Source: Desulfoscipio sp. XC116 (GTDB lineage Bacteria > Bacillota > Desulfotomaculia > Desulfotomaculales > Desulfallaceae). From it: a stretch of 64,000 nucleotides of DNA. The translations under genes were made by a program, and so were the position numbers. This document shows positions 1 through 64,000 of this stretch, piece by piece; the first letter of the stretch is position 1; each line of letters opens with the position of its first letter. Below the pieces are notes generated by a model, which searched no databases, was not told where the DNA came from, and worked only from the letters and a program-made list of their open reading frames with translations. The DNA lies in contig NZ_CP156660.1 of assembly GCF_039851975.1 (NCBI RefSeq), forward strand, positions 3,725,035 through 3,789,034. The letters run 5' to 3'.

Positions 1-282
1 AGCTTTATCGCCCAGTGCCCGGGCAAAATAAATGCCCTGCAGCACTCCCAGGGCTTGGTCTTCCCTTTTCCGGCCAAACACTGCCAGATCCATCTTCTCC
101 ACGTCCAGCCCGGTTTTGGGACAAACACTGTAGCAAGTGCCCTCGTCCAGCCCGCAATGGTATATAACCCTCACCCGATCCCGCCTGGTTTTAATATATG
201 GGCACAAACCCACGCACAGGCCACAGACAGAGCATAAATCGCCAGATAATATATCGTTTTTCAGCCGTTCCTGACCCGGCAC
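1..282 (-). CDS. FrhB-like iron-sulfur protein, N-terminal part (cut by window edge)
   Basis: I translated this by eye from the reverse strand: 94 codons starting at a GTG (282-280) with a GGGGG ribosome site just upstream and running off the window. The N-terminus carries a ferredoxin-like cysteine pattern (CSVCGLCVGLCP) followed by HCGLDEGTCYSVCP, the arrangement found at the start of coenzyme F420 hydrogenase/dehydrogenase beta-subunit (FrhB) family proteins, which pass electrons through Fe-S and flavin centres. Such proteins in Firmicutes usually sit with hydrogenases or heterodisulfide reductase-like modules, but the partner genes would be outside the window. The family assignment rests only on the cysteine spacing. 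Confidence 0.6.
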   Translation of the reverse strand, partial: MPGQERLKNDILSGDLCSVCGLCVGLCPYIKTRRDRVRVIYHCGLDEGTCYSVCPKTGLDVEKMDLAVFGRKREDQALGVLQGIYFARALGDKA

Positions 283-354
283 GACAATACCCCCAATCAG
301 TTAATTAATATAGACATTATATCATTACTCATCAAGTTATAATCATGGGCATAA

Positions 355-2817
355 CTACATCTCACCCATTGACTCAATAAAAGCCCTGACCAACGCAGGA
401 TCAAACTGTGTCCCGGCGCATCTTTGCAGTTCCGCCAAGGCCTCATCACTGCTTATAGCCTTACGGTAGGGACGGTCACTGGTCATGGCATCATAGGCGT
501 CGGCTATGGCCAGCATGCGACAGGCCAGCGGAATTTCCTCACCCTTTAATCCCAAAGGGTATCCCCCCCCATTCCACCATTCATGATGACTTAGTATCCA
601 TTCGGCAATAGGTCCCAAATCCGGGGAGGATAGCGCAATGCGGTGACCTATTTCACAGTGCCGCTGCATCTGCTCGGCTTCCTCGCGGGTTAAAGGGTCC
701 GGCTTAAATAATATGTTATCCGGAATACCCACTTTACCTATATCATGAAACTGAGCCAGCAGGCGCAGGTCGGTTACACTATGCTCCGGCATACCAATAA
801 ATCCGGCCATATTCGCCACCAGATCCTGCAGCCGGTCGGCGTGGCCTTCGGTAATAAAATCCCGGGCTTCCAGCGCTTTCATAAGTGTCTTTACAATAGC
901 GCTGCGAACGCTTTGCTTATGGTGTAATTTCTCTCTATACATGTTATTGTCCGCTTCCTTGTATATATCTCTCCAGTTGACATTGCTTTTGTCGTTTACC
1001 GCAAAACCGATGGACATGCTCAGGGGCAATTCGGGGTCAGCGGCATTGTGTCCGGCAACAGCTTTCCGGATTCTTCCGCAGACACCTTCCACCGTTTTTT
1101 CGTCACTGTGGGGCAGCAGCACGGCAAATTCATCGCCGCCCATCCGGGCAACAATATCCCTCTTACGCAACGATTCTTTTATTACACCGGCGACCAGTTG
1201 AAGAAGCTTATCCCCGGTGTCGTGCCCCAGCGTATCGTTTACCAACTTAAGCCCGTCCACATCGCAAACTATCAGCCCCAGCGAATGCCGACCGGTTTCC
1301 AGACGGCGCATCTCCATCTCAAAATGAGCCCGGTTATAAAGACCAGTCAGGGAATCGTACAAACTAAAATATTTTAATTGTTCCTCCATCTCCTTGCGAT
1401 CGGTAATATCCCTGGCAATCCCCTCCAGGGCAATTAAGACAGCACAATGATCGTATATGGGCACAATGCTGTGTTCAAGCCAAATTACCCGACCGTCTTT
1501 GTGTATCCACTGCATAGTTACATTTTCCCTTAATTGACATGTACCGGACATTAAATTATCAATTAAACACTGTGCATTTGCAGGCACCAATTTATAAATA
1601 ACAGAAGGATCCGCATAATATTCTTCAGGAGTATAGCCGGTTAAAGAATATAACGCCGGGCTTACATACTCAAATTTAAAATCGGGTGCAAGTTGCAATC
1701 TATACACAACATCCCTGGCATTTTCAGCCAGCAATCTGAATCGCCCTTCGCTTTCCCGCAAGTTCTGCTGGGACTGTTCCAGAGCACCCAGCATAACGTT
1801 AATTGAATTGGCCAGAACACTCAATTCATCTTTGCCCGACACGATAACCCGAGCCGAAAAATCCCCGCTGTCACCAATGGCGTATACGCTGTTACTTAGA
1901 TATTCCAACCGGCCTAATATAATCTTTTCTACAAGCTGCCAGACCACTACGCCAAAAATCAGGCCCGCAATTAATAAAGTTATGAAAACGTGAAGCAGGC
2001 TGGTTTCACCCTGCCTGTATATCTCTCTGGGCGTATTGACTTGCATGATAATACCGTTTTTATTGTAAATATCTTTTACCACGACATATCCCGCTATAGA
2101 TAAATCATCCAGAGGCTTTACGTAATAGTTTTTTTTAGCGGACGCATTTTGCAGCTTTTCAATAACATCGTCCTGAACGGATCCATCCCGGAAGTCATTG
2201 AAGTTAATTAACAGGTTGGTTCTCTCAGATAGCTGCCGAATGGCCGTCTGATCAAGGAAACGCCCCATAATCAGCGAACCATGGGCAGGACCCTCATGGG
2301 CGCTGGTTAAAACAGGATATGAAGCAACCAGCATAGGACCTTCAGGAAGTATAATAATTCCCGCCCTGCCACCGTCTACACTCCAATGACTAACCAGTGT
2401 GCCGCATGCAGCAATATGCCGCTCCAACCCCTCGCTCAGGGGCGTTATTTTATTGATCTCCCAATTATAACCCTGCCCTGAAACAATATGTCCCGAATTA
2501 TCAGCAAGTATCAACGCGTCAATTTGAAGATTTTGAAAAGTCCTGTCAGCTAAATTGGAATTTATATATTGTTCATTGTAATCATTCATAAAAGCATAGG
2601 TATCATCACATCCGGCCCAATCGCGGGCAACCATGGCCAAACTATCTATTTCACCTTGCAGTGCATTCAGGGCACGTTCAACATTTATGCGCGCATCCCT
2701 TTCCTCCAACTCGGCGAAACTGTTCATTAGTATTGCTTTATTTACCCAATACAGCATTAGCACTAAACCCAAAAATATTAAACATATATTAAGCATGGTC
2801 TTACTGCGTAATTTCAT
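355..2817 (-). CDS. CHASE4-HAMP-PAS-GGDEF-HD-GYP c-di-GMP turnover protein
   Basis: An 820-residue membrane sensor. Residues about 9-28 form a transmembrane segment, followed by a CHASE4-like extracytoplasmic domain (ARDWAGCDDTYAF), a second membrane segment near residue 280, HAMP, a PAS domain (about 355-480), a GGDEF domain with an intact GGDEF signature (ARMGGDEFAVLLP, near 565) and a C-terminal HD-GYP domain (HDIGKVGIPDNIL and HHEWWNGGGYP). GGDEF domains make and HD-GYP domains hydrolyse cyclic di-GMP, so the protein may do both, or one domain may be regulatory. The start is ATG at 2817. It is monocistronic, with no obvious partner. Family call very sure; the ligand is unknown. Confidence 0.95.
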   Translation of the reverse strand: MKLRSKTMLNICLIFLGLVLMLYWVNKAILMNSFAELEERDARINVERALNALQGEIDSLAMVARDWAGCDDTYAFMNDYNEQYINSNLADRTFQNLQIDALILADNSGHIVSGQGYNWEINKITPLSEGLERHIAACGTLVSHWSVDGGRAGIIILPEGPMLVASYPVLTSAHEGPAHGSLIMGRFLDQTAIRQLSERTNLLINFNDFRDGSVQDDVIEKLQNASAKKNYYVKPLDDLSIAGYVVVKDIYNKNGIIMQVNTPREIYRQGETSLLHVFITLLIAGLIFGVVVWQLVEKIILGRLEYLSNSVYAIGDSGDFSARVIVSGKDELSVLANSINVMLGALEQSQQNLRESEGRFRLLAENARDVVYRLQLAPDFKFEYVSPALYSLTGYTPEEYYADPSVIYKLVPANAQCLIDNLMSGTCQLRENVTMQWIHKDGRVIWLEHSIVPIYDHCAVLIALEGIARDITDRKEMEEQLKYFSLYDSLTGLYNRAHFEMEMRRLETGRHSLGLIVCDVDGLKLVNDTLGHDTGDKLLQLVAGVIKESLRKRDIVARMGGDEFAVLLPHSDEKTVEGVCGRIRKAVAGHNAADPELPLSMSIGFAVNDKSNVNWRDIYKEADNNMYREKLHHKQSVRSAIVKTLMKALEARDFITEGHADRLQDLVANMAGFIGMPEHSVTDLRLLAQFHDIGKVGIPDNILFKPDPLTREEAEQMQRHCEIGHRIALSSPDLGPIAEWILSHHEWWNGGGYPLGLKGEEIPLACRMLAIADAYDAMTSDRPYRKAISSDEALAELQRCAGTQFDPALVRAFIESMGEM

Positions 2818-3007
2818 GAAAACGCAACCTCCAACGTTCTTTTAACATTCTAAGAGTCTTTAGCAACATATAATAATAGTTTCACTGAGGAGGAATAGCA
2901 TAAATATTATCAATCAAGGATTTTACAATATAATCAAACCCGATAAATTATTTCTTAAAGTAAAAATAAATAGTTACCTAAAATTACCAGAGCATTAGAT
3001 AAAAAAA

Positions 3008-3045
3008 AGATAAGCCGCAAAAATCCCTTACAGGATAGCTTATCT
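3008..3045 (-). terminator. possible terminator downstream of asnS
   Basis: An 8-bp stem (AGATAAGC 3008-3015 with GCTTATCT 3038-3045) is followed on the minus strand by a run of eight T. It lies about 285 bases past the asnS stop. The loop is long (22 bases), so this is only a candidate. Confidence 0.4.
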
Positions 3046-3191
3046 AAACAATACGACACTAATCTATTTAATTCCTCTTATTCCAACTTTTTTTACTATT
3101 TTATTACTTGCTTTATATCTAAAATCACTATCATATACATAGATAGCATACCGTTTGTGCGGCACCGGCAGAGAATGAAAATAGTTAGTTT

Positions 3192-3297
3192 GTCATTGCG
3201 AGCGCAGCAAAGCAATCCCAAACTCCAAAGCAAGTCCCCAAAGAAATGCGGGCTATAAAACGGAGCTTGCCACGTCGCTTCGCTCTTCGCAATGACG
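3192..3297. repeat. REP-like palindromic element
   Basis: The ends are inverted copies: GTCATTGCGAGCGCAGC at the left and GCTTCGCTCTTCGCAATGAC at the right. This is the widespread 'TCATTGCGAGGAGCGAAGCG' type of extragenic palindrome seen in many bacterial genomes. Only one copy is in the window, and it sits in the gap between asnS and the c-di-GMP gene. Confidence 0.7.
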
Positions 3298-3329
3298 GAC
3301 TTTAAGCGTTGCGGATTGCCAAAGGCAAT

Positions 3330-4721
3330 TTAAAACCCCGCGTTATTTGGTGTTCTGGGGAAAGATATAACATCCCGGATATTGCTCATTCCCGTTAAAT
3401 ACATAATTAACCTCTCGAAACCAAGCCCAAAACCAGCATGTTTGGTACCGCCGTATTTTCTAATATCCAGGTACCACCAGTAATCTTCGGTATTAAGCCC
3501 CAACTCCGCCAACCTTTGCTCCAAATAATCCAGCCTTTCCTCCCTCTGGCTGCCACCAATTATTTCGCCCACCCCGGGAACCAGTAAATCCATCGCCGCC
3601 ACCGTCTTTTGGTCGTTATTCATGCGCATGTAAAAAGCTTTAATCTCCTTGGGATAATCCGTAACAAAAACAGGCTTTTTAAAATGCTTTTCCGCCAGGT
3701 AACGCTCATGTTCGGTTTGCAGGTCACATCCCCATTCCACGGGATATTCAAAATTTACCCCGGAATGCTGAAGAATATCAACGGCCTCCGTGTAAGTGGC
3801 ATGGCCAAAATCAGATTTTACTACGTTTTCCAAACGGGCCAGCAACGATTTATCAATAAACTTATTGAAAAATTGCACTTCCTCGGAAGCGTTCCCCAAT
3901 ACGTAACCGATAACATATTTCATCATCGCCTCGGCCAGGTTCATATCATCCTTTAAATCCGCGAAGGCTATTTCCGGCTCAATCATCCAAAATTCAGCGG
4001 CGTGTCTGGGGGTATTGGAATTTTCCGCTCTAAATGTAGGCCCAAAGGTATAAACATTACTAAATGCCAGGCAATATGTCTCCACTTCCAGCTGGCCGCT
4101 TACCGTCAAGTTGGTTTCCCGGCCAAAGAAATCTCTGGCAAAATCAACTTGGCCGGCTTCATTACGGGGAGTGTGATCAAAATCCAGTGTGGTTACCCTG
4201 AACATTTCCCCGGCTCCCTCGGCGTCACTGCCCGTAATCACAGGGGTGTGCACATAAACAAAGCCGCGCTCCTGGAAAAATTTATGAATAGCGTAGGCAA
4301 CTATCGACCTGACTCTAAAGACAGCGGAAAAAGTATTGGTCCGGGGCCGCAAATGGGCTATGGTACGCAGGAATTCAAAGGTGTGTCTTTTCTTCTGCAA
4401 TGGGTAATCCGGCGCGCAAATACCCACTATTTCTATATTCTCGGACTTTAATTCAAAAGGCTGCTTCGCCCCGGGAGATTCAACCAGCTCTCCTTCCACG
4501 GTAATGGCGGAACCGGTGACCAACTTTACCACTTCTTTATAGTTGCCCAGGTTTTCCTCAAAAACCACCTGCAAATTGTCAAAAAAAGTACCGTCATTAA
4601 GCTCAATAAAGCCAAAGGCCTTAGATGCCCTCACCGTTCTCACCCAGCCGTTGACCCTTATTCTCCGGCCCAAATACTTATCAGATTGCCTATAAAGCTC
4701 TCTTATTCTTACTGTTTGCAT
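3330..4721 (-). CDS. asnS: asparaginyl-tRNA synthetase
   Basis: A class II aminoacyl-tRNA synthetase that charges tRNA-Asn in the cytoplasm. The N-terminal OB-fold anticodon-binding domain (VRVNGWVRT-type start, residues 1-110) is followed by the catalytic core with class II motifs: [21 protein letters not shown] (motif 2) and [16 protein letters not shown] with the C-terminal [10 protein letters not shown] (motif 3). The PRHAAEFWM form and the FPRTP ending favour AsnS over AspS. I choose ATG 4721 because GGAGAGGTG lies 4-8 bases upstream; a GTG nine bases earlier (4730) lies inside that ribosome site. About 463 residues, full length. Confidence 0.96.
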
Positions 4722-4841
4722 CTTTCTCACCTCTCCGCAAAGTACTTAGTATACTGACATAATGCTGCTCTTTAGTATTTCCCTGTTACCATATTACTAC
4801 AATATATAGACTGAGCTGTATAAAAACCAAAATTTAAAAGG

Positions 4842-4888
4842 AGCTGTTGCCCAACGGGCTAAATAGTCCGTTGAGCAACAGCTTTTTA
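4842..4888. terminator. strong hairpin, terminator-like
   Basis: Stem AGCTGTTGC (4842-4850) pairs with GCAACAGCT (4875-4883), and an inner stem CAACGG pairs with CCGTTG. It is followed by TTTTTAT on the plus strand. No plus-strand gene ends here, so it more probably ends the minus-strand transcript of the permease and small ORF (5036-6607), with a weaker T-rich tail on that side. Confidence 0.55.
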
Positions 4889-5035
4889 TAAAGATATCGG
4901 ATTATTATCGGCATAATGCGCTTAATTTAATTTTATAAAGGAAAGGAAGCATCGCTCACTACTTTAAGAAAGTAATTTCGCGACACTCCCTTTTTAATAG
5001 CGCCAGATTATGTTGGCAAATACACGGGTACTACT

Positions 5036-5200
5036 TCAGTGCGCATCATCACGATGATCAACTTTTTTTTGTTTATTGCCCATATCGGATAGCCCTTCCG
5101 CAAACTCGTAAAAAGGAATAAAACCGGCCTCGGTATTGTCCCTGTGTATCGGTACCTTCATATTGTTCAAGCCCTTATCCTTGTTTTTTATTTTTTTCAA
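5036..5200 (-). CDS. small hypothetical protein (54 aa)
   Basis: Start TTG 5200 is chosen because AGGAGGTG lies eight bases upstream, a near-perfect ribosome site. The product begins with a lysine-rich stretch (KKIKNKDKG) and contains FIPFYEFAEGLSDMG, then an acidic and histidine-rich tail. It lies 117 bases downstream of the NCS2 permease on the same strand and could be co-transcribed. I do not recognise a family. The ribosome site is the main evidence that it is real. Confidence 0.5.
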   Translation of the reverse strand: MKKIKNKDKGLNNMKVPIHRDNTEAGFIPFYEFAEGLSDMGNKQKKVDHRDDAH

Positions 5201-5317
5201 GGGTTTCACCTCCTGTATTAGCAGTGTCAAAAACTCGGTCAATCAACCCCCGGTAAGTATTGGCATGTTTACATAATCACCAAGTCCGAAAATATAGCAT
5301 TTAAAACGAACTGATTT

Positions 5318-6607
5318 TTATTTATTGCGGTATATCACATGCTCTAAAAACATAACCGCTATAACGCCCACCACAAAACCATTACCCAAAATTGGTCTTA
5401 GTGAAACAGGCAGTGTGTTTAACTCCTCCGCAGGGAAAAAGGAAACGACAATACCCAACATAATAGGCAAACCGATAATCAGCCCGCTGTCAAAATCAAA
5501 TTCCATTGAGCCAAAGGCCATAAGCAAACCGGCCGCTATTTGCGAACACATAACATAAATAAGCACCGTACCAATAATTACTGAAGGTATGCTGTCCATA
5601 AACGCAATGGCCACGGGCAGAAAGGACAGCATTAACAGACCCAGGGCGGCGGGAATCAAAGTAAACCGTGAAGCACATCCGGTAGATGCTATCACCCCCG
5701 GACTGAGTGAAAAATTAACCGGCCCGACAACCCCCAGAAGACCCGACAGCACATTGCCCAGACCGGTAAAGGTGATCCCCCTGGTTATGCGTTTAGGCAT
5801 ATCATCGAGTTTTAATAATTCACCCACGGATTGTATTGAACCAAGGTCATTTATGGCTAAGGCTAAAAAGCAAATCAGAAACGAAAGCAGCAAACCAGGC
5901 TCCAAAGATATTTCGAAAGTGATGTCTTTAAAAGAAGAGGCCAGCAATTGATAACCGCCGGTTTCCAATCCAACCGCCTGCGGAGACAGCACCGAATAGG
6001 CCAGTGTGCCGATAAGCATGGCCCAGATAATTAAAGTTGATTTCCATATGCCGGTTAAAAACTTGTTGGCGACAAACATTAAAAAGACCAGGATAAAAGC
6101 AAACGATAGATTAAACAGGGAAGATACTCCGCTGCCTGAAGGCGGCAGTATCATATTCATGATCGTGGGCGTAAGAGTAAAGGCTATGAGCAACAAGATC
6201 GCCGCCACCACCCGGATCGTGAAAAACTTTTTCAAATGGGCAAACAGACCGGTGAGACTAAATAAGGTAAGTATAATACCCCCGATAAAAATAGCTGAAT
6301 AAATAGCGTTAATACTGCTTCCCCGGCCCGCTAAAACACCAATGAGCAGCACTGCCGCCGGACCCACAATCAGCGGCAGGCGATGCCCCCACAGCAACTG
6401 AACCAGCATAACCAGACCCGTAATAAAAAATAATTTCTGCACATAGATGATCTGTTCCCCCGGATTATCAAAATGCAACACTGCCACTACCTGGCCGATA
6501 ATTATAATTGTGGGAATAGAAATAGCCAGCCACTGTAAGCTGAGCAGCAGCAATTCCGTCAAGGGAGGAGACTCATCCAAATCGTATTTTAATTTTATTT
6601 GATTCAA
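5318..6607 (-). CDS. NCS2-family nucleobase permease (uracil/xanthine type)
   Basis: A polytopic membrane protein of about 430 residues with 12-14 hydrophobic segments. It contains the NCS2-type sequence NDLGSIQSVGELL and a later SPGVIASTGCASR stretch, which correspond to the substrate-binding helices 8 and 10 of UraA/XanQ-like symporters. Expected to import uracil, xanthine or uric acid with protons. The open frame extends to 6697, but TTG 6607 is preferred because GGTGATC lies just upstream; GTG 6616 is an alternative. No purine or pyrimidine catabolic genes adjoin, so the substrate cannot be set. Confidence 0.85.
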   Translation of the reverse strand: MNQIKLKYDLDESPPLTELLLLSLQWLAISIPTIIIIGQVVAVLHFDNPGEQIIYVQKLFFITGLVMLVQLLWGHRLPLIVGPAAVLLIGVLAGRGSSINAIYSAIFIGGIILTLFSLTGLFAHLKKFFTIRVVAAILLLIAFTLTPTIMNMILPPSGSGVSSLFNLSFAFILVFLMFVANKFLTGIWKSTLIIWAMLIGTLAYSVLSPQAVGLETGGYQLLASSFKDITFEISLEPGLLLSFLICFLALAINDLGSIQSVGELLKLDDMPKRITRGITFTGLGNVLSGLLGVVGPVNFSLSPGVIASTGCASRFTLIPAALGLLMLSFLPVAIAFMDSIPSVIIGTVLIYVMCSQIAAGLLMAFGSMEFDFDSGLIIGLPIMLGIVVSFFPAEELNTLPVSLRPILGNGFVVGVIAVMFLEHVIYRNK

Positions 6608-7107
6608 AAAGATCACCCGGCTCTCTATGTAATTATTGCAACATATGCAATCACAATCAGTTAATTGTATTTTATAGCTTTTTGCAAAATTGTTCAAAGT
6701 TCAAACCAATAACAATAAAGCCCGACTCCTTTTTACGGAAGTGGGCATTCAGGAAGAGAAATCGCTTTGCAAGGTTCTCCAATCGCCGTTTTCATGGTAG
6801 TATTTATTAAATACATAAACCTTGCCGTTATGAATATTTTAGATGCTATACAAAAAACGGGCGCAAGCGGATTTCCAGGATTAGCTCAGCTAATTCCGTT
6901 ATGCACCGCAGGCAAAAAAATTGTAATTATAGCCAGAATAATAACCAGAAAATAGAAACCTCTTATTTAGAACACCTGCCCTTTCCGGAAAGTTACCAAA
7001 GTGCGCCAAACCTTCCGGTACATTTTATTATTATTGTAAAGGGTATTTATTAAATTAATATTAGAGAAATATTAATTATTTTTTATATTTACATGGCGGT
7101 AAATAAC
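6608..7107. other. intergenic, no gene recognised
   Basis: About 500 AT-rich bases between the permease and a repeat. A 62-codon frame on the plus strand (6767-6955) has no ribosome site and no family resemblance. I see no RNA gene. Confidence 0.5.
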
Positions 7108-7109
7108 AT

Positions 7110-7222
7110 TGAAGCAAGTTCTAAAACTCAGGGGGAGATTCAACTCCCCCTGAATTTTAGAACTGCAAATGCATGACTTAATTGGCATTGTACTCCCACT
7201 TATAGAAGTGAGAGACTTACCC
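7110..7222. repeat. two-hairpin intergenic element (IS605-end-like, divergent copy)
   Basis: AGTTCTAAAACTCAGGGGGAG pairs with CTCCCCCTGAATTTTAGAACT across a short loop to form a long hairpin. It is followed by ACTCCCACTTATAGAAGTGAGAG, the same last hairpin motif as the three repeats at 20.2, 46.4 and 49.8 kb. It ends 30 bases before the nitroreductase ribosome site. It could also act in the nitroreductase leader. Confidence 0.5.
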
Positions 7223-7270
7223 GCGCCAAGTTAGTCAGGTTAAATAAATCATGGAAGGAGTATAAACCCA

Positions 7271-7852
7271 TTGCTGCAACAATTTAAAACGCTTATTGAA
7301 AAAAACAGAAGCTATCGCCGGTATCAACAGAATTTTTTAGTCGATTACCAGGTGTTGGAGGATTTGGTTAGCCTGGCTGGATTATCGGCTTCCACGGCCA
7401 ACAAACAACCTCTTAAATACGTCATCTCCAACAAAGTCCAAACCAACCGGCAAATTTTTTCCACCCTGGCCTGGGCCGCCTACCTAAAAGATTGGCCCGG
7501 TCCTGCCGAGGGGGAAAAGCCATCGGCTTATATAATAATTCTGGGCGACACCGGCATCAGCAATAATTTCGGGGTGGATTCCGGCATAGCCGCTCAGAGT
7601 ATTCTCCTTGGCGCCGCTCAAATAGGGCTGGGCGGTTGTATTCTTGCCTCCATACAGCGCAACAAGCTGCGCGAAGCACTCGGCATTCCTGAACTTTATG
7701 AAATATTATTGGTTATCGCCATTGGCAAACCAAAAGAAACCGTCGTTTTGGAAACGGTTCAAGACGGTAACATAAGATACTGGCGGGACTCGGAAGGCCG
7801 GCATCATGTCCCCAAACGCCCGCTTAAAGAAATTATTTTAAATCACGATTAA
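7271..7852 (+). CDS. nitroreductase-family protein
   Basis: A 193-residue member of the FMN-dependent nitroreductase fold: an N-terminal arginine-rich R-S-Y-R-R-Y element (residues 13-18), the SASTANKQPLKY segment that binds FMN, and the GAAQIGLGGCILASI helix near residue 120. TTG 7271 is the start, with GGAAGGAG ten bases upstream. Its 3' end overlaps that of the convergent EamA gene by 20 bases. The substrate is unknown. I looked for the longer BluB (DMB synthase) pattern because of the cobalamin theme and did not see it. Confidence 0.85.
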   Translation: MLQQFKTLIEKNRSYRRYQQNFLVDYQVLEDLVSLAGLSASTANKQPLKYVISNKVQTNRQIFSTLAWAAYLKDWPGPAEGEKPSAYIIILGDTGISNNFGVDSGIAAQSILLGAAQIGLGGCILASIQRNKLREALGIPELYEILLVIAIGKPKETVVLETVQDGNIRYWRDSEGRHHVPKRPLKEIILNHD

Positions 7853-8756
7853 ACTTAAGTATTTTGGCCGGACCGGTGTTTTTAGATAACCTGGCAGGCA
7901 GCTGCACAATAACTACCGCCGAAACTACCAGCACCGCGCCCAGTGCTTGAACCGGATCGAGCACCTGCTTTAAAAAAACGTATGCTAAAAAAACAGCGAC
8001 AACCGGTTCCAAAGTGGCGATAATACTGGCCCGGCCGGCTTCAACATGTTTCAAGGCCGCGTTATAACATAAATAAGCCAATAACGTCGGCACTATACCG
8101 ATATACAAAAGATAAAACCAGGCGGTGCTTTCATAGTGACCGGCAAACACTTCAGCGGGAAAATGTAAAAATGATAAAAATATTAAGCTAATCCCCTGGG
8201 TATACACAATCACCGTCCAAGGATGGACGCTGGCTGAAGCCATTTTGCCGAATATTGAATACATAGCATAGCAGAAGCCCGCCAGTAAGCCCATTAAAAT
8301 ACCCGGCAAATTTAATTTCAGGTTATTTATATCATATCCTTTAACAACTAAAAAACACCCTGTAGTTGTCAATAAAATACAAAATATTTTTCTTAAGTCA
8401 ATATTTTCTTTAAAAACAAGCCTGGAAATGACCACTACCATGGCGGGAGCCGTATACAGCAATATGGCCGCCATTGCCATACCGGTTTTATCAATAGCAT
8501 TAAAATAAGCATAGTAAAACATAGTCACACCAATCACGCCGTATAAAAAAAGCAGAGGCAGTTTATGCAGTTCAATTTTAAGGCGTGGCCGGTTAAAAAC
8601 CAGGCAAATTACAAACATACCGAGAAAACATATCGCTGCCCTGAACCAAATCACCTGCTCGGGCGCAAGGCCGAGGGCAAACAGTTTTTCCCCCGGTATG
8701 CCTATACTGCCCCAAGCCGTTGCCGCCAGTAAAATCAGCGGATATGACAACCTCAT
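7833..8756 (-). CDS. EamA/DMT-family transporter
   Basis: A membrane protein of 307 residues with about ten transmembrane helices in two homologous EamA halves. The first starts at LILLAATAWGSIGIPGEK and the second at GILMGLLAGFCYAMYSIFGK. Members of this family mostly export amino acids or metabolites. ATG 8756 is chosen because GGAGGTG lies six bases upstream; the frame is open twelve codons further. Monocistronic and convergent with the nitroreductase gene. Confidence 0.88.
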   Translation of the reverse strand: MRLSYPLILLAATAWGSIGIPGEKLFALGLAPEQVIWFRAAICFLGMFVICLVFNRPRLKIELHKLPLLFLYGVIGVTMFYYAYFNAIDKTGMAMAAILLYTAPAMVVVISRLVFKENIDLRKIFCILLTTTGCFLVVKGYDINNLKLNLPGILMGLLAGFCYAMYSIFGKMASASVHPWTVIVYTQGISLIFLSFLHFPAEVFAGHYESTAWFYLLYIGIVPTLLAYLCYNAALKHVEAGRASIIATLEPVVAVFLAYVFLKQVLDPVQALGAVLVVSAVVIVQLPARLSKNTGPAKILKFNRDLK

Positions 8757-9033
8757 ACACACACCTCCAATTCCAGCCGGGCCTCCTATCAAAAATACAC
8801 ACCATCCATTATTCTAACAGATTGGTACAGCGCATTGTACTCTAACAATTCAACAGTATTGCAATAAAAAGGCAACAACCCGCGCCCTCCGCACTTTTCC
8901 ATGGCAAGCAGGATAACCTGATTTCTTAACTACCATTTGGCTGCAATTATATAGGAAAATAATTAAGGAAGCAAAAGAGCCATGCCCCTGCTTCCTCTGT
9001 ACGCAAGATTATCCAAAGGCTTACTTCCCGCCT

Positions 9034-10272
9034 CTAAAACGGTATACCGTGCTTTAGGTACCGCCATAAAAATACCAGGGCCACGGCAGCGGCCCGCCTG
9101 GTTATCGCTTCCCGCTCGCCGCTCCATAACACCTTTTTCAACATTAAGCGGCCGTTGCAATCCGCGGCTATATATAAATTGTATTCCTGTACCGCAGCAT
9201 CGGCCTTCTCGCCCGGCTCCACAGCTACAGCCATCCCAATATCGGCGCCAAACTGTTTTCCCACCAGGGAGGCTATGCGCCCGGCCCTTGCCTCGGCCTT
9301 TTGCGGTATATCGCCCGACATCAGGCAGGCTTTTTCCTGCAGCCGCCGGTAGTCCCTGGCAATCAGCCCGGCTATAAAGGTATATTCCGCACCATCGGCA
9401 AAAGATAGTTTATATGCCAGCTGCCCGCCGGTAAAGTTCTCCGCCACCGCAACCGTTTTGCCCTGCTCAAGCAAAATCCGGGTCACCGCCCCGGGCAAAG
9501 TCTCATCATCAACGCCAAATATATAAGAGCCCAAGCGTTCCCTGATTTCGCTTTCCATATTGTCAATCATTTCCTCCGCAAGACTTGCCTGGCGCGCCTT
9601 GGCAGTGATGCGCAGGTGCACTTCGGAAAACTTGGCCGTGGGGGCTACGGTTGGATTGGCACTTTTTAATAAGTCGCTTAGCTTATCATCCAGCAACGAC
9701 TCGCCAATACCGCAGAATTTAAGCACCCTGGATTTTATGATCCCCACTTCGTCCGCCAGCTTACCTCGCAAATAAGGGATGATTTGATCCCTTATCATCA
9801 TATTGAACTCTATGGGAGGGCCCGGCACCAGTATGTATGTCTTGCCGGCCTGTTCCAGTATAATACCCGGAGCGGTACCGATGGGATTGTCTACAGCCCA
9901 ACCGCCTGCGGGCACCAGCGCCTGCTTTAGATTATTTGACGTAACGGGTATGCCGCGCCGGTCAAAATAACGCCTGACCACTTTCAAGGCCTGATCATCC
10001 TGCACGAGATCCAACCGCAATGCCCCGGCCAATGCTTCACGGCTGATATCGTCTTCAGTCGGCCCCAGTCCGCCGCCAACGATAATCAAGTCGGCACGCC
10101 CGGCCGCCTGCTTAATAGCCGCGGCACAGCGCTGCAGATTATCACCCACGGTAACCTGGTAATATAAATTTACGCCCAGCGCGGACAACTCTTGTTGAAT
10201 CAACTGCGCGTTTGTATTTACTATCTGACCGAGCAGGAGTTCCGTACCGGTAAAAATAATTTCACATATCAT
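9034..10272 (-). CDS. cinA: CinA-like protein, C-terminal deamidase motif altered
   Basis: A 412-residue CinA homologue. The N-terminal molybdopterin-binding-like (COG1058) domain has GTELLLGQIVNTN and GGLGPTEDDISREA. The C-terminal PncC-like domain (about 255-405) would deamidate nicotinamide mononucleotide in active members. Here the usual ESCTGG motif reads ENFTGG (near residue 280), so the nucleophilic serine position is Asn, and the domain may be inactive as a deamidase. ATG 10272 with GGGGG upstream. It lies 35 bases after jetC on the same strand and may be read through from the Wadjet operon, though CinA is normally a housekeeping gene. Confidence 0.88.
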   Translation of the reverse strand: MICEIIFTGTELLLGQIVNTNAQLIQQELSALGVNLYYQVTVGDNLQRCAAAIKQAAGRADLIIVGGGLGPTEDDISREALAGALRLDLVQDDQALKVVRRYFDRRGIPVTSNNLKQALVPAGGWAVDNPIGTAPGIILEQAGKTYILVPGPPIEFNMMIRDQIIPYLRGKLADEVGIIKSRVLKFCGIGESLLDDKLSDLLKSANPTVAPTAKFSEVHLRITAKARQASLAEEMIDNMESEIRERLGSYIFGVDDETLPGAVTRILLEQGKTVAVAENFTGGQLAYKLSFADGAEYTFIAGLIARDYRRLQEKACLMSGDIPQKAEARAGRIASLVGKQFGADIGMAVAVEPGEKADAAVQEYNLYIAADCNGRLMLKKVLWSGEREAITRRAAAVALVFLWRYLKHGIPF

Positions 10273-10307
10273 TTATATGCCCCCTTGAACTTGAAACCAC
10301 TTCTTCA

Positions 10308-13300
10308 CTAAAACAAGGATAACTGTTTATATTCACCCAATCTATCCAGCACCTCGGGATCATGATCTTTAAAATAAGCTTTTTTTAATTCTTTCTCTTT
10401 AGTCATAATTAATTTATCGCTGCCTTCCGCCCGGCGCAGGCGGCAGCTGTACACCACGGGAAAATAATTGCGAATAAAACTGCCGTCGGTATGAGCGGTC
10501 AGCGCTATTATTTGAAAGCCCAGCTGTTCGGCAACAAAGAATACCGGCTCCAGCACATGATCGCTTGAAGCTTTACCGAACGGGTTGTCTACAATAACGC
10601 TGCTGAAGCGTTTAACGTTCTGATTTATGTGCTGCCGCTTTTCCGCCAGGTAATTCAAAATACCTAAAAACAAAGTCATATACTTACTCCATTTTTCTCC
10701 CCCGCTCCAGCGATTGGATTCCTCCCAGGAGTAAAGCCCTCCGCTTACTTTCCCGTCATTGCTTACCTTGCGGCATTTGACTTTAATTGTTTCATTTTTC
10801 ATAACCGCCCGCAGCAGTTGTTTTGATTGAAGCCATTTTTCAATGGCTTTGCGCACTTTAGCCTCATCCTCATGGCCGGACTCATCTTTAAATCGGCCGT
10901 CCTCCAGTTCCCCCAACATCCAGTATATCTGTCTTCTCAGCTCTTCCTTGCCTTCCTCCTCCTGCCAGCCGGGAACACTGAAAATGTATATCTCCTTCCA
11001 TTTGTCGTCAACCTTAACCCTGGTCTTTCTTGGTATCTGCTCCAACTCTTCTTTAATTCTCTTTAAGTGTCCATGCAGGTGGGCAATGAATTGCTCCAGC
11101 TCAACATTATGATTTCTTAAATCCTTTTCAATAATAACAATAATACTTTGGATTCGTTTTTGCATGCGCCCGTGCCACTCAAGCACCTGGGCATAAGTTT
11201 TATTATCTCTTAAACCGGTTTTCACATCTTCCCGCATACGGATATCTTTAACTTCCTGGTTGCAGTATTCTATCAATGTCTGGCGCTGCTCAGCTATTCT
11301 TTCCCGCATCTTGCTCACCTTTTGTTCGCCATCGCTCAACCGGCTGAAAAGGCTTTCCAGCATTTCCTCGCGCCGGTAAGCATAATTGGCCGTAATCTCT
11401 CCTTCCAGAACAGCAGCTTCAATATCTTCGGATAAGAATCCAAAATGCTGGTTTTTGCCCCAGAGCAGGTTATAAGCCTCTGATAATGCGGCAGCTTCCT
11501 TTTGTAAATTTGTTTGCTCAACATTTAATTCATTTTCCCGCTCCAGCAATTCCTTTTCTTCTTCCTGCAAGCTCTCCAGCACCATACTTAACGGATCATG
11601 AAAAAGGTCAATAGGATGGGGGTAAAAATCTCTTTTAAAATCACCCGTGCGGGATTCCAACACGGCTTTTTGGGCATTAAGATCTTTTTCCAGTCTGGTA
11701 TGTTTATCCTTAACCGGCTTTATCCTTTTTCCAATTTCTTTTCTCTGGCCGGCCAGTTCTAAAAGTTCTTCGTTGCCATACAAGGGAAATTCAATGGCCA
11801 GATCAACATCATCCCGGGCGTTAGCTTGTTTGCGCTCCAACTCACGCTGCCGGTCGGCCAAATCCCGGCTGCATCTCCCTATATTATCCTGGATACTTTC
11901 CCTGCTGCTTTGTTCCTTGCGCAATTGAGCTTCAATGTTTCTTTTGCGCTCTTTTAGGGTAGTTAAGAGAGCCTGTGAAAAAATAGGCTCCAGGTTATGG
12001 ATATGCTGAATATTTTTATATTCCTCGTCATTTTGCAATAACATCAGCTGATTTTTTATATTCCCGGTACCTGATTCAAATTCCTTAATGACCTTGAGCC
12101 GCAGCTGATAGTCATTGTTTAGTTTTTCTTGTTTTGTCCGGTTGCGCTGCTGTTCTTGCAGCCAACTATGCTTTTCTTTGCGGGCATCTTCCCAAACGGA
12201 TTTTTGTTCCAGATAATCTCCGGCATATGCCAGCCTGCGCTCAACATCATTTTTGCTTCTCTCCGCGTCCCGCAGGCGCTTCTGATACAGCTCCCTTTCT
12301 TCATCTACTTGGACCAGCCGGCTTTCGGCCTGCCGCAATGCATTTTTAATTTTTTCTTGCCGCTCAACCAAAGTTATTTGCTGCTTCTTCAGCTCCTCGA
12401 AATGATCAAAGGGATATTGGCGGTAAAATTCAAGCATATTAGCCAGCAATATACTCCAGCTGTTATAAGCTGCTTCGCATTGCTCCCGCTGCTGTTTAAT
12501 ATCCTCCGCTTCACTTTGCAGCTTTTCTTTCCAGGCCGCAAATTTATCTTTATATACATTTTGCTTCCAGTCCCGCGGCTCAACAATCGTTAAATCCGTT
12601 TCCAGGCCATCTAAATAAGACCGCGCTTGTCTTGATGACAGAACAATTACCGGGTGGGTAAATCTTCTCCGCTGCAGTTCCAGCTTCTTAACCAGCTTTT
12701 CCGTGTCCTCTTCCGAAGTAATTAAGGCCATGGGCCAAAGCAAGAATGAATCGCCGGCCATAGCATCCCGGCGGGCGGCATAAGCCCGTTCAATAAATGT
12801 GGAACCCAGCTCCAAGTAAGGAAATTGGGATTGCCAGCCTTGAACAAGCTTTTCCAACAGCGGATCGGCGGTAAAGGTTTCACAGTCGTTATAGTCGTCG
12901 ATAAACCGGTAGGCTAGGCGCTCTTTGTTCAATAAAGCTTGTTTTTCTTTATTTAAGTAAATTACCTTTTCTTCAATCTGAGCTTTTATGGAGGCTTCAT
13001 CTGTATACAGAGAGTTATAACGGGCAAACTCAGGGTTTTGCAGCAAGAGCTGTTCTTTTAGTCGTTTTTCAGCGGTTTCAATACTTCGGATCGCCTGGCC
13101 GACCTTGGTTACCCTTTCTAAAACTTCGTCTTTTTCGCTACGAGTTTGTTTGATCAGCTGTCCTAAGTTATCCTTTTCACCGGCCAGCTCGTTTAACTTT
13201 TTATGAAAATCCCATTGATTTTTTTCAAGTTCTTCCGCTTTCTTTTCCAATTGCGGTATAACAGCTTCCACCTGTTCTTTGTCAGGGTTAATTAAAATCT

Positions 13301-14744
13301 GCCTTCTCAAATTGGTCATCTGCCTGACGGCGGAATTAATCCCCCCATCCAAAGCAGCTATCTTACCGGTAATTTCATTCTCTTGTTTATTAAGCTGTCT
13401 TAATTCTTTCTCCAGCTTGTCTTTAATCTCTTCATAATACGTCAATTGTTCCCGCCGGGCGTTTAACTCGGCTTCAATTTTTTGTTCATTCGCAACAAAG
13501 TAACCTTTTAACTCTTGCCGGACCCGGGTCAGTTCCTTTTCCAATTCAACTGCCCCGGGGCTTTGTTCCAACTGCCGCAGCTGCTTTTCCAACTCCGCCT
13601 TACGTTCTTCATAACCTTTAATTTTTTGTCTGATAAGCGCCATCTCCAGGGACTGGCAGCGCCGTTCAATTTCCGTTAATTTATTATCGTACTCCAGGTA
13701 TTGCTCCCGAACAACCAAATAAGCAGCCTCAACCTGCCCGTATTCCTCTTCCAGCTTTCTAATTTCATATGACTTCCATTTCCGTTTGGACATCTCTTGA
13801 TTTTCTTTTAATTCGGCGTATTTATCCTCCAGGTTTTGCCGCTGTCTTTCATTCTCTTCCTTATCGGTTAATGTCAGCTCATAAAAAGACTTCGCCTTTT
13901 GCATATCCCGCAGCCATTTTTGTTCTTCATGGTAAAGGCTGTCATATTGCTCAACATAACCGTTCACGCGCTCTTCAATACTCTTATTTTCCTCAAGTTG
14001 TTTTTGCAGCCGCTTATGTTCTCTAAAATGCGCACGCTGTTTATCAAAAAGCTCGGCAAAATCCTTTGCGCCATTGCCCGCCAGCGCTTCTTCAACAGTG
14101 GGAATCAATAGCTGATCAACCAGCTGGGTTGTGGTCTTGCACCCTTCGAAAAAGCCTTCCACTTCCCCTTCCGCCCCATTAATATCCACAATTTTTTTCC
14201 ACTGGGAAGGGATAATTTTTAAATTATTTTCCATATATTGATGATAGGCTGAAATTGTTGGAAAGGTTTGAGCCAACATTGATTTTTTAGTCATTTCATG
14301 ATAGTAATCCTGCATTTCCCCGAAGGCCGCCGGACGCTTGGCGCCGTTTTTTCCCGGGCGCACAAAGGGGAGATCCTCAATGGCATTGGAGTCGCCGGCC
14401 TCGTATTCATAAATATAGCGATAAGAATGAAGTTCATCGTTTTTCAAAAACAGGGTGACCGCCGTTAAGGCATAGCGCCGGGGATGTTCATTGATGATCC
14501 ATTCAATAGCCACATGGGCACTTACACCATGCAGCAGCAAGGTGTCTTTTATCTTGCGTTCAGCCAGATCCTGATGCGGCAGTACCGCTTGAATTGCCGC
14601 CTGGATAAAAACTGTTTTACCGCCGCCATTCTCCAATAAAATTATGCCATTGTATCCGTCAAACAAAAAAATATCATCATTATACCTTTTTGCCCCACCT
14701 TCATAAATTATGTTTGTAAATCTAATCTTAGAGATTGCCGGCAA
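10308..14744 (-). CDS. jetC: Wadjet protein JetC, SMC-like ATPase
   Basis: A 1478-residue SMC/MukB-like ATPase, the motor of the Wadjet complex that extrudes loops on small circular DNA and presents it for cutting. The Walker A is ENGGGKT (residues 38-44), then a very long coiled coil (about 230-1150), a signature RWSGGEKW (about 1345) and a Walker B VIVDNPFGKASSDH (about 1383), with a histidine switch in LTAHTD. The start is TTG 14744, two bases after the jetB stop, with GGGGAAGC upstream. It is the last gene of jetDABC. Intact and full length. Confidence 0.93.
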   Translation of the reverse strand: MPAISKIRFTNIIYEGGAKRYNDDIFLFDGYNGIILLENGGGKTVFIQAAIQAVLPHQDLAERKIKDTLLLHGVSAHVAIEWIINEHPRRYALTAVTLFLKNDELHSYRYIYEYEAGDSNAIEDLPFVRPGKNGAKRPAAFGEMQDYYHEMTKKSMLAQTFPTISAYHQYMENNLKIIPSQWKKIVDINGAEGEVEGFFEGCKTTTQLVDQLLIPTVEEALAGNGAKDFAELFDKQRAHFREHKRLQKQLEENKSIEERVNGYVEQYDSLYHEEQKWLRDMQKAKSFYELTLTDKEENERQRQNLEDKYAELKENQEMSKRKWKSYEIRKLEEEYGQVEAAYLVVREQYLEYDNKLTEIERRCQSLEMALIRQKIKGYEERKAELEKQLRQLEQSPGAVELEKELTRVRQELKGYFVANEQKIEAELNARREQLTYYEEIKDKLEKELRQLNKQENEITGKIAALDGGINSAVRQMTNLRRQILINPDKEQVEAVIPQLEKKAEELEKNQWDFHKKLNELAGEKDNLGQLIKQTRSEKDEVLERVTKVGQAIRSIETAEKRLKEQLLLQNPEFARYNSLYTDEASIKAQIEEKVIYLNKEKQALLNKERLAYRFIDDYNDCETFTADPLLEKLVQGWQSQFPYLELGSTFIERAYAARRDAMAGDSFLLWPMALITSEEDTEKLVKKLELQRRRFTHPVIVLSSRQARSYLDGLETDLTIVEPRDWKQNVYKDKFAAWKEKLQSEAEDIKQQREQCEAAYNSWSILLANMLEFYRQYPFDHFEELKKQQITLVERQEKIKNALRQAESRLVQVDEERELYQKRLRDAERSKNDVERRLAYAGDYLEQKSVWEDARKEKHSWLQEQQRNRTKQEKLNNDYQLRLKVIKEFESGTGNIKNQLMLLQNDEEYKNIQHIHNLEPIFSQALLTTLKERKRNIEAQLRKEQSSRESIQDNIGRCSRDLADRQRELERKQANARDDVDLAIEFPLYGNEELLELAGQRKEIGKRIKPVKDKHTRLEKDLNAQKAVLESRTGDFKRDFYPHPIDLFHDPLSMVLESLQEEEKELLERENELNVEQTNLQKEAAALSEAYNLLWGKNQHFGFLSEDIEAAVLEGEITANYAYRREEMLESLFSRLSDGEQKVSKMRERIAEQRQTLIEYCNQEVKDIRMREDVKTGLRDNKTYAQVLEWHGRMQKRIQSIIVIIEKDLRNHNVELEQFIAHLHGHLKRIKEELEQIPRKTRVKVDDKWKEIYIFSVPGWQEEEGKEELRRQIYWMLGELEDGRFKDESGHEDEAKVRKAIEKWLQSKQLLRAVMKNETIKVKCRKVSNDGKVSGGLYSWEESNRWSGGEKWSKYMTLFLGILNYLAEKRQHINQNVKRFSSVIVDNPFGKASSDHVLEPVFFVAEQLGFQIIALTAHTDGSFIRNYFPVVYSCRLRRAEGSDKLIMTKEKELKKAYFKDHDPEVLDRLGEYKQLSLF

Positions 14745-14746
14745 CT

Positions 14747-15481
14747 TTAAGCTTCCCCTTTCTTTTCCTCAAGTTGGTACATGAACTCCAAAATACCACG
14801 GTTATATTCCATTTCCATGTAATAACGCTGAATAATAGTTTTGGCCTTTTCCGATAATTCAAGCTCATGATTACCAATATCCTGAATAAGTTCCTGAACC
14901 TCAAGAAATCGTTTTACACTGTCCAGAAAGCCCAGGCGGCTGTTTGTACGCTTATCCTGAGATTTAGCGGTTTCCTTTAAGTCGTCCAGCGCATCCCACT
15001 TTTCCAAAATGGCACACCAATTAAACTTATATTCCTTTTCCGCATCCTTCAGCATTTCCGGGTCATGCTCTTTTAACGCTTGCAGGCGTTCATCCAGCAG
15101 TTTCAGCCATTCACTCATGGAGATAAAATCTATTGTCGGTTCTACCGTTTGATAACTATTATAAAACGCTCCAAATAAAACAATGATTGACACATACATT
15201 AAATAAATGTCGTTGTTTGTAGAGCCGGCCTTTAAATAAGTCCGTTTTAACGTTTCATTCTTAATATGATGCGGAGAGCTTAAGGCCAGCGGCACGAAAT
15301 AAAGATTATCCCCGGCTGATATAATCGCGCAGTCAACCTCCCGGGCAAACTGATCGACCAAACCCCTGACCTGATCATCACTAAAATACAGTCTGAGTTC
15401 ATCTTCGCTTCCTTTACCCGCCATACTTAGCCTGGCAAATAAACGAAAAGCCTGCATAATTTGTTCTTGTTCATACAGCAT
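14747..15481 (-). CDS. jetB: Wadjet protein JetB, MukE-like subunit
   Basis: A protein of 244 residues matching the DUF6063-type JetB family, the MukE-like winged-helix subunit that bridges the kleisin JetA and the ATPase JetC. It is assigned from position between jetA and jetC, size, and a KITE-like content (LYFVPLALSSPHH followed by a long helical C-terminus). ATG 15481 is chosen, with GGGGCGG upstream inside the jetA stop region; an in-frame TTG at 15502 is an alternative. The gene is translationally coupled to jetA. Confidence 0.85.
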   Translation of the reverse strand: MLYEQEQIMQAFRLFARLSMAGKGSEDELRLYFSDDQVRGLVDQFAREVDCAIISAGDNLYFVPLALSSPHHIKNETLKRTYLKAGSTNNDIYLMYVSIIVLFGAFYNSYQTVEPTIDFISMSEWLKLLDERLQALKEHDPEMLKDAEKEYKFNWCAILEKWDALDDLKETAKSQDKRTNSRLGFLDSVKRFLEVQELIQDIGNHELELSEKAKTIIQRYYMEMEYNRGILEFMYQLEEKKGEA

Positions 15482-15486
15482 AATTT

Positions 15487-16983
15487 TTACCGCCCCAGAC
15501 AAAAAATAAAATTTTGAATCTCATAGCGCTCGTTGACGCTCACAATTTCCGGCAGTTCCTCAACGGTTATTTTCCGTGCCTTTGCACCAAATACTTGCTG
15601 TGCGCCGGCAAATGGGGCGACTTGCTCATCATGGCTGAATTTAGCTATGTTTAAAGGAGAATTTTGGTGCAGCAATAGCCAAAAATCATAAAACGATCTG
15701 TGATCCAGCATGTCAGCCCGCCCACATATTTTTAACTGCTCAACCATTTGCCGGAGCGTAAACTCAACCGGTTCCTTAAACAGTCGGTTAATTAACTCCA
15801 TTATTTGGGTAAAGTTTTGCTTTTGTATTTTTTGTTCCAATAACCTCTGCTCCTCCGAAGAAATAGACAAAAATTCTCCGTCGTCATTTAAGGGGTCATC
15901 TCCCCCGATATACTGAGGCGCAAATACCGTTAACGGAGACCATCCCCGGTGTTGTTCCAGCGATAAGAAAGGCTCCACCAGCACACGGGCAGTCTTAACA
16001 GGCAGTGGAACAGTAATCAGCTTGGATACGATTTCCTGGTCAAAATTAAATGAATTCACGGCCACAAAATATAAAGACTCCCGGGCGGCCTTTAAAACAG
16101 TGGTATTTAATTCTATGGATTTTTTCAGCAGAAGACTGTGTTGGTGGTGAACTTCACCCAGCTCGCCGTCAATTTTTAAAATAAGCTCATAAGCTCTTTG
16201 ATCCCGGCGGTCTGTCTTCTCATAACCCAGCCGGTCCCTGGTTTCATGCACGAAGGCCAGCAGCTCTTCGAACTCTTCATTCTCGCGCCTCAGCCGCTGA
16301 TGCACATCTTGTATCGTTTGCTCATAACGCTGGTAAGACTCATCAGAGATAATATTGCGCTGAATTTCCTGCTTTACTTTTCTCATTCGTTCCTGCAGCT
16401 GTTCCACGTTCATGCGCATCTCTTCAATTTGTCTTAAGGCTCCCACAAACTCCCCTTTTTCCAGCTGCTTACGCAAAAGCAGCTGGTTAATGGATAATTG
16501 AAACTCGCTGAAAAATTCTTTAGTGGCAAAAACAAGCTCCAACCCATGCTCGTCCAAGACATAATATTGGCTGTACGTTTCCAGGTCATGTTTGGCGGCC
16601 TTTAAATAAGAGTACGAGGCTTGCTCCATTTGACGGGTTTCCCAATTATAAAAAATATGCGTGGATCTTTTCCCCAGAGGCGGCCGAAAAGTTTCAATAA
16701 TTAAACGGGCTAAATTTTCATAACCGGACGCATCAAGCGTTATAACATCGCCTGCGAGACCGGCCAGATATCTGGCGAGTTCACGAACGCCGGCTTTTTT
16801 TCTCATTAACATATGTTCAAAGAAAAAAAGCAGGGTCAGCATGCCCAGGCCATAATAGTCAATGGGCTCGCCGCTTTTATCTTTGCCGGTTTTATTCTTA
16901 AGCTTATAAAGCGGTTCGAATAAGCCGATGCGATGCATACGCTCATGGTATCCCGATGTAATTCCTTTTAGCTGGCCGTCCAT
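15487..16983 (-). CDS. jetA: Wadjet protein JetA, MukF-like kleisin
   Basis: A 498-residue protein of the DUF5716-type JetA family, the kleisin that links JetC heads. The N-terminus (GYHERMHRIGLFEPLYK) and the middle coiled coil (about 190-300, rich in EQLQERMRKVKQE) fit this family. ATG 16983 with GGAG nine bases upstream; it overlaps jetD by 16 bases. Together with a DUF6063-type JetB and a DUF2220-type JetD, this set looks like the type III form of Wadjet rather than type I, as I remember the family definitions. Confidence 0.88.
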   Translation of the reverse strand: MDGQLKGITSGYHERMHRIGLFEPLYKLKNKTGKDKSGEPIDYYGLGMLTLLFFFEHMLMRKKAGVRELARYLAGLAGDVITLDASGYENLARLIIETFRPPLGKRSTHIFYNWETRQMEQASYSYLKAAKHDLETYSQYYVLDEHGLELVFATKEFFSEFQLSINQLLLRKQLEKGEFVGALRQIEEMRMNVEQLQERMRKVKQEIQRNIISDESYQRYEQTIQDVHQRLRRENEEFEELLAFVHETRDRLGYEKTDRRDQRAYELILKIDGELGEVHHQHSLLLKKSIELNTTVLKAARESLYFVAVNSFNFDQEIVSKLITVPLPVKTARVLVEPFLSLEQHRGWSPLTVFAPQYIGGDDPLNDDGEFLSISSEEQRLLEQKIQKQNFTQIMELINRLFKEPVEFTLRQMVEQLKICGRADMLDHRSFYDFWLLLHQNSPLNIAKFSHDEQVAPFAGAQQVFGAKARKITVEELPEIVSVNERYEIQNFIFCLGR

Positions 16984-17987
16984 GTGCTATTTCTCCATAT
17001 TTCCTGAAGTTCGTTCTTGTTTAACGCTTCCTGGGGATAATAGCGGCCTGCGGATAAGAGGCCGGTTATCATTTGCTGTTCCGCCCGGTTAAAATGGGCC
17101 GTAAACTGTTCCAATGCCTGGCGATCCAGGCGCTGGTTTTGTTTGCCCAATTCCGCCCGCTTGGTCAAAAGCGCCCGATAGAAGGTAACGGCAGGCTTAA
17201 GCTTGACTTTGTTATTTATAGACCACCAGATACGAATGCCCTCGGCATCCAAGTCACCAAAATAATAAATAATGTGCGCACATTCCGAAAGATTCAGCTG
17301 CTTTGGCAAATGGGCCAGATTGGCCACCGCTTTCCAGCCTTCCCCATAAACCAGTGAGGTAAACTGTGTTTTGCAAAGCATATCGGCTAAAGCATAATAG
17401 GTGGTTTTGTTTTCCACAACCAAATGCAGATGTAATGGTGCGGCAAACTTATCAGGTGCTACGGAAAACATGAGCGGATCAGGGGTTACTTCTATTTTTA
17501 ACTGTTCCAGAACACCCAACCGCTCCAGAACTTTCATCCCCCCCGCCTCCAGCCATTTTTCATCGGCCACCAGCTCATAAGAACGCTGCGGCATGGAAGC
17601 AGGCAGCTGAGGAATACCGTTATTTTCTAAATAAGCATCAAGTTTTTTAATGTATACTAAATCCTTATGCCATTCTTTTTCATTTAGCTTGTAGTAGCGA
17701 TCCAAACTCATTAACGGGTGGACTGTCAACTGCCACTGTTTGATTTCTTGCTGATGAGATCTTAAGGCATCTTTCTTGATGGCGTATTTATTGGCTAAGG
17801 AAGGCTTTTTATAATTTTCGCCCGCTGAATCTATCTTCTTTAATACTCCCTGTCCTTCCAGAGTGAGTATTGTTTCAGCAAATTGTTCATAAGTTGTTGA
17901 ACCGGGGCAGGCTTGTTCAAGCTTACCCAAGGTAATAAATGAATTTTTATACGCCTTTAAATAACTGAGTATTTCTTGCCGGAGCAT
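16968..17987 (-). CDS. jetD: Wadjet protein JetD, Toprim nuclease
   Basis: The nuclease subunit, related to topoisomerase VI subunit A. The 339 residues comprise an N-terminal helical region and a C-terminal Toprim-like domain whose metal ligands are visible as VVENKTTYY (Glu, near 205) and YYFGDLDAEG (DxD, near 250). The start is ATG 17987 with AAAGGTG six bases upstream; a GTG three codons earlier is possible. It is the first gene of jetDABC, and its start codon and ribosome site lie inside a 69-bp dispersed repeat, so expression signals may have come with the repeat. Confidence 0.9.
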   Translation of the reverse strand: MLRQEILSYLKAYKNSFITLGKLEQACPGSTTYEQFAETILTLEGQGVLKKIDSAGENYKKPSLANKYAIKKDALRSHQQEIKQWQLTVHPLMSLDRYYKLNEKEWHKDLVYIKKLDAYLENNGIPQLPASMPQRSYELVADEKWLEAGGMKVLERLGVLEQLKIEVTPDPLMFSVAPDKFAAPLHLHLVVENKTTYYALADMLCKTQFTSLVYGEGWKAVANLAHLPKQLNLSECAHIIYYFGDLDAEGIRIWWSINNKVKLKPAVTFYRALLTKRAELGKQNQRLDRQALEQFTAHFNRAEQQMITGLLSAGRYYPQEALNKNELQEIWRNSTWTAS

Positions 17988-18052
17988 GTTCAACACCTTT
18001 CATTGAAAACATGGATGGAACACGGATACTGTTTTCATGTTCCTATGTACTA
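17984..18052. repeat. dispersed repeat R2, copy 1 (jetD promoter region)
   Basis: Nearly identical to 33437-33513: shared blocks GCATGTTCAACA, TTTCATTGAAAACATGGATG, ACGGATACT and GTTTTCATGTTCCTATGTAC. The other copy has an extra eight bases after GGATACT. This copy covers the jetD ribosome site and start. Confidence 0.85.
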
Positions 18053-18078
18053 AATCTCTTATATTTTATCATATTAAA

Positions 18079-18117
18079 AAAAACAAAGGGAGCAATAGAT
18101 TCGACCCTATTGCTCCC
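18079..18117 (-). terminator. terminator of the E1 alpha/beta operon
   Basis: GGGAGCAATAG (18088-18098) pairs with CTATTGCTCCC (18107-18117), followed on the minus strand by CTTTGTTTTTTTTAATA. It lies 12 bases after the E1 beta stop. Confidence 0.88.
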
Positions 18118-18128
18118 CTTTATGCTCC

Positions 18129-19106
18129 CTAAAAAATCTCCTTTATGGCCTCTATTAAACTATTTTCATTGGGCATATAAAAATCCTCCAAAGGTTTACT
18201 GAAAGGTACGGGTATATCCGGAGCGGTTACACGTTTCACCGGGGCCTTTAACGCATCAAAAGCTTTTTCCGCCGCCAGCGCGGCAATCTCACCGCCAAAG
18301 CCGCCGGTGCGAGTGGCCTCGTGCAGCACCACCAACCGGCCGGTTTTTCTCACCGACTCCAGTATAGCGGCTTCATCCAGGGGTACCAGAGTCCGCAAAT
18401 CAACTATCTCCACGCTGATACCCTCCTGCTCCAGCTGTCCCGCAGCTTTAAAAGCCGCACCGAGCATTTTGGACCAGGTAACCACCGTCACATCCCTGCC
18501 GGGTTTTTTAACATCCGCCACTCCGATGGGTACTGTGTAATCGCCCTCGGGCACAGGACCGGGGACAAAGTTCAATATCATATCTTCGATAAAAATAACC
18601 GGGTTTTCATCTCGGATGGCCGATTTCAGCAAACCTTTGGCATCGGCCGGTGTGCCGGGCATGACCACTTTAAGACCCGGCGTATGGGCCACCCAGGCTT
18701 CCAGGTTATGCGAATGCTGACAGCCGGCGCCAATGCCCGCCCCGGTTTTAACCCGCACCACCAGGGGAAACTTACTCTTCCCACCGGATAAATAACGAAG
18801 CTTGGCTGCATGATTGACTATTTGGTCCGCGGCAATGGTAAAAAACGGATTAAACATAATTTCCACTACCGGCAGAAGTCCCATAACAGACGCGCCCACA
18901 GCCAGACCGGCTATGGCCGCCTCGGATACCGGAGTGTCTTTGACCCTGCGGGGGCCGAATTCCTCCAGCAGCCCGTGGGTAGCCATGCGCGGATCGCTGT
19001 GAATACTTATACCTACACCTTCTCCGGCTATGAAGACCCGCTCATCGCGGTTCATTTCTTCGCGCAGGGCCTGGTTTATCGCTTGCCCCAGAGTGAGTTC
19101 CTGCAT
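18129..19106 (-). CDS. 2-oxoacid/acetoin dehydrogenase E1 component, beta subunit
   Basis: A 325-residue transketolase-like beta subunit (PdhB/AcoB family). It begins TLGQAINQALREEM and contains FIAGEGVG, the DTPVSEAAIAGLAVGAS stretch and the C-terminal domain with HEATRTGGFGGEI. With the alpha subunit it forms the thiamine diphosphate-dependent decarboxylase that passes an acyl group to a lipoyl E2. ATG 19106 with GGGGAGG upstream; 21 bases downstream of the alpha gene. No E2 or E3 gene adjoins, so the partner is encoded elsewhere or the pair works alone. Pyruvate, acetoin or branched-chain substrate cannot be decided from sequence. Confidence 0.93.
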   Translation of the reverse strand: MQELTLGQAINQALREEMNRDERVFIAGEGVGISIHSDPRMATHGLLEEFGPRRVKDTPVSEAAIAGLAVGASVMGLLPVVEIMFNPFFTIAADQIVNHAAKLRYLSGGKSKFPLVVRVKTGAGIGAGCQHSHNLEAWVAHTPGLKVVMPGTPADAKGLLKSAIRDENPVIFIEDMILNFVPGPVPEGDYTVPIGVADVKKPGRDVTVVTWSKMLGAAFKAAGQLEQEGISVEIVDLRTLVPLDEAAILESVRKTGRLVVLHEATRTGGFGGEIAALAAEKAFDALKAPVKRVTAPDIPVPFSKPLEDFYMPNENSLIEAIKEIF

Positions 19107-19127
19107 TTTTCATACCTCCCCAATGTA

Positions 19128-20084
19128 TTAAGCATAAACATCTTCCAGAGCTTCCGCCGGATCCGGCCACGGGCTGGCCTCGGCAAACTGCAGGGCTCGC
19201 TCTACAATTTGCTCTGTTTCACTTGCCAACTGCCGGTATTCTTGTTCTGTCAGCACTTCTTGTTGCATCAAGGAAGCCTTTAGTTTTTTAATGGGACACT
19301 GTTCTTTCCAACGAGCAATTTCATCCTGGGGCTGGTAAAGCTGCTCATCGCTGGTACCGTGACCGCCCCAGCGATAGGTTTTGCACTCAATTAAAACCGG
19401 CCCGGCGCCCGACAGGCAATCTTCCCGTGCCTTTTGCACAGCCTCATAAACCGCCAAGGCATCATTGCCGTCCACTATTTCCCCGCGCATGGCGTAAGCC
19501 CCCGCCCTGTCCACAATATCCTTAACCCTGGTATGTTCTTCCAATCGCTGGGCACCGGAATAGATATTGTTTTCACAAACGAAGATAACCGGCAGGTCCC
19601 ATAACGAGGCCATATTTAAAGCTTCATGGAAGCTGCCCTCATCCGAAGCGCCATTGCCGAAGAAGCAAACTGTGACATAATTTTCCCGCTGGTACTGCGC
19701 GGCAAAGGCTGTGCCCACGGCAATGGGTATTCCCCCGCCCACTACAGTAGTGGTGCACAAAGCGTTAACTTCCGGCGCGGCGATGTGCAAGGTACCGCTT
19801 TTGCCCTTGTTGTAACCGGTACGCCGCCCCATTATTTCCGCCATAATCAAATCCGGCTCGGCGCCTTTGGCCAGCAAATGGCCGTGACTGCGGTGATTGC
19901 TGATAATCACATCCTCCGGCAAAAGAGCGGCCCCCGCCCCTGCGGCCACAGCCTCCTGACCCGTGCAAACAATCATCATACCGCCGAGCTTTTGAGGATC
20001 TCGGCTTAAGTCAACCAATTTTTCTTCAAAACGCCTGATTAAAAGCATCATCCGCAGAAGTTTCTTTTGTTCGTTGTTATCCAT
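19128..20084 (-). CDS. 2-oxoacid/acetoin dehydrogenase E1 component, alpha subunit
   Basis: A protein of 318 residues with the thiamine diphosphate-binding motif FFGNGASDEGSFHEALNMASLWDLP..ENN (about 155-190) and the SNHRSHGHLLAKGAE segment typical of AcoA/PdhA. ATG 20084 is chosen: AAGGGAGGG lies seven bases upstream. The frame is open for 37 more codons, but that stretch looks like AT-rich leader. First gene of a two-gene operon closed by the terminator at 18.08 kb. Confidence 0.93.
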   Translation of the reverse strand: MDNNEQKKLLRMMLLIRRFEEKLVDLSRDPQKLGGMMIVCTGQEAVAAGAGAALLPEDVIISNHRSHGHLLAKGAEPDLIMAEIMGRRTGYNKGKSGTLHIAAPEVNALCTTTVVGGGIPIAVGTAFAAQYQRENYVTVCFFGNGASDEGSFHEALNMASLWDLPVIFVCENNIYSGAQRLEEHTRVKDIVDRAGAYAMRGEIVDGNDALAVYEAVQKAREDCLSGAGPVLIECKTYRWGGHGTSDEQLYQPQDEIARWKEQCPIKKLKASLMQQEVLTEQEYRQLASETEQIVERALQFAEASPWPDPAEALEDVYA

Positions 20085-20240
20085 AGCAATCCCTCCCTTA
20101 TCTTTACACACCGCCTTGTTTTCCGAAAAGAAATAGCTAACTTGCCCAAAAATAATTGTTATGACAATAATATAATTTAGATAAATACTTGTCAATATGA
20201 TATCATCCGTATCCTTTCCGGACCCAATGAAAAAGTTAGT

Positions 20241-20346
20241 TTCAGTTAAAGCTGAACATCGGGACTTCAGATGGAAATTCTACCCCACCTGAAGTAAAAT
20301 AGGAACTCCCACTTATGGAAGCGGGAGTCCTGGAAATTTGATAAAA
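20241..20346 (+). repeat. dispersed repeat R1, copy 1 (omega-RNA/IS605-end-like)
   Basis: Contains TTCAGTTAAAGCTGAA (palindrome), a hairpin CTTCAGATGG...CCCCACCTGAAG, a second hairpin ACTCCCACTTATGGAAGCGGGAGT and the conserved end TTTGATAAAA. Aligns along its length with the reverse strands of 46395-46515 and 49761-49878. Three successive hairpins ending in a TTGAT-like motif resemble the right end, and guide-RNA scaffold, of IS200/IS605 TnpB elements, but no tnpA or tnpB is present. Confidence 0.75.
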
Positions 20347-20369
20347 CGGCTTAAGCGGCAAATGTCCTC

Positions 20370-20909
20370 TTACCTTTCGATACCGTCCCTGGCAGGTACC
20401 CCCTTTTCGTAGTAGTGCTTGATCTCCTTCATTTCCGTCACCAGGTCCGCCGCTTCGATAACCTCACGCGGAGCGTATCGGCCGGTAAATATTACTTCCA
20501 CGTTATCGAGCTTTGTTCTGATGATTTCCAGCATTTCTTCCGTTGTGATCAGATGAAAGTAATGAGCAGTATTGATCTCGTCAAATATAATTATATCGTA
20601 TCGCCCGGAATTCATAGCCTGCCTGGCTTTTTCCAAACCTATCCCGGCCATTTTCACGTCTTCCTCCAGAGGAGGGTTCTGCACATGGATAAAAGTGTCT
20701 TTGCCGTACTGCTCAATGGTTATATAAGGTTTACACATTTCGGCCGATTTTAGTTCTGCGTAGTGCTGTCCCTTCATAAACTGGCCTATATAAGTTTTGA
20801 GCCCCCGACCCATGGCCCGAAAGGCCAGTCCCAAGGAAGCCGTGGTTTTGCCTTTGCAGTTTCCGGTATAGACCTGCACATACCCCTTTTGTAAGACAGA
20901 TGATCCCAA
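20370..20909 (-). CDS. cobO: corrinoid adenosyltransferase (CobA/BtuR/CobO type)
   Basis: A 179-residue P-loop ATP:corrinoid adenosyltransferase that attaches the 5'-deoxyadenosyl group to cobalt, giving adenosyl-cobamides. The P-loop YTGNCKGKTTASLGLAFRA is at residues 14-32, and the Walker B-like IIFDEINTA at about 108. TTG 20909 is the start, with GGGAGG seven bases upstream. It stands alone between the E1 operon and an Rpn nuclease gene. No cobalamin riboswitch is visible in front of it, but its role fits the corrinoid loci at 22-33 and 45-64 kb. Confidence 0.93.
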   Translation of the reverse strand: MGSSVLQKGYVQVYTGNCKGKTTASLGLAFRAMGRGLKTYIGQFMKGQHYAELKSAEMCKPYITIEQYGKDTFIHVQNPPLEEDVKMAGIGLEKARQAMNSGRYDIIIFDEINTAHYFHLITTEEMLEIIRTKLDNVEVIFTGRYAPREVIEAADLVTEMKEIKHYYEKGVPARDGIER

Positions 20910-20960
20910 TGAAAAACCTCCCTGCTTTTACTCCGAATCCTTGACCTTACTTAAGTTACT

Positions 20961-21017
20961 TAGCCGGCAGAATTGACCGGATTATATATGCCCATGTATA
21001 GGCTTCTTCTCTGCCGG
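20961..21017. other. hairpin in the cobO leader
   Basis: GCCGGCAGA pairs with TCTGCCGGC, enclosing an inner TATATGCC/ATGTATA-like pairing. It lies between the Rpn nuclease stop and cobO. There is no T run on the minus side, so it is not a standard terminator. It could be a leader structure or a palindromic repeat. Confidence 0.35.
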
Positions 21018-21098
21018 CGAATAAGTCCGCTGTTTTCTAATCTCCCGCAGATGCGCCGGACCACCTCATGTTTACTCTCGGAAAGCAACCCCCCCGGT

Positions 21099-21956
21099 CT
21101 AGTTCAGCTCTTTCCCAAGCTTCTTGATGGTTTTCATATCCAAGCCGGTAATTTCCGCCACCACTTCTTCCGGCAGCCCCTTCTTTAACGCGGCCCGGGC
21201 GGTTTCCAGCGCTTTTTTGGCTTCGCCTTCTTCTCTACCTTCTTCTTTGCCTTCTTTTCTACCTTCTTCCCTGATCCACTGTTCTATCTGGGTCATTTTC
21301 AACACCTCCAGAAGACGTCTTTTGTATGCTTCCGATAAATGTTTGTCAGTGATTACTATTATGCCGGACATGGCAAAAACTTTTTGCTTTTCGTCTTTCA
21401 GCCGCCGAGCCAATTCCAGGGTTTGAACCGCCTGATCTTCTATTTTTAACCTGCTTTTCATCAGGGGCAGAAATATCAGTTTCAGCAGTTCTTCGTCATC
21501 CAGCAGCGCTTCGGCGGTTATCCTTTGCCGCAGTGTTTGGTATTCCGCGTCGCCATCGTAGTCTTTCATGTATATGTTGGTTACCCGGTAGAGTATGGAG
21601 CCGCAGTCCAGGGTTTCGGGGGCCTGCTGTATGTCGCCCGAATAGATGACGGCGGTTCTGATAGTTCGTTCCTGCTTTTCCCGGCTGGTCAGCCTGGCAT
21701 CATACAACAGGAAGCGCCTGATGTCTTCTTTGCTCACGGTGGTCTGGAATTCCAGGTGCAGCAGTGTTTGGTCCGCCAGCAGAAAGATGGTGTCGGTCCT
21801 GGTTTCCCTGGCTTCTATGGCGGGCAGCGCGGTGGGTGAAAGTCCTACTATCCTGGCTGTGTTGAGGCCAAAGAAGGTCAGGGTTTTGTCTTTGAGGCTT
21901 TCAGCCATGCATTTCATTAGCATGTCGTTGCTGTTGCGGGTTATTGCGGTGTCCAT
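21099..21956 (-). CDS. Rpn-family PD-(D/E)XK nuclease / transposase-like protein
   Basis: A 285-residue member of the recombination-promoting nuclease (Rpn, 'transposase_31'-like) group. The N-terminal half has the restriction-enzyme-like core TDTIFLLADQTLLHLEFQT (Asp then Glu-x-Gln, near 55-73). The C-terminus is a low-complexity charged helix (GRKEGKEEGREEGE) followed by a short DUF-like tail, as usual in this family. ATG 21956 with AGGTGAG upstream. Its upstream region shares a 44-bp repeat with 44.2 kb. These genes are often mobile and multicopy; the biological role is not settled. Confidence 0.8.
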   Translation of the reverse strand: MDTAITRNSNDMLMKCMAESLKDKTLTFFGLNTARIVGLSPTALPAIEARETRTDTIFLLADQTLLHLEFQTTVSKEDIRRFLLYDARLTSREKQERTIRTAVIYSGDIQQAPETLDCGSILYRVTNIYMKDYDGDAEYQTLRQRITAEALLDDEELLKLIFLPLMKSRLKIEDQAVQTLELARRLKDEKQKVFAMSGIIVITDKHLSEAYKRRLLEVLKMTQIEQWIREEGRKEGKEEGREEGEAKKALETARAALKKGLPEEVVAEITGLDMKTIKKLGKELN

Positions 21957-21981
21957 TTTTTCTCACCTGTTTTAATGTAAT

Positions 21982-22025
21982 TATAGCTTATCCGGCGAAA
22001 GTTGAGAATAGCGAAATGTTTGCCG
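21982..22025. repeat. dispersed repeat R4, copy 1
   Basis: TATAGCTTA, then AGTTGAGAATAGCGAAATG and TTTGCCG are shared with 44186-44229 in the same orientation, with a few mismatches. It lies just upstream of the Rpn nuclease gene. The rest of the gap to 22303 holds nothing I can identify. Confidence 0.75.
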
Positions 22026-22303
22026 GACCGGCTGTGGATCTGCGTCTTGCCGATGAATTTATTCCAAGCCAGAAAAGGGTAACTTTTCCCGCATAGCGTC
22101 TGTATTATAACTGGAAGTACAGAACAGGGAGATCTCTTCATTTTTTATTACCATCTATTGTCTGTTGTACACCTGAAACACCGGGCACCCCCATGGTACC
22201 AACCGGTTCCGTTGTCGTTCCGTGGCTATCCGGCAATGCAATAGTTCCTCCGACTTGTCAACGACTAAGGTTACTGCAAATGTAAATAAGAAGTGGTATT
22301 CCT

Positions 22304-24508
22304 CTATTTCGTTGGAGAATCACCGTTCACTGCGATATAATAGATTAACGGCTCTTTGTCTCCATCCTGTACGATCAAACGAATAAGACCCTTGTCGGGC
22401 GCGACTGCAAAGTCGCGGGAAGCCGCGCGCAAATTGTTGATATAGACATTCGCTGCCGCGTCCGCCTCCACCGTCACATTGAACGCCCCTTTTACGTCAG
22501 CGGTGTATACGTAAACGCCATCCTCCAGCGGCAGAGCCGCGCCGGCCACCAATATCCTTGCAGGCGGTGCGCTTACGCCCACCTCGGTATCGCCCGCAGT
22601 CGCACGGGCCACCACATTCACTTCGGTGGACTTCTCCCCGATACCGCCCAGGCTGAGGGTCAGGGAAGCAGTCTGTACCTTGATATAGTGAATTTCATCA
22701 AGTTCCACCGGCATACCGGTTTCATCCACCGCCCAGTCAAGATCGAAGCAGTCCCCAGCCCCCTCGTAAATTTCTTTCAAATCGGCAGGTGCGATCAGCC
22801 CCTCTTTCTGCTTTGTAACGAAGAGATAGGGATTTTTCGCCCTGCAATCCACAGTAAGGATTTCACCCGTACCCCATGCCGTTTGACTGTTTGTATGCAC
22901 ATCCGCGTAACCGAAAGCGGGAAATCCGGCATGACCGCCGCTGCCGAAGGGGATCTGCACACCGGACACTGTGATGTTCTTTTCGCTATCCCCCGGCCAA
23001 CCGTACAGGGGATAGTTTTTCGGACTGGGGTACATGCCGCCCAGGACCTTGCCGTCGATTACGTGGCTTCCGTCTTCCCCTCTGGTATAGGTTACCGGAT
23101 GATCCCATTTAACACCGTCCTCATAATGCTCGGAGCCGGCCAGCGTATACCAGGTTTTACCGTCCTCCGAAATCAGAACATTCCCCGGCTCGGAAAAGCC
23201 CGCGCCGCCGTTGGAGTTGCCGTACACGATAAAGTCGATCCCATAGGAATTGGCGGGATCGTTCCGGATTGCCTCCTCATAATAATAATTGATATAACCG
23301 CCGAAGTTACCCAGACTGATAGGCGACCACCAGGCGCCCAGCCCGATCAGCGATTTCTCCGGATAGAGGCCGTAAACACCGGTCACCGGGTTGCCGCCGT
23401 CGCTGTACTGGGACCCGACGCACAAATAGTCCACCACCGCATCCGGCGAATCCACCAGCCGCCGCGCGCCGGTGAAGGCAATCGTCTGCTTGTTGCCGCG
23501 TTCATCCTCCAAAACCAGATAACGGGTCACGGTGACTTCATCGCCGAAATCTGCATCTCCAACAGTGAAACTATAAACACCGTTTTTTTTCGCAAGCGCA
23601 CCGCCGATGATATTGGAATCAGCATCTTTTAGATAAACTTTGGACGTGACACGGCTTGCGCTAAAGCTGATCACAGCTTCATCGGCATCTTTATCCATAA
23701 CAAACTGCTGGTAAAGATCTTTAACCGCAAAAGGTGTATAAAAGACGGCACCGCTGGCGGAGAGTGTTTCCAGTACAGGCAGATCCAACTGCCAGCAAAT
23801 GGTCAGAGTCCGCGAACCGCCGCCTTCCTCGTCTTCTCCGGCAATCGATACCCCGCTGTACGCCCCGGTTTCATATTTCGCGTAATTCAACTCCGGCTTC
23901 ATCTTGCTAAGAATAAAAAGCATGTTCAGTCCTTTCCTGGACAGACCGCTATTTTCATCCTCCACCGGCCTTGTGCCCTTGAAGGTCAGCGTATATTCAC
24001 CGCTGTTTCCGGCATCCGGCTCAATTTTTACACCCGACATTGAATTAGTTACCCGGTCGGCAGGATCCAGCCGGAGCCGGATACTGTCCGCGCCCTCCGG
24101 CACAAGCAGCCATTTTTTAAAGCCTTTCCCCTGCGCCGACAGCGGTGTGCCGTCTTCCAGCGCAAGCGTAAAGGAAGGTGCCACGTTTAACACTCTGCGT
24201 ACCGTTGCAAGCCCTTCCGCCGATGTCGCGTAGATATCCGTCCCGCCGGGAGCCACCGCCTCCAGGATAGCCTCCCGGCCGCCGTTGCCACTGACGATTT
24301 TGGCAACGGATTGATCTTCGATTGTCCAGACACAATCCACAGCTTCACCGTCCAGCGTGGCGGTCAAGCGGGTTGTTTCACCCACCAGCAAATCTGTCCC
24401 GCTGTCCGCATGAAAGTTTAGAGTTTTATCCGATTCGGCCCGGGACTGAACGGCCGGCATGGCTGCCAGTAAAAACAGCGAAAGAAGAAACGCAAGGACT
24501 TTTTTCAT
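22304..24508 (-). CDS. exported Ig-like cell-surface protein in a cobalamin-controlled operon
   Basis: A 734-residue protein. A signal peptide (MKKVLAFLLSLFLLAAMPAVQSRA) is followed by a BIG2-like Ig domain (about 30-110, GETTRLTATLDG). A middle domain carries IDFIVYGNSNGGAGFSEPG and NVLISEDGKTWYTLAGSE (about 425-460) and then DCFDLDWAVDETGMPVEL, a pattern common in proteins labelled 'cell surface protein'. The C-terminus resembles a cadherin-like beta-sandwich. There is no membrane anchor at the C-terminus. ATG 24508 with GGAGG upstream. It lies 77 bases after the giant GLUG gene, so it should be under the same cobalamin riboswitch. Function unknown; I infer corrinoid binding or capture from regulation only. 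Confidence 0.85.
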   Translation of the reverse strand: MKKVLAFLLSLFLLAAMPAVQSRAESDKTLNFHADSGTDLLVGETTRLTATLDGEAVDCVWTIEDQSVAKIVSGNGGREAILEAVAPGGTDIYATSAEGLATVRRVLNVAPSFTLALEDGTPLSAQGKGFKKWLLVPEGADSIRLRLDPADRVTNSMSGVKIEPDAGNSGEYTLTFKGTRPVEDENSGLSRKGLNMLFILSKMKPELNYAKYETGAYSGVSIAGEDEEGGGSRTLTICWQLDLPVLETLSASGAVFYTPFAVKDLYQQFVMDKDADEAVISFSASRVTSKVYLKDADSNIIGGALAKKNGVYSFTVGDADFGDEVTVTRYLVLEDERGNKQTIAFTGARRLVDSPDAVVDYLCVGSQYSDGGNPVTGVYGLYPEKSLIGLGAWWSPISLGNFGGYINYYYEEAIRNDPANSYGIDFIVYGNSNGGAGFSEPGNVLISEDGKTWYTLAGSEHYEDGVKWDHPVTYTRGEDGSHVIDGKVLGGMYPSPKNYPLYGWPGDSEKNITVSGVQIPFGSGGHAGFPAFGYADVHTNSQTAWGTGEILTVDCRAKNPYLFVTKQKEGLIAPADLKEIYEGAGDCFDLDWAVDETGMPVELDEIHYIKVQTASLTLSLGGIGEKSTEVNVVARATAGDTEVGVSAPPARILVAGAALPLEDGVYVYTADVKGAFNVTVEADAAANVYINNLRAASRDFAVAPDKGLIRLIVQDGDKEPLIYYIAVNGDSPTK

Positions 24509-24585
24509 ATTTTCGCCTCCTTGATTTCTGATCAGACGATGCCGGCCGCACTTTTACGAGCGCACCCGGCACCGCCGAACAAAGT

Positions 24586-27500
24586 TTACTTGCCTATTGT
24601 GGTTCTCCTATATCTGCCGACAGCGCCGGCGCCGGCAATCCCCAAAATCAACAACGACAACACAGCTGTAAGCAGCCGATTTTGCCGGACGGCATTTTTC
24701 ACTATTTCAAAAACCGTCAAATTGGCCGTATTCTCAGGCTCATCTTCCTGCTCGTCTTCCTCGGACTCACCGATAGCGCCTCCGCCGCCCTCGGCCGATA
24801 CATCCGGCTCATCACTTACAATATCATCAACCGAAGCACCGCCCTTGATTTCGTCAGCTTCCGCCAGAGGAGCCAACACATCGGCGCTGTCGGCGCTATC
24901 CGGTTCCATACTGCTGTCCGACAACTCGTAGGGACTGTCCGCGGTGGTTGCCTCCCCGCGGCCGCTATCGCCGCCGCCTTCGCCCATCTCGTCGCCAATG
25001 CCTTCGCCGATGCTCTCGCCATCGCCTTTGCCAAGGCCATCACCATCGCCGATCCCTTCGCCGTCGCCTTTACCGTCGCCATTGCCTTCACCGCCGGTGT
25101 TTTCTTCGTCTTCATTGTTTTCTTCGTCATCGTCAGGGGCGGGTTCTTCCTCCTCCGGCGGTTCTTCTTCCTCAATTTCCTTCAAAGAAACGGTTGCGGT
25201 CACAACCGCATCACCGGCCAAAGTGAAGACCATTGATGAGGTGATATCCTCTGTCTCCCCCTTCTGGGTCACGGTCAGGCTGTCCAGCTTATATTCATAC
25301 GTTGTCCCGGATTCTCCGGAGCTGTTCTCATACTCGTTTATCTCAACATTCACATTTACCCTACTGTCAATGGGAGCGTAAGCCAAAGGTTGGCCGTTGA
25401 GGAATACGGAACCGCCGCCGCTCTCACCCGTTATTTCCGACCGCACCTGATAATAGGACGGAGTGCCCAGAATGGGATAGCCTTCTTCCACACCCTGAGT
25501 CCAGATTTCCCGGTGCGAATCCACACCGCCATCCAGCAGGTAAGCCGCCTCGCCGCCGGGAAAAGCGCCGCCGTCCAGTTTAGTCGCCCCATTTTCGTCA
25601 TAAGGGTCGGTGGTGACGTATTTTTTACCCGCCGGCGCTTCCTCCCGCGATTCTTCCTCCGCGCTCTCCTTGAAACCGTAATAGCAGTCGGTCACACTTA
25701 TGCCGGAATCGAAGACGCCGCTGATAGCGCCCGCGTCGGTCATACCTTCGGGAACTGCGATAAAATTGCCGTACCAGTAGGAATTTGCCAGTGTCACAGA
25801 GACAGAGCGTCCCATCAGACCGCCCACACCCAAGCTGCTTTCATCCTTGCCGTCGGCCATCACACTGCCGATGCTGTAGCAGTTTTCAATTAAGTTCCCG
25901 CCATTCCCGCCATTAGCAGCAATACCGCCGGCTGTGCTTCCAGTGGTGTAAATGTTCCCCATGTTGGCGCATCTTCGAATCGTTACCCTACCCGCAGAGT
26001 TCACCTGAGCGATGATACCGCCTACATACATAGAGCCATCCGGGTGAGTACCGTGAATATCCGCACCGTTAACACAATCCTCAATGAGCCCGCAGGAATA
26101 TACACAAATACCCGCAACACCGAAACCTCCGTTTGAACTTGTTGCGCCTGATCCTGTGACAGTGACTCCCGGTTCCAACTCACAGTCTCTAATTACGGAT
26201 TCGGAAGAATCGTATCTGGCAAGAGCCAGGATACCGGCCACGTTTGCTCCTCCGCTGATAACGCTGCCCTCTTTGATAGTGCACCTTTCAAAAATACCAT
26301 TGAAGCTTTCATATGCAATACCCGCATTGCAGTTGTACAGCTTTGCAGAGATCTCACAGTCTCGGATGATGCCTTTATTCGTGTATACAAGGCCGGCAGA
26401 GATATTCGCAACCGATTCTCCTTCAATTTTCAGATTTTCCACCACGCCGCCCGCCTCTATTGTTCCGAACAATGCATGCATCTGTCTGTTATTGAGGGTG
26501 ATAGTGTGTCCACCGCCGTTAAAAATCCCGGCAAAGACCGTATCCTCCGAGCCGGGCAGTTCCTTGCCAATTGAAGTCCAGTCGGCGGGCAGACTGATGT
26601 TATCCGTCAGGGTGAAAAGAACACCTGTATAGTCAACACCCTGGTTGATATTATCCCGCAGTTCCTCAAGCGACGCCAGATCGGCAATTTCCAGTTCAGT
26701 ACCCTGTTCATAACCCGTAACTGGCTCTTTAGCCCAGTTTGCGGTTAAGGTCATACTTTCCGTAACGGAATCCGCAAAATTCCAAGCCGTATTATCTTTA
26801 GTCAGCCAGCCGGACAGTTTGTAGGTGTGTAAGCCGGCAGCTGTTTTTTCAGCAGCCGGCGCGGTCACTTTTTCGCCACTGTCAACGATTACCGCCAGCA
26901 CAGCGGCCGTATCATCTCCTATCGTGACGGCGCCCCCGGCGGCGTCAAAGATTACCACGCAGGTGCCTTCCACGGCCCAACCAGCGTAAAGGGTTATATC
27001 ATCGCTCACCGGCTGAGCAAAGTCATAAAGCAGTAGACAATCCTCATCGGAATACCAGCCCCGAAAGTCATAACCGTCTCGGGCAGGCTGCTCGCCAGGC
27101 TGCATTACCGCTTCGCCCGCATTAACGACGACCTCCATCCGGTTTTCTCCACCGGCAAACCCGCCTTCCCCCGCGTCAAAGGCAACTGTGTATCTGTCAG
27201 TTAAATACCAGCCGGCATAAAGAGTCAAATCCTCTTTTACTGTTGCTGTGAAGTTATATGGAACAGTACAGCCTTCATCAACGTACCAGCCGGCAAAGTC
27301 AGCCTTGACCAACGCACCGTCTTCATAAACCGGCTTTTCATCCGGCTCCGCAGCCCGTTTGCCGACCTGTACCTGTTGGGATCTTAAGGCGGACCCGTCC
27401 GGCCATTCGCCGCCCTTGGCGTCAAAGACAACGGTAAAGATTTCGTCTAAATCGGCTGGAACCTCGGCAAAGGCGGCAGTAAGCGCTACATCATTGTTTT

Positions 27501-30500
27501 CGGGCATGGCAAAGGTGAAGGTCATGGCTGCGTCATCCACCCTCGCCGCGCAGATTGCGCCGTCCGCCGCCGTCGCCTCAACGTAGTCGAGTAAATAACC
27601 ATCCTTCACCGTAAAACATAAGGTAACGGACGCGCTCTCGGCCCTGTAAGCGGCAAGCGCCGCGCCTACCGGCACTGTGTCCGCACCCAGAGTTACGCCG
27701 TTAACAGGCAACAACGGATCGCCATTCGCGGTAAATCCAGCGGCGGGACCGGTCATTTCAATCGTCAACCGGTAAAGGGCGGGATGGCTGCCGTTTGACG
27801 GCACCGGATAACTGTCACCCTGCCCCCAGTTTTCCGTACGCCCGCTCGCGTCACCATTATCCAGCAGATAGGCCACCGCGCCGGAAGCGAACTCCGCCGC
27901 TGTTTTGCTTGTGGCGTTGGCAGCGTCCACCGGCTGTGCCGCAAGGGAACTATTCAGATAATAGCTGTTCTGATTGCCGGGAAAGCCTGCGGCACTGATA
28001 ACGCCTGCATTTTGGTTGTTCACGGCGGAAACGGTTCCGTAATTGAAACAGTTTAGCGCGTAAGCGTACGCTCCGTCTTGGTTTATGCCCGTGATACCCG
28101 CCGCACGGGTGTCGTCACCCTCTCCTCCGACCGTACCCAGATTATAGCAGCGGTATAGGTGATTGAGGAGGGAAATTCTCCCCGCCACTAGTCGACCCTC
28201 CAAAAAACCGACTACTCCGCCCACATAATCGCCGCTGCTGGTGACAACACCACCAACGTCGTTATAGCACATACTGAGATAATCGCCGGAGCCGTTGAGC
28301 TCTACCGAACGCAAGTACCCGATTACACCGCCGGTGTACATTCCAACGCTGTTAACCGTTCCAGCGTTATAGAGACCGTTTACCTCAACACTGCCGAGCA
28401 GCGTGCCAGCCACACCTCCGGTGTAACTTCCGGCGCCGGAAACTGTGCCTACATTGCAGCAATTAACAGGCTGCGCATATTTATCCAGCACGCCGGCCAC
28501 ACCCCCGGTGCTTTCTCCGTCTCCAGTGACCGCGCCTGCATTGCGACAATCAGCCAACTGCGCATAATCATCCGACACCCCAACTACACCGCCGGTGTTT
28601 GCGCCGCTGCCGACACCGGTGCCTGTAACAGTTCCCGTGTCAGCGTTGCGGCAATCGTCCAGCTCGGCGTAAGTACCCAGCGTACCGGCCACACCCCCGG
28701 TGTTGCCGGCGCCCGTTACCGCACCCGCGTTACGACAGCCGGTCAGCCGCGAATAATTACCCGCCTTTCCGACTACGCCGCCGGTATCGGTGTCGCCCGC
28801 AACCGAAGCCTCCGCATCGTTGCAACAATCACTGAAGACCGGCATATTGGCCGCCGAGCCGGCCGCCGCATGGCCGGCCACGCCACCGGTACCGGCGCCG
28901 CCCGTTACCGTGCCCGCGTTATGGCAGCCGGTCAAAACCGCCGAGCCGACCAGGTAACCGGCCACTCCGCCGGTATAACTTCCGGTACCCGAGACCGTAC
29001 CGGCACCACCGTTATAGCTGCCGTTCAATGTTGCGGCCATGGACGCGCTGCCGACGATACCGCCCACTTTGTCCGTGCCGGTAACCGCACTTGCGTTGGC
29101 ACAGTTTGTAAAGCTGCCGCCCCCACCTTCACCGGCCACGCCGCCCACATTGCTTGCACCGAAAACCGCGGCTCTGTTTTCGCAATTCGTAAAACTGCCG
29201 CTGGAAGAAACGCCTGCAATACCGCCCACGTTACCGCCGCTACCGGTGACAGTGGCGACGCTAGCGCAGTTGTTAAATGTACCGTTAGAGACTTCGCCCG
29301 CTATGCCGCCCACTTTGTCGGCGCCGATAAGCACGACGCCGCCCGTGCAGTTTTCAAAAGCACTGTTCTCGGCCACGCCCGCGATGCCCCCCAGCTTAGT
29401 AGCGCCCTTGATGACACCCCGCACAGTCAGATTTTGAATGGTGGCGTCCTTAAGGTAACCAAAAAATCCTTGCATTTCACCGGAAACCTCCATATCCAGC
29501 CCGGTGATTGCAAAATATCCGTTATCCGCGTTAACACCGGCCATGAATACTCCGGTGAAAGGATGTTCCAGGGTGCCGATAGGAGTCCAGTAAGTAGCCG
29601 TTAGCTCAATGTCCGCGCCGAGGGTCACTGTTTTACCGGTAAAGTCGGCTCCCTCTTCATTAACCAACCGGGCCAGACCCCTCAATTCCGCTTCCGAAGA
29701 AATACTGAAGCTTTCGTCCGTCCCTGCTCCGTACCAGCCGGTATCGCCCTCCACCTTGATCTCTTTTGCATAGCTGATGACGATATCCCCCTCAATGCCG
29801 GTGACAGTATAGCTGCCGTGGGGCGCACCCCCGGACGTATCCTTGTACACCGTGTCGATAGGCTTAAAAGCCAAATCGTCCGCCGCGTCAAGACCGGCGG
29901 CCGCCAGGTTGATCTCCATGCCCTTGTTTGCATAGGTATAAATATCGTAAGCCTTCCAGGCCGCTCCGGCCGGTGCGGCAGGGTTTACGCTGATACCAAG
30001 GGCGTCATTCTGTACAACACTGATTTTATAAACAGCGGGATGTTCCTCACCAACAAATGCGGGGACGGGATCAACGCCCAGCTTTTGTCCCCAAACATTG
30101 CCGCGCGCTTCAGTACCGCCCTTGTCCATCGCATAGGCAAGCGCGCCGTACCGAAAATCATCCGCTTTTTTAGCGCCGGGATCGGTTCCGCTATATGAGT
30201 CATCCACCAGGTAATAACTATCGGCGATTGCCGCACCCGTTCCGCCCGCCGGCGCCAGGTCCTGCACTGCAGCGTCCCTTGTTAAATAGGAATAGCAGCC
30301 GGTGATGGAAATGTTGTCACCGGGGCTTTCGACACCACCCGCCAGGGCGCCCCGCGAGCCGTATACCGCACCGGTTACAGTACCGGCAACGTAACTGTTG
30401 CTGATGGCCACGCTGCCGCCGACCAACCCGGCGATGCCGCCAACATTGCTTTGTCCGCTCACCGTACCGGCAGAGCTGGCAACCTTATCCAGTTCCAGTT

Positions 30501-32757
30501 CGTCTTCATCGCCCGCCAGGCGACCGGCGACACCGCCCACGTTGTCATTGCCGGTGACCGCGCCAAGGTTCTCCAACACGCCAACGCCGGCTCTCTTCAC
30601 GTCGCCTTTGCCTAAACCGGCAATACCGCCCACGTTATTTGCACCGGTAATCGTACCGCTGTTGCGAACAACCCCGGCATTATTCAGATTGATACAACTC
30701 TCAACTTGACCCGCAATACCGCCCACGTTATCGCCGCCGGTGACCGCGCCAAGGTTTTCCATTGTTCCGTATTGGTTCGATATATTGGTTCCGACCCAAC
30801 CGGCTATACCGCCCACACAACCAGCGGCGCCATAAACGCTGCCACTGACCGTACCCGTATTTTTTATGACACCGTTGCTGCCAAGCGCTACATAGCCGCC
30901 CGTATAGCCCGCAATGCCGCCCACATAGCTTGTGCCGGCTATATTGCCGCTGTTGATTGCCTGATACATAAGGCCATTCAAGCCCCCGTTCAGATAACCA
31001 ACGATACCGCCCGCATAATCTCCTTCGGCAGTAACGGAACTGTTGTTTTCATAGGCCCCGTAAGGGACAAAATCACCGCCGCAAAAGCCGATGATACCGC
31101 CCACATAAGCTTCGCCGCCGACGCCGGCTTCATCGGCCCCAAGTCCGGCAACATCATTTGTGACAACAGCTTCAGTGCCTGGTTTTGAACCATAGGAATG
31201 GCTCTTGGTTCGACCAACAATGCCGCCGACGGCTTCCCGGCCCGCCACCCGGCCTGTGTTTTGCACCGTACCGTTGAATCTGGCGCTGCTCGGACCGTTG
31301 AAAGCGCCGCTCATATACCCGATGACGCCGCCAATGTTGGCGCCGGTACCGATGACCGCACCGTGGTTCTCAACGGTATTGCCGGATGGACAGTACATAT
31401 CGCGGACATTCCCCGGATCGCCCAAACAACCCAGTATACCGCCTACGTCACTGTCTCCGCTTATCGCACCGTGATTTATGATGACTTTGCCCGCATCATT
31501 GGAGTAAGAACCAAAATTTCCGCCGCATTGACCAAATATACCCCCCACATACTGCCCGCCGCTGACTGTGCCGTAGTTTGCGTAGTCGCTATTAGCCTGG
31601 GCGGATTTACAATAGCCTGCCACGCCGCCCACGTAATTTCCGCCTGAGACAAAGCCCTTCACCGCCTCGCCGCCAAAGACACAGTTAATGAGTGTGTTAG
31701 TAACGTCGGCATAGCCTACGATCCCGCCCACGTAGTCGCCGGTGCTGTAGACACTGCCGGTAACCGTTAGTTTGCTGATTCCGGCGTTTTGCGCATAGCC
31801 GAACAGACCCTGATAATTTTCCGATACCGGCCCGGCCGTGCTACCGATAGACAGACCGCTGATCACATGACCTGCCCCCTCGAAATTTCCCTTGAAGGGT
31901 TTTTCCCCAGTACCGACGGGCATCCAGGCGCCTGTCAGCGCAATATCTCCGAACAAAGTAATTGTCTTGCCGGAAAAGTCTGCGGCTTCGACCACACTAC
32001 CTGCCCCATCCCTAGCCGTACCTCTCACCAATTTGGCCAGATAACGCAGTTCAGCTTCGTTGGATATGGTAAAGGCCGTTGCCCCGGGATCGTCAAGGTA
32101 CCAGCCACTGCCATCGCCAGGGACTTCCGCCGCCCACCTGGCATAAAGCTCAATATCCGTTTCCACCGCCGCCTCAAAATCATAGGCCGTGGTTCCCGCC
32201 TCTTCCGTATACCACCCGACAAATCTGTACAAAGTGCCTCCCTCGTCATCCCTCACAGGTTGCGCTGCCGGCGGGGATACCTTCTCTCCCGCATAAACGA
32301 ATTCAGTTACGGACAACGTGCCGGAATCGCCGAAATAACCTCCGTTCCCGTAAAAGGCGACCTCGTAAACCTGCACGGTTACGGATGGCGATATGACGTC
32401 ACCATAGTAAACCTGCCGGGATACAGACGGCGAAATGATTTCATAAGCCCCGCCCCCCTCATCCGGGCCCGGTGTAACTGCCGGTTCGTAAACATGCTCC
32501 GTTACAGTTTGGGTTATATCTCCTTTTGCACCGGTTTCCCCACCTCCGACCGTTAGGCCCGGTGGAGCCGCCGGCTCATAAATATGCCCCGTCACAGTTT
32601 GACTTATCTCTTCCCGACCGACCGCGGTTCCTATTATGTCCGCAGACGGAGCCGGCAGTTCACTTGCCTGCACAGCTATCATTGACTGTGGCAGCAGCAA
32701 GGCAATACACAGCATAATGCTTAGAACAGCCTTTAATCTCCGTTTTCTCACTGTCAT
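24586..32757 (-). CDS. giant GLUG-repeat surface protein behind a cobalamin riboswitch
   Basis: A protein of 2723 residues. Signal peptide (residues 1-32), then InlB/Flg_new-type beta-grasp repeats (FVGWYTEEAGTTAYDFEA, about 175-205). Three long blocks of GLUG-type beta-helix repeats (about 285-820, 1035-1615 and 2035-2370) repeat units like VGGIAGYV or TGGVAG every 25-30 residues. Three more 'LYAGW' repeats lie between the second and third blocks (about 1800-2010). An acidic, Gly-rich linker (about 2460-2570, GDGKGDGEGIGDGDG) precedes a C-terminal membrane helix and basic tail (VLSLLILGIAGAGAVGRYRR). There is no LPxTG. It is a cell-wall-spanning rod tethered by its C-terminus. ATG 32757, directly after a leader ORF stop. 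Adhesin or ligand receptor are both possible; regulation points to corrinoids. Confidence 0.88.
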   Translation of the reverse strand: MTVRKRRLKAVLSIMLCIALLLPQSMIAVQASELPAPSADIIGTAVGREEISQTVTGHIYEPAAPPGLTVGGGETGAKGDITQTVTEHVYEPAVTPGPDEGGGAYEIISPSVSRQVYYGDVISPSVTVQVYEVAFYGNGGYFGDSGTLSVTEFVYAGEKVSPPAAQPVRDDEGGTLYRFVGWYTEEAGTTAYDFEAAVETDIELYARWAAEVPGDGSGWYLDDPGATAFTISNEAELRYLAKLVRGTARDGAGSVVEAADFSGKTITLFGDIALTGAWMPVGTGEKPFKGNFEGAGHVISGLSIGSTAGPVSENYQGLFGYAQNAGISKLTVTGSVYSTGDYVGGIVGYADVTNTLINCVFGGEAVKGFVSGGNYVGGVAGYCKSAQANSDYANYGTVSGGQYVGGIFGQCGGNFGSYSNDAGKVIINHGAISGDSDVGGILGCLGDPGNVRDMYCPSGNTVENHGAVIGTGANIGGVIGYMSGAFNGPSSARFNGTVQNTGRVAGREAVGGIVGRTKSHSYGSKPGTEAVVTNDVAGLGADEAGVGGEAYVGGIIGFCGGDFVPYGAYENNSSVTAEGDYAGGIVGYLNGGLNGLMYQAINSGNIAGTSYVGGIAGYTGGYVALGSNGVIKNTGTVSGSVYGAAGCVGGIAGWVGTNISNQYGTMENLGAVTGGDNVGGIAGQVESCINLNNAGVVRNSGTITGANNVGGIAGLGKGDVKRAGVGVLENLGAVTGNDNVGGVAGRLAGDEDELELDKVASSAGTVSGQSNVGGIAGLVGGSVAISNSYVAGTVTGAVYGSRGALAGGVESPGDNISITGCYSYLTRDAAVQDLAPAGGTGAAIADSYYLVDDSYSGTDPGAKKADDFRYGALAYAMDKGGTEARGNVWGQKLGVDPVPAFVGEEHPAVYKISVVQNDALGISVNPAAPAGAAWKAYDIYTYANKGMEINLAAAGLDAADDLAFKPIDTVYKDTSGGAPHGSYTVTGIEGDIVISYAKEIKVEGDTGWYGAGTDESFSISSEAELRGLARLVNEEGADFTGKTVTLGADIELTATYWTPIGTLEHPFTGVFMAGVNADNGYFAITGLDMEVSGEMQGFFGYLKDATIQNLTVRGVIKGATKLGGIAGVAENSAFENCTGGVVLIGADKVGGIAGEVSNGTFNNCASVATVTGSGGNVGGIAGVSSSGSFTNCENRAAVFGASNVGGVAGEGGGGSFTNCANASAVTGTDKVGGIVGSASMAATLNGSYNGGAGTVSGTGSYTGGVAGYLVGSAVLTGCHNAGTVTGGAGTGGVAGHAAAGSAANMPVFSDCCNDAEASVAGDTDTGGVVGKAGNYSRLTGCRNAGAVTGAGNTGGVAGTLGTYAELDDCRNADTGTVTGTGVGSGANTGGVVGVSDDYAQLADCRNAGAVTGDGESTGGVAGVLDKYAQPVNCCNVGTVSGAGSYTGGVAGTLLGSVEVNGLYNAGTVNSVGMYTGGVIGYLRSVELNGSGDYLSMCYNDVGGVVTSSGDYVGGVVGFLEGRLVAGRISLLNHLYRCYNLGTVGGEGDDTRAAGITGINQDGAYAYALNCFNYGTVSAVNNQNAGVISAAGFPGNQNSYYLNSSLAAQPVDAANATSKTAAEFASGAVAYLLDNGDASGRTENWGQGDSYPVPSNGSHPALYRLTIEMTGPAAGFTANGDPLLPVNGVTLGADTVPVGAALAAYRAESASVTLCFTVKDGYLLDYVEATAADGAICAARVDDAAMTFTFAMPENNDVALTAAFAEVPADLDEIFTVVFDAKGGEWPDGSALRSQQVQVGKRAAEPDEKPVYEDGALVKADFAGWYVDEGCTVPYNFTATVKEDLTLYAGWYLTDRYTVAFDAGEGGFAGGENRMEVVVNAGEAVMQPGEQPARDGYDFRGWYSDEDCLLLYDFAQPVSDDITLYAGWAVEGTCVVIFDAAGGAVTIGDDTAAVLAVIVDSGEKVTAPAAEKTAAGLHTYKLSGWLTKDNTAWNFADSVTESMTLTANWAKEPVTGYEQGTELEIADLASLEELRDNINQGVDYTGVLFTLTDNISLPADWTSIGKELPGSEDTVFAGIFNGGGHTITLNNRQMHALFGTIEAGGVVENLKIEGESVANISAGLVYTNKGIIRDCEISAKLYNCNAGIAYESFNGIFERCTIKEGSVISGGANVAGILALARYDSSESVIRDCELEPGVTVTGSGATSSNGGFGVAGICVYSCGLIEDCVNGADIHGTHPDGSMYVGGIIAQVNSAGRVTIRRCANMGNIYTTGSTAGGIAANGGNGGNLIENCYSIGSVMADGKDESSLGVGGLMGRSVSVTLANSYWYGNFIAVPEGMTDAGAISGVFDSGISVTDCYYGFKESAEEESREEAPAGKKYVTTDPYDENGATKLDGGAFPGGEAAYLLDGGVDSHREIWTQGVEEGYPILGTPSYYQVRSEITGESGGGSVFLNGQPLAYAPIDSRVNVNVEINEYENSSGESGTTYEYKLDSLTVTQKGETEDITSSMVFTLAGDAVVTATVSLKEIEEEEPPEEEEPAPDDDEENNEDEENTGGEGNGDGKGDGEGIGDGDGLGKGDGESIGEGIGDEMGEGGGDSGRGEATTADSPYELSDSSMEPDSADSADVLAPLAEADEIKGGASVDDIVSDEPDVSAEGGGGAIGESEEDEQEDEPENTANLTVFEIVKNAVRQNRLLTAVLSLLILGIAGAGAVGRYRRTTIGK

Positions 32758-32889
32758 TTAACCTTCTCCCATCAGTTTACTAATTTGCAACAATGTACAT
32801 CTTGCCGACTTCGGGGCCTGATGCACCATACCTTTGGATTTACAGCCTCTCGCAAGGATTCCGTCCCCGACCCTCCTTTTGCAATCCAT
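32758..32889 (-). CDS. 43-codon leader ORF coupled to the giant surface protein
   Basis: ATG 32889 has AAAGGAGG seven bases upstream, a stronger ribosome site than that of the giant gene. It runs 43 codons (starting MDCKRRVGDG, ending KLMGEG) to a TAA whose last base touches the ATG of the giant protein, so the two are translationally coupled. It is basic with four cysteines and has no family I know. It sits after the riboswitch terminator, so it is transcribed only on antitermination. It could be a regulatory leader peptide or merely a ribosome-loading device. Confidence 0.6.
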   Translation of the reverse strand: MDCKRRVGDGILARGCKSKGMVHQAPKSARCTLLQISKLMGEG

Positions 32890-32935
32890 TAACCAACCTC
32901 CTTTCAAAGAATCGACAGCTTATCCGCATACCCAC

Positions 32936-32974
32936 ATAAAAAACAACCCCGGCTTCCGCGGAAGCCGGGGTTGT
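32936..32974 (-). terminator. riboswitch-controlled intrinsic terminator
   Basis: A perfect 15-bp stem, ACAACCCCGGCTTCC with its complement (32943-32974), followed on the minus strand by GTTTTTTATG. It lies about 90 bases downstream of the cobalamin riboswitch and upstream of the leader ORF. It is the expected expression platform: cobalamin bound, transcription stops. Confidence 0.9.
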
Positions 32975-33065
32975 ACCTGAAAAAAAACTGGCATACAGAT
33001 ATTATTCGTAACCATTTCAGCACTTAACCTTTCCACGGAAGGTCTATAAGATGCTATCCCGCCCA

Positions 33066-33230
33066 AGGCAAGTCTCCTGACTCATGGTTCATTGCCATCC
33101 TCCCGCCTTACCGTCCCCTCCGCCGTCTTTTTAAATGACGGAGCAAAACAGTGGCATAATGGGAGCGGCTAACCATTCACAGTGGCCGGACCGTCCGGGA
33201 TTTACACCCGGTTCCCTTTTCAGCTTCGAT
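33066..33230 (-). promoter_or_regulatory. cobalamin riboswitch upstream of the GLUG surface-protein operon
   Basis: On the minus strand the conserved order is present: AAAAGGGAACCGGGTG, AAATCCCGG, GGCCACTGTGA and the B12 box GAGTCAGGAGACTTGCC (33068-33084). The peripheral arm with GACGGAGC is also visible. It controls the terminator at 32.94-32.97 kb. The genes behind it should be switched off by adenosylcobalamin. Confidence 0.93.
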
Positions 33231-33258
33231 TAAAATCAAAGCGCCTGAGCAAAAACAA
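33224..33258 (+). repeat. 35-bp direct repeat R3, left copy (island boundary)
   Basis: CTTCGATTAAAATCAAAGCG plus CCTGAGCAAAAACAA. It matches 45281-45315 in the same orientation with one mismatch (A for T at the eleventh/twelfth base). It abuts the 5' edge of the cobalamin riboswitch. Read with the right copy, it looks like an attachment site or junction duplication around a 12-kb island. Confidence 0.85.
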
Positions 33259-33436
33259 ATATTCAGTTATTACTAATTTAACATTTATTCTACATCTTAG
33301 CAATACTTTGCAAATAACGCCGTATTTCTTGTTTATTTGTTGTCTTTTAATGCGCAAATATATCAATTTATTGATTATTATATTGTTTAATGTGATCTTT
33401 TTAAAAAAATTTATAACCGAGTATTTTTTTGCCGGG

Positions 33437-33513
33437 GCATGTTCAACAGCTTTCATTGAAAACATGGATGGAATACGGATACTACTTTCCTGTTTTCATG
33501 TTCCTATGTACTA
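33437..33513. repeat. dispersed repeat R2, copy 2 (upstream of the small peptide gene)
   Basis: Aligns with 17984-18052 as described there, with an eight-base insertion. It ends 11 bases before the ATG of the 42-residue peptide gene, next to its AGAGGTG ribosome site. Confidence 0.85.
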
Positions 33514-33524
33514 GAGGTGTTTAT

Positions 33525-33653
33525 ATGAAAAAGGCTTATGAAAAGCCGGAGATTGAAATTACAACATTTGAACCGGAGGATATCTTGGCGAGTACCTTAT
33601 TGGACGGGGGCAGCGGAACCGGCGATGAATTCGGCTGGGGCGACATTCGTTAA
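33525..33653 (+). CDS. small RiPP-like precursor peptide (42 aa)
   Basis: ATG 33525 with AGAGGTG six bases upstream. The peptide opens with a KKAYEKPEIEITTFEPEDIL leader-like segment, the 'K-x-Y-x-K-P-x-(I/L)' start common to lasso-type and other Clostridial RiPP precursors. It ends in a short Gly/Ser/Asp-rich core (LLDGGSGTGDEFGWGDIR) with one Trp. The next gene is an HprK-like kinase of the type found next to such precursors. No cyclase, protease or ABC exporter is present, so this looks like the remnant of a cluster or an orphan. RiPP status is inferred from leader shape and neighbour. Confidence 0.55.
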   Translation: MKKAYEKPEIEITTFEPEDILASTLLDGGSGTGDEFGWGDIR

Positions 33654-33747
33654 GCAACATTGATGGCCCATGGCAGGTGGCGCAAACCCGCCTGTCATGT
33701 TTAGCCCATGGGTAATGCCTTATCGGGCCGGAAAGGAAGAAAATCAA

Positions 33748-34454
33748 TTGAACCACTATAAAATAGCCGATCTGACCCTGGCAATGGAAGGCGCGGGAAA
33801 AACCCTGCAAAGACTGATGAAGCCCTACGGGGCGGATACAAATGGAAAAGCGGACATCACCATGAGCATCGACCGGGAAAAAATGAGCAGGACCGGGGAG
33901 GAACATCCCCATCTATCGCCTGACCAATGGGAATACATTCAGAGGGCTATGCCTTTGCCTGCAAGTTGCTGAACTTTGACGGATTTTGCCTCCACGCCTC
34001 GGCAGTGGCGCTGGAGAACCGGGCGGTGCTGTTTTCCGGTCCCTGCGGCACGGGCAAATCCACCCATACCCATCTGTGGCGGCAATATTTTGGCAAGAAT
34101 AAGGCGGTCATCATCAATGACGACAAGCCGGTACTACGCCGGACAGAGGATATTTTCTACGTCTATGGCGCACCCTGGAGCGGGAAAAGTGCCTTGAATA
34201 CGAATATCCGTGTCCCCCTCAGTGCGGTTGTTTTTCTGAAACAGGCAAAGGAAAATCATATCCGGCGTTTGAGTAATAAGAAAGCGATACAAATGCTGTT
34301 TTATCAAAGCCAGCGTCCGGGCGGCGACAGGGACAGGATCAACAGCCTTTTAAGCCTGATTGACGCCCTGCTGCAAAGGATACCGATCTATCAATTGAAC
34401 TGTGACATCAGCTTTGGTGCGGTTAAAACCGTATATAACGAAATCTGTCATTAA
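33748..34454 (+). pseudogene. HprK-like serine kinase, frameshifted
   Basis: The N-terminal part (TTG 33748 with GAAAGGAAG upstream, HYKIADLTLAMEG onward) and the C-terminal part (SEGYAFACKLLNFDGFCLHASAV, P-loop SGPCGTGKSTHTHLW, then NDDKPVLRR) are in different frames; the switch is near 33935-33950. The joined product is an HPr-kinase-like protein of about 235 residues, as found in lasso-peptide and related RiPP clusters, where it phosphorylates the precursor. A single-base indel explains the break, so a sequencing error is possible. It supports the RiPP reading of the gene just upstream. Confidence 0.7.
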
Positions 34455-34465
34455 AGAATGGAACC

Positions 34466-34637
34466 GGGAGTCTGGTCCTATTTCCTCGTATGGCGTCTTA
34501 GTAAGTAAAATTTGATAAACAATCCGAAGAAGTAAATGTCCCAGGGCAATAAGTGCCTTTTTTCTTCCCATGCGTTTAACCCAGCGCCAATAACATGATA
34601 ACAGACGGGAATTTCTTTTTTGGATGCAGCCCATGCA
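34466..34637 (-). pseudogene. IS110-family transposase, C-terminal relic
   Basis: About 57 codons reading NSRLLSCYWRWVKRMGRKKA, then LIALGHLLLRIVYQILL and TPYEEIGPD match the C-terminal end of IS110-type transposases (KKAIVAVAHKLL..IYHIL..G..Y.ELG.D). No start and no catalytic domain; the rest is gone. Confidence 0.6.
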
Positions 34638-34667
34638 CATTCACATAGTATTGCTTAGCGTCCTTAT

Positions 34668-35208
34668 GTGCTGGACGTCATATACAAATATCTGGACTGC
34701 GGTGACCTTCATCTGGGTTTTGCCCGGGTGAAATGTGATGACTGCAACCATGAATATCTACTTCCATTTTCCTGCAAACGCCGGCACTTTTGCCCTTCCT
34801 GCCATCAAAAACGCGTGGTTGAATTTGGTGAGTTCCTGTATGGAGAGGTGCTCAAACATGTACCCCATCGCCAATGGGTCTTCAGCATTCCCAAAAGGCT
34901 TAGGCGATATTTCATATACGACCGCAGATTTTTTGGTCAAGTTGAGCCAATGCGCCTGGAAGGTTCTATCCGTCTGCCTGAAGCAAGGAGTTTCGTTGGA
35001 TGATCCTATTCCAGGCGCTGTCATAGCTGTGCAGACCTTTGGAGATTTTCTGAATTTTAATCCCCACCTGCATATTATCGCTACGGACGGCTGTTTTTAT
35101 GGAAATGGAGAATTTATGGTTGGCCCAAGGCCAATTCCTTCAGATTTAGAAGCCGCATTTCGCCTGGAAGTCTTCAAAATGCTGAAAAATCTTGTTTGCG
35201 GAGTTTAA
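34668..35208 (+). pseudogene. IS91-family transposase, truncated and frameshifted
   Basis: The zinc-binding N-terminal part is clear: YLDCGDLHLGFARVKCDDC, then CKRRHFCPSCHQKRVVEFGE and SIPKRLRRYFIYDRR. Near 34935 the frame shifts and continues as LSQCAWKVLSVCLKQ, AVIAVQTFGDFLNFNPHLH and IIATDGCFYGNGEFM, ending after FKMLKNLV. The 5' end (about 50 codons) and the C-terminal half with the catalytic tyrosine are missing. The left edge abuts the IS110 relic. Confidence 0.75.
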
Positions 35209-35615
35209 GAAATAATATAACGATGAGTAGGAATTTGAAGGGGGCTTTGCCCGCATGAATAAAGAATTCTGGAACGCTATAGATAAACTGTGAAGGAATT
35301 ATGATTCGAAGATTTAACTTATAAATTCTAATTTGTCGGAGTGTTCCATAATGTGATAAAACGAGGTCTATTTTGCTAACAGCGGCCCAGGCGGCGATCA
35401 GGGCGAAGTAAACGTTGTGGTCGAATATAGGGTATATGGCGTGGAAGGCTTGCGAAGTAATGAGTTAAGAGAATTTTAATATTACATGAGCAGAGTGCTG
35501 ACAGATGGAACTTTGACTATCAACACTCTGTTTTTATATGTAAACATCTGATTTCTGTGGTTCGGAATTTAAAAGATATGCATTATGGTACGCGCGTTAC
35601 TCTATTTTTGTTTAC
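35209..35615. other. gene debris
   Basis: Short decayed frames only. At 35255-35293 ATGAATAAAGAATTCTGG encodes MNKEFWNAIDKL then a stop, like the first residues of a Clostridial inorganic pyrophosphatase-type gene. At about 35390-35479 a frame ends in YRVYGVEGLRSNELREF. A weak inverted repeat near 35490-35535 (CAGAGTGCTGA/TCAACACTCTG) could be a terminator. No intact gene. Confidence 0.4.
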
Positions 35616-35672
35616 TTGCTTACAGATTATGCCTATACTTATGATAAGCAGTATGAAGTGGAGGGAGCATTA

Positions 35673-35975
35673 ATGTTGAAGGTCTATACTGTGGATGAAA
35701 TTAAAAATATCGCAAGTAAAATTGCTGAACGCCACGGCGTGGAGCGGATGTTCCTTTTCGGGTCGTACGCGCGCGGGGATGCCAAAACGGATAGCGATTT
35801 GGATTTTCGTATTGATAAAGGACAAATACGCGGATTATTTGCTCTTGGTGGCCTTTATGCCGATCTCGAAGATGCTTTTGGCATACACGTTGACTTGCTT
35901 ACTACTGATAGCTTAGATGAGTCTTTTAGAAAAGAGATTGAGTCTGAGGAAGTGCTGATATATGGACAGGGCTAA
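35673..35975 (+). CDS. mntA: MntA-type nucleotidyltransferase antitoxin
   Basis: A 100-residue minimal nucleotidyltransferase. The GSYARGDAKTDSDLDFRID motif (GS-x10-DxD, near residue 30) and a third acidic residue in HVDLL are intact. MntA proteins AMPylate and silence their HEPN toxin HepT. ATG 35673 is chosen because GGAGGGAG is eight bases upstream. The gene overlaps the following hepT-like frame by 14 bases, the usual arrangement. Its partner is truncated, so this antitoxin may be left over. Confidence 0.85.
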   Translation: MLKVYTVDEIKNIASKIAERHGVERMFLFGSYARGDAKTDSDLDFRIDKGQIRGLFALGGLYADLEDAFGIHVDLLTTDSLDESFRKEIESEEVLIYGQG

Positions 35976-36156
35976 AAGGGATTTAGATAGTATCTCACAC
36001 ATCTTGGACTATTGTATTGAAATCGAGCAAACTGTTTCCCGATTCGGAAATACTTTTGAGATTTTTAACTCGGATAAAATATACCGCAATGCGGCGGCAA
36101 TGTGCATTCTTCAAATAGGAATAGGGAGACATTCATTCTCGGGAATTACAATATAA
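35962..36156 (+). pseudogene. hepT: HepT-type HEPN toxin, truncated
   Basis: Only the N-terminal half remains: residues 1-50 (RAKRDLDSISHILDYCIEIE, then SDKIYRNAAAMCILQIG) match HepT/DUF86, but after QIG the frame turns into an unrelated tail and stops at 64 residues instead of about 110. The catalytic R-x4-6-H motif is lost, so it cannot be an active RNase. A terminator hairpin follows at 36.2 kb. Confidence 0.75.
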
Positions 36157-36204
36157 AGCTGGGATACTGACGTTCGATTTTACAAATTCATACTCCAAAA
36201 CATG

Positions 36205-36235
36205 AAACCTGCTGGAGACGGCAGGTTTTCTTTTT
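36205..36235 (+). terminator. terminator after mntA/hepT'
   Basis: AAACCTGC (36205-36212) pairs with GCAGGTTT (36221-36228), followed by TCTTTTT. Confidence 0.8.
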
Positions 36236-36274
36236 GACACAACCTTACAAGCGTTTTACAAATATCCGTTCTCG

Positions 36275-36303
36275 TTGAAAGCCCATGCAATTCGTGATAC
36301 AAT
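36275..36303 (+). promoter_or_regulatory. candidate sigma-A promoter
   Basis: TTGAAA (36275-36280), a 17-base spacer and TACAAT (36298-36303). It faces the large helicase gene, whose start is about 325 bases further on; the leader between holds small decayed frames (one, near 36490-36560, reads IEFIVTASGVKMEIGKRHV). Confidence 0.4.
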
Positions 36304-36629
36304 AATGAAGAATCTGGAAGATAATCAAAGATAACTGAAGATTTTGATAGTTTAAGTCGAAAACATAAAACCAGAAGCAGTATGCTAGATAAGGTTTATG
36401 CTATGGACAACAATTCAAGGGCAGGAAATGCACCTGAATTGAAAGTGCCCCAAATGATAGATAATAAGCGAGCCGGCAGGGTTGTTGTCCGGATGTAAGA
36501 TTGAATTTATCGTTACCGCAAGCGGTGTCAAAATGGAAATCGGCAAGAGACACGTGTAACTCTGGACGCAGAGCGGTTTATGGGAAAGTAAACGGAATAT
36601 CAAATTGACGTGTCGGAGGATATGGCACT

Positions 36630-39600
36630 ATGGCTAATATTAACACCAAACTGGAATACTGGAAAAATCGTTTGCTTGATTTAGGCAAGCGTAACAGACT
36701 GATAAATTGTCCTTTGCCGAAATCGGGTGGGCGTGTTTCTCGCACTTCTTTGTTGATAAACACACCCGACACCTCTGAGCTTTGGGATTTATTTGATGAA
36801 GGCAGTAAGGCTCTCGTTTTTCCAATACCACCAATTGAACTGAAACTTGAAGAGGCAGACAATGAAGTATTGTCAGTGTTTAATAACGGTATAGAAACAA
36901 ATCAAACACCGAGCGAATCCTATAAGACATTACACAGTCTAATGAAGAAAGCTAAGGAATTTAACGAGGAAAAAGGGTTGAATGCTTTACACCTTGCGTT
37001 CGGATTCCTTAACTGGAAAGAAAATGGTGCGGAAGGACAAGAGATGCGTTCGCCTTTGTTGCTGATGCCCGTCAAACTCACGCAAGAAGATTTATTTTCC
37101 CCTATTTTGCTTTCTCGTGCGGAAGATGAATTAACGGCGAACTATTCATTAGAGCAAAAGCTCATTAGCGATTTTGGCATTGAACTTCCAGTGTTGACGG
37201 AAGATACCGAACTAAATGATTACATCAGCAAGGTAAAGTCTGCTGTTTCTTCATTAGGATGGAGCGTTTCGACAGATGTAACTCAATTATCGCTATTTTC
37301 ATTTATGAAAATAAATATGTATCGTGATTTGGAGCGTAACGCTGATAAAATAAAAGGTCATCAAATTGTAAGAACACTAAATGGCGAAACTTTCAAAGAT
37401 GCTTCAAATATTTCAGATGTATTGGGACATAATCACGATACAATCGACCCACAATCGGTATTTTCGGTAGTCGATGCCGATTCAAGTCAACAAGATGCTA
37501 TACTTCTTGCCAAATGCGGTGCAAGCTTTGTTTTGCAAGGACCGCCAGGCACTGGCAAGAGTCAAACCATAACTAATATAATTGCTGAACTTATCGCCGA
37601 TGGCAAAAAGGTTCTATTTGTATCAGAAAAGATGGCGGCACTTGAAGTTGTCTATAAAAGGCTGTGTATTGCAGGCTTAGGTGATTTCTGTCTAACTTTA
37701 CATAGCCACAATGCAAAACGCCGTGAAATACTTGACCAATTTGAAAAATCAATAAAACTCTCACGTTCGAAAGCCTCACTTCACCAAGAGGTTTTTAACA
37801 AGTTGTACAGATTAAAAGAAGTCCGTGCCACATTGAACGCATACAGCAAAGAACTTCATACAGTTGTGGAGCCACTCGGCAAAACGATATTTCAAGTAAA
37901 CGGATTTATTTCGCAACTTGAAATGTATAAAAACATCGACTACGTCCAAGCAAACGCAGAAAACTTTACTCAGGAGTTGTTATCACAGTGCGAATCCGCA
38001 CTTGAAGAGTTGGAACGGATTGTCAGGGTAAGCGGTTATCAACAACATAATCCGTGGAAAGGTTGCACTTTAACACAATGGACACACGAATTCAAACAGC
38101 AGTTTATCGTTGATACAGAACGCTTAGTAATCGCACTTAACAATGGTATAGCCCTATTTAACGAAGTGAACGCAATTCTTGGAGTTGAAAAGGATTGGTC
38201 ATATAGCGGAATAACGACTGTTGCTGAAATCTTCGCAATATCGGAAAAAACGCCAACCGTACCTTTTTCATGGACTGTGTTGAATTTGCTACGAACGAGA
38301 GAAAAAGTATTAGAATGTAAGACAACACTTGAAAAAAAGAAAATAGCGGAAGAGCAGTTTAATAATGCTAAATTAATAACAGAGCGGATTCTTGTAGACA
38401 TAAGTTCCGAGAATAATATCGGTATTGACGCAGGTTACGAATCAACCCTGAGCGATGTTGTAAATTCTTACAATGTGATAAACGCACACTTTAATAGTGT
38501 AAAGCAAATATGTGACGAGGTTTGCAAGAATATCGTAAGTGAGGCAAAAATTGCAATTGATTTAAACGGAGCCCCATCCCTTTATATAACCACGAGCGAG
38601 TATAATGAGTTATTAACTGCTCGTGAAGAACGAGTTACTATAAATAATCAAAACGAAGAAGTAGTTAAAGATTTAGTCGATAAAAAAGCTATGGCTCTGA
38701 AAACTCAGCAAGAAGAAACTAAGAAATGTGAGACGGCATGCGAGCAATATGAAGCCGCTCGTAAAGAGTTACTTGTTAAATATGACGAAAAGATTATCGA
38801 TCTCGACCTTACCCAGATTATACAATATTATCGTACTACCTACCGCTCGTGGTTTGCTCGCATAGGTGGAGGGTATAGGAATTATCAGAAAACATTACTG
38901 TCTTTCTGCAAGACTGCTGTAAAACTCAAGTATGAGGATAGCTTGACGTTAATAGATTGTATTGATAATGTTCAAACCTTGCGAACCGCTTTTGAAACGC
39001 AAAAGCGGGTTGCCGAGACCGCCGAAGAAGAACTTAAAGCCTATTGTCAGGAGTTAGTTAACGCCGAATTGAGAAGAGATAAAATTGCCGAGGAATTCAA
39101 AAGCAACACAACAGAGATTCAAAACGCAAAAGGAGCGATACTTGCCGTTGCTCAGAATACATCTACAGAACTAAAACATTCATTCGATGAGGCAATAGCA
39201 AAGTTAAGAAACTCGTGTAAATTTCTTGTCAGCGAACGGGAGTCACAAGCAAGTAATTTGACTGCGAAATTTGCAAATTTGTGTGATGAACTTAATCAAA
39301 CGCTCGGACTCGAAATAAGTGAATCTTTCGGCTTTGTCAAATTAATCGCAGACCTTGATTGGCTTATCGTATTTCAAGACATTATTAGGAATAATAATAT
39401 TTGTGATAATTATGCTAAATCAGTATGTGAAGATGATAGTAAATTGATTAGACAATTTGCTGGCGTTTTGAGTAAACTTCAAGATTGGAAATTACACGTT
39501 AACGATGACCTTAATAAGTTTGCTGATTTATTTGGAGAAAATGGTCGTGATATATTCTATCAAGCTACGCTTAGTAACGTGGTTAGAAAATCCCAAAGTT

Positions 39601-41717
39601 GTAATGACAATTTTGCTTTTTTACAGCATCTTATCGATTACAGGAACGCTAAGGCAAGATTGGTGTCTCTTAGTATAGATGCTTATCTAAACAAAGCGAG
39701 AGAGTTAAATCTTACCGCAGAAGAAGTCGTTGCGGTATTCAAAAAGTGTTTTTTCCGTTCGTGGCTTGACGCTATTGTTCCTAAATTTTCTGCTGTTAAT
39801 GAATTTCGCAGACTTCGCCAAGATGAAAGAATTGCCCTGTTCAAAGACCTTGATAAATCGCATATGGAAATTTCAAAAGCAATGCTGTTATCAAAGTTAA
39901 TTTCTCATCTACCGAATTTTGATGCCTTTTCGTCAAGTGGTGAAATAGCGTTAGTTCGCCGTGAAATGGCAAAGCAACGCAAACTTATGCCGACACGCTT
40001 GCTGATTGCGAATTTACCGAATTTACTACCCGCTGTAAAGCCGTGTGTTATGATGTCACCATTATCGGTGAGTACATACCTTGGCAGCAGTAACTTTGAG
40101 TTTGACACAGTTATTTTTGACGAGGCATCGCAAGTACGAACCGAGGATGCAATAGGTGCAATTTCCAGAGCTAAACAAGCAATAATAGCAGGTGATAGTA
40201 AACAGTTACCACCTACTGATTTTTTCAATTCTTCAATGTCAAATTCAGACGAGTTTGAGGAAGATGAAGACGGCGAATCAAACGATACAGGAGCGTTTGA
40301 TTCATTACTTGATGAAGCAACTATGCTCCCAACAGAAACTTTGTTGTGGCATTATCGTAGCCGTCACGAACACCTTATAGCATTTTCAAACCAAAAAATC
40401 TATAATGGTAATTTAACAACCTTCCCCTCTTCAGTAGAAAAATCTGAGGGAATGGGCGTTGAATATATTTATAATCAAGGTGGCACTTACGACCGTGGTG
40501 GCAAAAACGGAAACAGAGCGGAAGCTGCAAGAGTTGCTGAGTTGGTGTTTGAACATTTTCGCAAGTATCCTGAACGGAGTTTGGGTATAATTGCGTTTGG
40601 AAAAATTCAACAACCCGCTATTCAAGACGCTCTTGTTGCTAAAAGGCAAGCGAATCCTACGTTTGAGCCGTTTTTCAAAGAAGATAAAGAGGAATCGCTG
40701 TTTGTGAAAAACCTTGAAACTGTGCAAGGCGATGAACGTGATACTATTATTTTCAGCATTGGCTATGCTCCTGACTTGTCAGGTAAATTTTTAATGAATT
40801 TCGGTCCGCTGACAAGAAACGGTGGTGAACGACGATTGAATGTAGCCGTTACTCGTGCAAGATACAATCTGAAACTTGTCGGCTCTATTCTACCGACTGA
40901 CATTGATACTTCTCGCACAAGCAGTCAAGGCGTTAAATTGCTACGTCTTTATATCGATTATGCGATAAACGGCATTAACGCTGTTCTCTCCGAAACAAGC
41001 ACATCTGAAAGTTTGTGGTTCGATTCGCCGTTTGAAATATCTGTGTATGATTTCTTGACTTTAAAAGGCTTTGACGTTGTAACACAAGTTGGCTGTTCGG
41101 GGTATAGGATTGATATGGCAATTAGACATCCGAAATACAATGGGCGTTTTGCGATAGGAATTGAATGCGATGGTGCAATGTATCATTCAGCAAGAACGGC
41201 TCGTGAACGTGACCGCTTACGTCAAAGCGTGCTTGAAGATATGGGGTGGAAAATTTATCGAGTCTGGTCTACCGACTGGATTAAAGACAGGCACACCGAG
41301 GGCGAGCGTTTGCTTTCGGCAGTGAGGCAAGCCATTGAAAACTATCGAGAAATTGCTCCTCAGCCGCGCAAAAATGCAAATGCCGAAAAAGCGAGGGACT
41401 TTCTCGCCGTAAGTACTCAATCAGTTAATGAAGCAATGCAGAAAGGCGTTCAAGAGAAATTTACGGTTATTAGAGCAGGATATTATGGCTATCAGGCAAA
41501 AGACATACCAACAACCGATATTGTCGAAACAATGTTGAAAGTTTTATCTGTCGAGTTTGGACTTGATAAAACAGGACTTTTCAAAGAGACTGCTTTATAT
41601 GGATACGGTTGGCAACGGCAAGGCGGCACAATACAACAGAAGTTTGAAACAGCGTATAAAAGATTGTTGAATGAAGGAAGAATAATCGTTGAGAGTGAGA
41701 AAATCAAGAAAGTTTGA
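36630..41717 (+). CDS. DUF4011-SF1 helicase-Vsr endonuclease, probable anti-phage protein
   Basis: A 1695-residue single-protein system. The N-terminal DUF4011 (KLEYWKNRLLDLGKRNRLIN) is followed by a Upf1-like SF1 helicase: Walker A QGPPGTGKSQ (about 303), Walker B FDEASQV (about 1162), GDSKQLPP, VQGDERDT (about 1364) and RLNVAVTRAR. A Vsr/DUF559-like nuclease follows (about 1460-1560: SPFEISVYDFL, RIDMAI, IECDGAMYHS, RDRLRQ), then a DUF3320-like C-terminal winged helix. The domain order matches the Hhe-type defence proteins described in defence-island surveys. ATG 36630 with GGAGG ten bases upstream. Clearly more AT-rich than the corrinoid genes nearby. Intact. Confidence 0.9.
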   Translation: MANINTKLEYWKNRLLDLGKRNRLINCPLPKSGGRVSRTSLLINTPDTSELWDLFDEGSKALVFPIPPIELKLEEADNEVLSVFNNGIETNQTPSESYKTLHSLMKKAKEFNEEKGLNALHLAFGFLNWKENGAEGQEMRSPLLLMPVKLTQEDLFSPILLSRAEDELTANYSLEQKLISDFGIELPVLTEDTELNDYISKVKSAVSSLGWSVSTDVTQLSLFSFMKINMYRDLERNADKIKGHQIVRTLNGETFKDASNISDVLGHNHDTIDPQSVFSVVDADSSQQDAILLAKCGASFVLQGPPGTGKSQTITNIIAELIADGKKVLFVSEKMAALEVVYKRLCIAGLGDFCLTLHSHNAKRREILDQFEKSIKLSRSKASLHQEVFNKLYRLKEVRATLNAYSKELHTVVEPLGKTIFQVNGFISQLEMYKNIDYVQANAENFTQELLSQCESALEELERIVRVSGYQQHNPWKGCTLTQWTHEFKQQFIVDTERLVIALNNGIALFNEVNAILGVEKDWSYSGITTVAEIFAISEKTPTVPFSWTVLNLLRTREKVLECKTTLEKKKIAEEQFNNAKLITERILVDISSENNIGIDAGYESTLSDVVNSYNVINAHFNSVKQICDEVCKNIVSEAKIAIDLNGAPSLYITTSEYNELLTAREERVTINNQNEEVVKDLVDKKAMALKTQQEETKKCETACEQYEAARKELLVKYDEKIIDLDLTQIIQYYRTTYRSWFARIGGGYRNYQKTLLSFCKTAVKLKYEDSLTLIDCIDNVQTLRTAFETQKRVAETAEEELKAYCQELVNAELRRDKIAEEFKSNTTEIQNAKGAILAVAQNTSTELKHSFDEAIAKLRNSCKFLVSERESQASNLTAKFANLCDELNQTLGLEISESFGFVKLIADLDWLIVFQDIIRNNNICDNYAKSVCEDDSKLIRQFAGVLSKLQDWKLHVNDDLNKFADLFGENGRDIFYQATLSNVVRKSQSCNDNFAFLQHLIDYRNAKARLVSLSIDAYLNKARELNLTAEEVVAVFKKCFFRSWLDAIVPKFSAVNEFRRLRQDERIALFKDLDKSHMEISKAMLLSKLISHLPNFDAFSSSGEIALVRREMAKQRKLMPTRLLIANLPNLLPAVKPCVMMSPLSVSTYLGSSNFEFDTVIFDEASQVRTEDAIGAISRAKQAIIAGDSKQLPPTDFFNSSMSNSDEFEEDEDGESNDTGAFDSLLDEATMLPTETLLWHYRSRHEHLIAFSNQKIYNGNLTTFPSSVEKSEGMGVEYIYNQGGTYDRGGKNGNRAEAARVAELVFEHFRKYPERSLGIIAFGKIQQPAIQDALVAKRQANPTFEPFFKEDKEESLFVKNLETVQGDERDTIIFSIGYAPDLSGKFLMNFGPLTRNGGERRLNVAVTRARYNLKLVGSILPTDIDTSRTSSQGVKLLRLYIDYAINGINAVLSETSTSESLWFDSPFEISVYDFLTLKGFDVVTQVGCSGYRIDMAIRHPKYNGRFAIGIECDGAMYHSARTARERDRLRQSVLEDMGWKIYRVWSTDWIKDRHTEGERLLSAVRQAIENYREIAPQPRKNANAEKARDFLAVSTQSVNEAMQKGVQEKFTVIRAGYYGYQAKDIPTTDIVETMLKVLSVEFGLDKTGLFKETALYGYGWQRQGGTIQQKFETAYKRLLNEGRIIVESEKIKKV

Positions 41718-41950
41718 ATAACAAAGTAAAAAAGCTCCCGAATGCCTAAACAATTGGGTAATATCTTTGTTGGTGCCTTGCGACTTGTATTTGTCAACTG
41801 AAAAATAGGTCAAAAGACCATCGAATTTTAGGTTACTTATCCGCAATATTGTGCCTTTGGAATTTTATCCATAAAGGCACTTGTTTGTTTTTTATGAAAG
41901 TGAAATTTTGCGTATCGCATACGTGTTCATTATCGCCGGCATGTGGATTT

Positions 41951-42121
41951 TTATATAGCAAGAAATTGGGAGTCAACTAAAATGGCGTTTATAACGGTAA
42001 AATATTGATTATTCATGCATGAAACAGTGGCATCACACTTTGGTCCAATGTTTCTTAATGTTTTTCCCGCAGGGTGTTCAGAACCCGCCAACGCAATAAC
42101 TGAGGTCATGAGTTTTTTCAT
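41951..42121 (-). CDS. short ORF with a good ribosome site, possibly a relic
   Basis: ATG 42121 has AAAGGAG eight bases upstream and opens 56 codons beginning MKKLMTSVIALAGSEHPAG. No family recognised. It may be the start of a decayed exported-protein gene. The surrounding 740 bases between the helicase and the IS3 element hold nothing else secure. Confidence 0.3.
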   Translation of the reverse strand: MKKLMTSVIALAGSEHPAGKTLRNIGPKCDATVSCMNNQYFTVINAILVDSQFLAI

Positions 42122-42321
42122 GGTAATGTCTCCTTTCAATACTCTGTCCGCGAAAGAAGTCGGCTTTGTTTTCTCAAAAACCCGGGCAATACCCACCAGA
42201 GAGAATGCTTCCGTGCAGGAGACAACAACGGTATATACGGAAATAACAGCGTTAGATTTGCCTGTTACAGCGGAAAGCCTGGGAGGGAGGAATAGTTATT
42301 ATTTCTTATCCCTTTAACATC

Positions 42322-42460
42322 ATGTGCACCTGCTTATATATAAAAGAAGGGACAGACCAGATAGAGGCAATAAAGCATATTGAGAAAGTTTTGAAGGAAG
42401 ATAAGGCTGTGAATCTGTACCTTAAAGATAATTCCAATCTTTCAACCAGGCAAATTATAA
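42322..42460 (+). pseudogene. small gene interrupted by IS3
   Basis: A frame reading MCTCLYIKEGTDQIEAIKHI then EKVLKEDKAVNLYLKDNSN is open up to the exact left end of the IS3 element. The MC start and size weakly recall CooT-like nickel-binding proteins, but this is not a firm match. A good GGAGGGAGGAA lies upstream without a standard start. The 3' half cannot be found cleanly beyond the IS. Confidence 0.35.
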
Positions 42461-42546
42461 TGGACCCAGGAAATGCGACACGATTTTGCGAGGGATAAGC
42501 GACACCAATCTCGAAGTAAAATAACTAAGTGAAAGGAGCATATCCC

Positions 42547-42855
42547 ATGCAAAAAAAACAATGGTTACCGGAGCAAAAACTGCAGATAGTTCTAGAAGCC
42601 TTAAAAGAAGAACGCCACATAGGCGAAATTGCCTCGGAATACGGAGTACATGTGAGTGTGGTTCACCGCTGGAAGAAGGAGCTCTTAGAAGGCGCCGACA
42701 AGGTATTCGCCACCTCTAAGAATGCTAAAGCCGCTGCCCAAGAAAAGCGCAAACAAGAAGAAACCATCGAGAACTTATACGCGCAAGTCGGCCGTCTAAC
42801 AACACAGTTGGATTGGCTTAAAAAAAAATCTAGCGGCATCTTACCCCGTGAATGA
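42547..42855 (+). CDS. IS3 OrfA, helix-turn-helix
   Basis: A 102-residue OrfA. The HTH region is EIASEYGVHVSVVHRWKKEL (about 32-52), and the C-terminal leucine-zipper-like helix is rich in Q and L. ATG 42547 with GGAG ten bases upstream. A run of nine A (near 42820) followed by TCT is the probable -1 frameshift site for making the OrfAB transposase. Confidence 0.9.
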   Translation: MQKKQWLPEQKLQIVLEALKEERHIGEIASEYGVHVSVVHRWKKELLEGADKVFATSKNAKAAAQEKRKQEETIENLYAQVGRLTTQLDWLKKKSSGILPRE

Positions 42856-43714
42856 ACGCAAAGCTATGGTGAATTGGGATATCACAAATTCACATTTAAC
42901 CATAAAAGTTCAGGCCGAGCTATTATCCTTGAATCGAACGGGTTTATACTGGACTGCCCAAAAGGTGTCTAAACACGAAGTGGAGATTAAACATCTGATT
43001 GACAAGATCCACACGCAGCATCCATTTAAAGGCTCCAGGCGGATTGTTGACGACATAAATAACATGGATGATGTAGATTACAAGGTCAACCGCAAACGCA
43101 TTCAAAAATATATGCGGGAAATGGGAATACGGGTGATTTACCCCGGCCCCAACCTCAGCAAACGTAACAGAGCTCAGTATGTTTACCCATACCTGCTTCG
43201 GAATGTCAAAGCAGCCCACCCCAACCATGTCTGGGGAATTGATATTACGTATTGTGCCATGCAAGGCCGCTGGATGTACCTGGTGGCTATAATTGACTGG
43301 TACTCCAGGATGATTGTTGGATATGAGCTCTCCGATACGATGAATAAGGAATTTGTCATTAAAGCTGTAAACAGAGCCATCGAAATACACGGAACTCCTA
43401 TCATATTAAATTCTGATCAGGGCAGTCAATTTACCAGCCCTGTCTATATAAATACACTCAAAGAACATAGCATCAAAATCAGTATGGACGGTAAAGGTAG
43501 GGCCCTGGATAACGCTATTACAGAGCGCTTTTGGAGAACCATTAAATGGGAAGATATTTACCTGAAGAATTATGAAACCCCCCGTACTCTCCGACAAGGA
43601 ATTGCTGCTTTTATGCGTTATTACAATTTCGAGCGTCCACATACATCTATTGGCAAGAGGACTCCAGCAAGCGCTTATTATGCTACTAACAACTTATCGC
43701 AGCAATCTGCATAA
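42848..43714 (+). CDS. IS3 OrfB, DDE integrase domain
   Basis: A 288-residue catalytic part with the rve fold. The DDE residues are visible: WGIDITYC (first Asp), LNSDQGSQF (second Asp) and ITERFWRTIKWE (Glu). The HTH_21-like N-terminal segment (HPFKGSRRIV) is present. It overlaps orfA by eight bases in another frame and is probably made as an OrfAB fusion. Intact, so the element may still move. Confidence 0.92.
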   Translation: MNERKAMVNWDITNSHLTIKVQAELLSLNRTGLYWTAQKVSKHEVEIKHLIDKIHTQHPFKGSRRIVDDINNMDDVDYKVNRKRIQKYMREMGIRVIYPGPNLSKRNRAQYVYPYLLRNVKAAHPNHVWGIDITYCAMQGRWMYLVAIIDWYSRMIVGYELSDTMNKEFVIKAVNRAIEIHGTPIILNSDQGSQFTSPVYINTLKEHSIKISMDGKGRALDNAITERFWRTIKWEDIYLKNYETPRTLRQGIAAFMRYYNFERPHTSIGKRTPASAYYATNNLSQQSA

Positions 43715-43756
43715 CCAAGATATTTGAAAGTGGATGTAAACAAAGAGGCCGCCGGT

Positions 43757-43859
43757 CTTGACTCCATGTGCCGCTTAATAGATAACCCGACCGACGGATA
43801 TACGCCAAAAAAATATTTGCCTTCGGTCGGGTTGTTTAAGTCTAGCACATGGAGTCAAG
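43757..43859. other. large three-part palindrome inside the IS3 3' region
   Basis: An outer 15-bp perfect stem (43757-43771 with 43845-43859, CTTGACTCCATGTGC), a middle stem CTTAA/TTAAG (43774-43778, 43836-43840) and an inner 9-bp stem CCCGACCGA/TCGGTCGGG (43786-43794, 43823-43831), with a 28-base loop. It lies 42 bases after the orfB stop. It does not match usual IS3 ends and could be a structured RNA, a terminator or a nested MITE. Confidence 0.75.
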
Positions 43860-44185
43860 GCTCTCCGCTTCGCTCCGACCGCAAGCGGCGGCTAGGTTTT
43901 GTGAATAGGGATAACGTACCCTCCCTCTGGAGACCGCCACATTTTATGACTACTGTCAAATATTAGGCTAGCTAGCATGTGTTTACCTTAATGCGGCTTT
44001 CTAACGTATCGAAACATTCGACCATGAAGGCCTTGCTGTTAATACTTACTCAGTGTCGCTTTGAATTTGAAAAATTGTGTCTTGACATTGGGGTCCATTG
44101 TAAATAGCTGCAATTTTGGGTGTTAACAGGAATATTGTTCAAAAGGCCAGGATGAGTCAGGGAAGGGAACCGTCCCTGGACTCAC

Positions 44186-44229
44186 TATAGCTTACCCGAC
44201 AGGAGTTGAGAATAGCGAAATGTTTGCCG
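44186..44229. repeat. dispersed repeat R4, copy 2
   Basis: Same as 21982-22025. It is followed by a decayed tail and lies about 160 bases before the second MNT gene. No Rpn gene is attached here, so a former copy may have been lost. Confidence 0.75.
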
Positions 44230-44391
44230 TGCCGCTGATTGGTTTTTATGAAACGGAAAAATAGCTCGATAAATTATCAGGTCATGGCCAAGGTTTTTGT
44301 TGAATCAAAAATGCAAGGAGAGGTTATTTTCCTGGCACCGTAAATTATTTACTGTTATAATAACAAAAAACCAGTGAGAATTGGTGATAGC

Positions 44392-44850
44392 ATGTCTACA
44401 AATCTTCGGTGCGGGAAAAGGAAAAAATACTCTTTATATCCCGAAGAAAAAGAAGAGCTGGTAAAAAGAATAGGGATACTAATCAGTAAACGTTCCAACG
44501 CCGCATTTGCGTACATATACGGTTCGTTTTTAGAGGATAACGGGTTCGGTGATATAGATATAGCCTTCTACTTTCACCGCAAAAACTTACCTGCGGAGAG
44601 TGATATCATCAGTCTGGAAATTCAGATGGAGATGGAACTACAAAAAGAATTTGGATATCTTTTCGATGCCAGAATTATAAACTATGCCCCGATATCTTTT
44701 TGTTACAACGTACTTAAAAACGGTACGCCGATTTATATTGATGACGATGATCTAAGGGTTAACTTTTTTAGTATGATTGTCAAAAAATATATTGACTTTT
44801 TGCCTTATCGAAAACGTTACTTAAAGGAAGTGTTGGGACTTGAAGTATAA
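44392..44850 (+). CDS. mntA: MntA-type nucleotidyltransferase antitoxin
   Basis: A 152-residue nucleotidyltransferase with an intact GSFLEDNGFGDIDIAFYF motif (GS-x9-DxD, near residue 45). ATG 44392 is chosen because GGTGATAG lies upstream; a start six codons earlier is possible. It overlaps the hepT frame by 11 bases. It probably AMPylates the HepT tyrosine next to the RNase motif. Confidence 0.85.
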   Translation: MSTNLRCGKRKKYSLYPEEKEELVKRIGILISKRSNAAFAYIYGSFLEDNGFGDIDIAFYFHRKNLPAESDIISLEIQMEMELQKEFGYLFDARIINYAPISFCYNVLKNGTPIYIDDDDLRVNFFSMIVKKYIDFLPYRKRYLKEVLGLEV

Positions 44851-45274
44851 CCCCGACGTACTCCAAAAGGTTTTGACCGAATACCTGGAAGCGTCTCAAA
44901 GACTAAAGGAACTTGCTTCATTGTCTTTTAATGAATGGTCCGGAGACCCACATAAGATTGCCAGCACTAAATATCACCTGATTCTGGTAATTGAATCAGC
45001 CATTGATATTTGTAACCACGTAATAGCCAAGAATAATTTCCGGGTTCCGGAAGATTACGGCGATACTTTTAAAGTTATGGCGGAAAACGATATTATATCT
45101 GAAGCTTTTAGCAGCAACCTGACCAATATGGCCAGGTTCGGGAACAGACTGGTACACCGTTACTGGGATATCAACACGGAGAAAATTTATGATATTTTAC
45201 AGCATAACCTGGATGACCTGGATGACCTGGATCATTTCTTGAATGAATTACGTTCAAGTCTCAAGTATCTATGA
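44840..45274 (+). CDS. hepT: HepT-type HEPN RNase toxin, intact
   Basis: A 144-residue HEPN protein. The R-x6-H catalytic motif is intact in ARFGNRLVHRYWDI (near 108-121), including the tyrosine that MntA modifies in known systems. TTG 44840 is the start, with GGAAG upstream. A tandem 9-base duplication (encoding DDLDDLDHF) is near the 3' end. With mntA it forms a complete type VII-like toxin-antitoxin pair at the right edge of the island. Confidence 0.87.
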   Translation: MKYNPDVLQKVLTEYLEASQRLKELASLSFNEWSGDPHKIASTKYHLILVIESAIDICNHVIAKNNFRVPEDYGDTFKVMAENDIISEAFSSNLTNMARFGNRLVHRYWDINTEKIYDILQHNLDDLDDLDHFLNELRSSLKYL

Positions 45275-45280
45275 AAAATA

Positions 45281-45315
45281 CTTCGATTAAATTCAAAGCG
45301 CCTGAGCAAAAACAA
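45281..45315 (+). repeat. 35-bp direct repeat R3, right copy (island boundary)
   Basis: CTTCGATTAAATTCAAAGCG plus CCTGAGCAAAAACAA, one mismatch from 33224-33258 and in the same orientation. It lies seven bases after the hepT stop and 53 bases from the 3' end of the ECF S gene. Confidence 0.85.
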
Positions 45316-45367
45316 CAAGCTGCCAGGCAGGGGTAATCTGCAAGTTTTAACGGCAAGGTAAACCATA

Positions 45368-46102
45368 TTACTGCCGCCGTCCGACCGCCTCCCCCTCACA
45401 CCCGGCTGTCGGCGGCCTGACAATAAAACACTTCTTTCTAAACCGTACCAGCACCAGGTAAAAGGACTTGCCCAGTATCAATGTAAAAACGATGTTCCCG
45501 GCCGCATGCAGAGTATCAAAGGCGAAACTGGCCATATAAGTGGCGATAAAGGTTTTCAGCGTCAGAGGGTAGACAAAAGCCAGCCAGTGCCAGATATTCA
45601 TAATCCAGCCGAATAAATAGCCCCAGATTCCACACAACAGCAAAAAAGGTATCCTTTTAAACTCTGTTTGTTTTCTGCCCAGTAATCCCGCCGCCATTCC
45701 GCACAGCCCCCAGGAAAACATCTGCCAGGGAGTCCAGGGGCCCTGCCCCAGAAAAAAGTTGGACACCAGGGCGGCGACAGCACCCACCATGAAGCCGGTT
45801 TGAGCTCCGAATACGTAACCGGTAATCATGACCATAAAGGTGGTGGGCTGGACACTCATAATGACGGCAAAGGGAACCCGGGCAACAGCGGCCAGTGATG
45901 CCATGGTCGCTATCAGAGCGATTTCCCTGGCTGAGATCTCGGTATGATCAAAGCGCCGGAAAAAAGCCAGCAGGGACAGCCCTACCAACAACACCGAAAG
46001 AAGGGCCCAGTTGACGTTATACAACGGGTTTTCCGGAATAACACTCAGCAGCAGCAATAAAGCCGCTATAAGTAATATAACGGTAAAAAATAGTCTTTTC
46101 AT
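45368..46102 (-). CDS. ECF transporter S component, probable corrinoid (CbrT-like)
   Basis: A 244-residue membrane protein, about seven or eight helices in all. After two N-terminal helices comes an ECF S-type core: EIALIATMASLAAVARVPFA, then SVQPTTFMVMITGYVFGAQTGF and VGAVAALVSNFFLGQGPWTPWQ. ATG 46102 with GCAGGTGAT upstream. Next to fused EcfA and EcfT genes in a cobalamin-controlled cluster, it corresponds to the substrate-binding unit of CbrTUV-type vitamin B12 importers, as I recall that group. The substrate is inferred from context. A basic cysteine-containing tail follows the last helix. Confidence 0.8.
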   Translation of the reverse strand: MKRLFFTVILLIAALLLLLSVIPENPLYNVNWALLSVLLVGLSLLAFFRRFDHTEISAREIALIATMASLAAVARVPFAVIMSVQPTTFMVMITGYVFGAQTGFMVGAVAALVSNFFLGQGPWTPWQMFSWGLCGMAAGLLGRKQTEFKRIPFLLLCGIWGYLFGWIMNIWHWLAFVYPLTLKTFIATYMASFAFDTLHAAGNIVFTLILGKSFYLVLVRFRKKCFIVRPPTAGCEGEAVGRRQ

Positions 46103-46394
46103 TTAATCACCTGCTCTTACATTGTCCCGGTTTGGGGAACCCGCGGGCCCCTATCACCGGGCCAAGCCGTGCCTTTGGGCCAAAGACGTCACCGTATAGG
46201 CAGTCATTACCGGGCTGGATGTCACTCCTTGTTTTTATTTAAAGGAACTGCCACTATCCTACGGGCTTAAAAGCGTAACGGCCCCACCCGGGCCAAGCAG
46301 CCGGCCATGCGCAAACACAGCGGCAACGCCAGCGTGTCGCTCTAAATATCAATTTCTTCGCATTTCAAAGACTCCCTCAATTAGCCCAACAAGC
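46103..46394 (-). other. leader between fused EcfA and the ECF S gene, possibly structured
   Basis: About 290 bases on the S-gene transcript. Short self-complementary pieces (CTTTGGGCCAAAG; CGGGCCCC/GGGCCCG-like) occur near 46150-46190. It has no B12 box and matches no riboswitch I know. A small frame reading ERHAGVAAVFAHGRLLGPGG ends at about 46260; it has no support. Confidence 0.3.
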
Positions 46395-46515
46395 CTTTTT
46401 ATCAAATTCCAAGATTCCCACTTCTATAAGCGGGGGTTCTTATTTTCACTTCGGGTGGGGTGGAATCCCCATCTGAAAGCCCTGATGTCCAGCTTTAGCT
46501 GAACGAGTTCACTTC
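46395..46515 (-). repeat. dispersed repeat R1, copy 2 (3' end of fused ecfA)
   Basis: Minus-strand orientation, starting AAGTGAACTCGTTCAGC and ending ATTTGATAAAAAGG, with the two hairpins CTTTCAGATGGGG/CCCCACCCGAAG and CCCCCGCTTATAGAAGTGGG. The TGA stop of the fused ATPase lies within it. Confidence 0.8.
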
Positions 46516-48176
46516 CAAGGCGTCAACTGCCGCAGAACTGCACGGCCCTGTTCCGGGGTTACCACCCCGTCGACAATATTGTTGAACAACTTGCTGACCT
46601 GGGGCGAATAAAAGGTGGAACCCGCAAGCATTTCATATTTATCGCCCCGGGCGATAACGGCGCCCCCGGCCATTAGCACGATATCCCGGGCGTATTCGGC
46701 GGCAAATTCCACGTCGTGGGTTACAACCACAACAGCCGTGCCCAGGGTCTGCAGTTCTTGCAAAAGGTTTCCCAGCTCGGCCTTCAGCCGGTAATCCAGC
46801 CCCCGGGTGGGCTCGTCCAGCAGCAGCACTGCGGGCCCGGCCACCAGCACCGAGGCCAGAGCCACCCGCTGCCGCTCCCCGGCACTTAAATCCCGGGGAT
46901 TTACCTTGCCATACTGTTCCAAGCCCAACCGGACTAAAATTGTTCCGCTTAACCCGTTATCCGGCAAGCCCATATTTTTCAGGGTAAAGGACAATTCCTC
47001 CCGCACCGTGGGCAAGCAAAGATAATCATTGGGATCCTGGGACAGATAGCCCACGGTGGAGGCCACCTCCTCCACCAACAGCTTTTTGGTATCCCTGCCC
47101 GCAACGGTCACCCGCCCCCGGCCCGGCTTTAAAAGCCCGACAATCTGTTTGAGCAAGGTACTCTTTCCGGCTGCGTTGGCACCCATAATTACCGTAAAAT
47201 CCCCCGGATGAATTTCCAGATAAACCTTTTTTAAGGCTTCGATGCCGTTTTGATAAGTAAACCACAAATTCTGAATATCCACGATACACTGGTCGCCGGA
47301 TACAGCTTTTGCAATCTCCCGATCCGGTTTTTTAAAACCCGGCCCGGGGGCATATGCTTGTAAAGTTTTCCGCCCCTGTTTCACGGTCAGAGGCGCCTCC
47401 AGGCAGCCTGCGCCGGCAAATAAACCGGCCAGCGGAGGCACAAAGGGAGAATGACTGTTTACCGCCCATTTGGCAACGTCCCCGGGGCCGCCGTCCTGTA
47501 TAATACGCCCGTCCTCCAGCACCAGCACCCTGTCGGCCAGGTGAAAACATCTTTCCAGACGCTGTTCAACCAGAATAACCGTAAGACCGTTTTCCTCGTT
47601 CAACCTCCTGACCATGGTGAGTATCTCTTCACCGGCCACGGGGTCCAGCTGAGATGTGGGTTCGTCCAGGATTAAAATACCGGGCTGCATCGCCAATACG
47701 GAAGCCAGGGCCACCTTTTGTTTTTGCCCGCCCGACAACTCGGGAATAGGGCTCTGTAAACAGCCGGACAAAGCCAAAGCACTGGTAACCTCCATCACCC
47801 GCCGTTTCATCAAGCCGCTTGCCAAACCCAGATTCTCCAAGCCAAAGGCCACCTCTTGCTCTACACCGGTCATAACCAGCTGGCTTTCCGGATCCTGGAA
47901 AACCATTCCCACCTGCCGCACCAAACTGCGCCGGTCTATCCGTTCGATTTCCCGGCCATAGATATAAACTTGTCCTTCGTAAGTACCTCCGTAAAATTCC
48001 GGCACCAAAGCGGCTATGGCCCTGATTAATGTTGACTTGCCGCACCCGGAACCGCCCACCAGCAGAACAAACTGCCCCTCGGGAATTTCCAGGTTGATAT
48101 CATTCAAAGCCGGTTTTTCCCCGTCGGGATACCGGTAAGTCAAATCTTTGATCGCAACAGCGTCCACCTTTTCCAC
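46509..48176 (-). CDS. fused ECF transporter ATPase (two ABC domains)
   Basis: A 555-residue energizing subunit with two ABC domains in one chain: Walker A GGSGCGKST (41-49), signature LSGGQKQ and LILDEPTSQLD; then Walker A GANAAGKST (about 333), signature LSAGERQ and LLLDEPTRGLD. Both ATP sites look complete. GTG 48176 overlaps ecfT by 37 bases; GTG 48167 is an alternative. Fused EcfAA' occurs in dedicated ECF modules such as CbrV. The last residues and stop codon (AAG TGA) are supplied by repeat R1. Confidence 0.93.
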   Translation of the reverse strand: MEKVDAVAIKDLTYRYPDGEKPALNDINLEIPEGQFVLLVGGSGCGKSTLIRAIAALVPEFYGGTYEGQVYIYGREIERIDRRSLVRQVGMVFQDPESQLVMTGVEQEVAFGLENLGLASGLMKRRVMEVTSALALSGCLQSPIPELSGGQKQKVALASVLAMQPGILILDEPTSQLDPVAGEEILTMVRRLNEENGLTVILVEQRLERCFHLADRVLVLEDGRIIQDGGPGDVAKWAVNSHSPFVPPLAGLFAGAGCLEAPLTVKQGRKTLQAYAPGPGFKKPDREIAKAVSGDQCIVDIQNLWFTYQNGIEALKKVYLEIHPGDFTVIMGANAAGKSTLLKQIVGLLKPGRGRVTVAGRDTKKLLVEEVASTVGYLSQDPNDYLCLPTVREELSFTLKNMGLPDNGLSGTILVRLGLEQYGKVNPRDLSAGERQRVALASVLVAGPAVLLLDEPTRGLDYRLKAELGNLLQELQTLGTAVVVVTHDVEFAAEYARDIVLMAGGAVIARGDKYEMLAGSTFYSPQVSKLFNNIVDGVVTPEQGRAVLRQLTPWK

Positions 48177-49054
48177 CCCCAGCTCAAAATTACCGGCACC
48201 GCCAGCAGCAATACGATAATTGGCGCCATCACCATTTGATCAAGCTTGATCGACTCCAGCCGGGGATAGAAAATATAGGCGGACCACCCCTGCAAAGCCG
48301 CCCAAATTCCCGCCGCCAAAGCAAAAACGGTGGGAATAAGCACAAGCCAGTCCCGGGGGCGCCAGTAATCGCGAAAGTAAAACGACCTTTTTCCGCTCCC
48401 GTATCCCCTGGCCTGCATAGATTCCGCCGTCTGCATGGAACGCTCCAGAGAAGAAAGTAAAAGGATATTGATTATGGGCAGGCGGCTCCTTAAACGCTGC
48501 CGGCGGGTACCGTAATCAAGTTTTACACCGCGGCAGCGCTGTACCTCCGATATTCTGCGCACATCCCTCACCAGGAGAGGAAACATCCGGGTGGCAAGAA
48601 TGATGGCCAGTACGGATTTACCGCTGAATTTATTTAATAATTTCAATACTTTATCCGGATGTACAGCATAGGTATAAAAACAAAAGGCGCTGATAATGAC
48701 CAATAGGCGAATACCCATGGCGCCGCTGAAACATATTGCTTCCAGAGTAATTTTTAGAGTGCCCAGTAAAGGCACCCGGGGCCCGGTCAGCAGCACCGTC
48801 GACCCGGCGTGAACAAACACAGCGTTTACCAGCATCAGCAAAACCAGCAAGCCCAGACTTAAAAGCAGGTAGGGCTTCCATTCCCGCAGGTTGCCGGAAG
48901 CGATAATCACGCCGCCCGAAACCAAAAACAAGCCCGCCAAATACAGCGGATGATAAAAAATTAAGGACAGCAGAACCAGCACAAAAATATATGCCACAGA
49001 GGTAAAAGGATGAAGTTTATAAATAAAGTTGTCTTTTTCCCGATAGGCAAACAT
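48140..49054 (-). CDS. ecfT: ECF transporter transmembrane component EcfT
   Basis: A 304-residue EcfT/CbiQ-family protein with about six helices. The two short Arg motifs that contact the ATPases are visible as EVQRCRGVKL and AESMQARGYGSGKR (about 180-220). It begins FAYREKDNFIYKLHPFT. ATG 49054 with GGAAGG upstream. Upstream of the fused ATPase and the S gene, giving the order T-AA'-S. The gap to the LytTR gene (49055-49297) holds nothing I can identify. Confidence 0.92.
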   Translation of the reverse strand: MFAYREKDNFIYKLHPFTSVAYIFVLVLLSLIFYHPLYLAGLFLVSGGVIIASGNLREWKPYLLLSLGLLVLLMLVNAVFVHAGSTVLLTGPRVPLLGTLKITLEAICFSGAMGIRLLVIISAFCFYTYAVHPDKVLKLLNKFSGKSVLAIILATRMFPLLVRDVRRISEVQRCRGVKLDYGTRRQRLRSRLPIINILLLSSLERSMQTAESMQARGYGSGKRSFYFRDYWRPRDWLVLIPTVFALAAGIWAALQGWSAYIFYPRLESIKLDQMVMAPIIVLLLAVPVILSWGWKRWTLLRSKI

Positions 49055-49297
49055 GCTTTGATCATCCTTCCCCGAATCCCGTTAATGCTTCAATATAACT
49101 TCCTCGCAGGCGGCGGTTATATCGGCACTGTCTTGCAGAAATATACGCCCAAGAACATTGACCAACCAATAAATAAGAACTTCCAAGCTAGAACCCAAAC
49201 AATATATGTAAATATTTGATTTCTTCCGCCGGTATCTTAAGCGTTATTCCCATTGCTGCAAACTTGATATATGCGGTACCAACAATGGCACCAACAT

Positions 49298-49660
49298 TCA
49301 GATAAGCTTAACCATCTCATATAATTTACGCTCGTTGTTCTTGCTGATAAGTGCGGTTTCACGGGTATTATGAAACTCTATGTAACGCTTGTCCGCTTTG
49401 CTGCTTACTTTTTTTGCCATCTTCAGGTTAACAAGGTAGGATTGGTGAGATCTGAAAAAACCGGCATCGTTTAATTTTTTCTCTATTTCGCTCAAGCTGG
49501 TGTTAACGGTATGCTTCCCCCGCAAGGTATAAATATCAACCTTTCTGTCACTGGTGGCAAACATGATTATCTCATTCTTGAGCAGGAATATCTTTTCATT
49601 CCCCTGTTTAAAACAAATAATATTATCGCGCCCGACGCATGAAAAACCGGTTATATTCAT
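49298..49660 (-). CDS. stand-alone LytTR-domain regulator
   Basis: A 120-residue protein consisting almost only of a LytTR DNA-binding domain: IIMFATSDRKVDIYT, the FFRSHQSYLVNL segment and ISKNNERKLYEM. No receiver domain. ATG 49660 with AAGAAGGTAG upstream. It lies between the secreted barrel-protein gene and the ECF transporter genes and is a candidate local regulator, perhaps of natural-product or surface genes. Target sites not found. Confidence 0.85.
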   Translation of the reverse strand: MNITGFSCVGRDNIICFKQGNEKIFLLKNEIIMFATSDRKVDIYTLRGKHTVNTSLSEIEKKLNDAGFFRSHQSYLVNLKMAKKVSSKADKRYIEFHNTRETALISKNNERKLYEMVKLI

Positions 49661-49760
49661 GCCACTACCTTCTTTATTTCAGGTTTACCCTTAATCCTAC
49701 CCCGGTCCGGGACACAAAACGTCCCGGACCGGATTCTCTTTCCTTCGACTCTTAAAATAC

Positions 49761-49878
49761 CTTTGTCAAATGTCAAGACTCCCACTTCCATAAGCGGAAG
49801 TTCCCATTCTTACTTCAGCTGGGGCATAATCCCCATCCAAAGCCTCGATATTCAACTTTAGCTGAACAAGTTCACTTC
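49761..49878 (-). repeat. dispersed repeat R1, copy 3 (3' end of the barrel-protein gene)
   Basis: Minus-strand orientation, from AAGTGAACTTGTTCAGC to CATTTGACAAAGG. The TGA stop of the 372-residue gene lies in it at the same position as the ATPase stop in copy 2. Confidence 0.8.
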
Positions 49879-50990
49879 GCCGCGGAACCGCCGGACAGAT
49901 ATTTTTCCGCCATGGGGCGGTACTTTTCGTGCAGCATGTCGTACGCGGACTTTTGATTATAGGCATCGGCCATAGCATAAAGAGCCTGTTCGGTAGACAT
50001 GGCATTATCGTACACGGGCAGCATATCTTCCTCGGCCAATACGTGAGCAAAGCTGCCGTTTTCCAACTGGAACTTAAGCAGAGCGCTTACCGGATTACCG
50101 CCGGAGGGCTTGGTCCATGCTTCACCCATGGGGTCCTGACCCAGCAGTGTGAGAGCCTGAATAACCCAGGCGCAGCTTTCAGGATTCGCAGTGCCCCAGG
50201 AATGGAAGCCACCGTCATCCAACTGCTCTTCTTTTAGAAATGCCAGGGCCCGGGCTACCGCCGGATTGCTCTCATCGGCTCCCAGTATGCTCATGGCCAT
50301 CAGGGCGGCGGCCGTCATATCGGCATCTCCATCCACCAGCTGATAATCTTCGGGATTGTCAAAATGTTTTACATCCCAGTTAAAACCTCCGTTGGGCAGT
50401 TGCTTGCCAACCAGCCATTCCAGGCATTTATCCTGGTTGGGAATGGGCATTCCGGCACAATGCAGGGCAATAACACCGAAACAATGGGCGTTGATCAGGT
50501 CGTCCCCCACCGGCAAACCGGTTTTCTGGTCCGCAATGGAATCGGCGAAATGACCGTTGGGCAGCATAGAGTTTCTTACTGTTTCCACCAGGTTAATACC
50601 GCCGAAATTGTAAGGATCTTTCCCGGCGGCGCACACTCCGATGATGGTGCGCTGGTAATCGGTATTTTTAATTTTATTCAGCTGTATGCCCTGGCGGACT
50701 TCATCCTCCCGCCAGTAAGCCCCGTTTTTACCGTTCACCGTCCACTTGGAACCGCTTATATCCTCGCCGAAACCAAACAACCCCAGGGCCGGCCAGTCCA
50801 GTATGCCGTGAAACTCACTGTCTTTATAGGTATCGTGGTAATAGTTAATGGTCTTTTGAGCGGCGCGATGTACGTCTTCCCTGCTAATTTCAGGTTGGGC
50901 CGCAGCCGCCGACGACAGCCCTAAGCCCGTAATCATCAGCAGGCTTAACAGCGTGGCCAACAACAACCGCATAGTTTTTCTATAATACAT
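49872..50990 (-). CDS. exported alpha/alpha-barrel protein (terpenoid-cyclase/transcobalamin-alpha fold)
   Basis: A 372-residue protein with a signal peptide (about 1-32, MRLLLATLLSLLMITGLGL then AAAA). The rest shows repeated helix pairs with QW-like turns: QLPNGGFNWD (about 195), EEQLDDGGFHSWG (about 255) and QLENGSFAHV (about 310), plus MTAAALMAMSIL, AWVIQALTLLG and TEQALYAMADAY helices. This is the alpha6/alpha6 barrel of squalene/prenyl cyclases and of the N-terminal domain of transcobalamin and intrinsic factor. No DxDD catalytic motif. ATG 50990 with AGAGGTG upstream. Being exported and in a cobalamin-controlled cluster, I infer a corrinoid-binding role. Confidence 0.82.
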   Translation of the reverse strand: MYYRKTMRLLLATLLSLLMITGLGLSSAAAAQPEISREDVHRAAQKTINYYHDTYKDSEFHGILDWPALGLFGFGEDISGSKWTVNGKNGAYWREDEVRQGIQLNKIKNTDYQRTIIGVCAAGKDPYNFGGINLVETVRNSMLPNGHFADSIADQKTGLPVGDDLINAHCFGVIALHCAGMPIPNQDKCLEWLVGKQLPNGGFNWDVKHFDNPEDYQLVDGDADMTAAALMAMSILGADESNPAVARALAFLKEEQLDDGGFHSWGTANPESCAWVIQALTLLGQDPMGEAWTKPSGGNPVSALLKFQLENGSFAHVLAEEDMLPVYDNAMSTEQALYAMADAYNQKSAYDMLHEKYRPMAEKYLSGGSAAK

Positions 50991-51105
50991 AAGCACACCT
51001 CTTTTCTTAAAGTAAAAGCATTGTTTCGCACATCATTCTTATAATCAACTAATCAACTCTTTTTAAAGGCCGACTGGAATCAATATGAAAATTAAGTCCC
51101 AAAGT

Positions 51106-53628
51106 CTACCGCTTAAACCAGTTAAGCCGGCGCGCGGCAATATCCAGTATAAAAAACAGCAGCGCCAGGGGAAGCAGGATAAAGTCCAGGTTGACCACAG
51201 CCCGGTTTTCTGTCACCGGCTGCCGGAATACTTTTAGATCATCGGCTATCAATCGACCGCCGGTCGCGTCAACAAGAGACTGCAGGATTTCTTCCCCGTC
51301 GCCGGTGTTCAGAGCATATTCAGGGGAATAATCCACATGCACCGTCCTGGTCAGGCTGTCTATAATGCTGTCCTGTTTTTTAAGTCTGACCGTTGCTACA
51401 TAGCCCCCCACTTCTTCCAGGGCGAAGCTGCCGCCGTACTTGCCCGGTGCCACCTGCCGCAACACGGCTTCCTTCTGCCGCCCCCCCGGCCCCTGTACAA
51501 GCATCTCCGCCTGCTGCCCGGATTCCGGGGCCGCAGTGGCGGCGGAAACTTCCACTTCACTCCCCCGGCGGGTAAGCTCTACCTGCAGTTCACCTCCCCC
51601 CGCATCCCGCAAGCACCAATTAATCAACCGGGACCACTGTTCCTGAAAGCCCGGCCAGGTCACCCAGGGAGCGCTCCAGCGGCCGTTTAAATCCGGCGTC
51701 CAAGCTATCACTTTCCCCACCCCGTACCGCCAGGCGGCCAACACCGGGTCGTCCCGCCGGCTTTTCAGGAGCAATTCGGCCCCGTCCTTGATTCCGGTAC
51801 CCACGTAACCTTTTAAAGGGGGCGGGGAGACTGCCGGGAAATAGGTTGTCTCCTGTACCTGGACCGGGGTAAACTGCTCGTTGTTAATATATCTTTTGGA
51901 AGCCAGATAAGTTTCCCTCGTGAATATGCGGGGGATGCTCTGCAAATCCCGGGTGTAATAATGCCGGCCCCCGGTGTGCTCCGCCAGGTATTCCAGTTCC
52001 CGGCGGTCGGCATCCTCTCCCACCGCCACAGTTGAGAGAGTAATCCGCTGCTCCTTCAGAGCGGCGGCATAAGGCTGGTAGCCCTCTTTTTCCCCCTGGC
52101 CGTCGGTAAGCAAAATGATATGTTTGACCTTGACCGGAGCCTGCCGCAGTGTTCCGGAGGCTTCTCCCAGGGACGGGATGATCAGGGTGCCGCCCCTGGC
52201 AGCCAGCTTGGCGATACTATCCTTGATTTTATTTGGCTCCCGTGCCGGGCCGAAGGGTACCACCCATTCCAGCGTATCGGCAAAGCCCAGCACACCCAGG
52301 TAATCGCCGGGTTCCAGAACATCCACCGAGCGCAGAGCGGCTTCCTTGGCCATCTCCAGTTTTTTAACCCCGCCGTCGGTATCTTCCATGCTGCCTGAAC
52401 AATCAATCAGCAGCACCAGTCCCAGGTTGGGCTGTTTCTGGTTGCCTTTCATCCGGCAGCGCACCGGCAGTATTTTTTCCAGCAGGGTATTTTCGTAACC
52501 CCCCGGGGCAAAGCTGCGCTCACCGCCGGTAACCACAAGACCGGCGCCCAATTCCCGCACGCACTTTTCCAGACTGTCCTCAAAACCGGGCGGCAAATCC
52601 CGGTAGGCAACATTGACCAAAAAAATCTCCTTGAAACGCGATAGAAATTCCAGATCCCCGGGTACTGTGCCGGGATCGTAACATGTGACGTTCATACCCA
52701 GGCTTTGCAGAAGAGAATTAACCACCGCCGTCTCTCCTTGGCCGCCCACCACCAATATCTCGGGGACGCCTTCCACCATTACGGCGGCGGTCAGGCTGTT
52801 ATTCCCGGCATTCTCATCCCCGCGGAAATCAATTTCCCCCCGGTAATTCAACCTCCCTTCATTTTCCGGGGCCAGTTCAAACCTGAAATTATTGGCACCC
52901 GGCTGCACCGCCACCTCTTTTTGCAGTACCTGCTCCCCGTCGCAAAAGATGCGGATAGTGCCCCGAACCGGCCAAGTACTATCCAGGGTCACGCCGACAG
53001 GCACCCGGGCCCCCGGCTGAACACCGGCCGGCAAGTTCAGCGAGCTGAACTGCACGTCCTGCCGCCGCCCCCCCGGCAAAGGATATACCAGCAGGCTTAT
53101 GTTGTTGTCCCGCAGTTTTCCGGCCAGGGAACCAACGTTACCGGAGTTTTCCCGGCCATCAGTAATTAATACCAGGCGGCGGTTGGTATCCGCCGGAAAA
53201 TAATCCAGAGCAAACGCCACCGCCTTTTCCAGGTCGGTAAAGTTGGGATTCGGCTGCGCGGCCAGCGAAACCCGCTCCACCTGCCCGCCTGCGGGAACGT
53301 CCACCATGGGCTCACGGCCGAAGGTGATCACCGCCACCCTGTCCCCGGACGTCTTGGAGCTTAACTGATCATTGATATATTTTTCCACCGCGGTTTGCCG
53401 GTCTTTGACACTGAGTGACCCATCCACCAGAAAAACAGTCGTGGTGTCCCGGGGAACCAGCACCATCCCGGCCCCGGCCAAGACCAGCAGCAGGCAAATT
53501 ACGGCCAGCAGACGGCAGGCCAGCCACCAGGCAAGGGTCTTAGGGGGTAAACGGCGGCGCGCCCGATAACCCGCCATGGCGAAATAACCGAGCATCAACA
53601 GGGCCAAGAGCAGCAGTTTGATATCCAT
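51106..53628 (-). CDS. large membrane VWA protein with glutamine-amidotransferase-like domain
   Basis: A protein of 840 residues. Two N-terminal helices, a first VWA-like domain (FLVDGSLSVKD; ITDGREN), a beta-rich stretch, a GATase-like segment (EILVVGGQGETAVVNSLLQS; VVTGGERSFAPGGYE) and a second VWA with intact MIDAS (LLIDCSGSMED; LLTDGQGE), then a C-terminal helix and basic end. ATG 53628 is chosen eight bases after the previous stop. Such proteins follow MoxR and DUF58 genes and probably act with the MoxR ATPase in assembling surface or metal-bound complexes. Confidence 0.85.
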   Translation of the reverse strand: MDIKLLLLALLMLGYFAMAGYRARRRLPPKTLAWWLACRLLAVICLLLVLAGAGMVLVPRDTTTVFLVDGSLSVKDRQTAVEKYINDQLSSKTSGDRVAVITFGREPMVDVPAGGQVERVSLAAQPNPNFTDLEKAVAFALDYFPADTNRRLVLITDGRENSGNVGSLAGKLRDNNISLLVYPLPGGRRQDVQFSSLNLPAGVQPGARVPVGVTLDSTWPVRGTIRIFCDGEQVLQKEVAVQPGANNFRFELAPENEGRLNYRGEIDFRGDENAGNNSLTAAVMVEGVPEILVVGGQGETAVVNSLLQSLGMNVTCYDPGTVPGDLEFLSRFKEIFLVNVAYRDLPPGFEDSLEKCVRELGAGLVVTGGERSFAPGGYENTLLEKILPVRCRMKGNQKQPNLGLVLLIDCSGSMEDTDGGVKKLEMAKEAALRSVDVLEPGDYLGVLGFADTLEWVVPFGPAREPNKIKDSIAKLAARGGTLIIPSLGEASGTLRQAPVKVKHIILLTDGQGEKEGYQPYAAALKEQRITLSTVAVGEDADRRELEYLAEHTGGRHYYTRDLQSIPRIFTRETYLASKRYINNEQFTPVQVQETTYFPAVSPPPLKGYVGTGIKDGAELLLKSRRDDPVLAAWRYGVGKVIAWTPDLNGRWSAPWVTWPGFQEQWSRLINWCLRDAGGGELQVELTRRGSEVEVSAATAAPESGQQAEMLVQGPGGRQKEAVLRQVAPGKYGGSFALEEVGGYVATVRLKKQDSIIDSLTRTVHVDYSPEYALNTGDGEEILQSLVDATGGRLIADDLKVFRQPVTENRAVVNLDFILLPLALLFFILDIAARRLNWFKR

Positions 53629-53635
53629 ACCGTCA

Positions 53636-55351
53636 CTAAAGCTCACGTCTGTACACCTGCCATTCCACCGCCAGCAGCACAAGCGCCAGCACCAGGATGA
53701 TAACCTGCAGATTAAGCGGCGGCAACAATCCCGCTGAACCGACGCCCCCGGTTAGCTCATTTTTATTTTGCTTCTCCGACTGCTCAATAGTTCCGGAGAC
53801 AAGTCCGGACGGAGGATTGACAATAATTGTTCGCACCTTTTGACCGCTTTCCATAATTTGATAAACGCCGGGTCGGCCCAAGGTTACCGGAATTCCTTCC
53901 AGTGCCGCGTTAAAACCCTGCGGGCCTTGTACTCTCAAAGCCCGGTCCCGCTCCGGGTAAATCTGATCGCCCGGTTGCAGCCACGCCGCTTCATCCTGGA
54001 AGAACCACGCCAATATATTGTCCACCAGGATGGGAAAAGCCGGGAGCAAAGTGAAATTGGTATTATCCCAGTCCGGCGTAGAATAAAGCCGTCTGTCCGC
54101 TGCCGCCATCACCGGTTTGCCGGCGGCCTCCATTACCACCCGATACCCCGGCTGCAATTTCAGAACGGCGCACTTATTCACATAGGCTCCCTGCAGGTCC
54201 GATTCTAGATCCCTGGCCAGGGTACCCGGGGAAATTGTTAACGGAGCCGGACCGTCTATCTGCCCGCCAAGCATCTTTGCGGGCGGATTAAGCCGCCAGA
54301 CACGGGCTTCCGCCGGGAGCATTCCGGCAGGGGGCTCCTGATTGATAATATATAGGTCGTATTGATCCTTGACCCCATCCCACCGGTCGACACTTTGTAC
54401 GGTAATACCGGGCAGACTGGCAAGGGCTTGCTGCAAATAGTAGCTTTCGCCCACCAGCAGCACTTTTTTGCTAAAGCTGTCACCAACCGGCAGCAGAAAA
54501 GAGTTATCCACGGCAAGCAAATCTTGATTTTGAATGGTTACCCGCAGCAATTGCGCGCCCGTGTCCAGCCGGGGCCAGTTGACATCCGCTTCCCGGCCGG
54601 CCGGGATATCCACCTTCTGAACGTCCCGGCGGCCCCGGTCGTCCTCCAGCTGAAGCAATACGGTGCGGTCGGCGGAAGCGTAATTTTTTACCCGGCACAG
54701 GGCGGCATGGGTATGATAATCATACGTACCACCGGTAATGCCCATATTCTCCAGATGCTCACCCACTTTAATCCGCTTGTCGCCCAGGGGCAGTTCCTTA
54801 TCGGTAATCACCACCCGGGGGGCCGGGCAGGCGTTCAGCACCCCGGCGGCCGTTTCCATATCCAGGACCTCACTGGTACAGGCAATACGCGCCAATCTTT
54901 CCACTACCTCATCGGGGGAGGCTTTTTCCAGTACCAGGCGGCTGTTCTTCTGCAGCAATACCAGGTTAATCCGCACATCGTCCGGCAGTGTCGCCAGGTA
55001 GCCGGTTAGTTCATCCCCGGCCTTGGCCAGACGAGTGGCGCCGCCTTCCACGGCCTGCATGGAGAGGGAGCAATCCAGGGCAATGGTAACCTCCTCACCA
55101 TGCCAGGATGCTATCCAAACAGGACGGGCCAAAGCCAGCACCAACAGAGCACCGATCAAAAGCTGCAGCAACAGCAACAAGCGGCGGTTTATGCTCCTTG
55201 TTTTAACTCCCTGCACTTCCCGGAGCACCTGGTTCCACAGCATCAGAGTAGGGACATTTTTTTCGGCCACCTGTTGTTTGCGGAAATGCAATATAATTAT
55301 CAGGGGCAGAGCCAGGGCCAGCAGCAATCCCATGGGCTGTAAAAAACTCAT
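53636..55351 (-). CDS. BatA-like VWA membrane protein
   Basis: A 571-residue protein beginning with a BatA-type N-terminal region (SFLQPMGLLLALALPLIIIL then HFRKQQVAEKNVPTL), two more helices, a VWA-like domain with MIDAS ALDCSLSMQ (about 90-100) and ITDKELPLGD, a beta-rich extracytoplasmic region and a last helix with a basic tail (VLALVLLAVEWQVYRREL). It overlaps the DUF58 stop (TAATG) and is coupled to it. Part of the MoxR-DUF58-VWA set. Confidence 0.85.
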   Translation of the reverse strand: MSFLQPMGLLLALALPLIIILHFRKQQVAEKNVPTLMLWNQVLREVQGVKTRSINRRLLLLLQLLIGALLVLALARPVWIASWHGEEVTIALDCSLSMQAVEGGATRLAKAGDELTGYLATLPDDVRINLVLLQKNSRLVLEKASPDEVVERLARIACTSEVLDMETAAGVLNACPAPRVVITDKELPLGDKRIKVGEHLENMGITGGTYDYHTHAALCRVKNYASADRTVLLQLEDDRGRRDVQKVDIPAGREADVNWPRLDTGAQLLRVTIQNQDLLAVDNSFLLPVGDSFSKKVLLVGESYYLQQALASLPGITVQSVDRWDGVKDQYDLYIINQEPPAGMLPAEARVWRLNPPAKMLGGQIDGPAPLTISPGTLARDLESDLQGAYVNKCAVLKLQPGYRVVMEAAGKPVMAAADRRLYSTPDWDNTNFTLLPAFPILVDNILAWFFQDEAAWLQPGDQIYPERDRALRVQGPQGFNAALEGIPVTLGRPGVYQIMESGQKVRTIIVNPPSGLVSGTIEQSEKQNKNELTGGVGSAGLLPPLNLQVIILVLALVLLAVEWQVYRREL

Positions 55352-56205
55352 TACACTATCCCCGCCGCCGCGGCCACCAGACTAACCGCTGATTTGCCGG
55401 TACTCCCGAAAACATATCTTACATCCCGCCTGTGGCAAATTGTTCTGCAGTTTTGTATAAATTCATTAACTTTGACCCGGTAAATCGCCCTGGTTCTTTG
55501 ATCCAGATAAACCGGTCTGGCTTCCCCCGTTTCCAAATCAATAAATTTAAATTCCCCTTCGTAGTCGGGGTTCGTTTCCTGGGGAGACAGCAGGTGCAGC
55601 ACTACCACATCCTGCCCCCCGAAGCAAAGATGGTCCAGGGCTTCCGGCAGGCCGTCACCAAACAAATCAGAAATTAAAAAAGTCATGCCGGGACCCGATT
55701 GCTTGCTGTCTATAATACCTTTTAATACGGTTTGCCCCGCCGGTTTTAATTCGCGCACCTCCCGCAGCAATTGATAGAAACTCTCTTTGCCCCCGGCCTG
55801 CTTTTGGATGATCCTAATTTGATCATTTAAGGCGCAAAAGCTCAGCTTATCCCCCTGCTTCAGAGTAATATAACTTAGACCCAGGGCTGCCTTCCGGGCC
55901 GCGGTCCATTTGTTGGGATTGCCGAAATCCATGGAAACGCTGCTGTCCAAAATTATATTAACCTGCAGTTGTCTCTCTTCCGTATATTCCCGGACATAGA
56001 CGTTACCGGTGCGGGAATAGGCCTTCCAATCCACCCGGCGTATATCGTCGCCGGGCAAATATCCCCGGTGCCCGTAAAAATCCAGGGATATTCCCCGCCC
56101 CTTGCCCCGGCGATTTCCTGCGGCTCCTTTAATCAGCCGCTTCCTGCTAAACAGCACCAGATGATCAATTTCCTTTAAAAATTGATCTATTGACAGGTTA
56201 TTCAT
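55351..56205 (-). CDS. DUF58 protein
   Basis: A 284-residue DUF58 protein (VWA-like fold). The family signature is GRGISLDFYGHRGYLPGDDIRRVDW..YSRTG (about 36-70), followed by a MIDAS-like LDSSVSMDFG. These proteins couple to MoxR AAA+ ATPases. ATG 56205, one base after the moxR stop, with GCAGGTG upstream. No transmembrane segments, so cytoplasmic. Confidence 0.92.
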   Translation of the reverse strand: MNNLSIDQFLKEIDHLVLFSRKRLIKGAAGNRRGKGRGISLDFYGHRGYLPGDDIRRVDWKAYSRTGNVYVREYTEERQLQVNIILDSSVSMDFGNPNKWTAARKAALGLSYITLKQGDKLSFCALNDQIRIIQKQAGGKESFYQLLREVRELKPAGQTVLKGIIDSKQSGPGMTFLISDLFGDGLPEALDHLCFGGQDVVVLHLLSPQETNPDYEGEFKFIDLETGEARPVYLDQRTRAIYRVKVNEFIQNCRTICHRRDVRYVFGSTGKSAVSLVAAAAGIV

Positions 56206-56206
56206 A

Positions 56207-57178
56207 TTAATTCACCTGCCGCAATAGTTCCTCTATAATCGTGTCGGTGTCCACCTGGTCCGACCCGGCCCGAAAATTCAGAAAAACGCGGTGGCGCAGA
56301 CAGGGGTGAGCCATAACTTTAATGTCCTCGTAGGAAACGTTATAGCGGCCCCGGGCCAGGGCCCGTATTTTGGCCGCGGCCAGCATGGACTGCGCCCCCC
56401 GGGGACTGGCGCCGCAGGTTACGTAATCCTTGACCAGCTGCAACCGGCTATGGTCGGGATGGGTGGCCAGTATAATTTTCAGAGCGTACTGCTTTACCTC
56501 CGCAGCCACCGGCACTTCCCGGGCAATTTGCTGCATCTGCAGAATCTGTTCACCGGTGGCCGCCTTCTTGACCTGCGGCTCCCGGGAGCCGCCTACTGTG
56601 AGGTCCATTATCCGGGATAAGTCATTCAGCTCCGGCAAGAATATCTTCAACTTAAACATAAACCTATCCAGCTGCGCTTCGGGCAGAGGATAAGTTCCTT
56701 CCATTTCCAGGGGATTCTCGGTAGCCAGCACAAAGAAGGGGTCGGGCAAGGGATAAGATGTGGCGCCCACCGTTACGGTTTTTTCCTGCATCGCTTCCAG
56801 AAACGCGCTCTGAGTTTTCGGGGTGGCCCGGTTGATTTCATCGGCCAGCACCAGGGAGTGAAAGATAGGACCTTTTTCAAATGAAAAGTTCAGCTCGCCC
56901 TGGTTTTTATGCATGATTACAGTACCTGTAATATCCATTGGCATCAAATCCGGAGTGAACTGGATGCGGGAGAAGGAAAGATCCAGCACCCGGGCCAGGG
57001 TTTTTACCAATTGAGTTTTACCCAGGCCCGGCGCTCCTTCCAGCAGCACATTGCCGCCGGCAATAATGCCGATCATAACCTGCCTGACTATCTCGTCCTG
57101 CCCTATGATCAGCTTACCCACTTCACTTTCCAGGGCTGTAAAATATTCTTGAAAATTAATTACGAGATTCCGCTCCAT
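56207..57178 (-). CDS. MoxR-family AAA+ ATPase
   Basis: A 323-residue AAA+ ATPase: Walker A GAPGLGKTQ (about 50), Walker B LVLADEINRATPKTQSAFLEAMQE, sensor VLATENPLEMEGTYPLPEAQLDRF and the lid domain with CGASPRGAQ. ATG 57178 is chosen, with GGGGGA upstream and the previous stop directly in front. Probably remodels or loads complexes together with the VWA and DUF58 proteins. I do not read it as the CobS chelatase subunit: it lacks the partner CobN and follows the general MoxR pattern. Confidence 0.93.
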   Translation of the reverse strand: MERNLVINFQEYFTALESEVGKLIIGQDEIVRQVMIGIIAGGNVLLEGAPGLGKTQLVKTLARVLDLSFSRIQFTPDLMPMDITGTVIMHKNQGELNFSFEKGPIFHSLVLADEINRATPKTQSAFLEAMQEKTVTVGATSYPLPDPFFVLATENPLEMEGTYPLPEAQLDRFMFKLKIFLPELNDLSRIMDLTVGGSREPQVKKAATGEQILQMQQIAREVPVAAEVKQYALKIILATHPDHSRLQLVKDYVTCGASPRGAQSMLAAAKIRALARGRYNVSYEDIKVMAHPCLRHRVFLNFRAGSDQVDTDTIIEELLRQVN

Positions 57179-57179
57179 T

Positions 57180-58733
57180 TTAATTTCCCCCATTTAGCAG
57201 CGTAAAATATTCCATTACCAGTTCTCGCCTGGGCAGGGGTATGGGGTATTTTAAAACGTACTCCATATCCGCTTCCCCGAATTCCGCCCGCACCCGGTCC
57301 GGCGTTGACAATTCCCCGGTTTCCGTCGGCACCCTGTCGGCGGCTTTATCCACCATACCGCCCTCCGTCCCCAGCTGACCCTGCACCCGGGAAAGAGGAG
57401 CTCCCTCTTCGCCCAACCGGGTGGCCTGTTCCCGCCTGGCCAGTTCACCGGTTAGACCTTCGCCGTTACCCTCCCCGGAAGCTTTGTTAGCACCTCCCCC
57501 CACGCCATGGGAACTGCCGGTGTGATGCCCGCCCGGACCACCGGCGGCAAGGTCGCCGCCCGAAGAGACCGTAGTTTCAGCACGGCTGTAGTCGCTGGTC
57601 TCTCCGGCTGCGAAGGCGGCCAGCCGGTCTCCGCCGCCGGGACTGTTAATACCGCCGTTTGTCCGGGCCAGCAGCCTTTCCTTGCTCTGCTGCAGCTCCA
57701 GGGCAACTTTTTCTTCCGGAGCGAATAATTTACCCGTATCAGCCACGGCACGAAGCGCTTCCTGCAGCTTTTCCCCCGACAGAGCGTTATCTTCCAGCGC
57801 GGTTTTCAACCGGGCCAGTTCGCTTTTCAGCTCCGGGGAAGAAGCAGCGCCCGCGGCTTCCTGCAAATTATCGAGCATGGTTTTCCGCTCCGAGTCTGTA
57901 AATTGGCTTTCAGCACTCAGTTTGACGGCCTTTTCCAGGTCTCCCGACCTCAGGGCTTCCCGCAGTACTTGATGCCCGGACCCCGTGCCCTCAAAAATAC
58001 CGGCCAGGCTTTGCATAATCTCATCCTGACTGGCGACCGACCGGCCCAATTCCTTTTGAGCGTCCGCCACCTCGGCAGCGGCAAGGTCAAAATCACCGGC
58101 GCGACTCAGACGGCGCTCCAGCGTTTTTAAAACGGACAATAATTGTTCGTTATTCTCCCGGCCATCTTTCGTTTCCGGCAATTCCTCCCGAATCTTTTTT
58201 ATTTTTCCCGCCTCTTTTTGCAGCTCCCGATTGATCTCTTCCCGCTCTCCGGCCGCCTGCCGCGTTTCCGAAGGCAGAAAATATATACCCCAGGCCAAGA
58301 TAATAAGTATAGCGGCGGCCAAAATTTTTTTGCCGTTAATGCTTAATTTATACCGGCTCAGGGGATTAATATTTTGCACGGCATACTCCGCTTCTTCCCG
58401 GAAGGCTTCCCCCAGGGCAAATTCCCGGTTGCGGTATTCCAGATAAGTCGTAAGCCGCTCTTCCAAGCCAAGTCTGTCCCCGGCCGCCGCCGCCTGTTTT
58501 AAATCAGGCCTTTTCAATAATCCCGCCGCCAGGGCGAGAGCCATCAGGGCCCCCCCGGCATACAGGGCCTTTCCCGGCACGTAAAGCAAGGGATACAAGT
58601 GTGCCGACACCATAAAGACAAACAACATCCCGGCTGTGACCAACAGGCCGCTGATCAGCCAATGCAGAACATTTTCCAGCCATAACTTCCGGCGCAGCTT
58701 TAACAATACCAGGTCCAAGGGGTTACCGGACAA
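57180..58733 (-). CDS. membrane protein with long helical region, MoxR-operon partner
   Basis: A 517-residue protein. Two N-terminal helices (about 20-60), a third near 145-162, then a long charged helical region (about 170-350), a Gly/Ser-rich linker (about 370-420, GGHHTGSSHGVGGGANKASG) and a short conserved-looking end (MEYVLKYPIPLPRRELVMEYF). TTG 58733 with GAGGTG seven bases upstream. Resembles DUF4175-like proteins of MoxR-VWA operons only in layout; no firm family. Confidence 0.75.
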   Translation of the reverse strand: MSGNPLDLVLLKLRRKLWLENVLHWLISGLLVTAGMLFVFMVSAHLYPLLYVPGKALYAGGALMALALAAGLLKRPDLKQAAAAGDRLGLEERLTTYLEYRNREFALGEAFREEAEYAVQNINPLSRYKLSINGKKILAAAILIILAWGIYFLPSETRQAAGEREEINRELQKEAGKIKKIREELPETKDGRENNEQLLSVLKTLERRLSRAGDFDLAAAEVADAQKELGRSVASQDEIMQSLAGIFEGTGSGHQVLREALRSGDLEKAVKLSAESQFTDSERKTMLDNLQEAAGAASSPELKSELARLKTALEDNALSGEKLQEALRAVADTGKLFAPEEKVALELQQSKERLLARTNGGINSPGGGDRLAAFAAGETSDYSRAETTVSSGGDLAAGGPGGHHTGSSHGVGGGANKASGEGNGEGLTGELARREQATRLGEEGAPLSRVQGQLGTEGGMVDKAADRVPTETGELSTPDRVRAEFGEADMEYVLKYPIPLPRRELVMEYFTLLNGGN

Positions 58734-58736
58734 TAC

Positions 58737-59495
58737 TTACACCTCGCGATACGCGTTCTTTAAATTCCGTAAAGTAAGCAGACAGAAAATTAATATAACC
58801 GGGCAGCAAAAGCATAGGTGATAAACCACCGGCGCCCAGCCCACCTGGTTGCCGCCGCCTATTTGCATGTAAAGCAGGCCCGTAACGGTAAGCAGGGGAT
58901 TTAAGAAAAACAGGCCGGGAATGTCTCCGTCAAAAACAGTTGTGACCACCAGCTGCCCGTATGCAAGGTAAAAATAAAAGAAAACCAGCGTTAAAACAAC
59001 CACGGCAAAAATTAAGCAGACCAGGAAATAGTACTGCCACATTTTAGGCAAGTTGGTGGTATGCAAAAAAATACGCGCACTGAGAATAAACATCCCCCAT
59101 AGAACCTGTATAGCCATCGGCCAGAGGAAATTCATGATATTTAGACATCCGGCGATATGAATGATAAAAATAAGCGGAACAGAAGCAAACACCAGAATCA
59201 CCATCTGCCATAGCAGGCCGCCCAGGTAATAGAAAAGCGTTTTAAACGCTGCTCCAACCTGCGGCAATGCCTTTGATTGCTTAATTGACCCGCCGGTTAA
59301 CGCTCCTATTTCCCAGAAGGGAACAAGCAGGGAAAAAAGTAAAAACTGAAAGGCCATGAAATACAAGTAACCCTGCTTATAATCCCCGGGGTTGTACCCT
59401 TCCGCCGGCAGGGCCACCATAAAAAGATAGCCGGCCAGCACTATTGTCAATACTGTTAAATAGGAAAGCATCAGGGTAATATTTTTTTTGCCCAT
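58737..59495 (-). CDS. six- to seven-helix membrane protein
   Basis: A protein of about 252 residues with six or seven predicted helices and no obvious soluble domain; ABC-2-type permease-like in layout. The first segment is ITLMLSYLTVLTIVLAGYLF. ATG 59495 or TTG 59519 may be the start; neither has an ideal ribosome site, and I prefer ATG. No ABC ATPase is adjacent, so the partner is unknown. It lies within the cobalamin-controlled cluster. Confidence 0.7.
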   Translation of the reverse strand: MGKKNITLMLSYLTVLTIVLAGYLFMVALPAEGYNPGDYKQGYLYFMAFQFLLFSLLVPFWEIGALTGGSIKQSKALPQVGAAFKTLFYYLGGLLWQMVILVFASVPLIFIIHIAGCLNIMNFLWPMAIQVLWGMFILSARIFLHTTNLPKMWQYYFLVCLIFAVVVLTLVFFYFYLAYGQLVVTTVFDGDIPGLFFLNPLLTVTGLLYMQIGGGNQVGWAPVVYHLCFCCPVILIFCLLTLRNLKNAYREV

Positions 59496-59545
59496 GTCTA
59501 TGTCCAACACCCCTTTCAAGCGGGCACGGTTCTAATCACGCCTGT

Positions 59546-61606
59546 TCATCCACCTGCCGGTACTTCCGCAGACGCCCCGGAGCCCTTTATTTCAATCTGC
59601 GGAATGATTACCCGCCCGCTCCCCCTGACTTTAACGGCCAGGGAACCGCGGCCGATGTAATCTTCCAACATAGCGTCCCGCAGCATACCGGAAACCAGGG
59701 GTTCCCAGGCACTCTGCCGGCGATTGAAAACCGCCAGTTCTACCTGACCGCCCTCCACCCGGGAATAAACCGATATTTCCCCGGCCCGCACTTCCGGGGG
59801 CAGAGCATAATAAACTGTCAGTTCTTCCCCTTCCCGCAGGTTATAATCATTTTTTATCACTGCGGAAGAATTCCGGTATTCCACCACGGGCTGTACAAAT
59901 CCGGGCGGCAGTGTTACCGCTCCCGTGCCGGTCCGCAAGGCCATAGGAAAAACATGCAGGACCAACTCGTCAACTTTCCGTGGCTTGCCGTTGATTGTCA
60001 GTTCTCTTTGGCCGCGGCTAAAACCAAACATTTTGCACATCACGCCGTCATTTTCCGCCTGGTAAAAGTAATACTTAAACAGTTCCAGCTGATAGCTGTC
60101 CATTTTCCCCGTCCGGGAAACGGTATCCAGGAAGTTATAGTCGCTCAGATTGAAAAGAGTATGTTCCAAACGATACTTAAGCCCCACGCTGTCCAGACCT
60201 TCCAAATCCCCAAGGCCGACGACGGTATCACCCACCAGCAGGAAGCAGTTGACAAGATCGCACGCCAGGGGATTTTTTATTTCCCCCGTCAACAAATCCC
60301 CGTCCAGGGCCGGCCGCAGCGGCGGAGTGCCGCCTGCCGCCGTTCCCCGGCCAAACAGGTAGTGGGGTTCGGCATCATCATAGATAACAGCGGCCCGCAG
60401 GGGGTCGATACTAAACTTTCCGGCACCCGCTTCCTGCACTAAATCCATTCCAGGCAGCTGCACCTGTAATTGTTGGCGCCGGTAAGGATAAATATTGGTC
60501 AGAGAATATAAATCATCGTCATCCCCGTGAATTTGCACGCCGGCGCATACGGCTTTACTTCCGTATAACCCGCCGGACCAGGCCAGCATGCAGAAAATCA
60601 CTGCAAACGCCGCCACAATGGATGGAACCGCCCAACGCGGCATTCCCTGCCAAAAGATACACGCGCCCAGCAAAAGAAGGTAAACAACAGCCAGGGCCAA
60701 CAGAAACAGCAGCGCATGATTTGAAGACCGCAACAAGCGTTCGGCCACCGGCCGCAGTTCTCCGGCGGCCGCGGCCTGTTCGTCAATTCTCGCACCGTTG
60801 ATTAACCTGCCCAATCCCGCGGCGGTAATATATCGTTCAACGGCTTCAGCCACCCCGGACGGGTCGTCAATCACCGCCGGGCTGAAGGAAAGGGGGGCCG
60901 CACAGCCATAACCGACAGCTTTAGCCGCATCCAATTGGTCAAACATACCGGTTAGATTTTTGTAACCGTAGCGGCCTGTTCCCACCAAGGCCAGCCCTCC
61001 GCCGGACAGCCAGCTCCGCAGCAGTTCCTCTTGATCCGCGCCTAAATTGCCCGTATTAAAATTATCCGCTATGATCAAGTTAAAATTTTGCATTTCCGCC
61101 GGGGTAAAAAGAAAATCTTCATCCATATTTACCGTCAATACATCTTTTCCGTCCACTAAAGGTGATTTCAAACCCCTGATATGGTAAAGCTCAGCCGGGG
61201 TATCGCTGAGTAATCCCACCAAAACAGAATTTGCGGGCGCAATTTCCAGAGGCGCCCGGCAACGGGCAATAACTTTGCCTTCGTTATCGGTAAAGTTGAT
61301 CGTTATTTCCCGGTCCTGACTCAAAATCAGCACCGCAAAGGGCAGCATTTTGGTAGTTCCCGCCGGCAGGTCAACCCGGTGCCGGTATAATTTTTCACCC
61401 GCCGCAACAGTTAAGATGCCTTCAAAATCCTGTCCTCCCGACTTCAGCGTCACGCGTACCGGGTTAATTCCCCCGGCCTTGCATTTGCCGTCAAAGCCGG
61501 TCTCCGCGGAAACGGCAACGGAGGCTGAAGCAAAAGCGCTTCCTCCGGTAAACAACCAGACGATAAAAATTATCAGGTAAATGCGTAAAAGCTTATTATT
61601 AAGCAT
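59546..61606 (-). CDS. large exported/membrane protein, MoxR-operon partner
   Basis: A 686-residue protein. Signal peptide or first helix (LLRIYLIIFIVWLFTGGSAFA), a beta-rich extracytoplasmic region with a Rossmann-like stretch (LIIADNFNTG; GGLALVGTGRYGYKNL, about 185-225), two helices in the middle (about 300-350, ALLFLLALAVVYLLLLGACI), then a second extracytoplasmic beta-rich half. ATG 61606 is chosen with AAAGGGG six bases upstream. Similar layouts occur with MoxR/DUF58/VWA genes, but I cannot name the family. Confidence 0.72.
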   Translation of the reverse strand: MLNNKLLRIYLIIFIVWLFTGGSAFASASVAVSAETGFDGKCKAGGINPVRVTLKSGGQDFEGILTVAAGEKLYRHRVDLPAGTTKMLPFAVLILSQDREITINFTDNEGKVIARCRAPLEIAPANSVLVGLLSDTPAELYHIRGLKSPLVDGKDVLTVNMDEDFLFTPAEMQNFNLIIADNFNTGNLGADQEELLRSWLSGGGLALVGTGRYGYKNLTGMFDQLDAAKAVGYGCAAPLSFSPAVIDDPSGVAEAVERYITAAGLGRLINGARIDEQAAAAGELRPVAERLLRSSNHALLFLLALAVVYLLLLGACIFWQGMPRWAVPSIVAAFAVIFCMLAWSGGLYGSKAVCAGVQIHGDDDDLYSLTNIYPYRRQQLQVQLPGMDLVQEAGAGKFSIDPLRAAVIYDDAEPHYLFGRGTAAGGTPPLRPALDGDLLTGEIKNPLACDLVNCFLLVGDTVVGLGDLEGLDSVGLKYRLEHTLFNLSDYNFLDTVSRTGKMDSYQLELFKYYFYQAENDGVMCKMFGFSRGQRELTINGKPRKVDELVLHVFPMALRTGTGAVTLPPGFVQPVVEYRNSSAVIKNDYNLREGEELTVYYALPPEVRAGEISVYSRVEGGQVELAVFNRRQSAWEPLVSGMLRDAMLEDYIGRGSLAVKVRGSGRVIIPQIEIKGSGASAEVPAGG

Positions 61607-61624
61607 AAAACCCCTTTTCACTTC

Positions 61625-62926
61625 CTAATTCATAAAAGGTACATTTTCCACACCGTTTGGGGTAACTACGGCCCCGAAAAATTGGGTGATGGAAGACGGA
61701 TTATTTACTAGCACGTCCAAAGCCGCTTGCACACCGCCGGCATCGGTTCCCGTTACCAGCCAGGTCGGCCTGGTGGCGCCGATTCCCGGCGCAAAGGCAT
61801 AGATGACCCCTGTCGTATCGTCAAATGTTTTGACGGTTTGGCCCTTGGTGTTCAAGGCCTGTATTTTACCGTTTTCAAATTTTACGTATACCCCGATTAG
61901 TTTGTTTTTTAAGTTGGTTTTTTGCAGGAGATCGCTTGCGGCGGACAAATCCCCCCAGGTACCCAGAAGAATATAGTATTTACCGGGGTTTTCCAGCGCC
62001 GACGGGTTGTAAGCGGCCGTGTCTATTTCTTTGACGCCTTGATTTAACAAGCTCTTCTTAAGCTTTTGCGCGCCATCTTGAAAGGAGTCCGTATACATAA
62101 TAACTGTGCCGGGATTTTTACCCAAAAATCCGTTTTTAAAGGGCTGGGGGTACGAACCGATCACCGCCGGGATAAACATGGTGACATCCCAGTTATGATA
62201 ATCCCACCAAATTTCATCCCCGGATTGAGGACGGTATTCAGCAACGCCCACCGGGGCTAAAATACCGTTTATCCAGTAAAACCAGTCCAATTTTTTCCTC
62301 TCCGAACCTGTGTAAAAGGTATACTTGGATTCCAAACCGTTAATTTTATTGACAAACCCGCCGCCGTAAGCGGTTTGGATGTCCAAGTTCCGGAACATTA
62401 CTTCCATGCCCACTTCGTCCTTAACCAGGCCCACTTCTTTGCCAAACATTTTTGTATGGCCGTAATCACGGGTAACGGTTAAATTTACGTGGTAAGGACT
62501 TTCAATATCTCCGGCAGCCTTATAAGAACTGGAATTTGTATCTGCCGGAGTACCTTCCTTATATTTAATTTCTCCCTGTACCGGGCCCTTGTAGCCTTTG
62601 TATGTTTCCCGGTCCACGGCCACACCGGCTTGTTTTGGGGTCGGTTTCTTATTTTCGGCCGCCGCCGGTTCTTTGTCGGAGGCCCCGGCGTTCGCAACGT
62701 TTTTCTTATCCTTCGCCGCAGCGGTTTTTCCGGAATTTTCGGCCGCCGCTTTGGGATTTTTCTCTTTACTGTCGTCCGGCTGTTCCTTACTGTCATCTAG
62801 CGTTACGGATTGTTCTTCCACCTGTTCCGGCAGATTGGTAACCACTTTAGTATCCTTGTCCGCACAAGCAGCCATGGAAAGCACTGCCAGCAGTAAAATT
62901 AAAACAATAGTTAACTTCTTAAACAA
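61625..62926 (-). CDS. DUF4430 (transcobalamin C-terminal-like) lipoprotein
   Basis: A 433-residue lipoprotein. Lipobox LSMAAC at about 16-21, then a Lys/Ala/Glu-rich spacer (about 30-110). A DUF4430-like domain follows (about 145-265: VNLTVTRDYG, then WFYWINGILAPVGVAEY and GDEIWWDYHNWD), and a C-terminal alpha/beta domain (FKNGFLGKNPGTVIM to the end). DUF4430 is named 'transcobalamin-like C-terminal' in Pfam/InterPro as I recall. TTG 62926 with AAAGGGGTG eight bases upstream. Second gene behind the cobalamin riboswitch. It probably binds corrinoid on the outer membrane face. Confidence 0.87.
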   Translation of the reverse strand: MFKKLTIVLILLLAVLSMAACADKDTKVVTNLPEQVEEQSVTLDDSKEQPDDSKEKNPKAAAENSGKTAAAKDKKNVANAGASDKEPAAAENKKPTPKQAGVAVDRETYKGYKGPVQGEIKYKEGTPADTNSSSYKAAGDIESPYHVNLTVTRDYGHTKMFGKEVGLVKDEVGMEVMFRNLDIQTAYGGGFVNKINGLESKYTFYTGSERKKLDWFYWINGILAPVGVAEYRPQSGDEIWWDYHNWDVTMFIPAVIGSYPQPFKNGFLGKNPGTVIMYTDSFQDGAQKLKKSLLNQGVKEIDTAAYNPSALENPGKYYILLGTWGDLSAASDLLQKTNLKNKLIGVYVKFENGKIQALNTKGQTVKTFDDTTGVIYAFAPGIGATRPTWLVTGTDAGGVQAALDVLVNNPSSITQFFGAVVTPNGVENVPFMN

Positions 62927-63002
62927 TTTATCAGCACCCCTTTTATTCTCCCCAACCTATCCTGAAAAAAAAGCAAGCGGGATTCGCTTCTTTATTCAAA
63001 AA

Positions 63003-63746
63003 TTAATTTACCAAATGGCCCTTATTCTTAATGATATATTCCCCGGCGCCGGACAGTGAGATATAGTTGGCCACACCCTGGAAAATAGCTTCGGAGGTAG
63101 TCCGTCCGATATAATATCCCAAATCTGTGGCCGTGCCGGCATAAGACAGGGCTTGCCCTTTGCCGGTGCAGGCGATGACCAGCGCATCTGTGGTAGTGCC
63201 TGTAACCAGTTCGCCATCGGGCAGGCAGACATTTGCCTTGAATAAAGCCCTTGTTTTAGCCTCCGTGGCGGTTATTACGGCGTTAACCATGGCGGAGGCG
63301 GTAAGATTTCCGTCAATTAACAAAATAAGATTGATGGTTCCGTATTTTTGTCGGTTGGTTACTTTACCGATAGGCAAACCGGCTACGCCCGGATTACCTA
63401 TCCCCGCCGTGCAAAAAGTGGCCACGGAAAGTCCCCGATGATTAACGTGACTTAGAAAGGTATGGGTGATACTAACAGCCGTCATCATACCCAAGACCTC
63501 TTTTCCCAGCCCCAAGCCCGCGGCTACTTTTGACAAGTCCCGTTCGGGATTACTGCCGTTATAGTCTTTGTCCACAGTATGGTTAATAATGTATCTGGCC
63601 TGGTGAAGATCCGCCCCCAGCACGGCGGAACTCAGCACTTTTAACGGGTTGTCCGACGCAATGAGAAATGTGTTATTGCCGTGAATATAAAAATTGATTC
63701 CCGGAATGGAAACTTGTTTTTTAAAACAGGTTATTTCTTCTAACAA
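63003..63746 (-). CDS. cbiZ: adenosylcobinamide amidohydrolase CbiZ
   Basis: A 247-residue CbiZ homologue, which cleaves the aminopropanol side arm of adenosyl(pseudo)cobinamide and cobamides to yield adenosylcobyric acid for remodelling. Conserved parts seen: MTAVSITHTFLSHVNHRGLSV, CTAGIGNPGVAG, ATEAKTRALF and TGTTTDALVIACTG. TTG 63746 has AGGAGGT eight bases upstream. First gene behind the riboswitch, so its role fixes the theme of the whole cluster as corrinoid salvage. Confidence 0.95.
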   Translation of the reverse strand: MLEEITCFKKQVSIPGINFYIHGNNTFLIASDNPLKVLSSAVLGADLHQARYIINHTVDKDYNGSNPERDLSKVAAGLGLGKEVLGMMTAVSITHTFLSHVNHRGLSVATFCTAGIGNPGVAGLPIGKVTNRQKYGTINLILLIDGNLTASAMVNAVITATEAKTRALFKANVCLPDGELVTGTTTDALVIACTGKGQALSYAGTATDLGYYIGRTTSEAIFQGVANYISLSGAGEYIIKNKGHLVN

Positions 63747-63775
63747 AAAGCTACCTCCTACCTATTGGATATAGC

Positions 63776-63807
63776 ATTAAAAAAACCCGACCTGCGCAGG
63801 TCGGGTT
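63776..63807 (-). terminator. riboswitch-controlled terminator of the cbiZ cluster
   Basis: AACCCGACCTG (63784-63794) pairs with CAGGTCGGGTT (63797-63807), followed on the minus strand by seven T. Lies 85 bases downstream of the B12 box and just before the cbiZ ribosome site. Confidence 0.9.
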
Positions 63808-63889
63808 TAATCGGTATCTACTATGGTGAAAGCCATAAAAAATACACATACCCCTATCTACCCGTAGGCGCTTTCGGTACCGAACAAAC

Positions 63890-64000
63890 AGACAGGTCTC
63901 CTGGCTCAGGTTCATGGAAACCTTACGTCTTCCCATCCGCACTCATTTTGCAAAAATGCTGAACAGTGACTCTGTGTAAGATTTCTCCCCATTACAGTGG
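63890..64000 (-). promoter_or_regulatory. cobalamin riboswitch upstream of cbiZ (truncated at window edge)
   Basis: Minus strand: CCACTGTAATGGGGAG at the edge, then the B12 box GAGCCAGGAGACCTGTC (63892-63908). The 5' half with the GGTG/AAATCC elements lies outside the window. With the terminator at 63.78-63.81 kb it should shut the cluster off when adenosylcobalamin is plentiful. Confidence 0.92.

What the first reader, a model, noticed from the sequence alone, without database searches (positions are those of the whole stretch)
22304..33230. Second cobalamin riboswitch drives a 2723-residue GLUG surface rod and an exported Ig-like protein
Seen: a complete cobalamin riboswitch, a perfect terminator platform, and two large exported proteins. 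Known: cobalamin riboswitches nearly always control corrinoid synthesis, transport or corrinoid-independent isozymes. Inference: a wall-spanning GLUG/InlB-like protein and its partner serve corrinoid capture or binding to corrinoid-carrying cells or material; I do not know a described GLUG protein of this kind.
Basis: partly seen in the sequence, partly recalled or inferred. Interest (0 to 1): 0.8.

Follow-up and report, generated by a model that had tools for sequence, protein, structure and literature searches.

The report
B12-regulated surface vitamin-capture protein pair
A vitamin-B12 sensing RNA switch in this bacterium controls two exported proteins: one carries the B12-binding domain that gut Bacteroides use to grab the vitamin (BtuH), and the other is a giant membrane-anchored rod that probably displays or holds it at the cell surface.

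Summary
A full cobalamin aptamer (33050-33263, minus strand; 106 bits), a 14-bp terminator, and 2723- and 734-residue exported proteins are present at the stated places. Corrinoid capture is right for the 734-residue protein and can be made specific: residues ~349-635 form a BtuH domain. A profile of it hits the B12-bound BtuH2 crystal structure (7biz, E 1.8e-17) and the BtuH domain of BtuG1 (8blw, E 1.8e-26); an AlphaFold model matches only these two folds. Relatives are exported, often fused to DUF4430, alpha-toroid or SLH domains, and 12 of 15 assessable loci lie behind a cobalamin riboswitch (about 0.25 expected). The GLUG giant is a predicted beta-solenoid rod with a C-terminal membrane anchor and no recognisable B12 domain. 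This genome has exactly three GLUG giants, each directly behind a cobalamin riboswitch; GLUG proteins of other genomes in the order are not. In one distant genome GLUG repeats are fused to the toroid found in cobamide-uptake loci, beside a BtuH gene. Best reading: a monoderm surface corrinoid-capture unit, with a BtuH-type receptor (85% likely to bind cobamide) and a B12-regulated anchored scaffold (about 60%). Ligand binding and the scaffold role are untested.

The parts
33050..33263 (-). Cobalamin riboswitch aptamer, complete
   Evidence: Rfam RF00174, 106.3 bits, E 1.3e-25, model 1-189
32943..32974 (-). Intrinsic terminator of the leader (expression platform), 14-bp perfect stem plus T run, 185 bases before the start codon
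24586..32757 (-). 2723-aa exported, membrane-anchored GLUG/Flg_new giant (P0001)
30148..32115 (-). GLUG block 1 of P0001 (residues 215-870), predicted beta-solenoid
   Evidence: AlphaFold pLDDT 79, pTM 0.80; weak Foldseek matches to 3n6z and autotransporter beta-helices
27958..29745 (-). GLUG block 2 of P0001 (residues 1005-1600)
26983..27192 (-). Best-scoring Flg_new (Listeria-Bacteroides repeat) stretch of P0001, residues 1856-1925; one of four
   Evidence: Pfam PF09479, E 3.1e-38
24589..24750 (-). C-terminal anchor of P0001: VFEIVKNAV segment, TM helix, GRYRR tail
   Evidence: profile A3 finds six copies in this genome and none in 112 other genomes of the order
22304..24508 (-). 734-aa exported protein (P0002) with Ig-like N-terminal part and BtuH domain; no anchor of its own
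22604..23464 (-). BtuH (vitamin B12-binding) domain of P0002, residues ~349-635
   Evidence: hmmsearch: 8blw_B E 1.8e-26 and 7biz_A E 1.8e-17; Foldseek probability 1.00 to both, nothing else below 0.001

Best explanation
The locus is a surface corrinoid-capture unit of a monoderm bacterium, expressed when B12 is short. With cobamide bound, the leader riboswitch is expected to favour the 14-bp terminator, so both genes are off; without it transcription runs on (inferred from the class; not measured). The 734-aa protein is secreted and holds a cobamide in its BtuH domain. The domain homology is shown; binding is inferred, about 85% likely. The 2723-aa protein is a membrane-anchored stalk with beta-solenoid blocks that spans the wall and either docks the anchorless BtuH protein or exposes other sites (inferred, about 60%). 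Captured corrinoid would pass to the ECF or BtuCDF-type transporters encoded behind other cobalamin riboswitches of the same genome.
For: Aptamer and terminator. BtuH domain by profile and fold. Of the polar contacts of BtuH2 (PMC8941943), the phosphate-binding Asn399 equals P0002 Asn431, and Gln333 (ribose) most likely equals Gln367; Asn431 is kept in 15 of 16 aligned domains and Gln367 in most of those that cover it. 12 of 15 assessable BtuH loci lie behind a cobalamin riboswitch, P about 5e-20 (7 of 10 genomes, P about 3e-12). BtuH genes sit with DUF4430, CbiQ, ECF ATPase and S component, CbiZ and toroid genes. All three GLUG giants of the genome lie directly behind cobalamin riboswitches and share N- and C-termini. 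GLUG repeats are fused to the toroid domain beside a BtuH-toroid-DUF4430 gene in L052. Several other BtuH proteins carry their own SLH or TM anchor; P0002 has none but its operon partner does.
Against: Corrin-ring contacts of BtuH2 (His476, Tyr510, Trp511, Trp577) are not conserved in P0002, so affinity and specificity may differ. P0001 has no recognisable B12-binding domain. GLUG proteins elsewhere in the order are not under cobalamin control. Contact between P0001 and P0002 is not shown. Three BtuH loci (L051, L052, L054) lack an upstream switch. No expression data.
Confidence: 0.65

Rival explanations
1. The BtuH protein works alone as a secreted corrinoid trap, and the GLUG giant is a separate adhesin that B12-starved cells use to attach to corrinoid producers or particles; the two share only the switch.
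For: P0002 has no anchor. Two other GLUG giants behind cobalamin switches have no BtuH neighbour; one is followed by an LRR protein. Large GLUG/Flg_new proteins look like adhesins.
Against: GLUG repeats fused to the toroid of cobamide-uptake loci in L052 argue for a direct role in capture. A secreted trap would lose its ligand unless rebound.
Confidence: 0.22
2. The GLUG giants came under cobalamin control by a chance duplication of a riboswitch promoter region and have no B12-related role.
For: Switches and leaders of the 3008- and 3425-aa giants are close copies, so they count as one event; GLUG genes elsewhere lie outside cobalamin control.
Against: The window giant has a clearly different riboswitch and is about 31% identical to the others, yet all three stay under cobalamin switches; it is followed by a BtuH gene 77 bases downstream.
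Confidence: 0.1
3. The BtuH-like domain binds a ligand other than a corrinoid.
For: Corrin-ring contacts differ from BtuH2.
Against: Nucleotide-loop contacts are kept, the only clearly matching folds in the PDB are the two B12-binding proteins, and most genes are under cobalamin switches.
Confidence: 0.08

Closest known systems
BtuH (BtuH2/BT_1956 and the H domain of BtuG1/BT_1490) of Bacteroides thetaiotaomicron (PMC8941943, PMC10404256)
   Same: Homologous domain by profile and fold; N-terminal Ig-like domains before it; exported; riboswitch-controlled; nucleotide-loop contacts Asn399 and probably Gln333 kept
   Different: Monoderm host, no lipoprotein anchor, no BtuB/BtuG; corrin-ring contacts His476, Tyr510, Trp511, Trp577 not kept; extra C-terminal domain; operon partner is a GLUG giant
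BtuH homologue EUBSIR_01285 of Eubacterium siraeum (noted in PMC8941943)
   Different: Mentioned only in passing there; no GLUG partner described
BtuJ / DUF4465 B12-binding jelly-roll proteins (PMC12751083, PMC13398666)
   Same: Surface B12 capture under riboswitch control
   Different: Different family: no DUF4465 hit in P0002 and no such fold among the structure matches at E <= 0.001
GLUG / Listeria-Bacteroides repeat surface proteins
   Same: Repeat type, export, large size
   Different: Under cobalamin riboswitches here; no such case found in the literature held

Membership tests
Cobalamin riboswitch (RF00174) | Full aptamer scoring above the family gathering score | tested here: met
   106.3 bits against 31.5, model 1-189
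Cobalamin riboswitch (RF00174) | Ligand-dependent control of the downstream genes | not testable with these tools
   Only the terminator platform is seen
BtuH | Sequence homology of the ~270-residue C-terminal domain | tested here: met
   7biz_A E 1.8e-17, 8blw_B E 1.8e-26
BtuH | Same fold | tested here: met
   Foldseek E 1e-15 and 5e-14, probability 1.00; TM-scores only 0.45-0.48 by query length, with other domains in both chains
BtuH | Nucleotide-loop contacts Asn399 and Gln333 | tested here: met
   Asn431 aligned directly; Gln367 by motif and spacing
BtuH | Corrin-ring contacts His476, Tyr510, Trp511, Trp577 | tested here: not met
   Replaced in P0002 and in most of its relatives. These contacts are reported for one crystal structure; they are not needed for the homology claim, but they lower the claim of identical ligand binding
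BtuH | Binds vitamin B12 with high affinity | not testable with these tools
   Needs a binding assay
BtuH | Located in cobamide-transport loci | tested here: met
   Riboswitch plus ECF/DUF4430/CbiZ neighbours in relatives; in the window itself only the riboswitch
DUF4465 (BtuJ) | DUF4465 domain | tested here: not met
   No Pfam hit at E 0.1
GLUG-repeat protein (PF07581) | GLUG motif above the curated cut-off | tested here: inconclusive
   P0001 not reported; paralogues 84 and 34 bits; P0001 is homologous to them over more than 1300 residues

The most novel reading that the evidence does not exclude
The GLUG giants of this genome are a B12-dedicated class of surface machine: long anchored beta-solenoid rods, switched on by corrinoid shortage, that carry or recruit corrinoid-capture domains through the thick wall (a monoderm counterpart of the BtuG/BtuH lipoprotein array), possibly binding corrinoid themselves.
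Probability: 0.4. Interest if true: 0.7.

Novelty: new variant of a known kind. Interest (0 to 1): 0.58.

Why it matters
Surface capture of B12 is worked out for Bacteroides, but how Gram-positive anaerobes bring a scarce ~1.4 kDa corrinoid through the wall to ECF transporters is little described. The locus gives a testable receptor (BtuH domain), a regulatory link seen in several families, and a giant wall protein class tied to one vitamin. It also gives a function to 'cell surface protein' genes that Pfam and NCBIfam leave unnamed.

Tried and rejected
P0002 against NCBIfam: nothing; Pfam gave only Big_2 above its cut-off. The single-sequence genome-contig scan found one relative (L028). A B12-binding domain inside the GLUG giants was sought with the 16-sequence BtuH profile (no hit) and Pfam: none. 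A homology link from DUF4430 or the toroid to solved intrinsic factor/transcobalamin structures was not found by sequence (the toroid hits squalene cyclases), so 'transcobalamin-like' rests only on DUF4430 being reported in vertebrate transcobalamins (PMC4350170) and is not used as proof. A clear antiterminator pairing with the terminator 5' arm was not found beyond 7 bases, so the platform logic is inferred. That GLUG proteins as a class belong to the B12 regulon was rejected. The organism's name was not determined: its genome is held without a name.

Full report
1. Observation. The minus strand carries a complete cobalamin aptamer at 33263-33050 (106.3 bits), a 14-bp perfect terminator at 32974-32943, then two genes, 2723 aa (24586-32757) and 734 aa (22304-24508), 77 bases apart with no terminator-like site between. 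Both have signal peptides; only the giant has a C-terminal membrane segment. The genome (4.26 Mb, 2 contigs) has 19 cobalamin riboswitches, no Omp85 family hit (so most likely monoderm), and switch-controlled corrinoid-synthesis genes (CbiK, CbiJ, CobQ, CobT) as well as uptake genes.

2. What the 734-aa protein is. phmmer against the PDB gave one significant hit, chain B of 8blw (BtuG1). A three-sequence profile of the domain raised it to E 1.8e-26 and added 7biz_A, the B12-bound BtuH2 crystal structure, at 1.8e-17. An AlphaFold model of residues 344-734 (pLDDT 83, pTM 0.88) matched 8blw_B and 7biz with probability 1.00 and nothing else below 0.001. BtuH2 and the H domain of BtuG1 bind B12 experimentally (PMC8941943, PMC10404256, PMC12751083). 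The 7biz chain number is the BtuH2 residue number minus 100; this was checked because Asn399, Phe401, His476, Tyr510, Trp511, Trp577 and Leu578 all fall on the right letters in the printed alignment. By that map the phosphate contact Asn399 is Asn431 in P0002, Leu578 is Ile623, and Gln333 (ribose), which lies just outside the printed BtuH2 alignment, is most likely Gln367 of the SQY motif. The corrin-amide contacts His476, Tyr510, Trp511 and Trp577 are not kept. Membership in the BtuH homology family is therefore met; identical ligand chemistry is not.

3. Genomic association. In 113 genomes of the order, only three have the domain; in a phylum sample, 8 of 399. Riboswitch positions and gene maps show a cobalamin riboswitch within the first three genes upstream, same strand, for the window, L024, L025, L044, L045, L046, L047, L048, L049, L050, L053 and L055 (the last switch scores 28.8 bits, below the gathering score). 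L024, L025 and L049 have tandem pairs. L051, L052 and L054 have none upstream; L028 cannot be judged because the contig starts inside the gene. That is 12 of 15 against 0.25 expected (P about 5e-20 if independent; one locus per genome, 7 of 10, P about 3e-12). Neighbours and fusions are DUF4430, alpha-toroid, SLH, ECF T/A/S components, CbiZ and BtuR.

4. The giant. A search of the own genome with a GLUG block found exactly three GLUG proteins: 2723, 3008 and 3425 aa. Each is the first large gene behind a cobalamin riboswitch. They share N-terminal features and a C-terminal anchor FEIVK..V..N-TM-RY, also present on two LRR proteins next to the other two giants; the anchor profile finds six copies in this genome and none in 112 other genomes of the order. 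The switches and leaders of the 3008- and 3425-aa genes are near copies, so they count as one event; the window switch is different. GLUG proteins in 15 other genomes of the order are not directly behind cobalamin riboswitches; the single one on a contig with a switch 7.6 kb upstream on the same strand has several other genes, some reversed, between. In the distant genome G352 (L052) GLUG repeats are fused to the alpha-toroid, beside a BtuH-DUF4430-toroid protein: independent evidence that GLUG serves as a scaffold in corrinoid capture. A GLUG block is predicted as a beta-solenoid (pLDDT 79, pTM 0.80) with only weak PDB similarity (3n6z, E 0.009, then autotransporter beta-helices). No BtuH domain is found in the giants.

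5. Mechanism. Shown: RNA switch, export signals, BtuH homology and predicted fold, anchor on P0001 and none on P0002, recurrent linkage of BtuH genes to cobalamin switches. Inferred: OFF-type control by terminator, cobamide binding by P0002, stalk or dock role of P0001, hand-over to the ECF or BtuCDF-type transporters under other switches.

6. Known or new. BtuH homologues in Firmicutes were mentioned in PMC8941943 (three species, one near an ECF-like gene), so the receptor is a new member of a known kind. The combination with anchored GLUG giants under cobalamin control was not found in the literature held, hence 'new variant'.

Noticed in passing
45368-63746 (minus), riboswitch from 63874: Corrinoid-uptake operon: CbiZ, DUF4430 protein, three unnamed proteins (691, 260, 517 aa), a MoxR-like AAA/DUF58/BatA/VWA module, an alpha-toroid protein and ECF T, AA and S components. 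The MoxR/VWA module inside a corrinoid operon is unexplained.
   Followed up: partly
L128:16999-18089 and L066:12402-13492 (own genome 592-605.5 kb): A 1.09-kb 99.9% direct repeat: the tail of the 3008-aa GLUG giant is repeated upstream of the LRR gene, a scar of a recent tandem duplication and deletion.
   Followed up: partly
L073:5825-12223 (own genome 3363.8-3370.2 kb): A cobalamin riboswitch lies about 1.1 kb upstream of a 16S-tRNA-23S-5S rRNA operon with no clear gene between.
   Followed up: partly
L071:1147-7159: A cobalamin riboswitch precedes a DUF4430-like 407-aa protein and a 1443-aa RHS-repeat protein.
   Followed up: no
G420: One 2.9-Mb genome has 26 cobalamin riboswitch matches (25 above the gathering score), several heading BtuH genes.
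   Followed up: no
10308-17996 (minus): A complete Wadjet type III defence system: JetA3, JetB3, JetC3, JetD3.
   Followed up: yes
36630-41717 (plus): 1695-aa DUF4011/helicase/MTES_1575 nuclease, matching defence models PDC-S37 and Hhe.
   Followed up: partly
33525-34454 (plus): A short RiPP-precursor-like peptide (MKKAYEKPEIEITTFEPEDILAS...) and a nearby 175-aa P-loop protein, next to what look like transposase fragments: possibly a broken peptide cluster.
   Followed up: no
20370-20909 (minus): Corrinoid adenosyltransferase BtuR/CobO lies downstream of the pair, separated by an unrelated 285-aa gene.
   Followed up: no

Follow-up and report, generated by a model that had tools for sequence, protein, structure and literature searches.

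The window, a stretch of 64,000 nucleotides from the genome of Desulfoscipio sp. XC116, contains a minus-strand gene cluster that begins with a cobalamin riboswitch and cbiZ and ends with the genes for an ECF transporter. A preliminary description made from the sequence alone had outlined this cluster, and each feature it named was found in its place. In minus-strand order the cluster comprises:

genome C1:3788908-3789114, minus strand: complete cobalamin riboswitch aptamer (RF00174, 125 bits)
63874-64000, minus strand: 3' part of this aptamer, as contained in the window (Rfam RF00174, 45.9 bits truncated)
63783-63808, minus strand: strong intrinsic terminator between aptamer and cbiZ (11-bp stem followed by a T-run)
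63003-63746, minus strand: CbiZ, adenosylcobinamide amidohydrolase for corrinoid salvage or remodelling (PF01955, 9e-56)
61625-62926, minus strand: DUF4430 surface lipoprotein of 433 aa with a C-terminal alpha/beta domain (PF14478, 1.9e-13)
59546-61621, minus strand: u691, membrane protein of 691 aa without family match
58737-59519, minus strand: u260, hydrophobic membrane protein of 260 aa without family match
57180-58733, minus strand: u517, membrane-anchored protein of 517 aa without family match
56207-57193, minus strand: MoxR-family AAA+ ATPase (PF07726, 2.6e-61; PF17863, 4.7e-16)
55351-56205, minus strand: DUF58 protein, VWA-like (PF01882, 9.1e-35)
53636-55351, minus strand: BatA-type membrane protein with a VWA-like domain (PF07584, 1.2e-13)
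51106-53682, minus strand: VWA membrane protein with a glutamine-amidotransferase-like region (PF13519, 2.8e-26; PF07090, 5.4e-7)
49872-50996, minus strand: exported alpha/alpha barrel of 374 aa, transcobalamin-alpha-like (PF13243, 1.9e-8; PF00432, 2.6e-8)
49298-49660, minus strand: LytTR DNA-binding protein (PF04397, 9.8e-18)
48140-49054, minus strand: EcfT, CbiQ-like transmembrane subunit (PF02361, 3.3e-17)
46509-48176, minus strand: EcfA, ATPase with two domains (PF00005, 6.6e-59)
45368-46102, minus strand: EcfS, CbrT-like B12 substrate-binding subunit (family profile against 6FNP, 2.4e-26)

The complete aptamer lies above the gathering score of its family, and the terminator downstream of it is probably the expression platform, i.e. 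an off-switch. From the lipoprotein gene through the second VWA gene, neighbours overlap or are separated by at most about 30 bases, and a gap of 109 bases follows before the barrel gene. The open reading frame of the barrel starts at 50996; an internal ATG at 50990 had been used previously. Searches of Pfam and NCBIfam with u691, u260 and u517 gave no match. Between the barrel and LytTR genes there is a perfect 12-bp GC-rich hairpin (49702-49732). No T-run comes after it on the minus strand, which leaves no independent operon end established ahead of LytTR and the ECF genes. A LytTR-only regulator likewise follows the barrel gene at three other loci (L077, L083 and L091).

Relationship of the two surface proteins to transcobalamin

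The preliminary description regarded the barrel protein and the DUF4430 lipoprotein as the separated halves of a bacterial counterpart of transcobalamin. Animal transcobalamin, intrinsic factor and haptocorrin consist of an alpha/alpha barrel and a small beta-grasp domain of the DUF4430 type, and both window proteins share these folds by homology, as profile, model and fusion evidence indicate. In contrast to the animal carriers, the window halves reside on separate chains, one of which, the lipoprotein, carries an additional domain at its C-terminus. Single chains with the barrel ahead of the DUF4430 domain are restricted to relatives and to paralogs encoded elsewhere in this genome.

The lipoprotein has a cysteine after its signal, and the proposed search with PF14478 located the DUF4430 domain at residues 174-244. 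Its structure model has an overall pLDDT of 75; in it, the DUF4430 region is matched by haptocorrin and by 5no0, the transcobalamin beta domain in isolation (TMt 0.68). PDB sequence searches with the lipoprotein alone or with a five-member alignment returned nothing. When a bacterial-only domain profile of 60 members was compared with 177,635 PDB sequences, the best matches were transcobalamin-1 (4e-4), intrinsic factor (1.3e-3) and transcobalamin-2 (8.6e-3). Thus, the fold assumed earlier for this half is upheld, and its beta-grasp domain is homologous to the transcobalamin beta domain. Foldseek places the C-terminal domain of the lipoprotein (mature residues about 230-413), which is conserved in many of these lipoproteins, close to parts of BcsB and to alpha/beta domains of the GH115 type; perhaps it makes contact with the wall or a glycan.

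For the barrel, the connection to transcobalamin runs through natural barrel-DUF4430 fusions, in which the barrel precedes the DUF4430 domain and which this genome shares with many relatives. The window barrel matches the barrels of these fusions with 4e-28 in BLAST and 1.9e-64 in an hhalign profile comparison, and a profile of the fusions is co-linear with transcobalamin-1 over positions 28-391 of 397 (8.4e-8). An AlphaFold model of the Desulforadius tongensis fusion (mean pLDDT 90.1) retrieved exclusively transcobalamin and haptocorrin structures from the PDB at Foldseek ranks 1-13 (E 1e-9 to 6e-8), with both domains aligned. As the TM-scores are moderate (0.48-0.56, rmsd 7-10), the packing of the domains differs or is uncertain. 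Via the fusion barrels, the window barrel is predicted to be a homologue of the transcobalamin alpha domain. The Desulfoscipio genome has seven DUF4430 matches, and two of its proteins are such fusions, of 1253 aa (L032:12044-15805) and 1622 aa (L033:2288-7156). Both are encoded directly downstream of a cobalamin riboswitch and end in repeats that, judged by eye, are SLH-like.

It is important to consider that a profile of the stand-alone barrels alone detects squalene-hopene cyclase and no transcobalamin, and that, by sequence, the stand-alone barrel also matches this enzyme best. One could therefore read the barrel as an exported terpene/prenyl-type cyclase that has nothing to do with the DUF4430 protein. 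Yet, in an alignment the position of the DxDD motif is occupied by DADM (D224-A-D226-M), so that D-x-D remains and the strict motif is absent, as had been noted before; most other stand-alone barrels have DVDM. Such cyclases have two barrel domains in about 630 residues and lack Sec export, whereas the window protein is a single barrel of 374 aa with one N-terminal hydrophobic stretch as a Sec-type signal. Moreover, cobalamin riboswitches and DUF4430 genes lie adjacent, and barrel and DUF4430 domain form one chain at 43 of the 79 loci described below. In view of motif, size, export and genomic context we rejected the cyclase reading, which we deem extremely improbable. A match to a catalytic cyclase had been set beforehand as an outcome that would speak against the transcobalamin interpretation, and this check did not refute it.

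A complement/TED thioester domain was discarded too, as PF07678 gave only a weak match below the cut-off (3.4e-4). Another match below cut-off links the window barrel to the NCBIfam entry 'SCO2321 family membrane protein' (4.7e-17).

Genomic setting across bacteria and the ECF importer

A scan of named genomes yielded 79 barrel loci with identities down to about 25%. DUF4430 is encoded within about 10 kb at 67 of them and a cobalamin riboswitch is present at 57, so that 75 loci have one or both; at 18 loci, some on short contigs, DUF4430 occurs without a detected riboswitch. For the 49 full-length loci, 40 with a riboswitch (about 4 expected) and 43 with DUF4430 (about 1 expected) were counted, the expected numbers being derived from densities in the Desulfoscipio genome and shared descent making formal p-values too small. 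Within the order, all 35 genomes with a barrel encode DUF4430, compared with 27 of 78 genomes without one (Fisher 2e-12, although the genomes are not independent). The co-occurrence of the two genes, which had been suggested as a check, is thus well borne out. Of 399 genomes drawn across the phylum, 55 had a related barrel. Barrels with nearby cobalamin riboswitches were also seen in the actinobacterial genera Conexibacter, Solirubrobacter, Streptomyces and Kitasatospora (L146, L147, L152, L154, L155).

The loci include a second type of cluster (group 2), typically composed of a riboswitch, a barrel-DUF4430 fusion, a DUF4430 lipoprotein, EcfT, EcfA, EcfS and a barrel. The Desulfoscipio genome also possesses a group-2 cluster, which harbours the 1253-aa fusion.

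The family profile of the window EcfS matches the S-subunit of ECF-CbrT (6FNP) at the value listed above, followed by the next S-component at 0.014. EcfT and EcfA are encoded beside it. Judging from this homology, EcfS groups with CbrT, a B12 transporter that has been characterised, and transport of cobalamin and cobinamide by the window EcfSAT is predicted. ECF-CbrT likewise combines a homologous S-component with an ECF module (PMC5997447, 6FNP). However, Lactobacillus delbrueckii encodes CbrT in an nrdJ-cbrS-cbrT-pduO cluster without surface transcobalamin-like proteins (PMC5997447), whereas in the window the ECF module is encoded next to the S-component.

The nature of the ligand deserves consideration at this point. 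It might be another soluble compound, or a cobalt or nickel compound, instead of a corrinoid: EcfT is CbiQ-like and its family is annotated for cobalt transport, 3u7z, a DUF4430 protein of solved structure, carries the name putative metal-binding protein, and Burroughs et al. 2007 considered that the transcobalamin-like clade binds various ligands (PMC1796856). The CbrT-type S-component, the cobalamin riboswitches and the presence of CbiZ in the operon argue against such a ligand, and we consider it improbable.

In the same paper, a transcobalamin-like SLBB clade of predicted secreted DUF4430-type proteins was described for gram-positive bacteria, along with toroid fusions (including a Desulfotomaculum example), operons with CbiO/CbiQ, a predicted role in B12 scavenging, and a proposed transfer of transcobalamin from gram-positive bacteria to animals (PMC1796856). 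The window conforms to this clade in that a secreted DUF4430 protein is clustered with CbiO/CbiQ-type ECF genes. Since bacterial transcobalamins near CbiO/CbiQ transporters had already been predicted, most of what the preliminary description claimed is not new. The portions of Burroughs et al. considered do not mention cobalamin riboswitches, CbrT, or a barrel and a lipoprotein that bracket a MoxR/VWA module (PMC1796856). In the open-access literature we did not find descriptions of riboswitch control as a rule, the CbrT assignment, the MoxR-bracketing operon or the paralog contrast presented below, nor an experimental study of a bacterial transcobalamin; because this covers open licences only, it is weak evidence of absence, and other work may exist. 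To that extent, these four points appear to be new. The system connects the human B12 carriers with numerous present-day bacterial relatives in a setting of riboswitch, CbrT importer and CbiZ. With this clear physiological setting, the animal-acquisition proposal of 2007 becomes amenable to biochemical tests.

The MoxR module between the two halves

A seven-gene MoxR/DUF58/BatA-VWA module lies between the lipoprotein and barrel genes. The genes for the MoxR AAA+ protein (PF07726), the DUF58 protein and the BatA/VWA membrane proteins are adjacent and have the same order as in other MoxR-DUF58-BatA AAA+/VWA modules. To our knowledge, the roles of the MoxR/BatA gene set are mostly unclear. The preliminary description overlooked the module, and its model, in which two surface proteins close around a corrinoid and pass it to the importer, has no place for it. 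This model is partly supported, by the homology of both halves, the natural fusions, the CbrT-like EcfS and the association with riboswitches.

The barrels closest to the window barrel (61-83% identity) are mostly encoded where a MoxR module ends. Thirteen other genomes, ranging from Clostridia to Aneurinibacillus, have an operon of this type (group 1), and in each of them the barrel gene closes the module. In 12 of the 13 genomes the DUF4430 lipoprotein gene is located directly before u691, and in the thirteenth it adjoins the barrel gene. Ten of these operons have a cobalamin riboswitch at a distance of 128-366 bases upstream from their first gene; in two of the remaining three, EcfTAS precedes. 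Within the order, strong matches to u691 were confined to the five genomes with a group-1 barrel, and there was one weak further match.

As a control, we inspected paralogous MoxR loci of these genomes. The five closest (L176-L180) have the same MoxR-DUF58-VWA order, mostly with an additional ABC ATPase gene, and none of them has DUF4430, a barrel or a cobalamin riboswitch. The window module, on the other hand, is accompanied by both halves and contains no gene for an ABC ATPase in the interval from u691 to MoxR. Therefore, judging the direction by gene content, it appears that an ABC-linked MoxR module has been re-tooled, with loss of the ABC ATPase and gain of the transcobalamin halves and the riboswitch. 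One distant MoxR paralog (L182) has a group-2 cluster, including the riboswitch of that cluster, in its vicinity.

Proposed capture, hand-off and release of the ligand

The gene order, the riboswitch, the homology and fold of both halves, the CbrT-type S-component and the conservation of the operon emerge from the computations. On this basis we favour, as reasonably probable, a riboswitch-controlled system for corrinoid capture and import that employs a bacterial transcobalamin in two pieces; its binding, pairing and hand-off steps and the role of MoxR are what we infer. When corrinoid is scarce, the riboswitch terminator would be read through. The lipoprotein, tethered to the membrane on its outer side, and the barrel, which is secreted, would close around a corrinoid as the two domains of transcobalamin do in animals, with the lipoprotein in the role of beta and the barrel in that of alpha. 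The ligand would then be handed to the CbrT-like ECF importer, and CbiZ would trim or remodel it inside the cell. The MoxR/DUF58/VWA module might drive a step of the cycle, e.g. opening of the clamp to free the ligand. Surface or extracytoplasmic capture of B12 ahead of an importer, as proposed here, is also a feature of BtuFCD and of BtuG/BtuH in Bacteroidetes, whose capture proteins are not known to share the folds of the barrel and DUF4430 proteins. The animal carriers depend on endocytosis, whereas the bacterial version is under riboswitch control and paired with an ECF importer.

The alpha and beta domains of human transcobalamin assemble in a cobalamin-dependent manner when expressed separately (PMC5599065), a precedent for the pairing proposed here. 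A transcobalamin-type carrier would have to bind cobalamin with high affinity between its two domains. In the animal carriers, binding of the ligand begins at the beta domain and is followed by closure of the alpha domain (PMC11107200). A membrane-bound beta half and a secreted alpha half would be compatible with this order.

However, the stand-alone halves need not pair, because the fusions encoded in the same genome could supply complete carriers. The lipoprotein could then serve for docking or relay through its DUF4430 domain alone and the barrel as an accessory. Indeed, group-2 clusters place fusions with SLH-like anchors beside lipoprotein and barrel genes, crystals of the isolated human beta domain contained bound cobalamin although no alpha domain was present (PMC5599065), and operons with a second SLBB protein, for which surface complexes were proposed, are noted by Burroughs et al. 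(PMC1796856). On the other hand, the lipoprotein and the barrel are the only transcobalamin-like genes of the group-1 operons, and both are present in 13 of 13 genomes. We thus regard independent action of the halves as rather unlikely.

If the halves pair as a clamp, its release is a further issue. Since the animal carriers free their ligand only after proteolysis (PMC11107200), a reusable bacterial clamp in two pieces would need another, non-destructive way of release, and the MoxR AAA+ module is a candidate for it. Specifically, the MoxR/DUF58/VWA module, a paralog of the ABC-linked module, might open or reset the clamp at the expense of ATP, thereby releasing the tightly held corrinoid to the CbrT importer and leaving the carrier intact. 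We offer this as a speculation of rather low probability; if true, it would assign a function to one MoxR/BatA module.

The genome encodes CbiD. The organism therefore probably makes its own corrinoid and is not forced to scavenge, and the system may recapture or remodel corrinoid rather than feed an auxotroph.

Further cobalamin riboswitches were observed in this 4.26-Mb, cbiD-carrying genome, nineteen in total. One of them lies in the window (33050-33263, minus strand, 106 bits) and precedes two exported proteins, a repeat-rich one of 2723 aa (24586-32757) and one of 734 aa (22304-24508), taken to be giant surface proteins under riboswitch control. Elsewhere (L034, genome C1:3310000-3329000), two cobalamin riboswitches form a divergent pair, of which one leads into a second cbiZ and the other into genes for an exported protein of 213 aa and for a DUF4430 protein of 1830 aa that carries SLH-like repeats.
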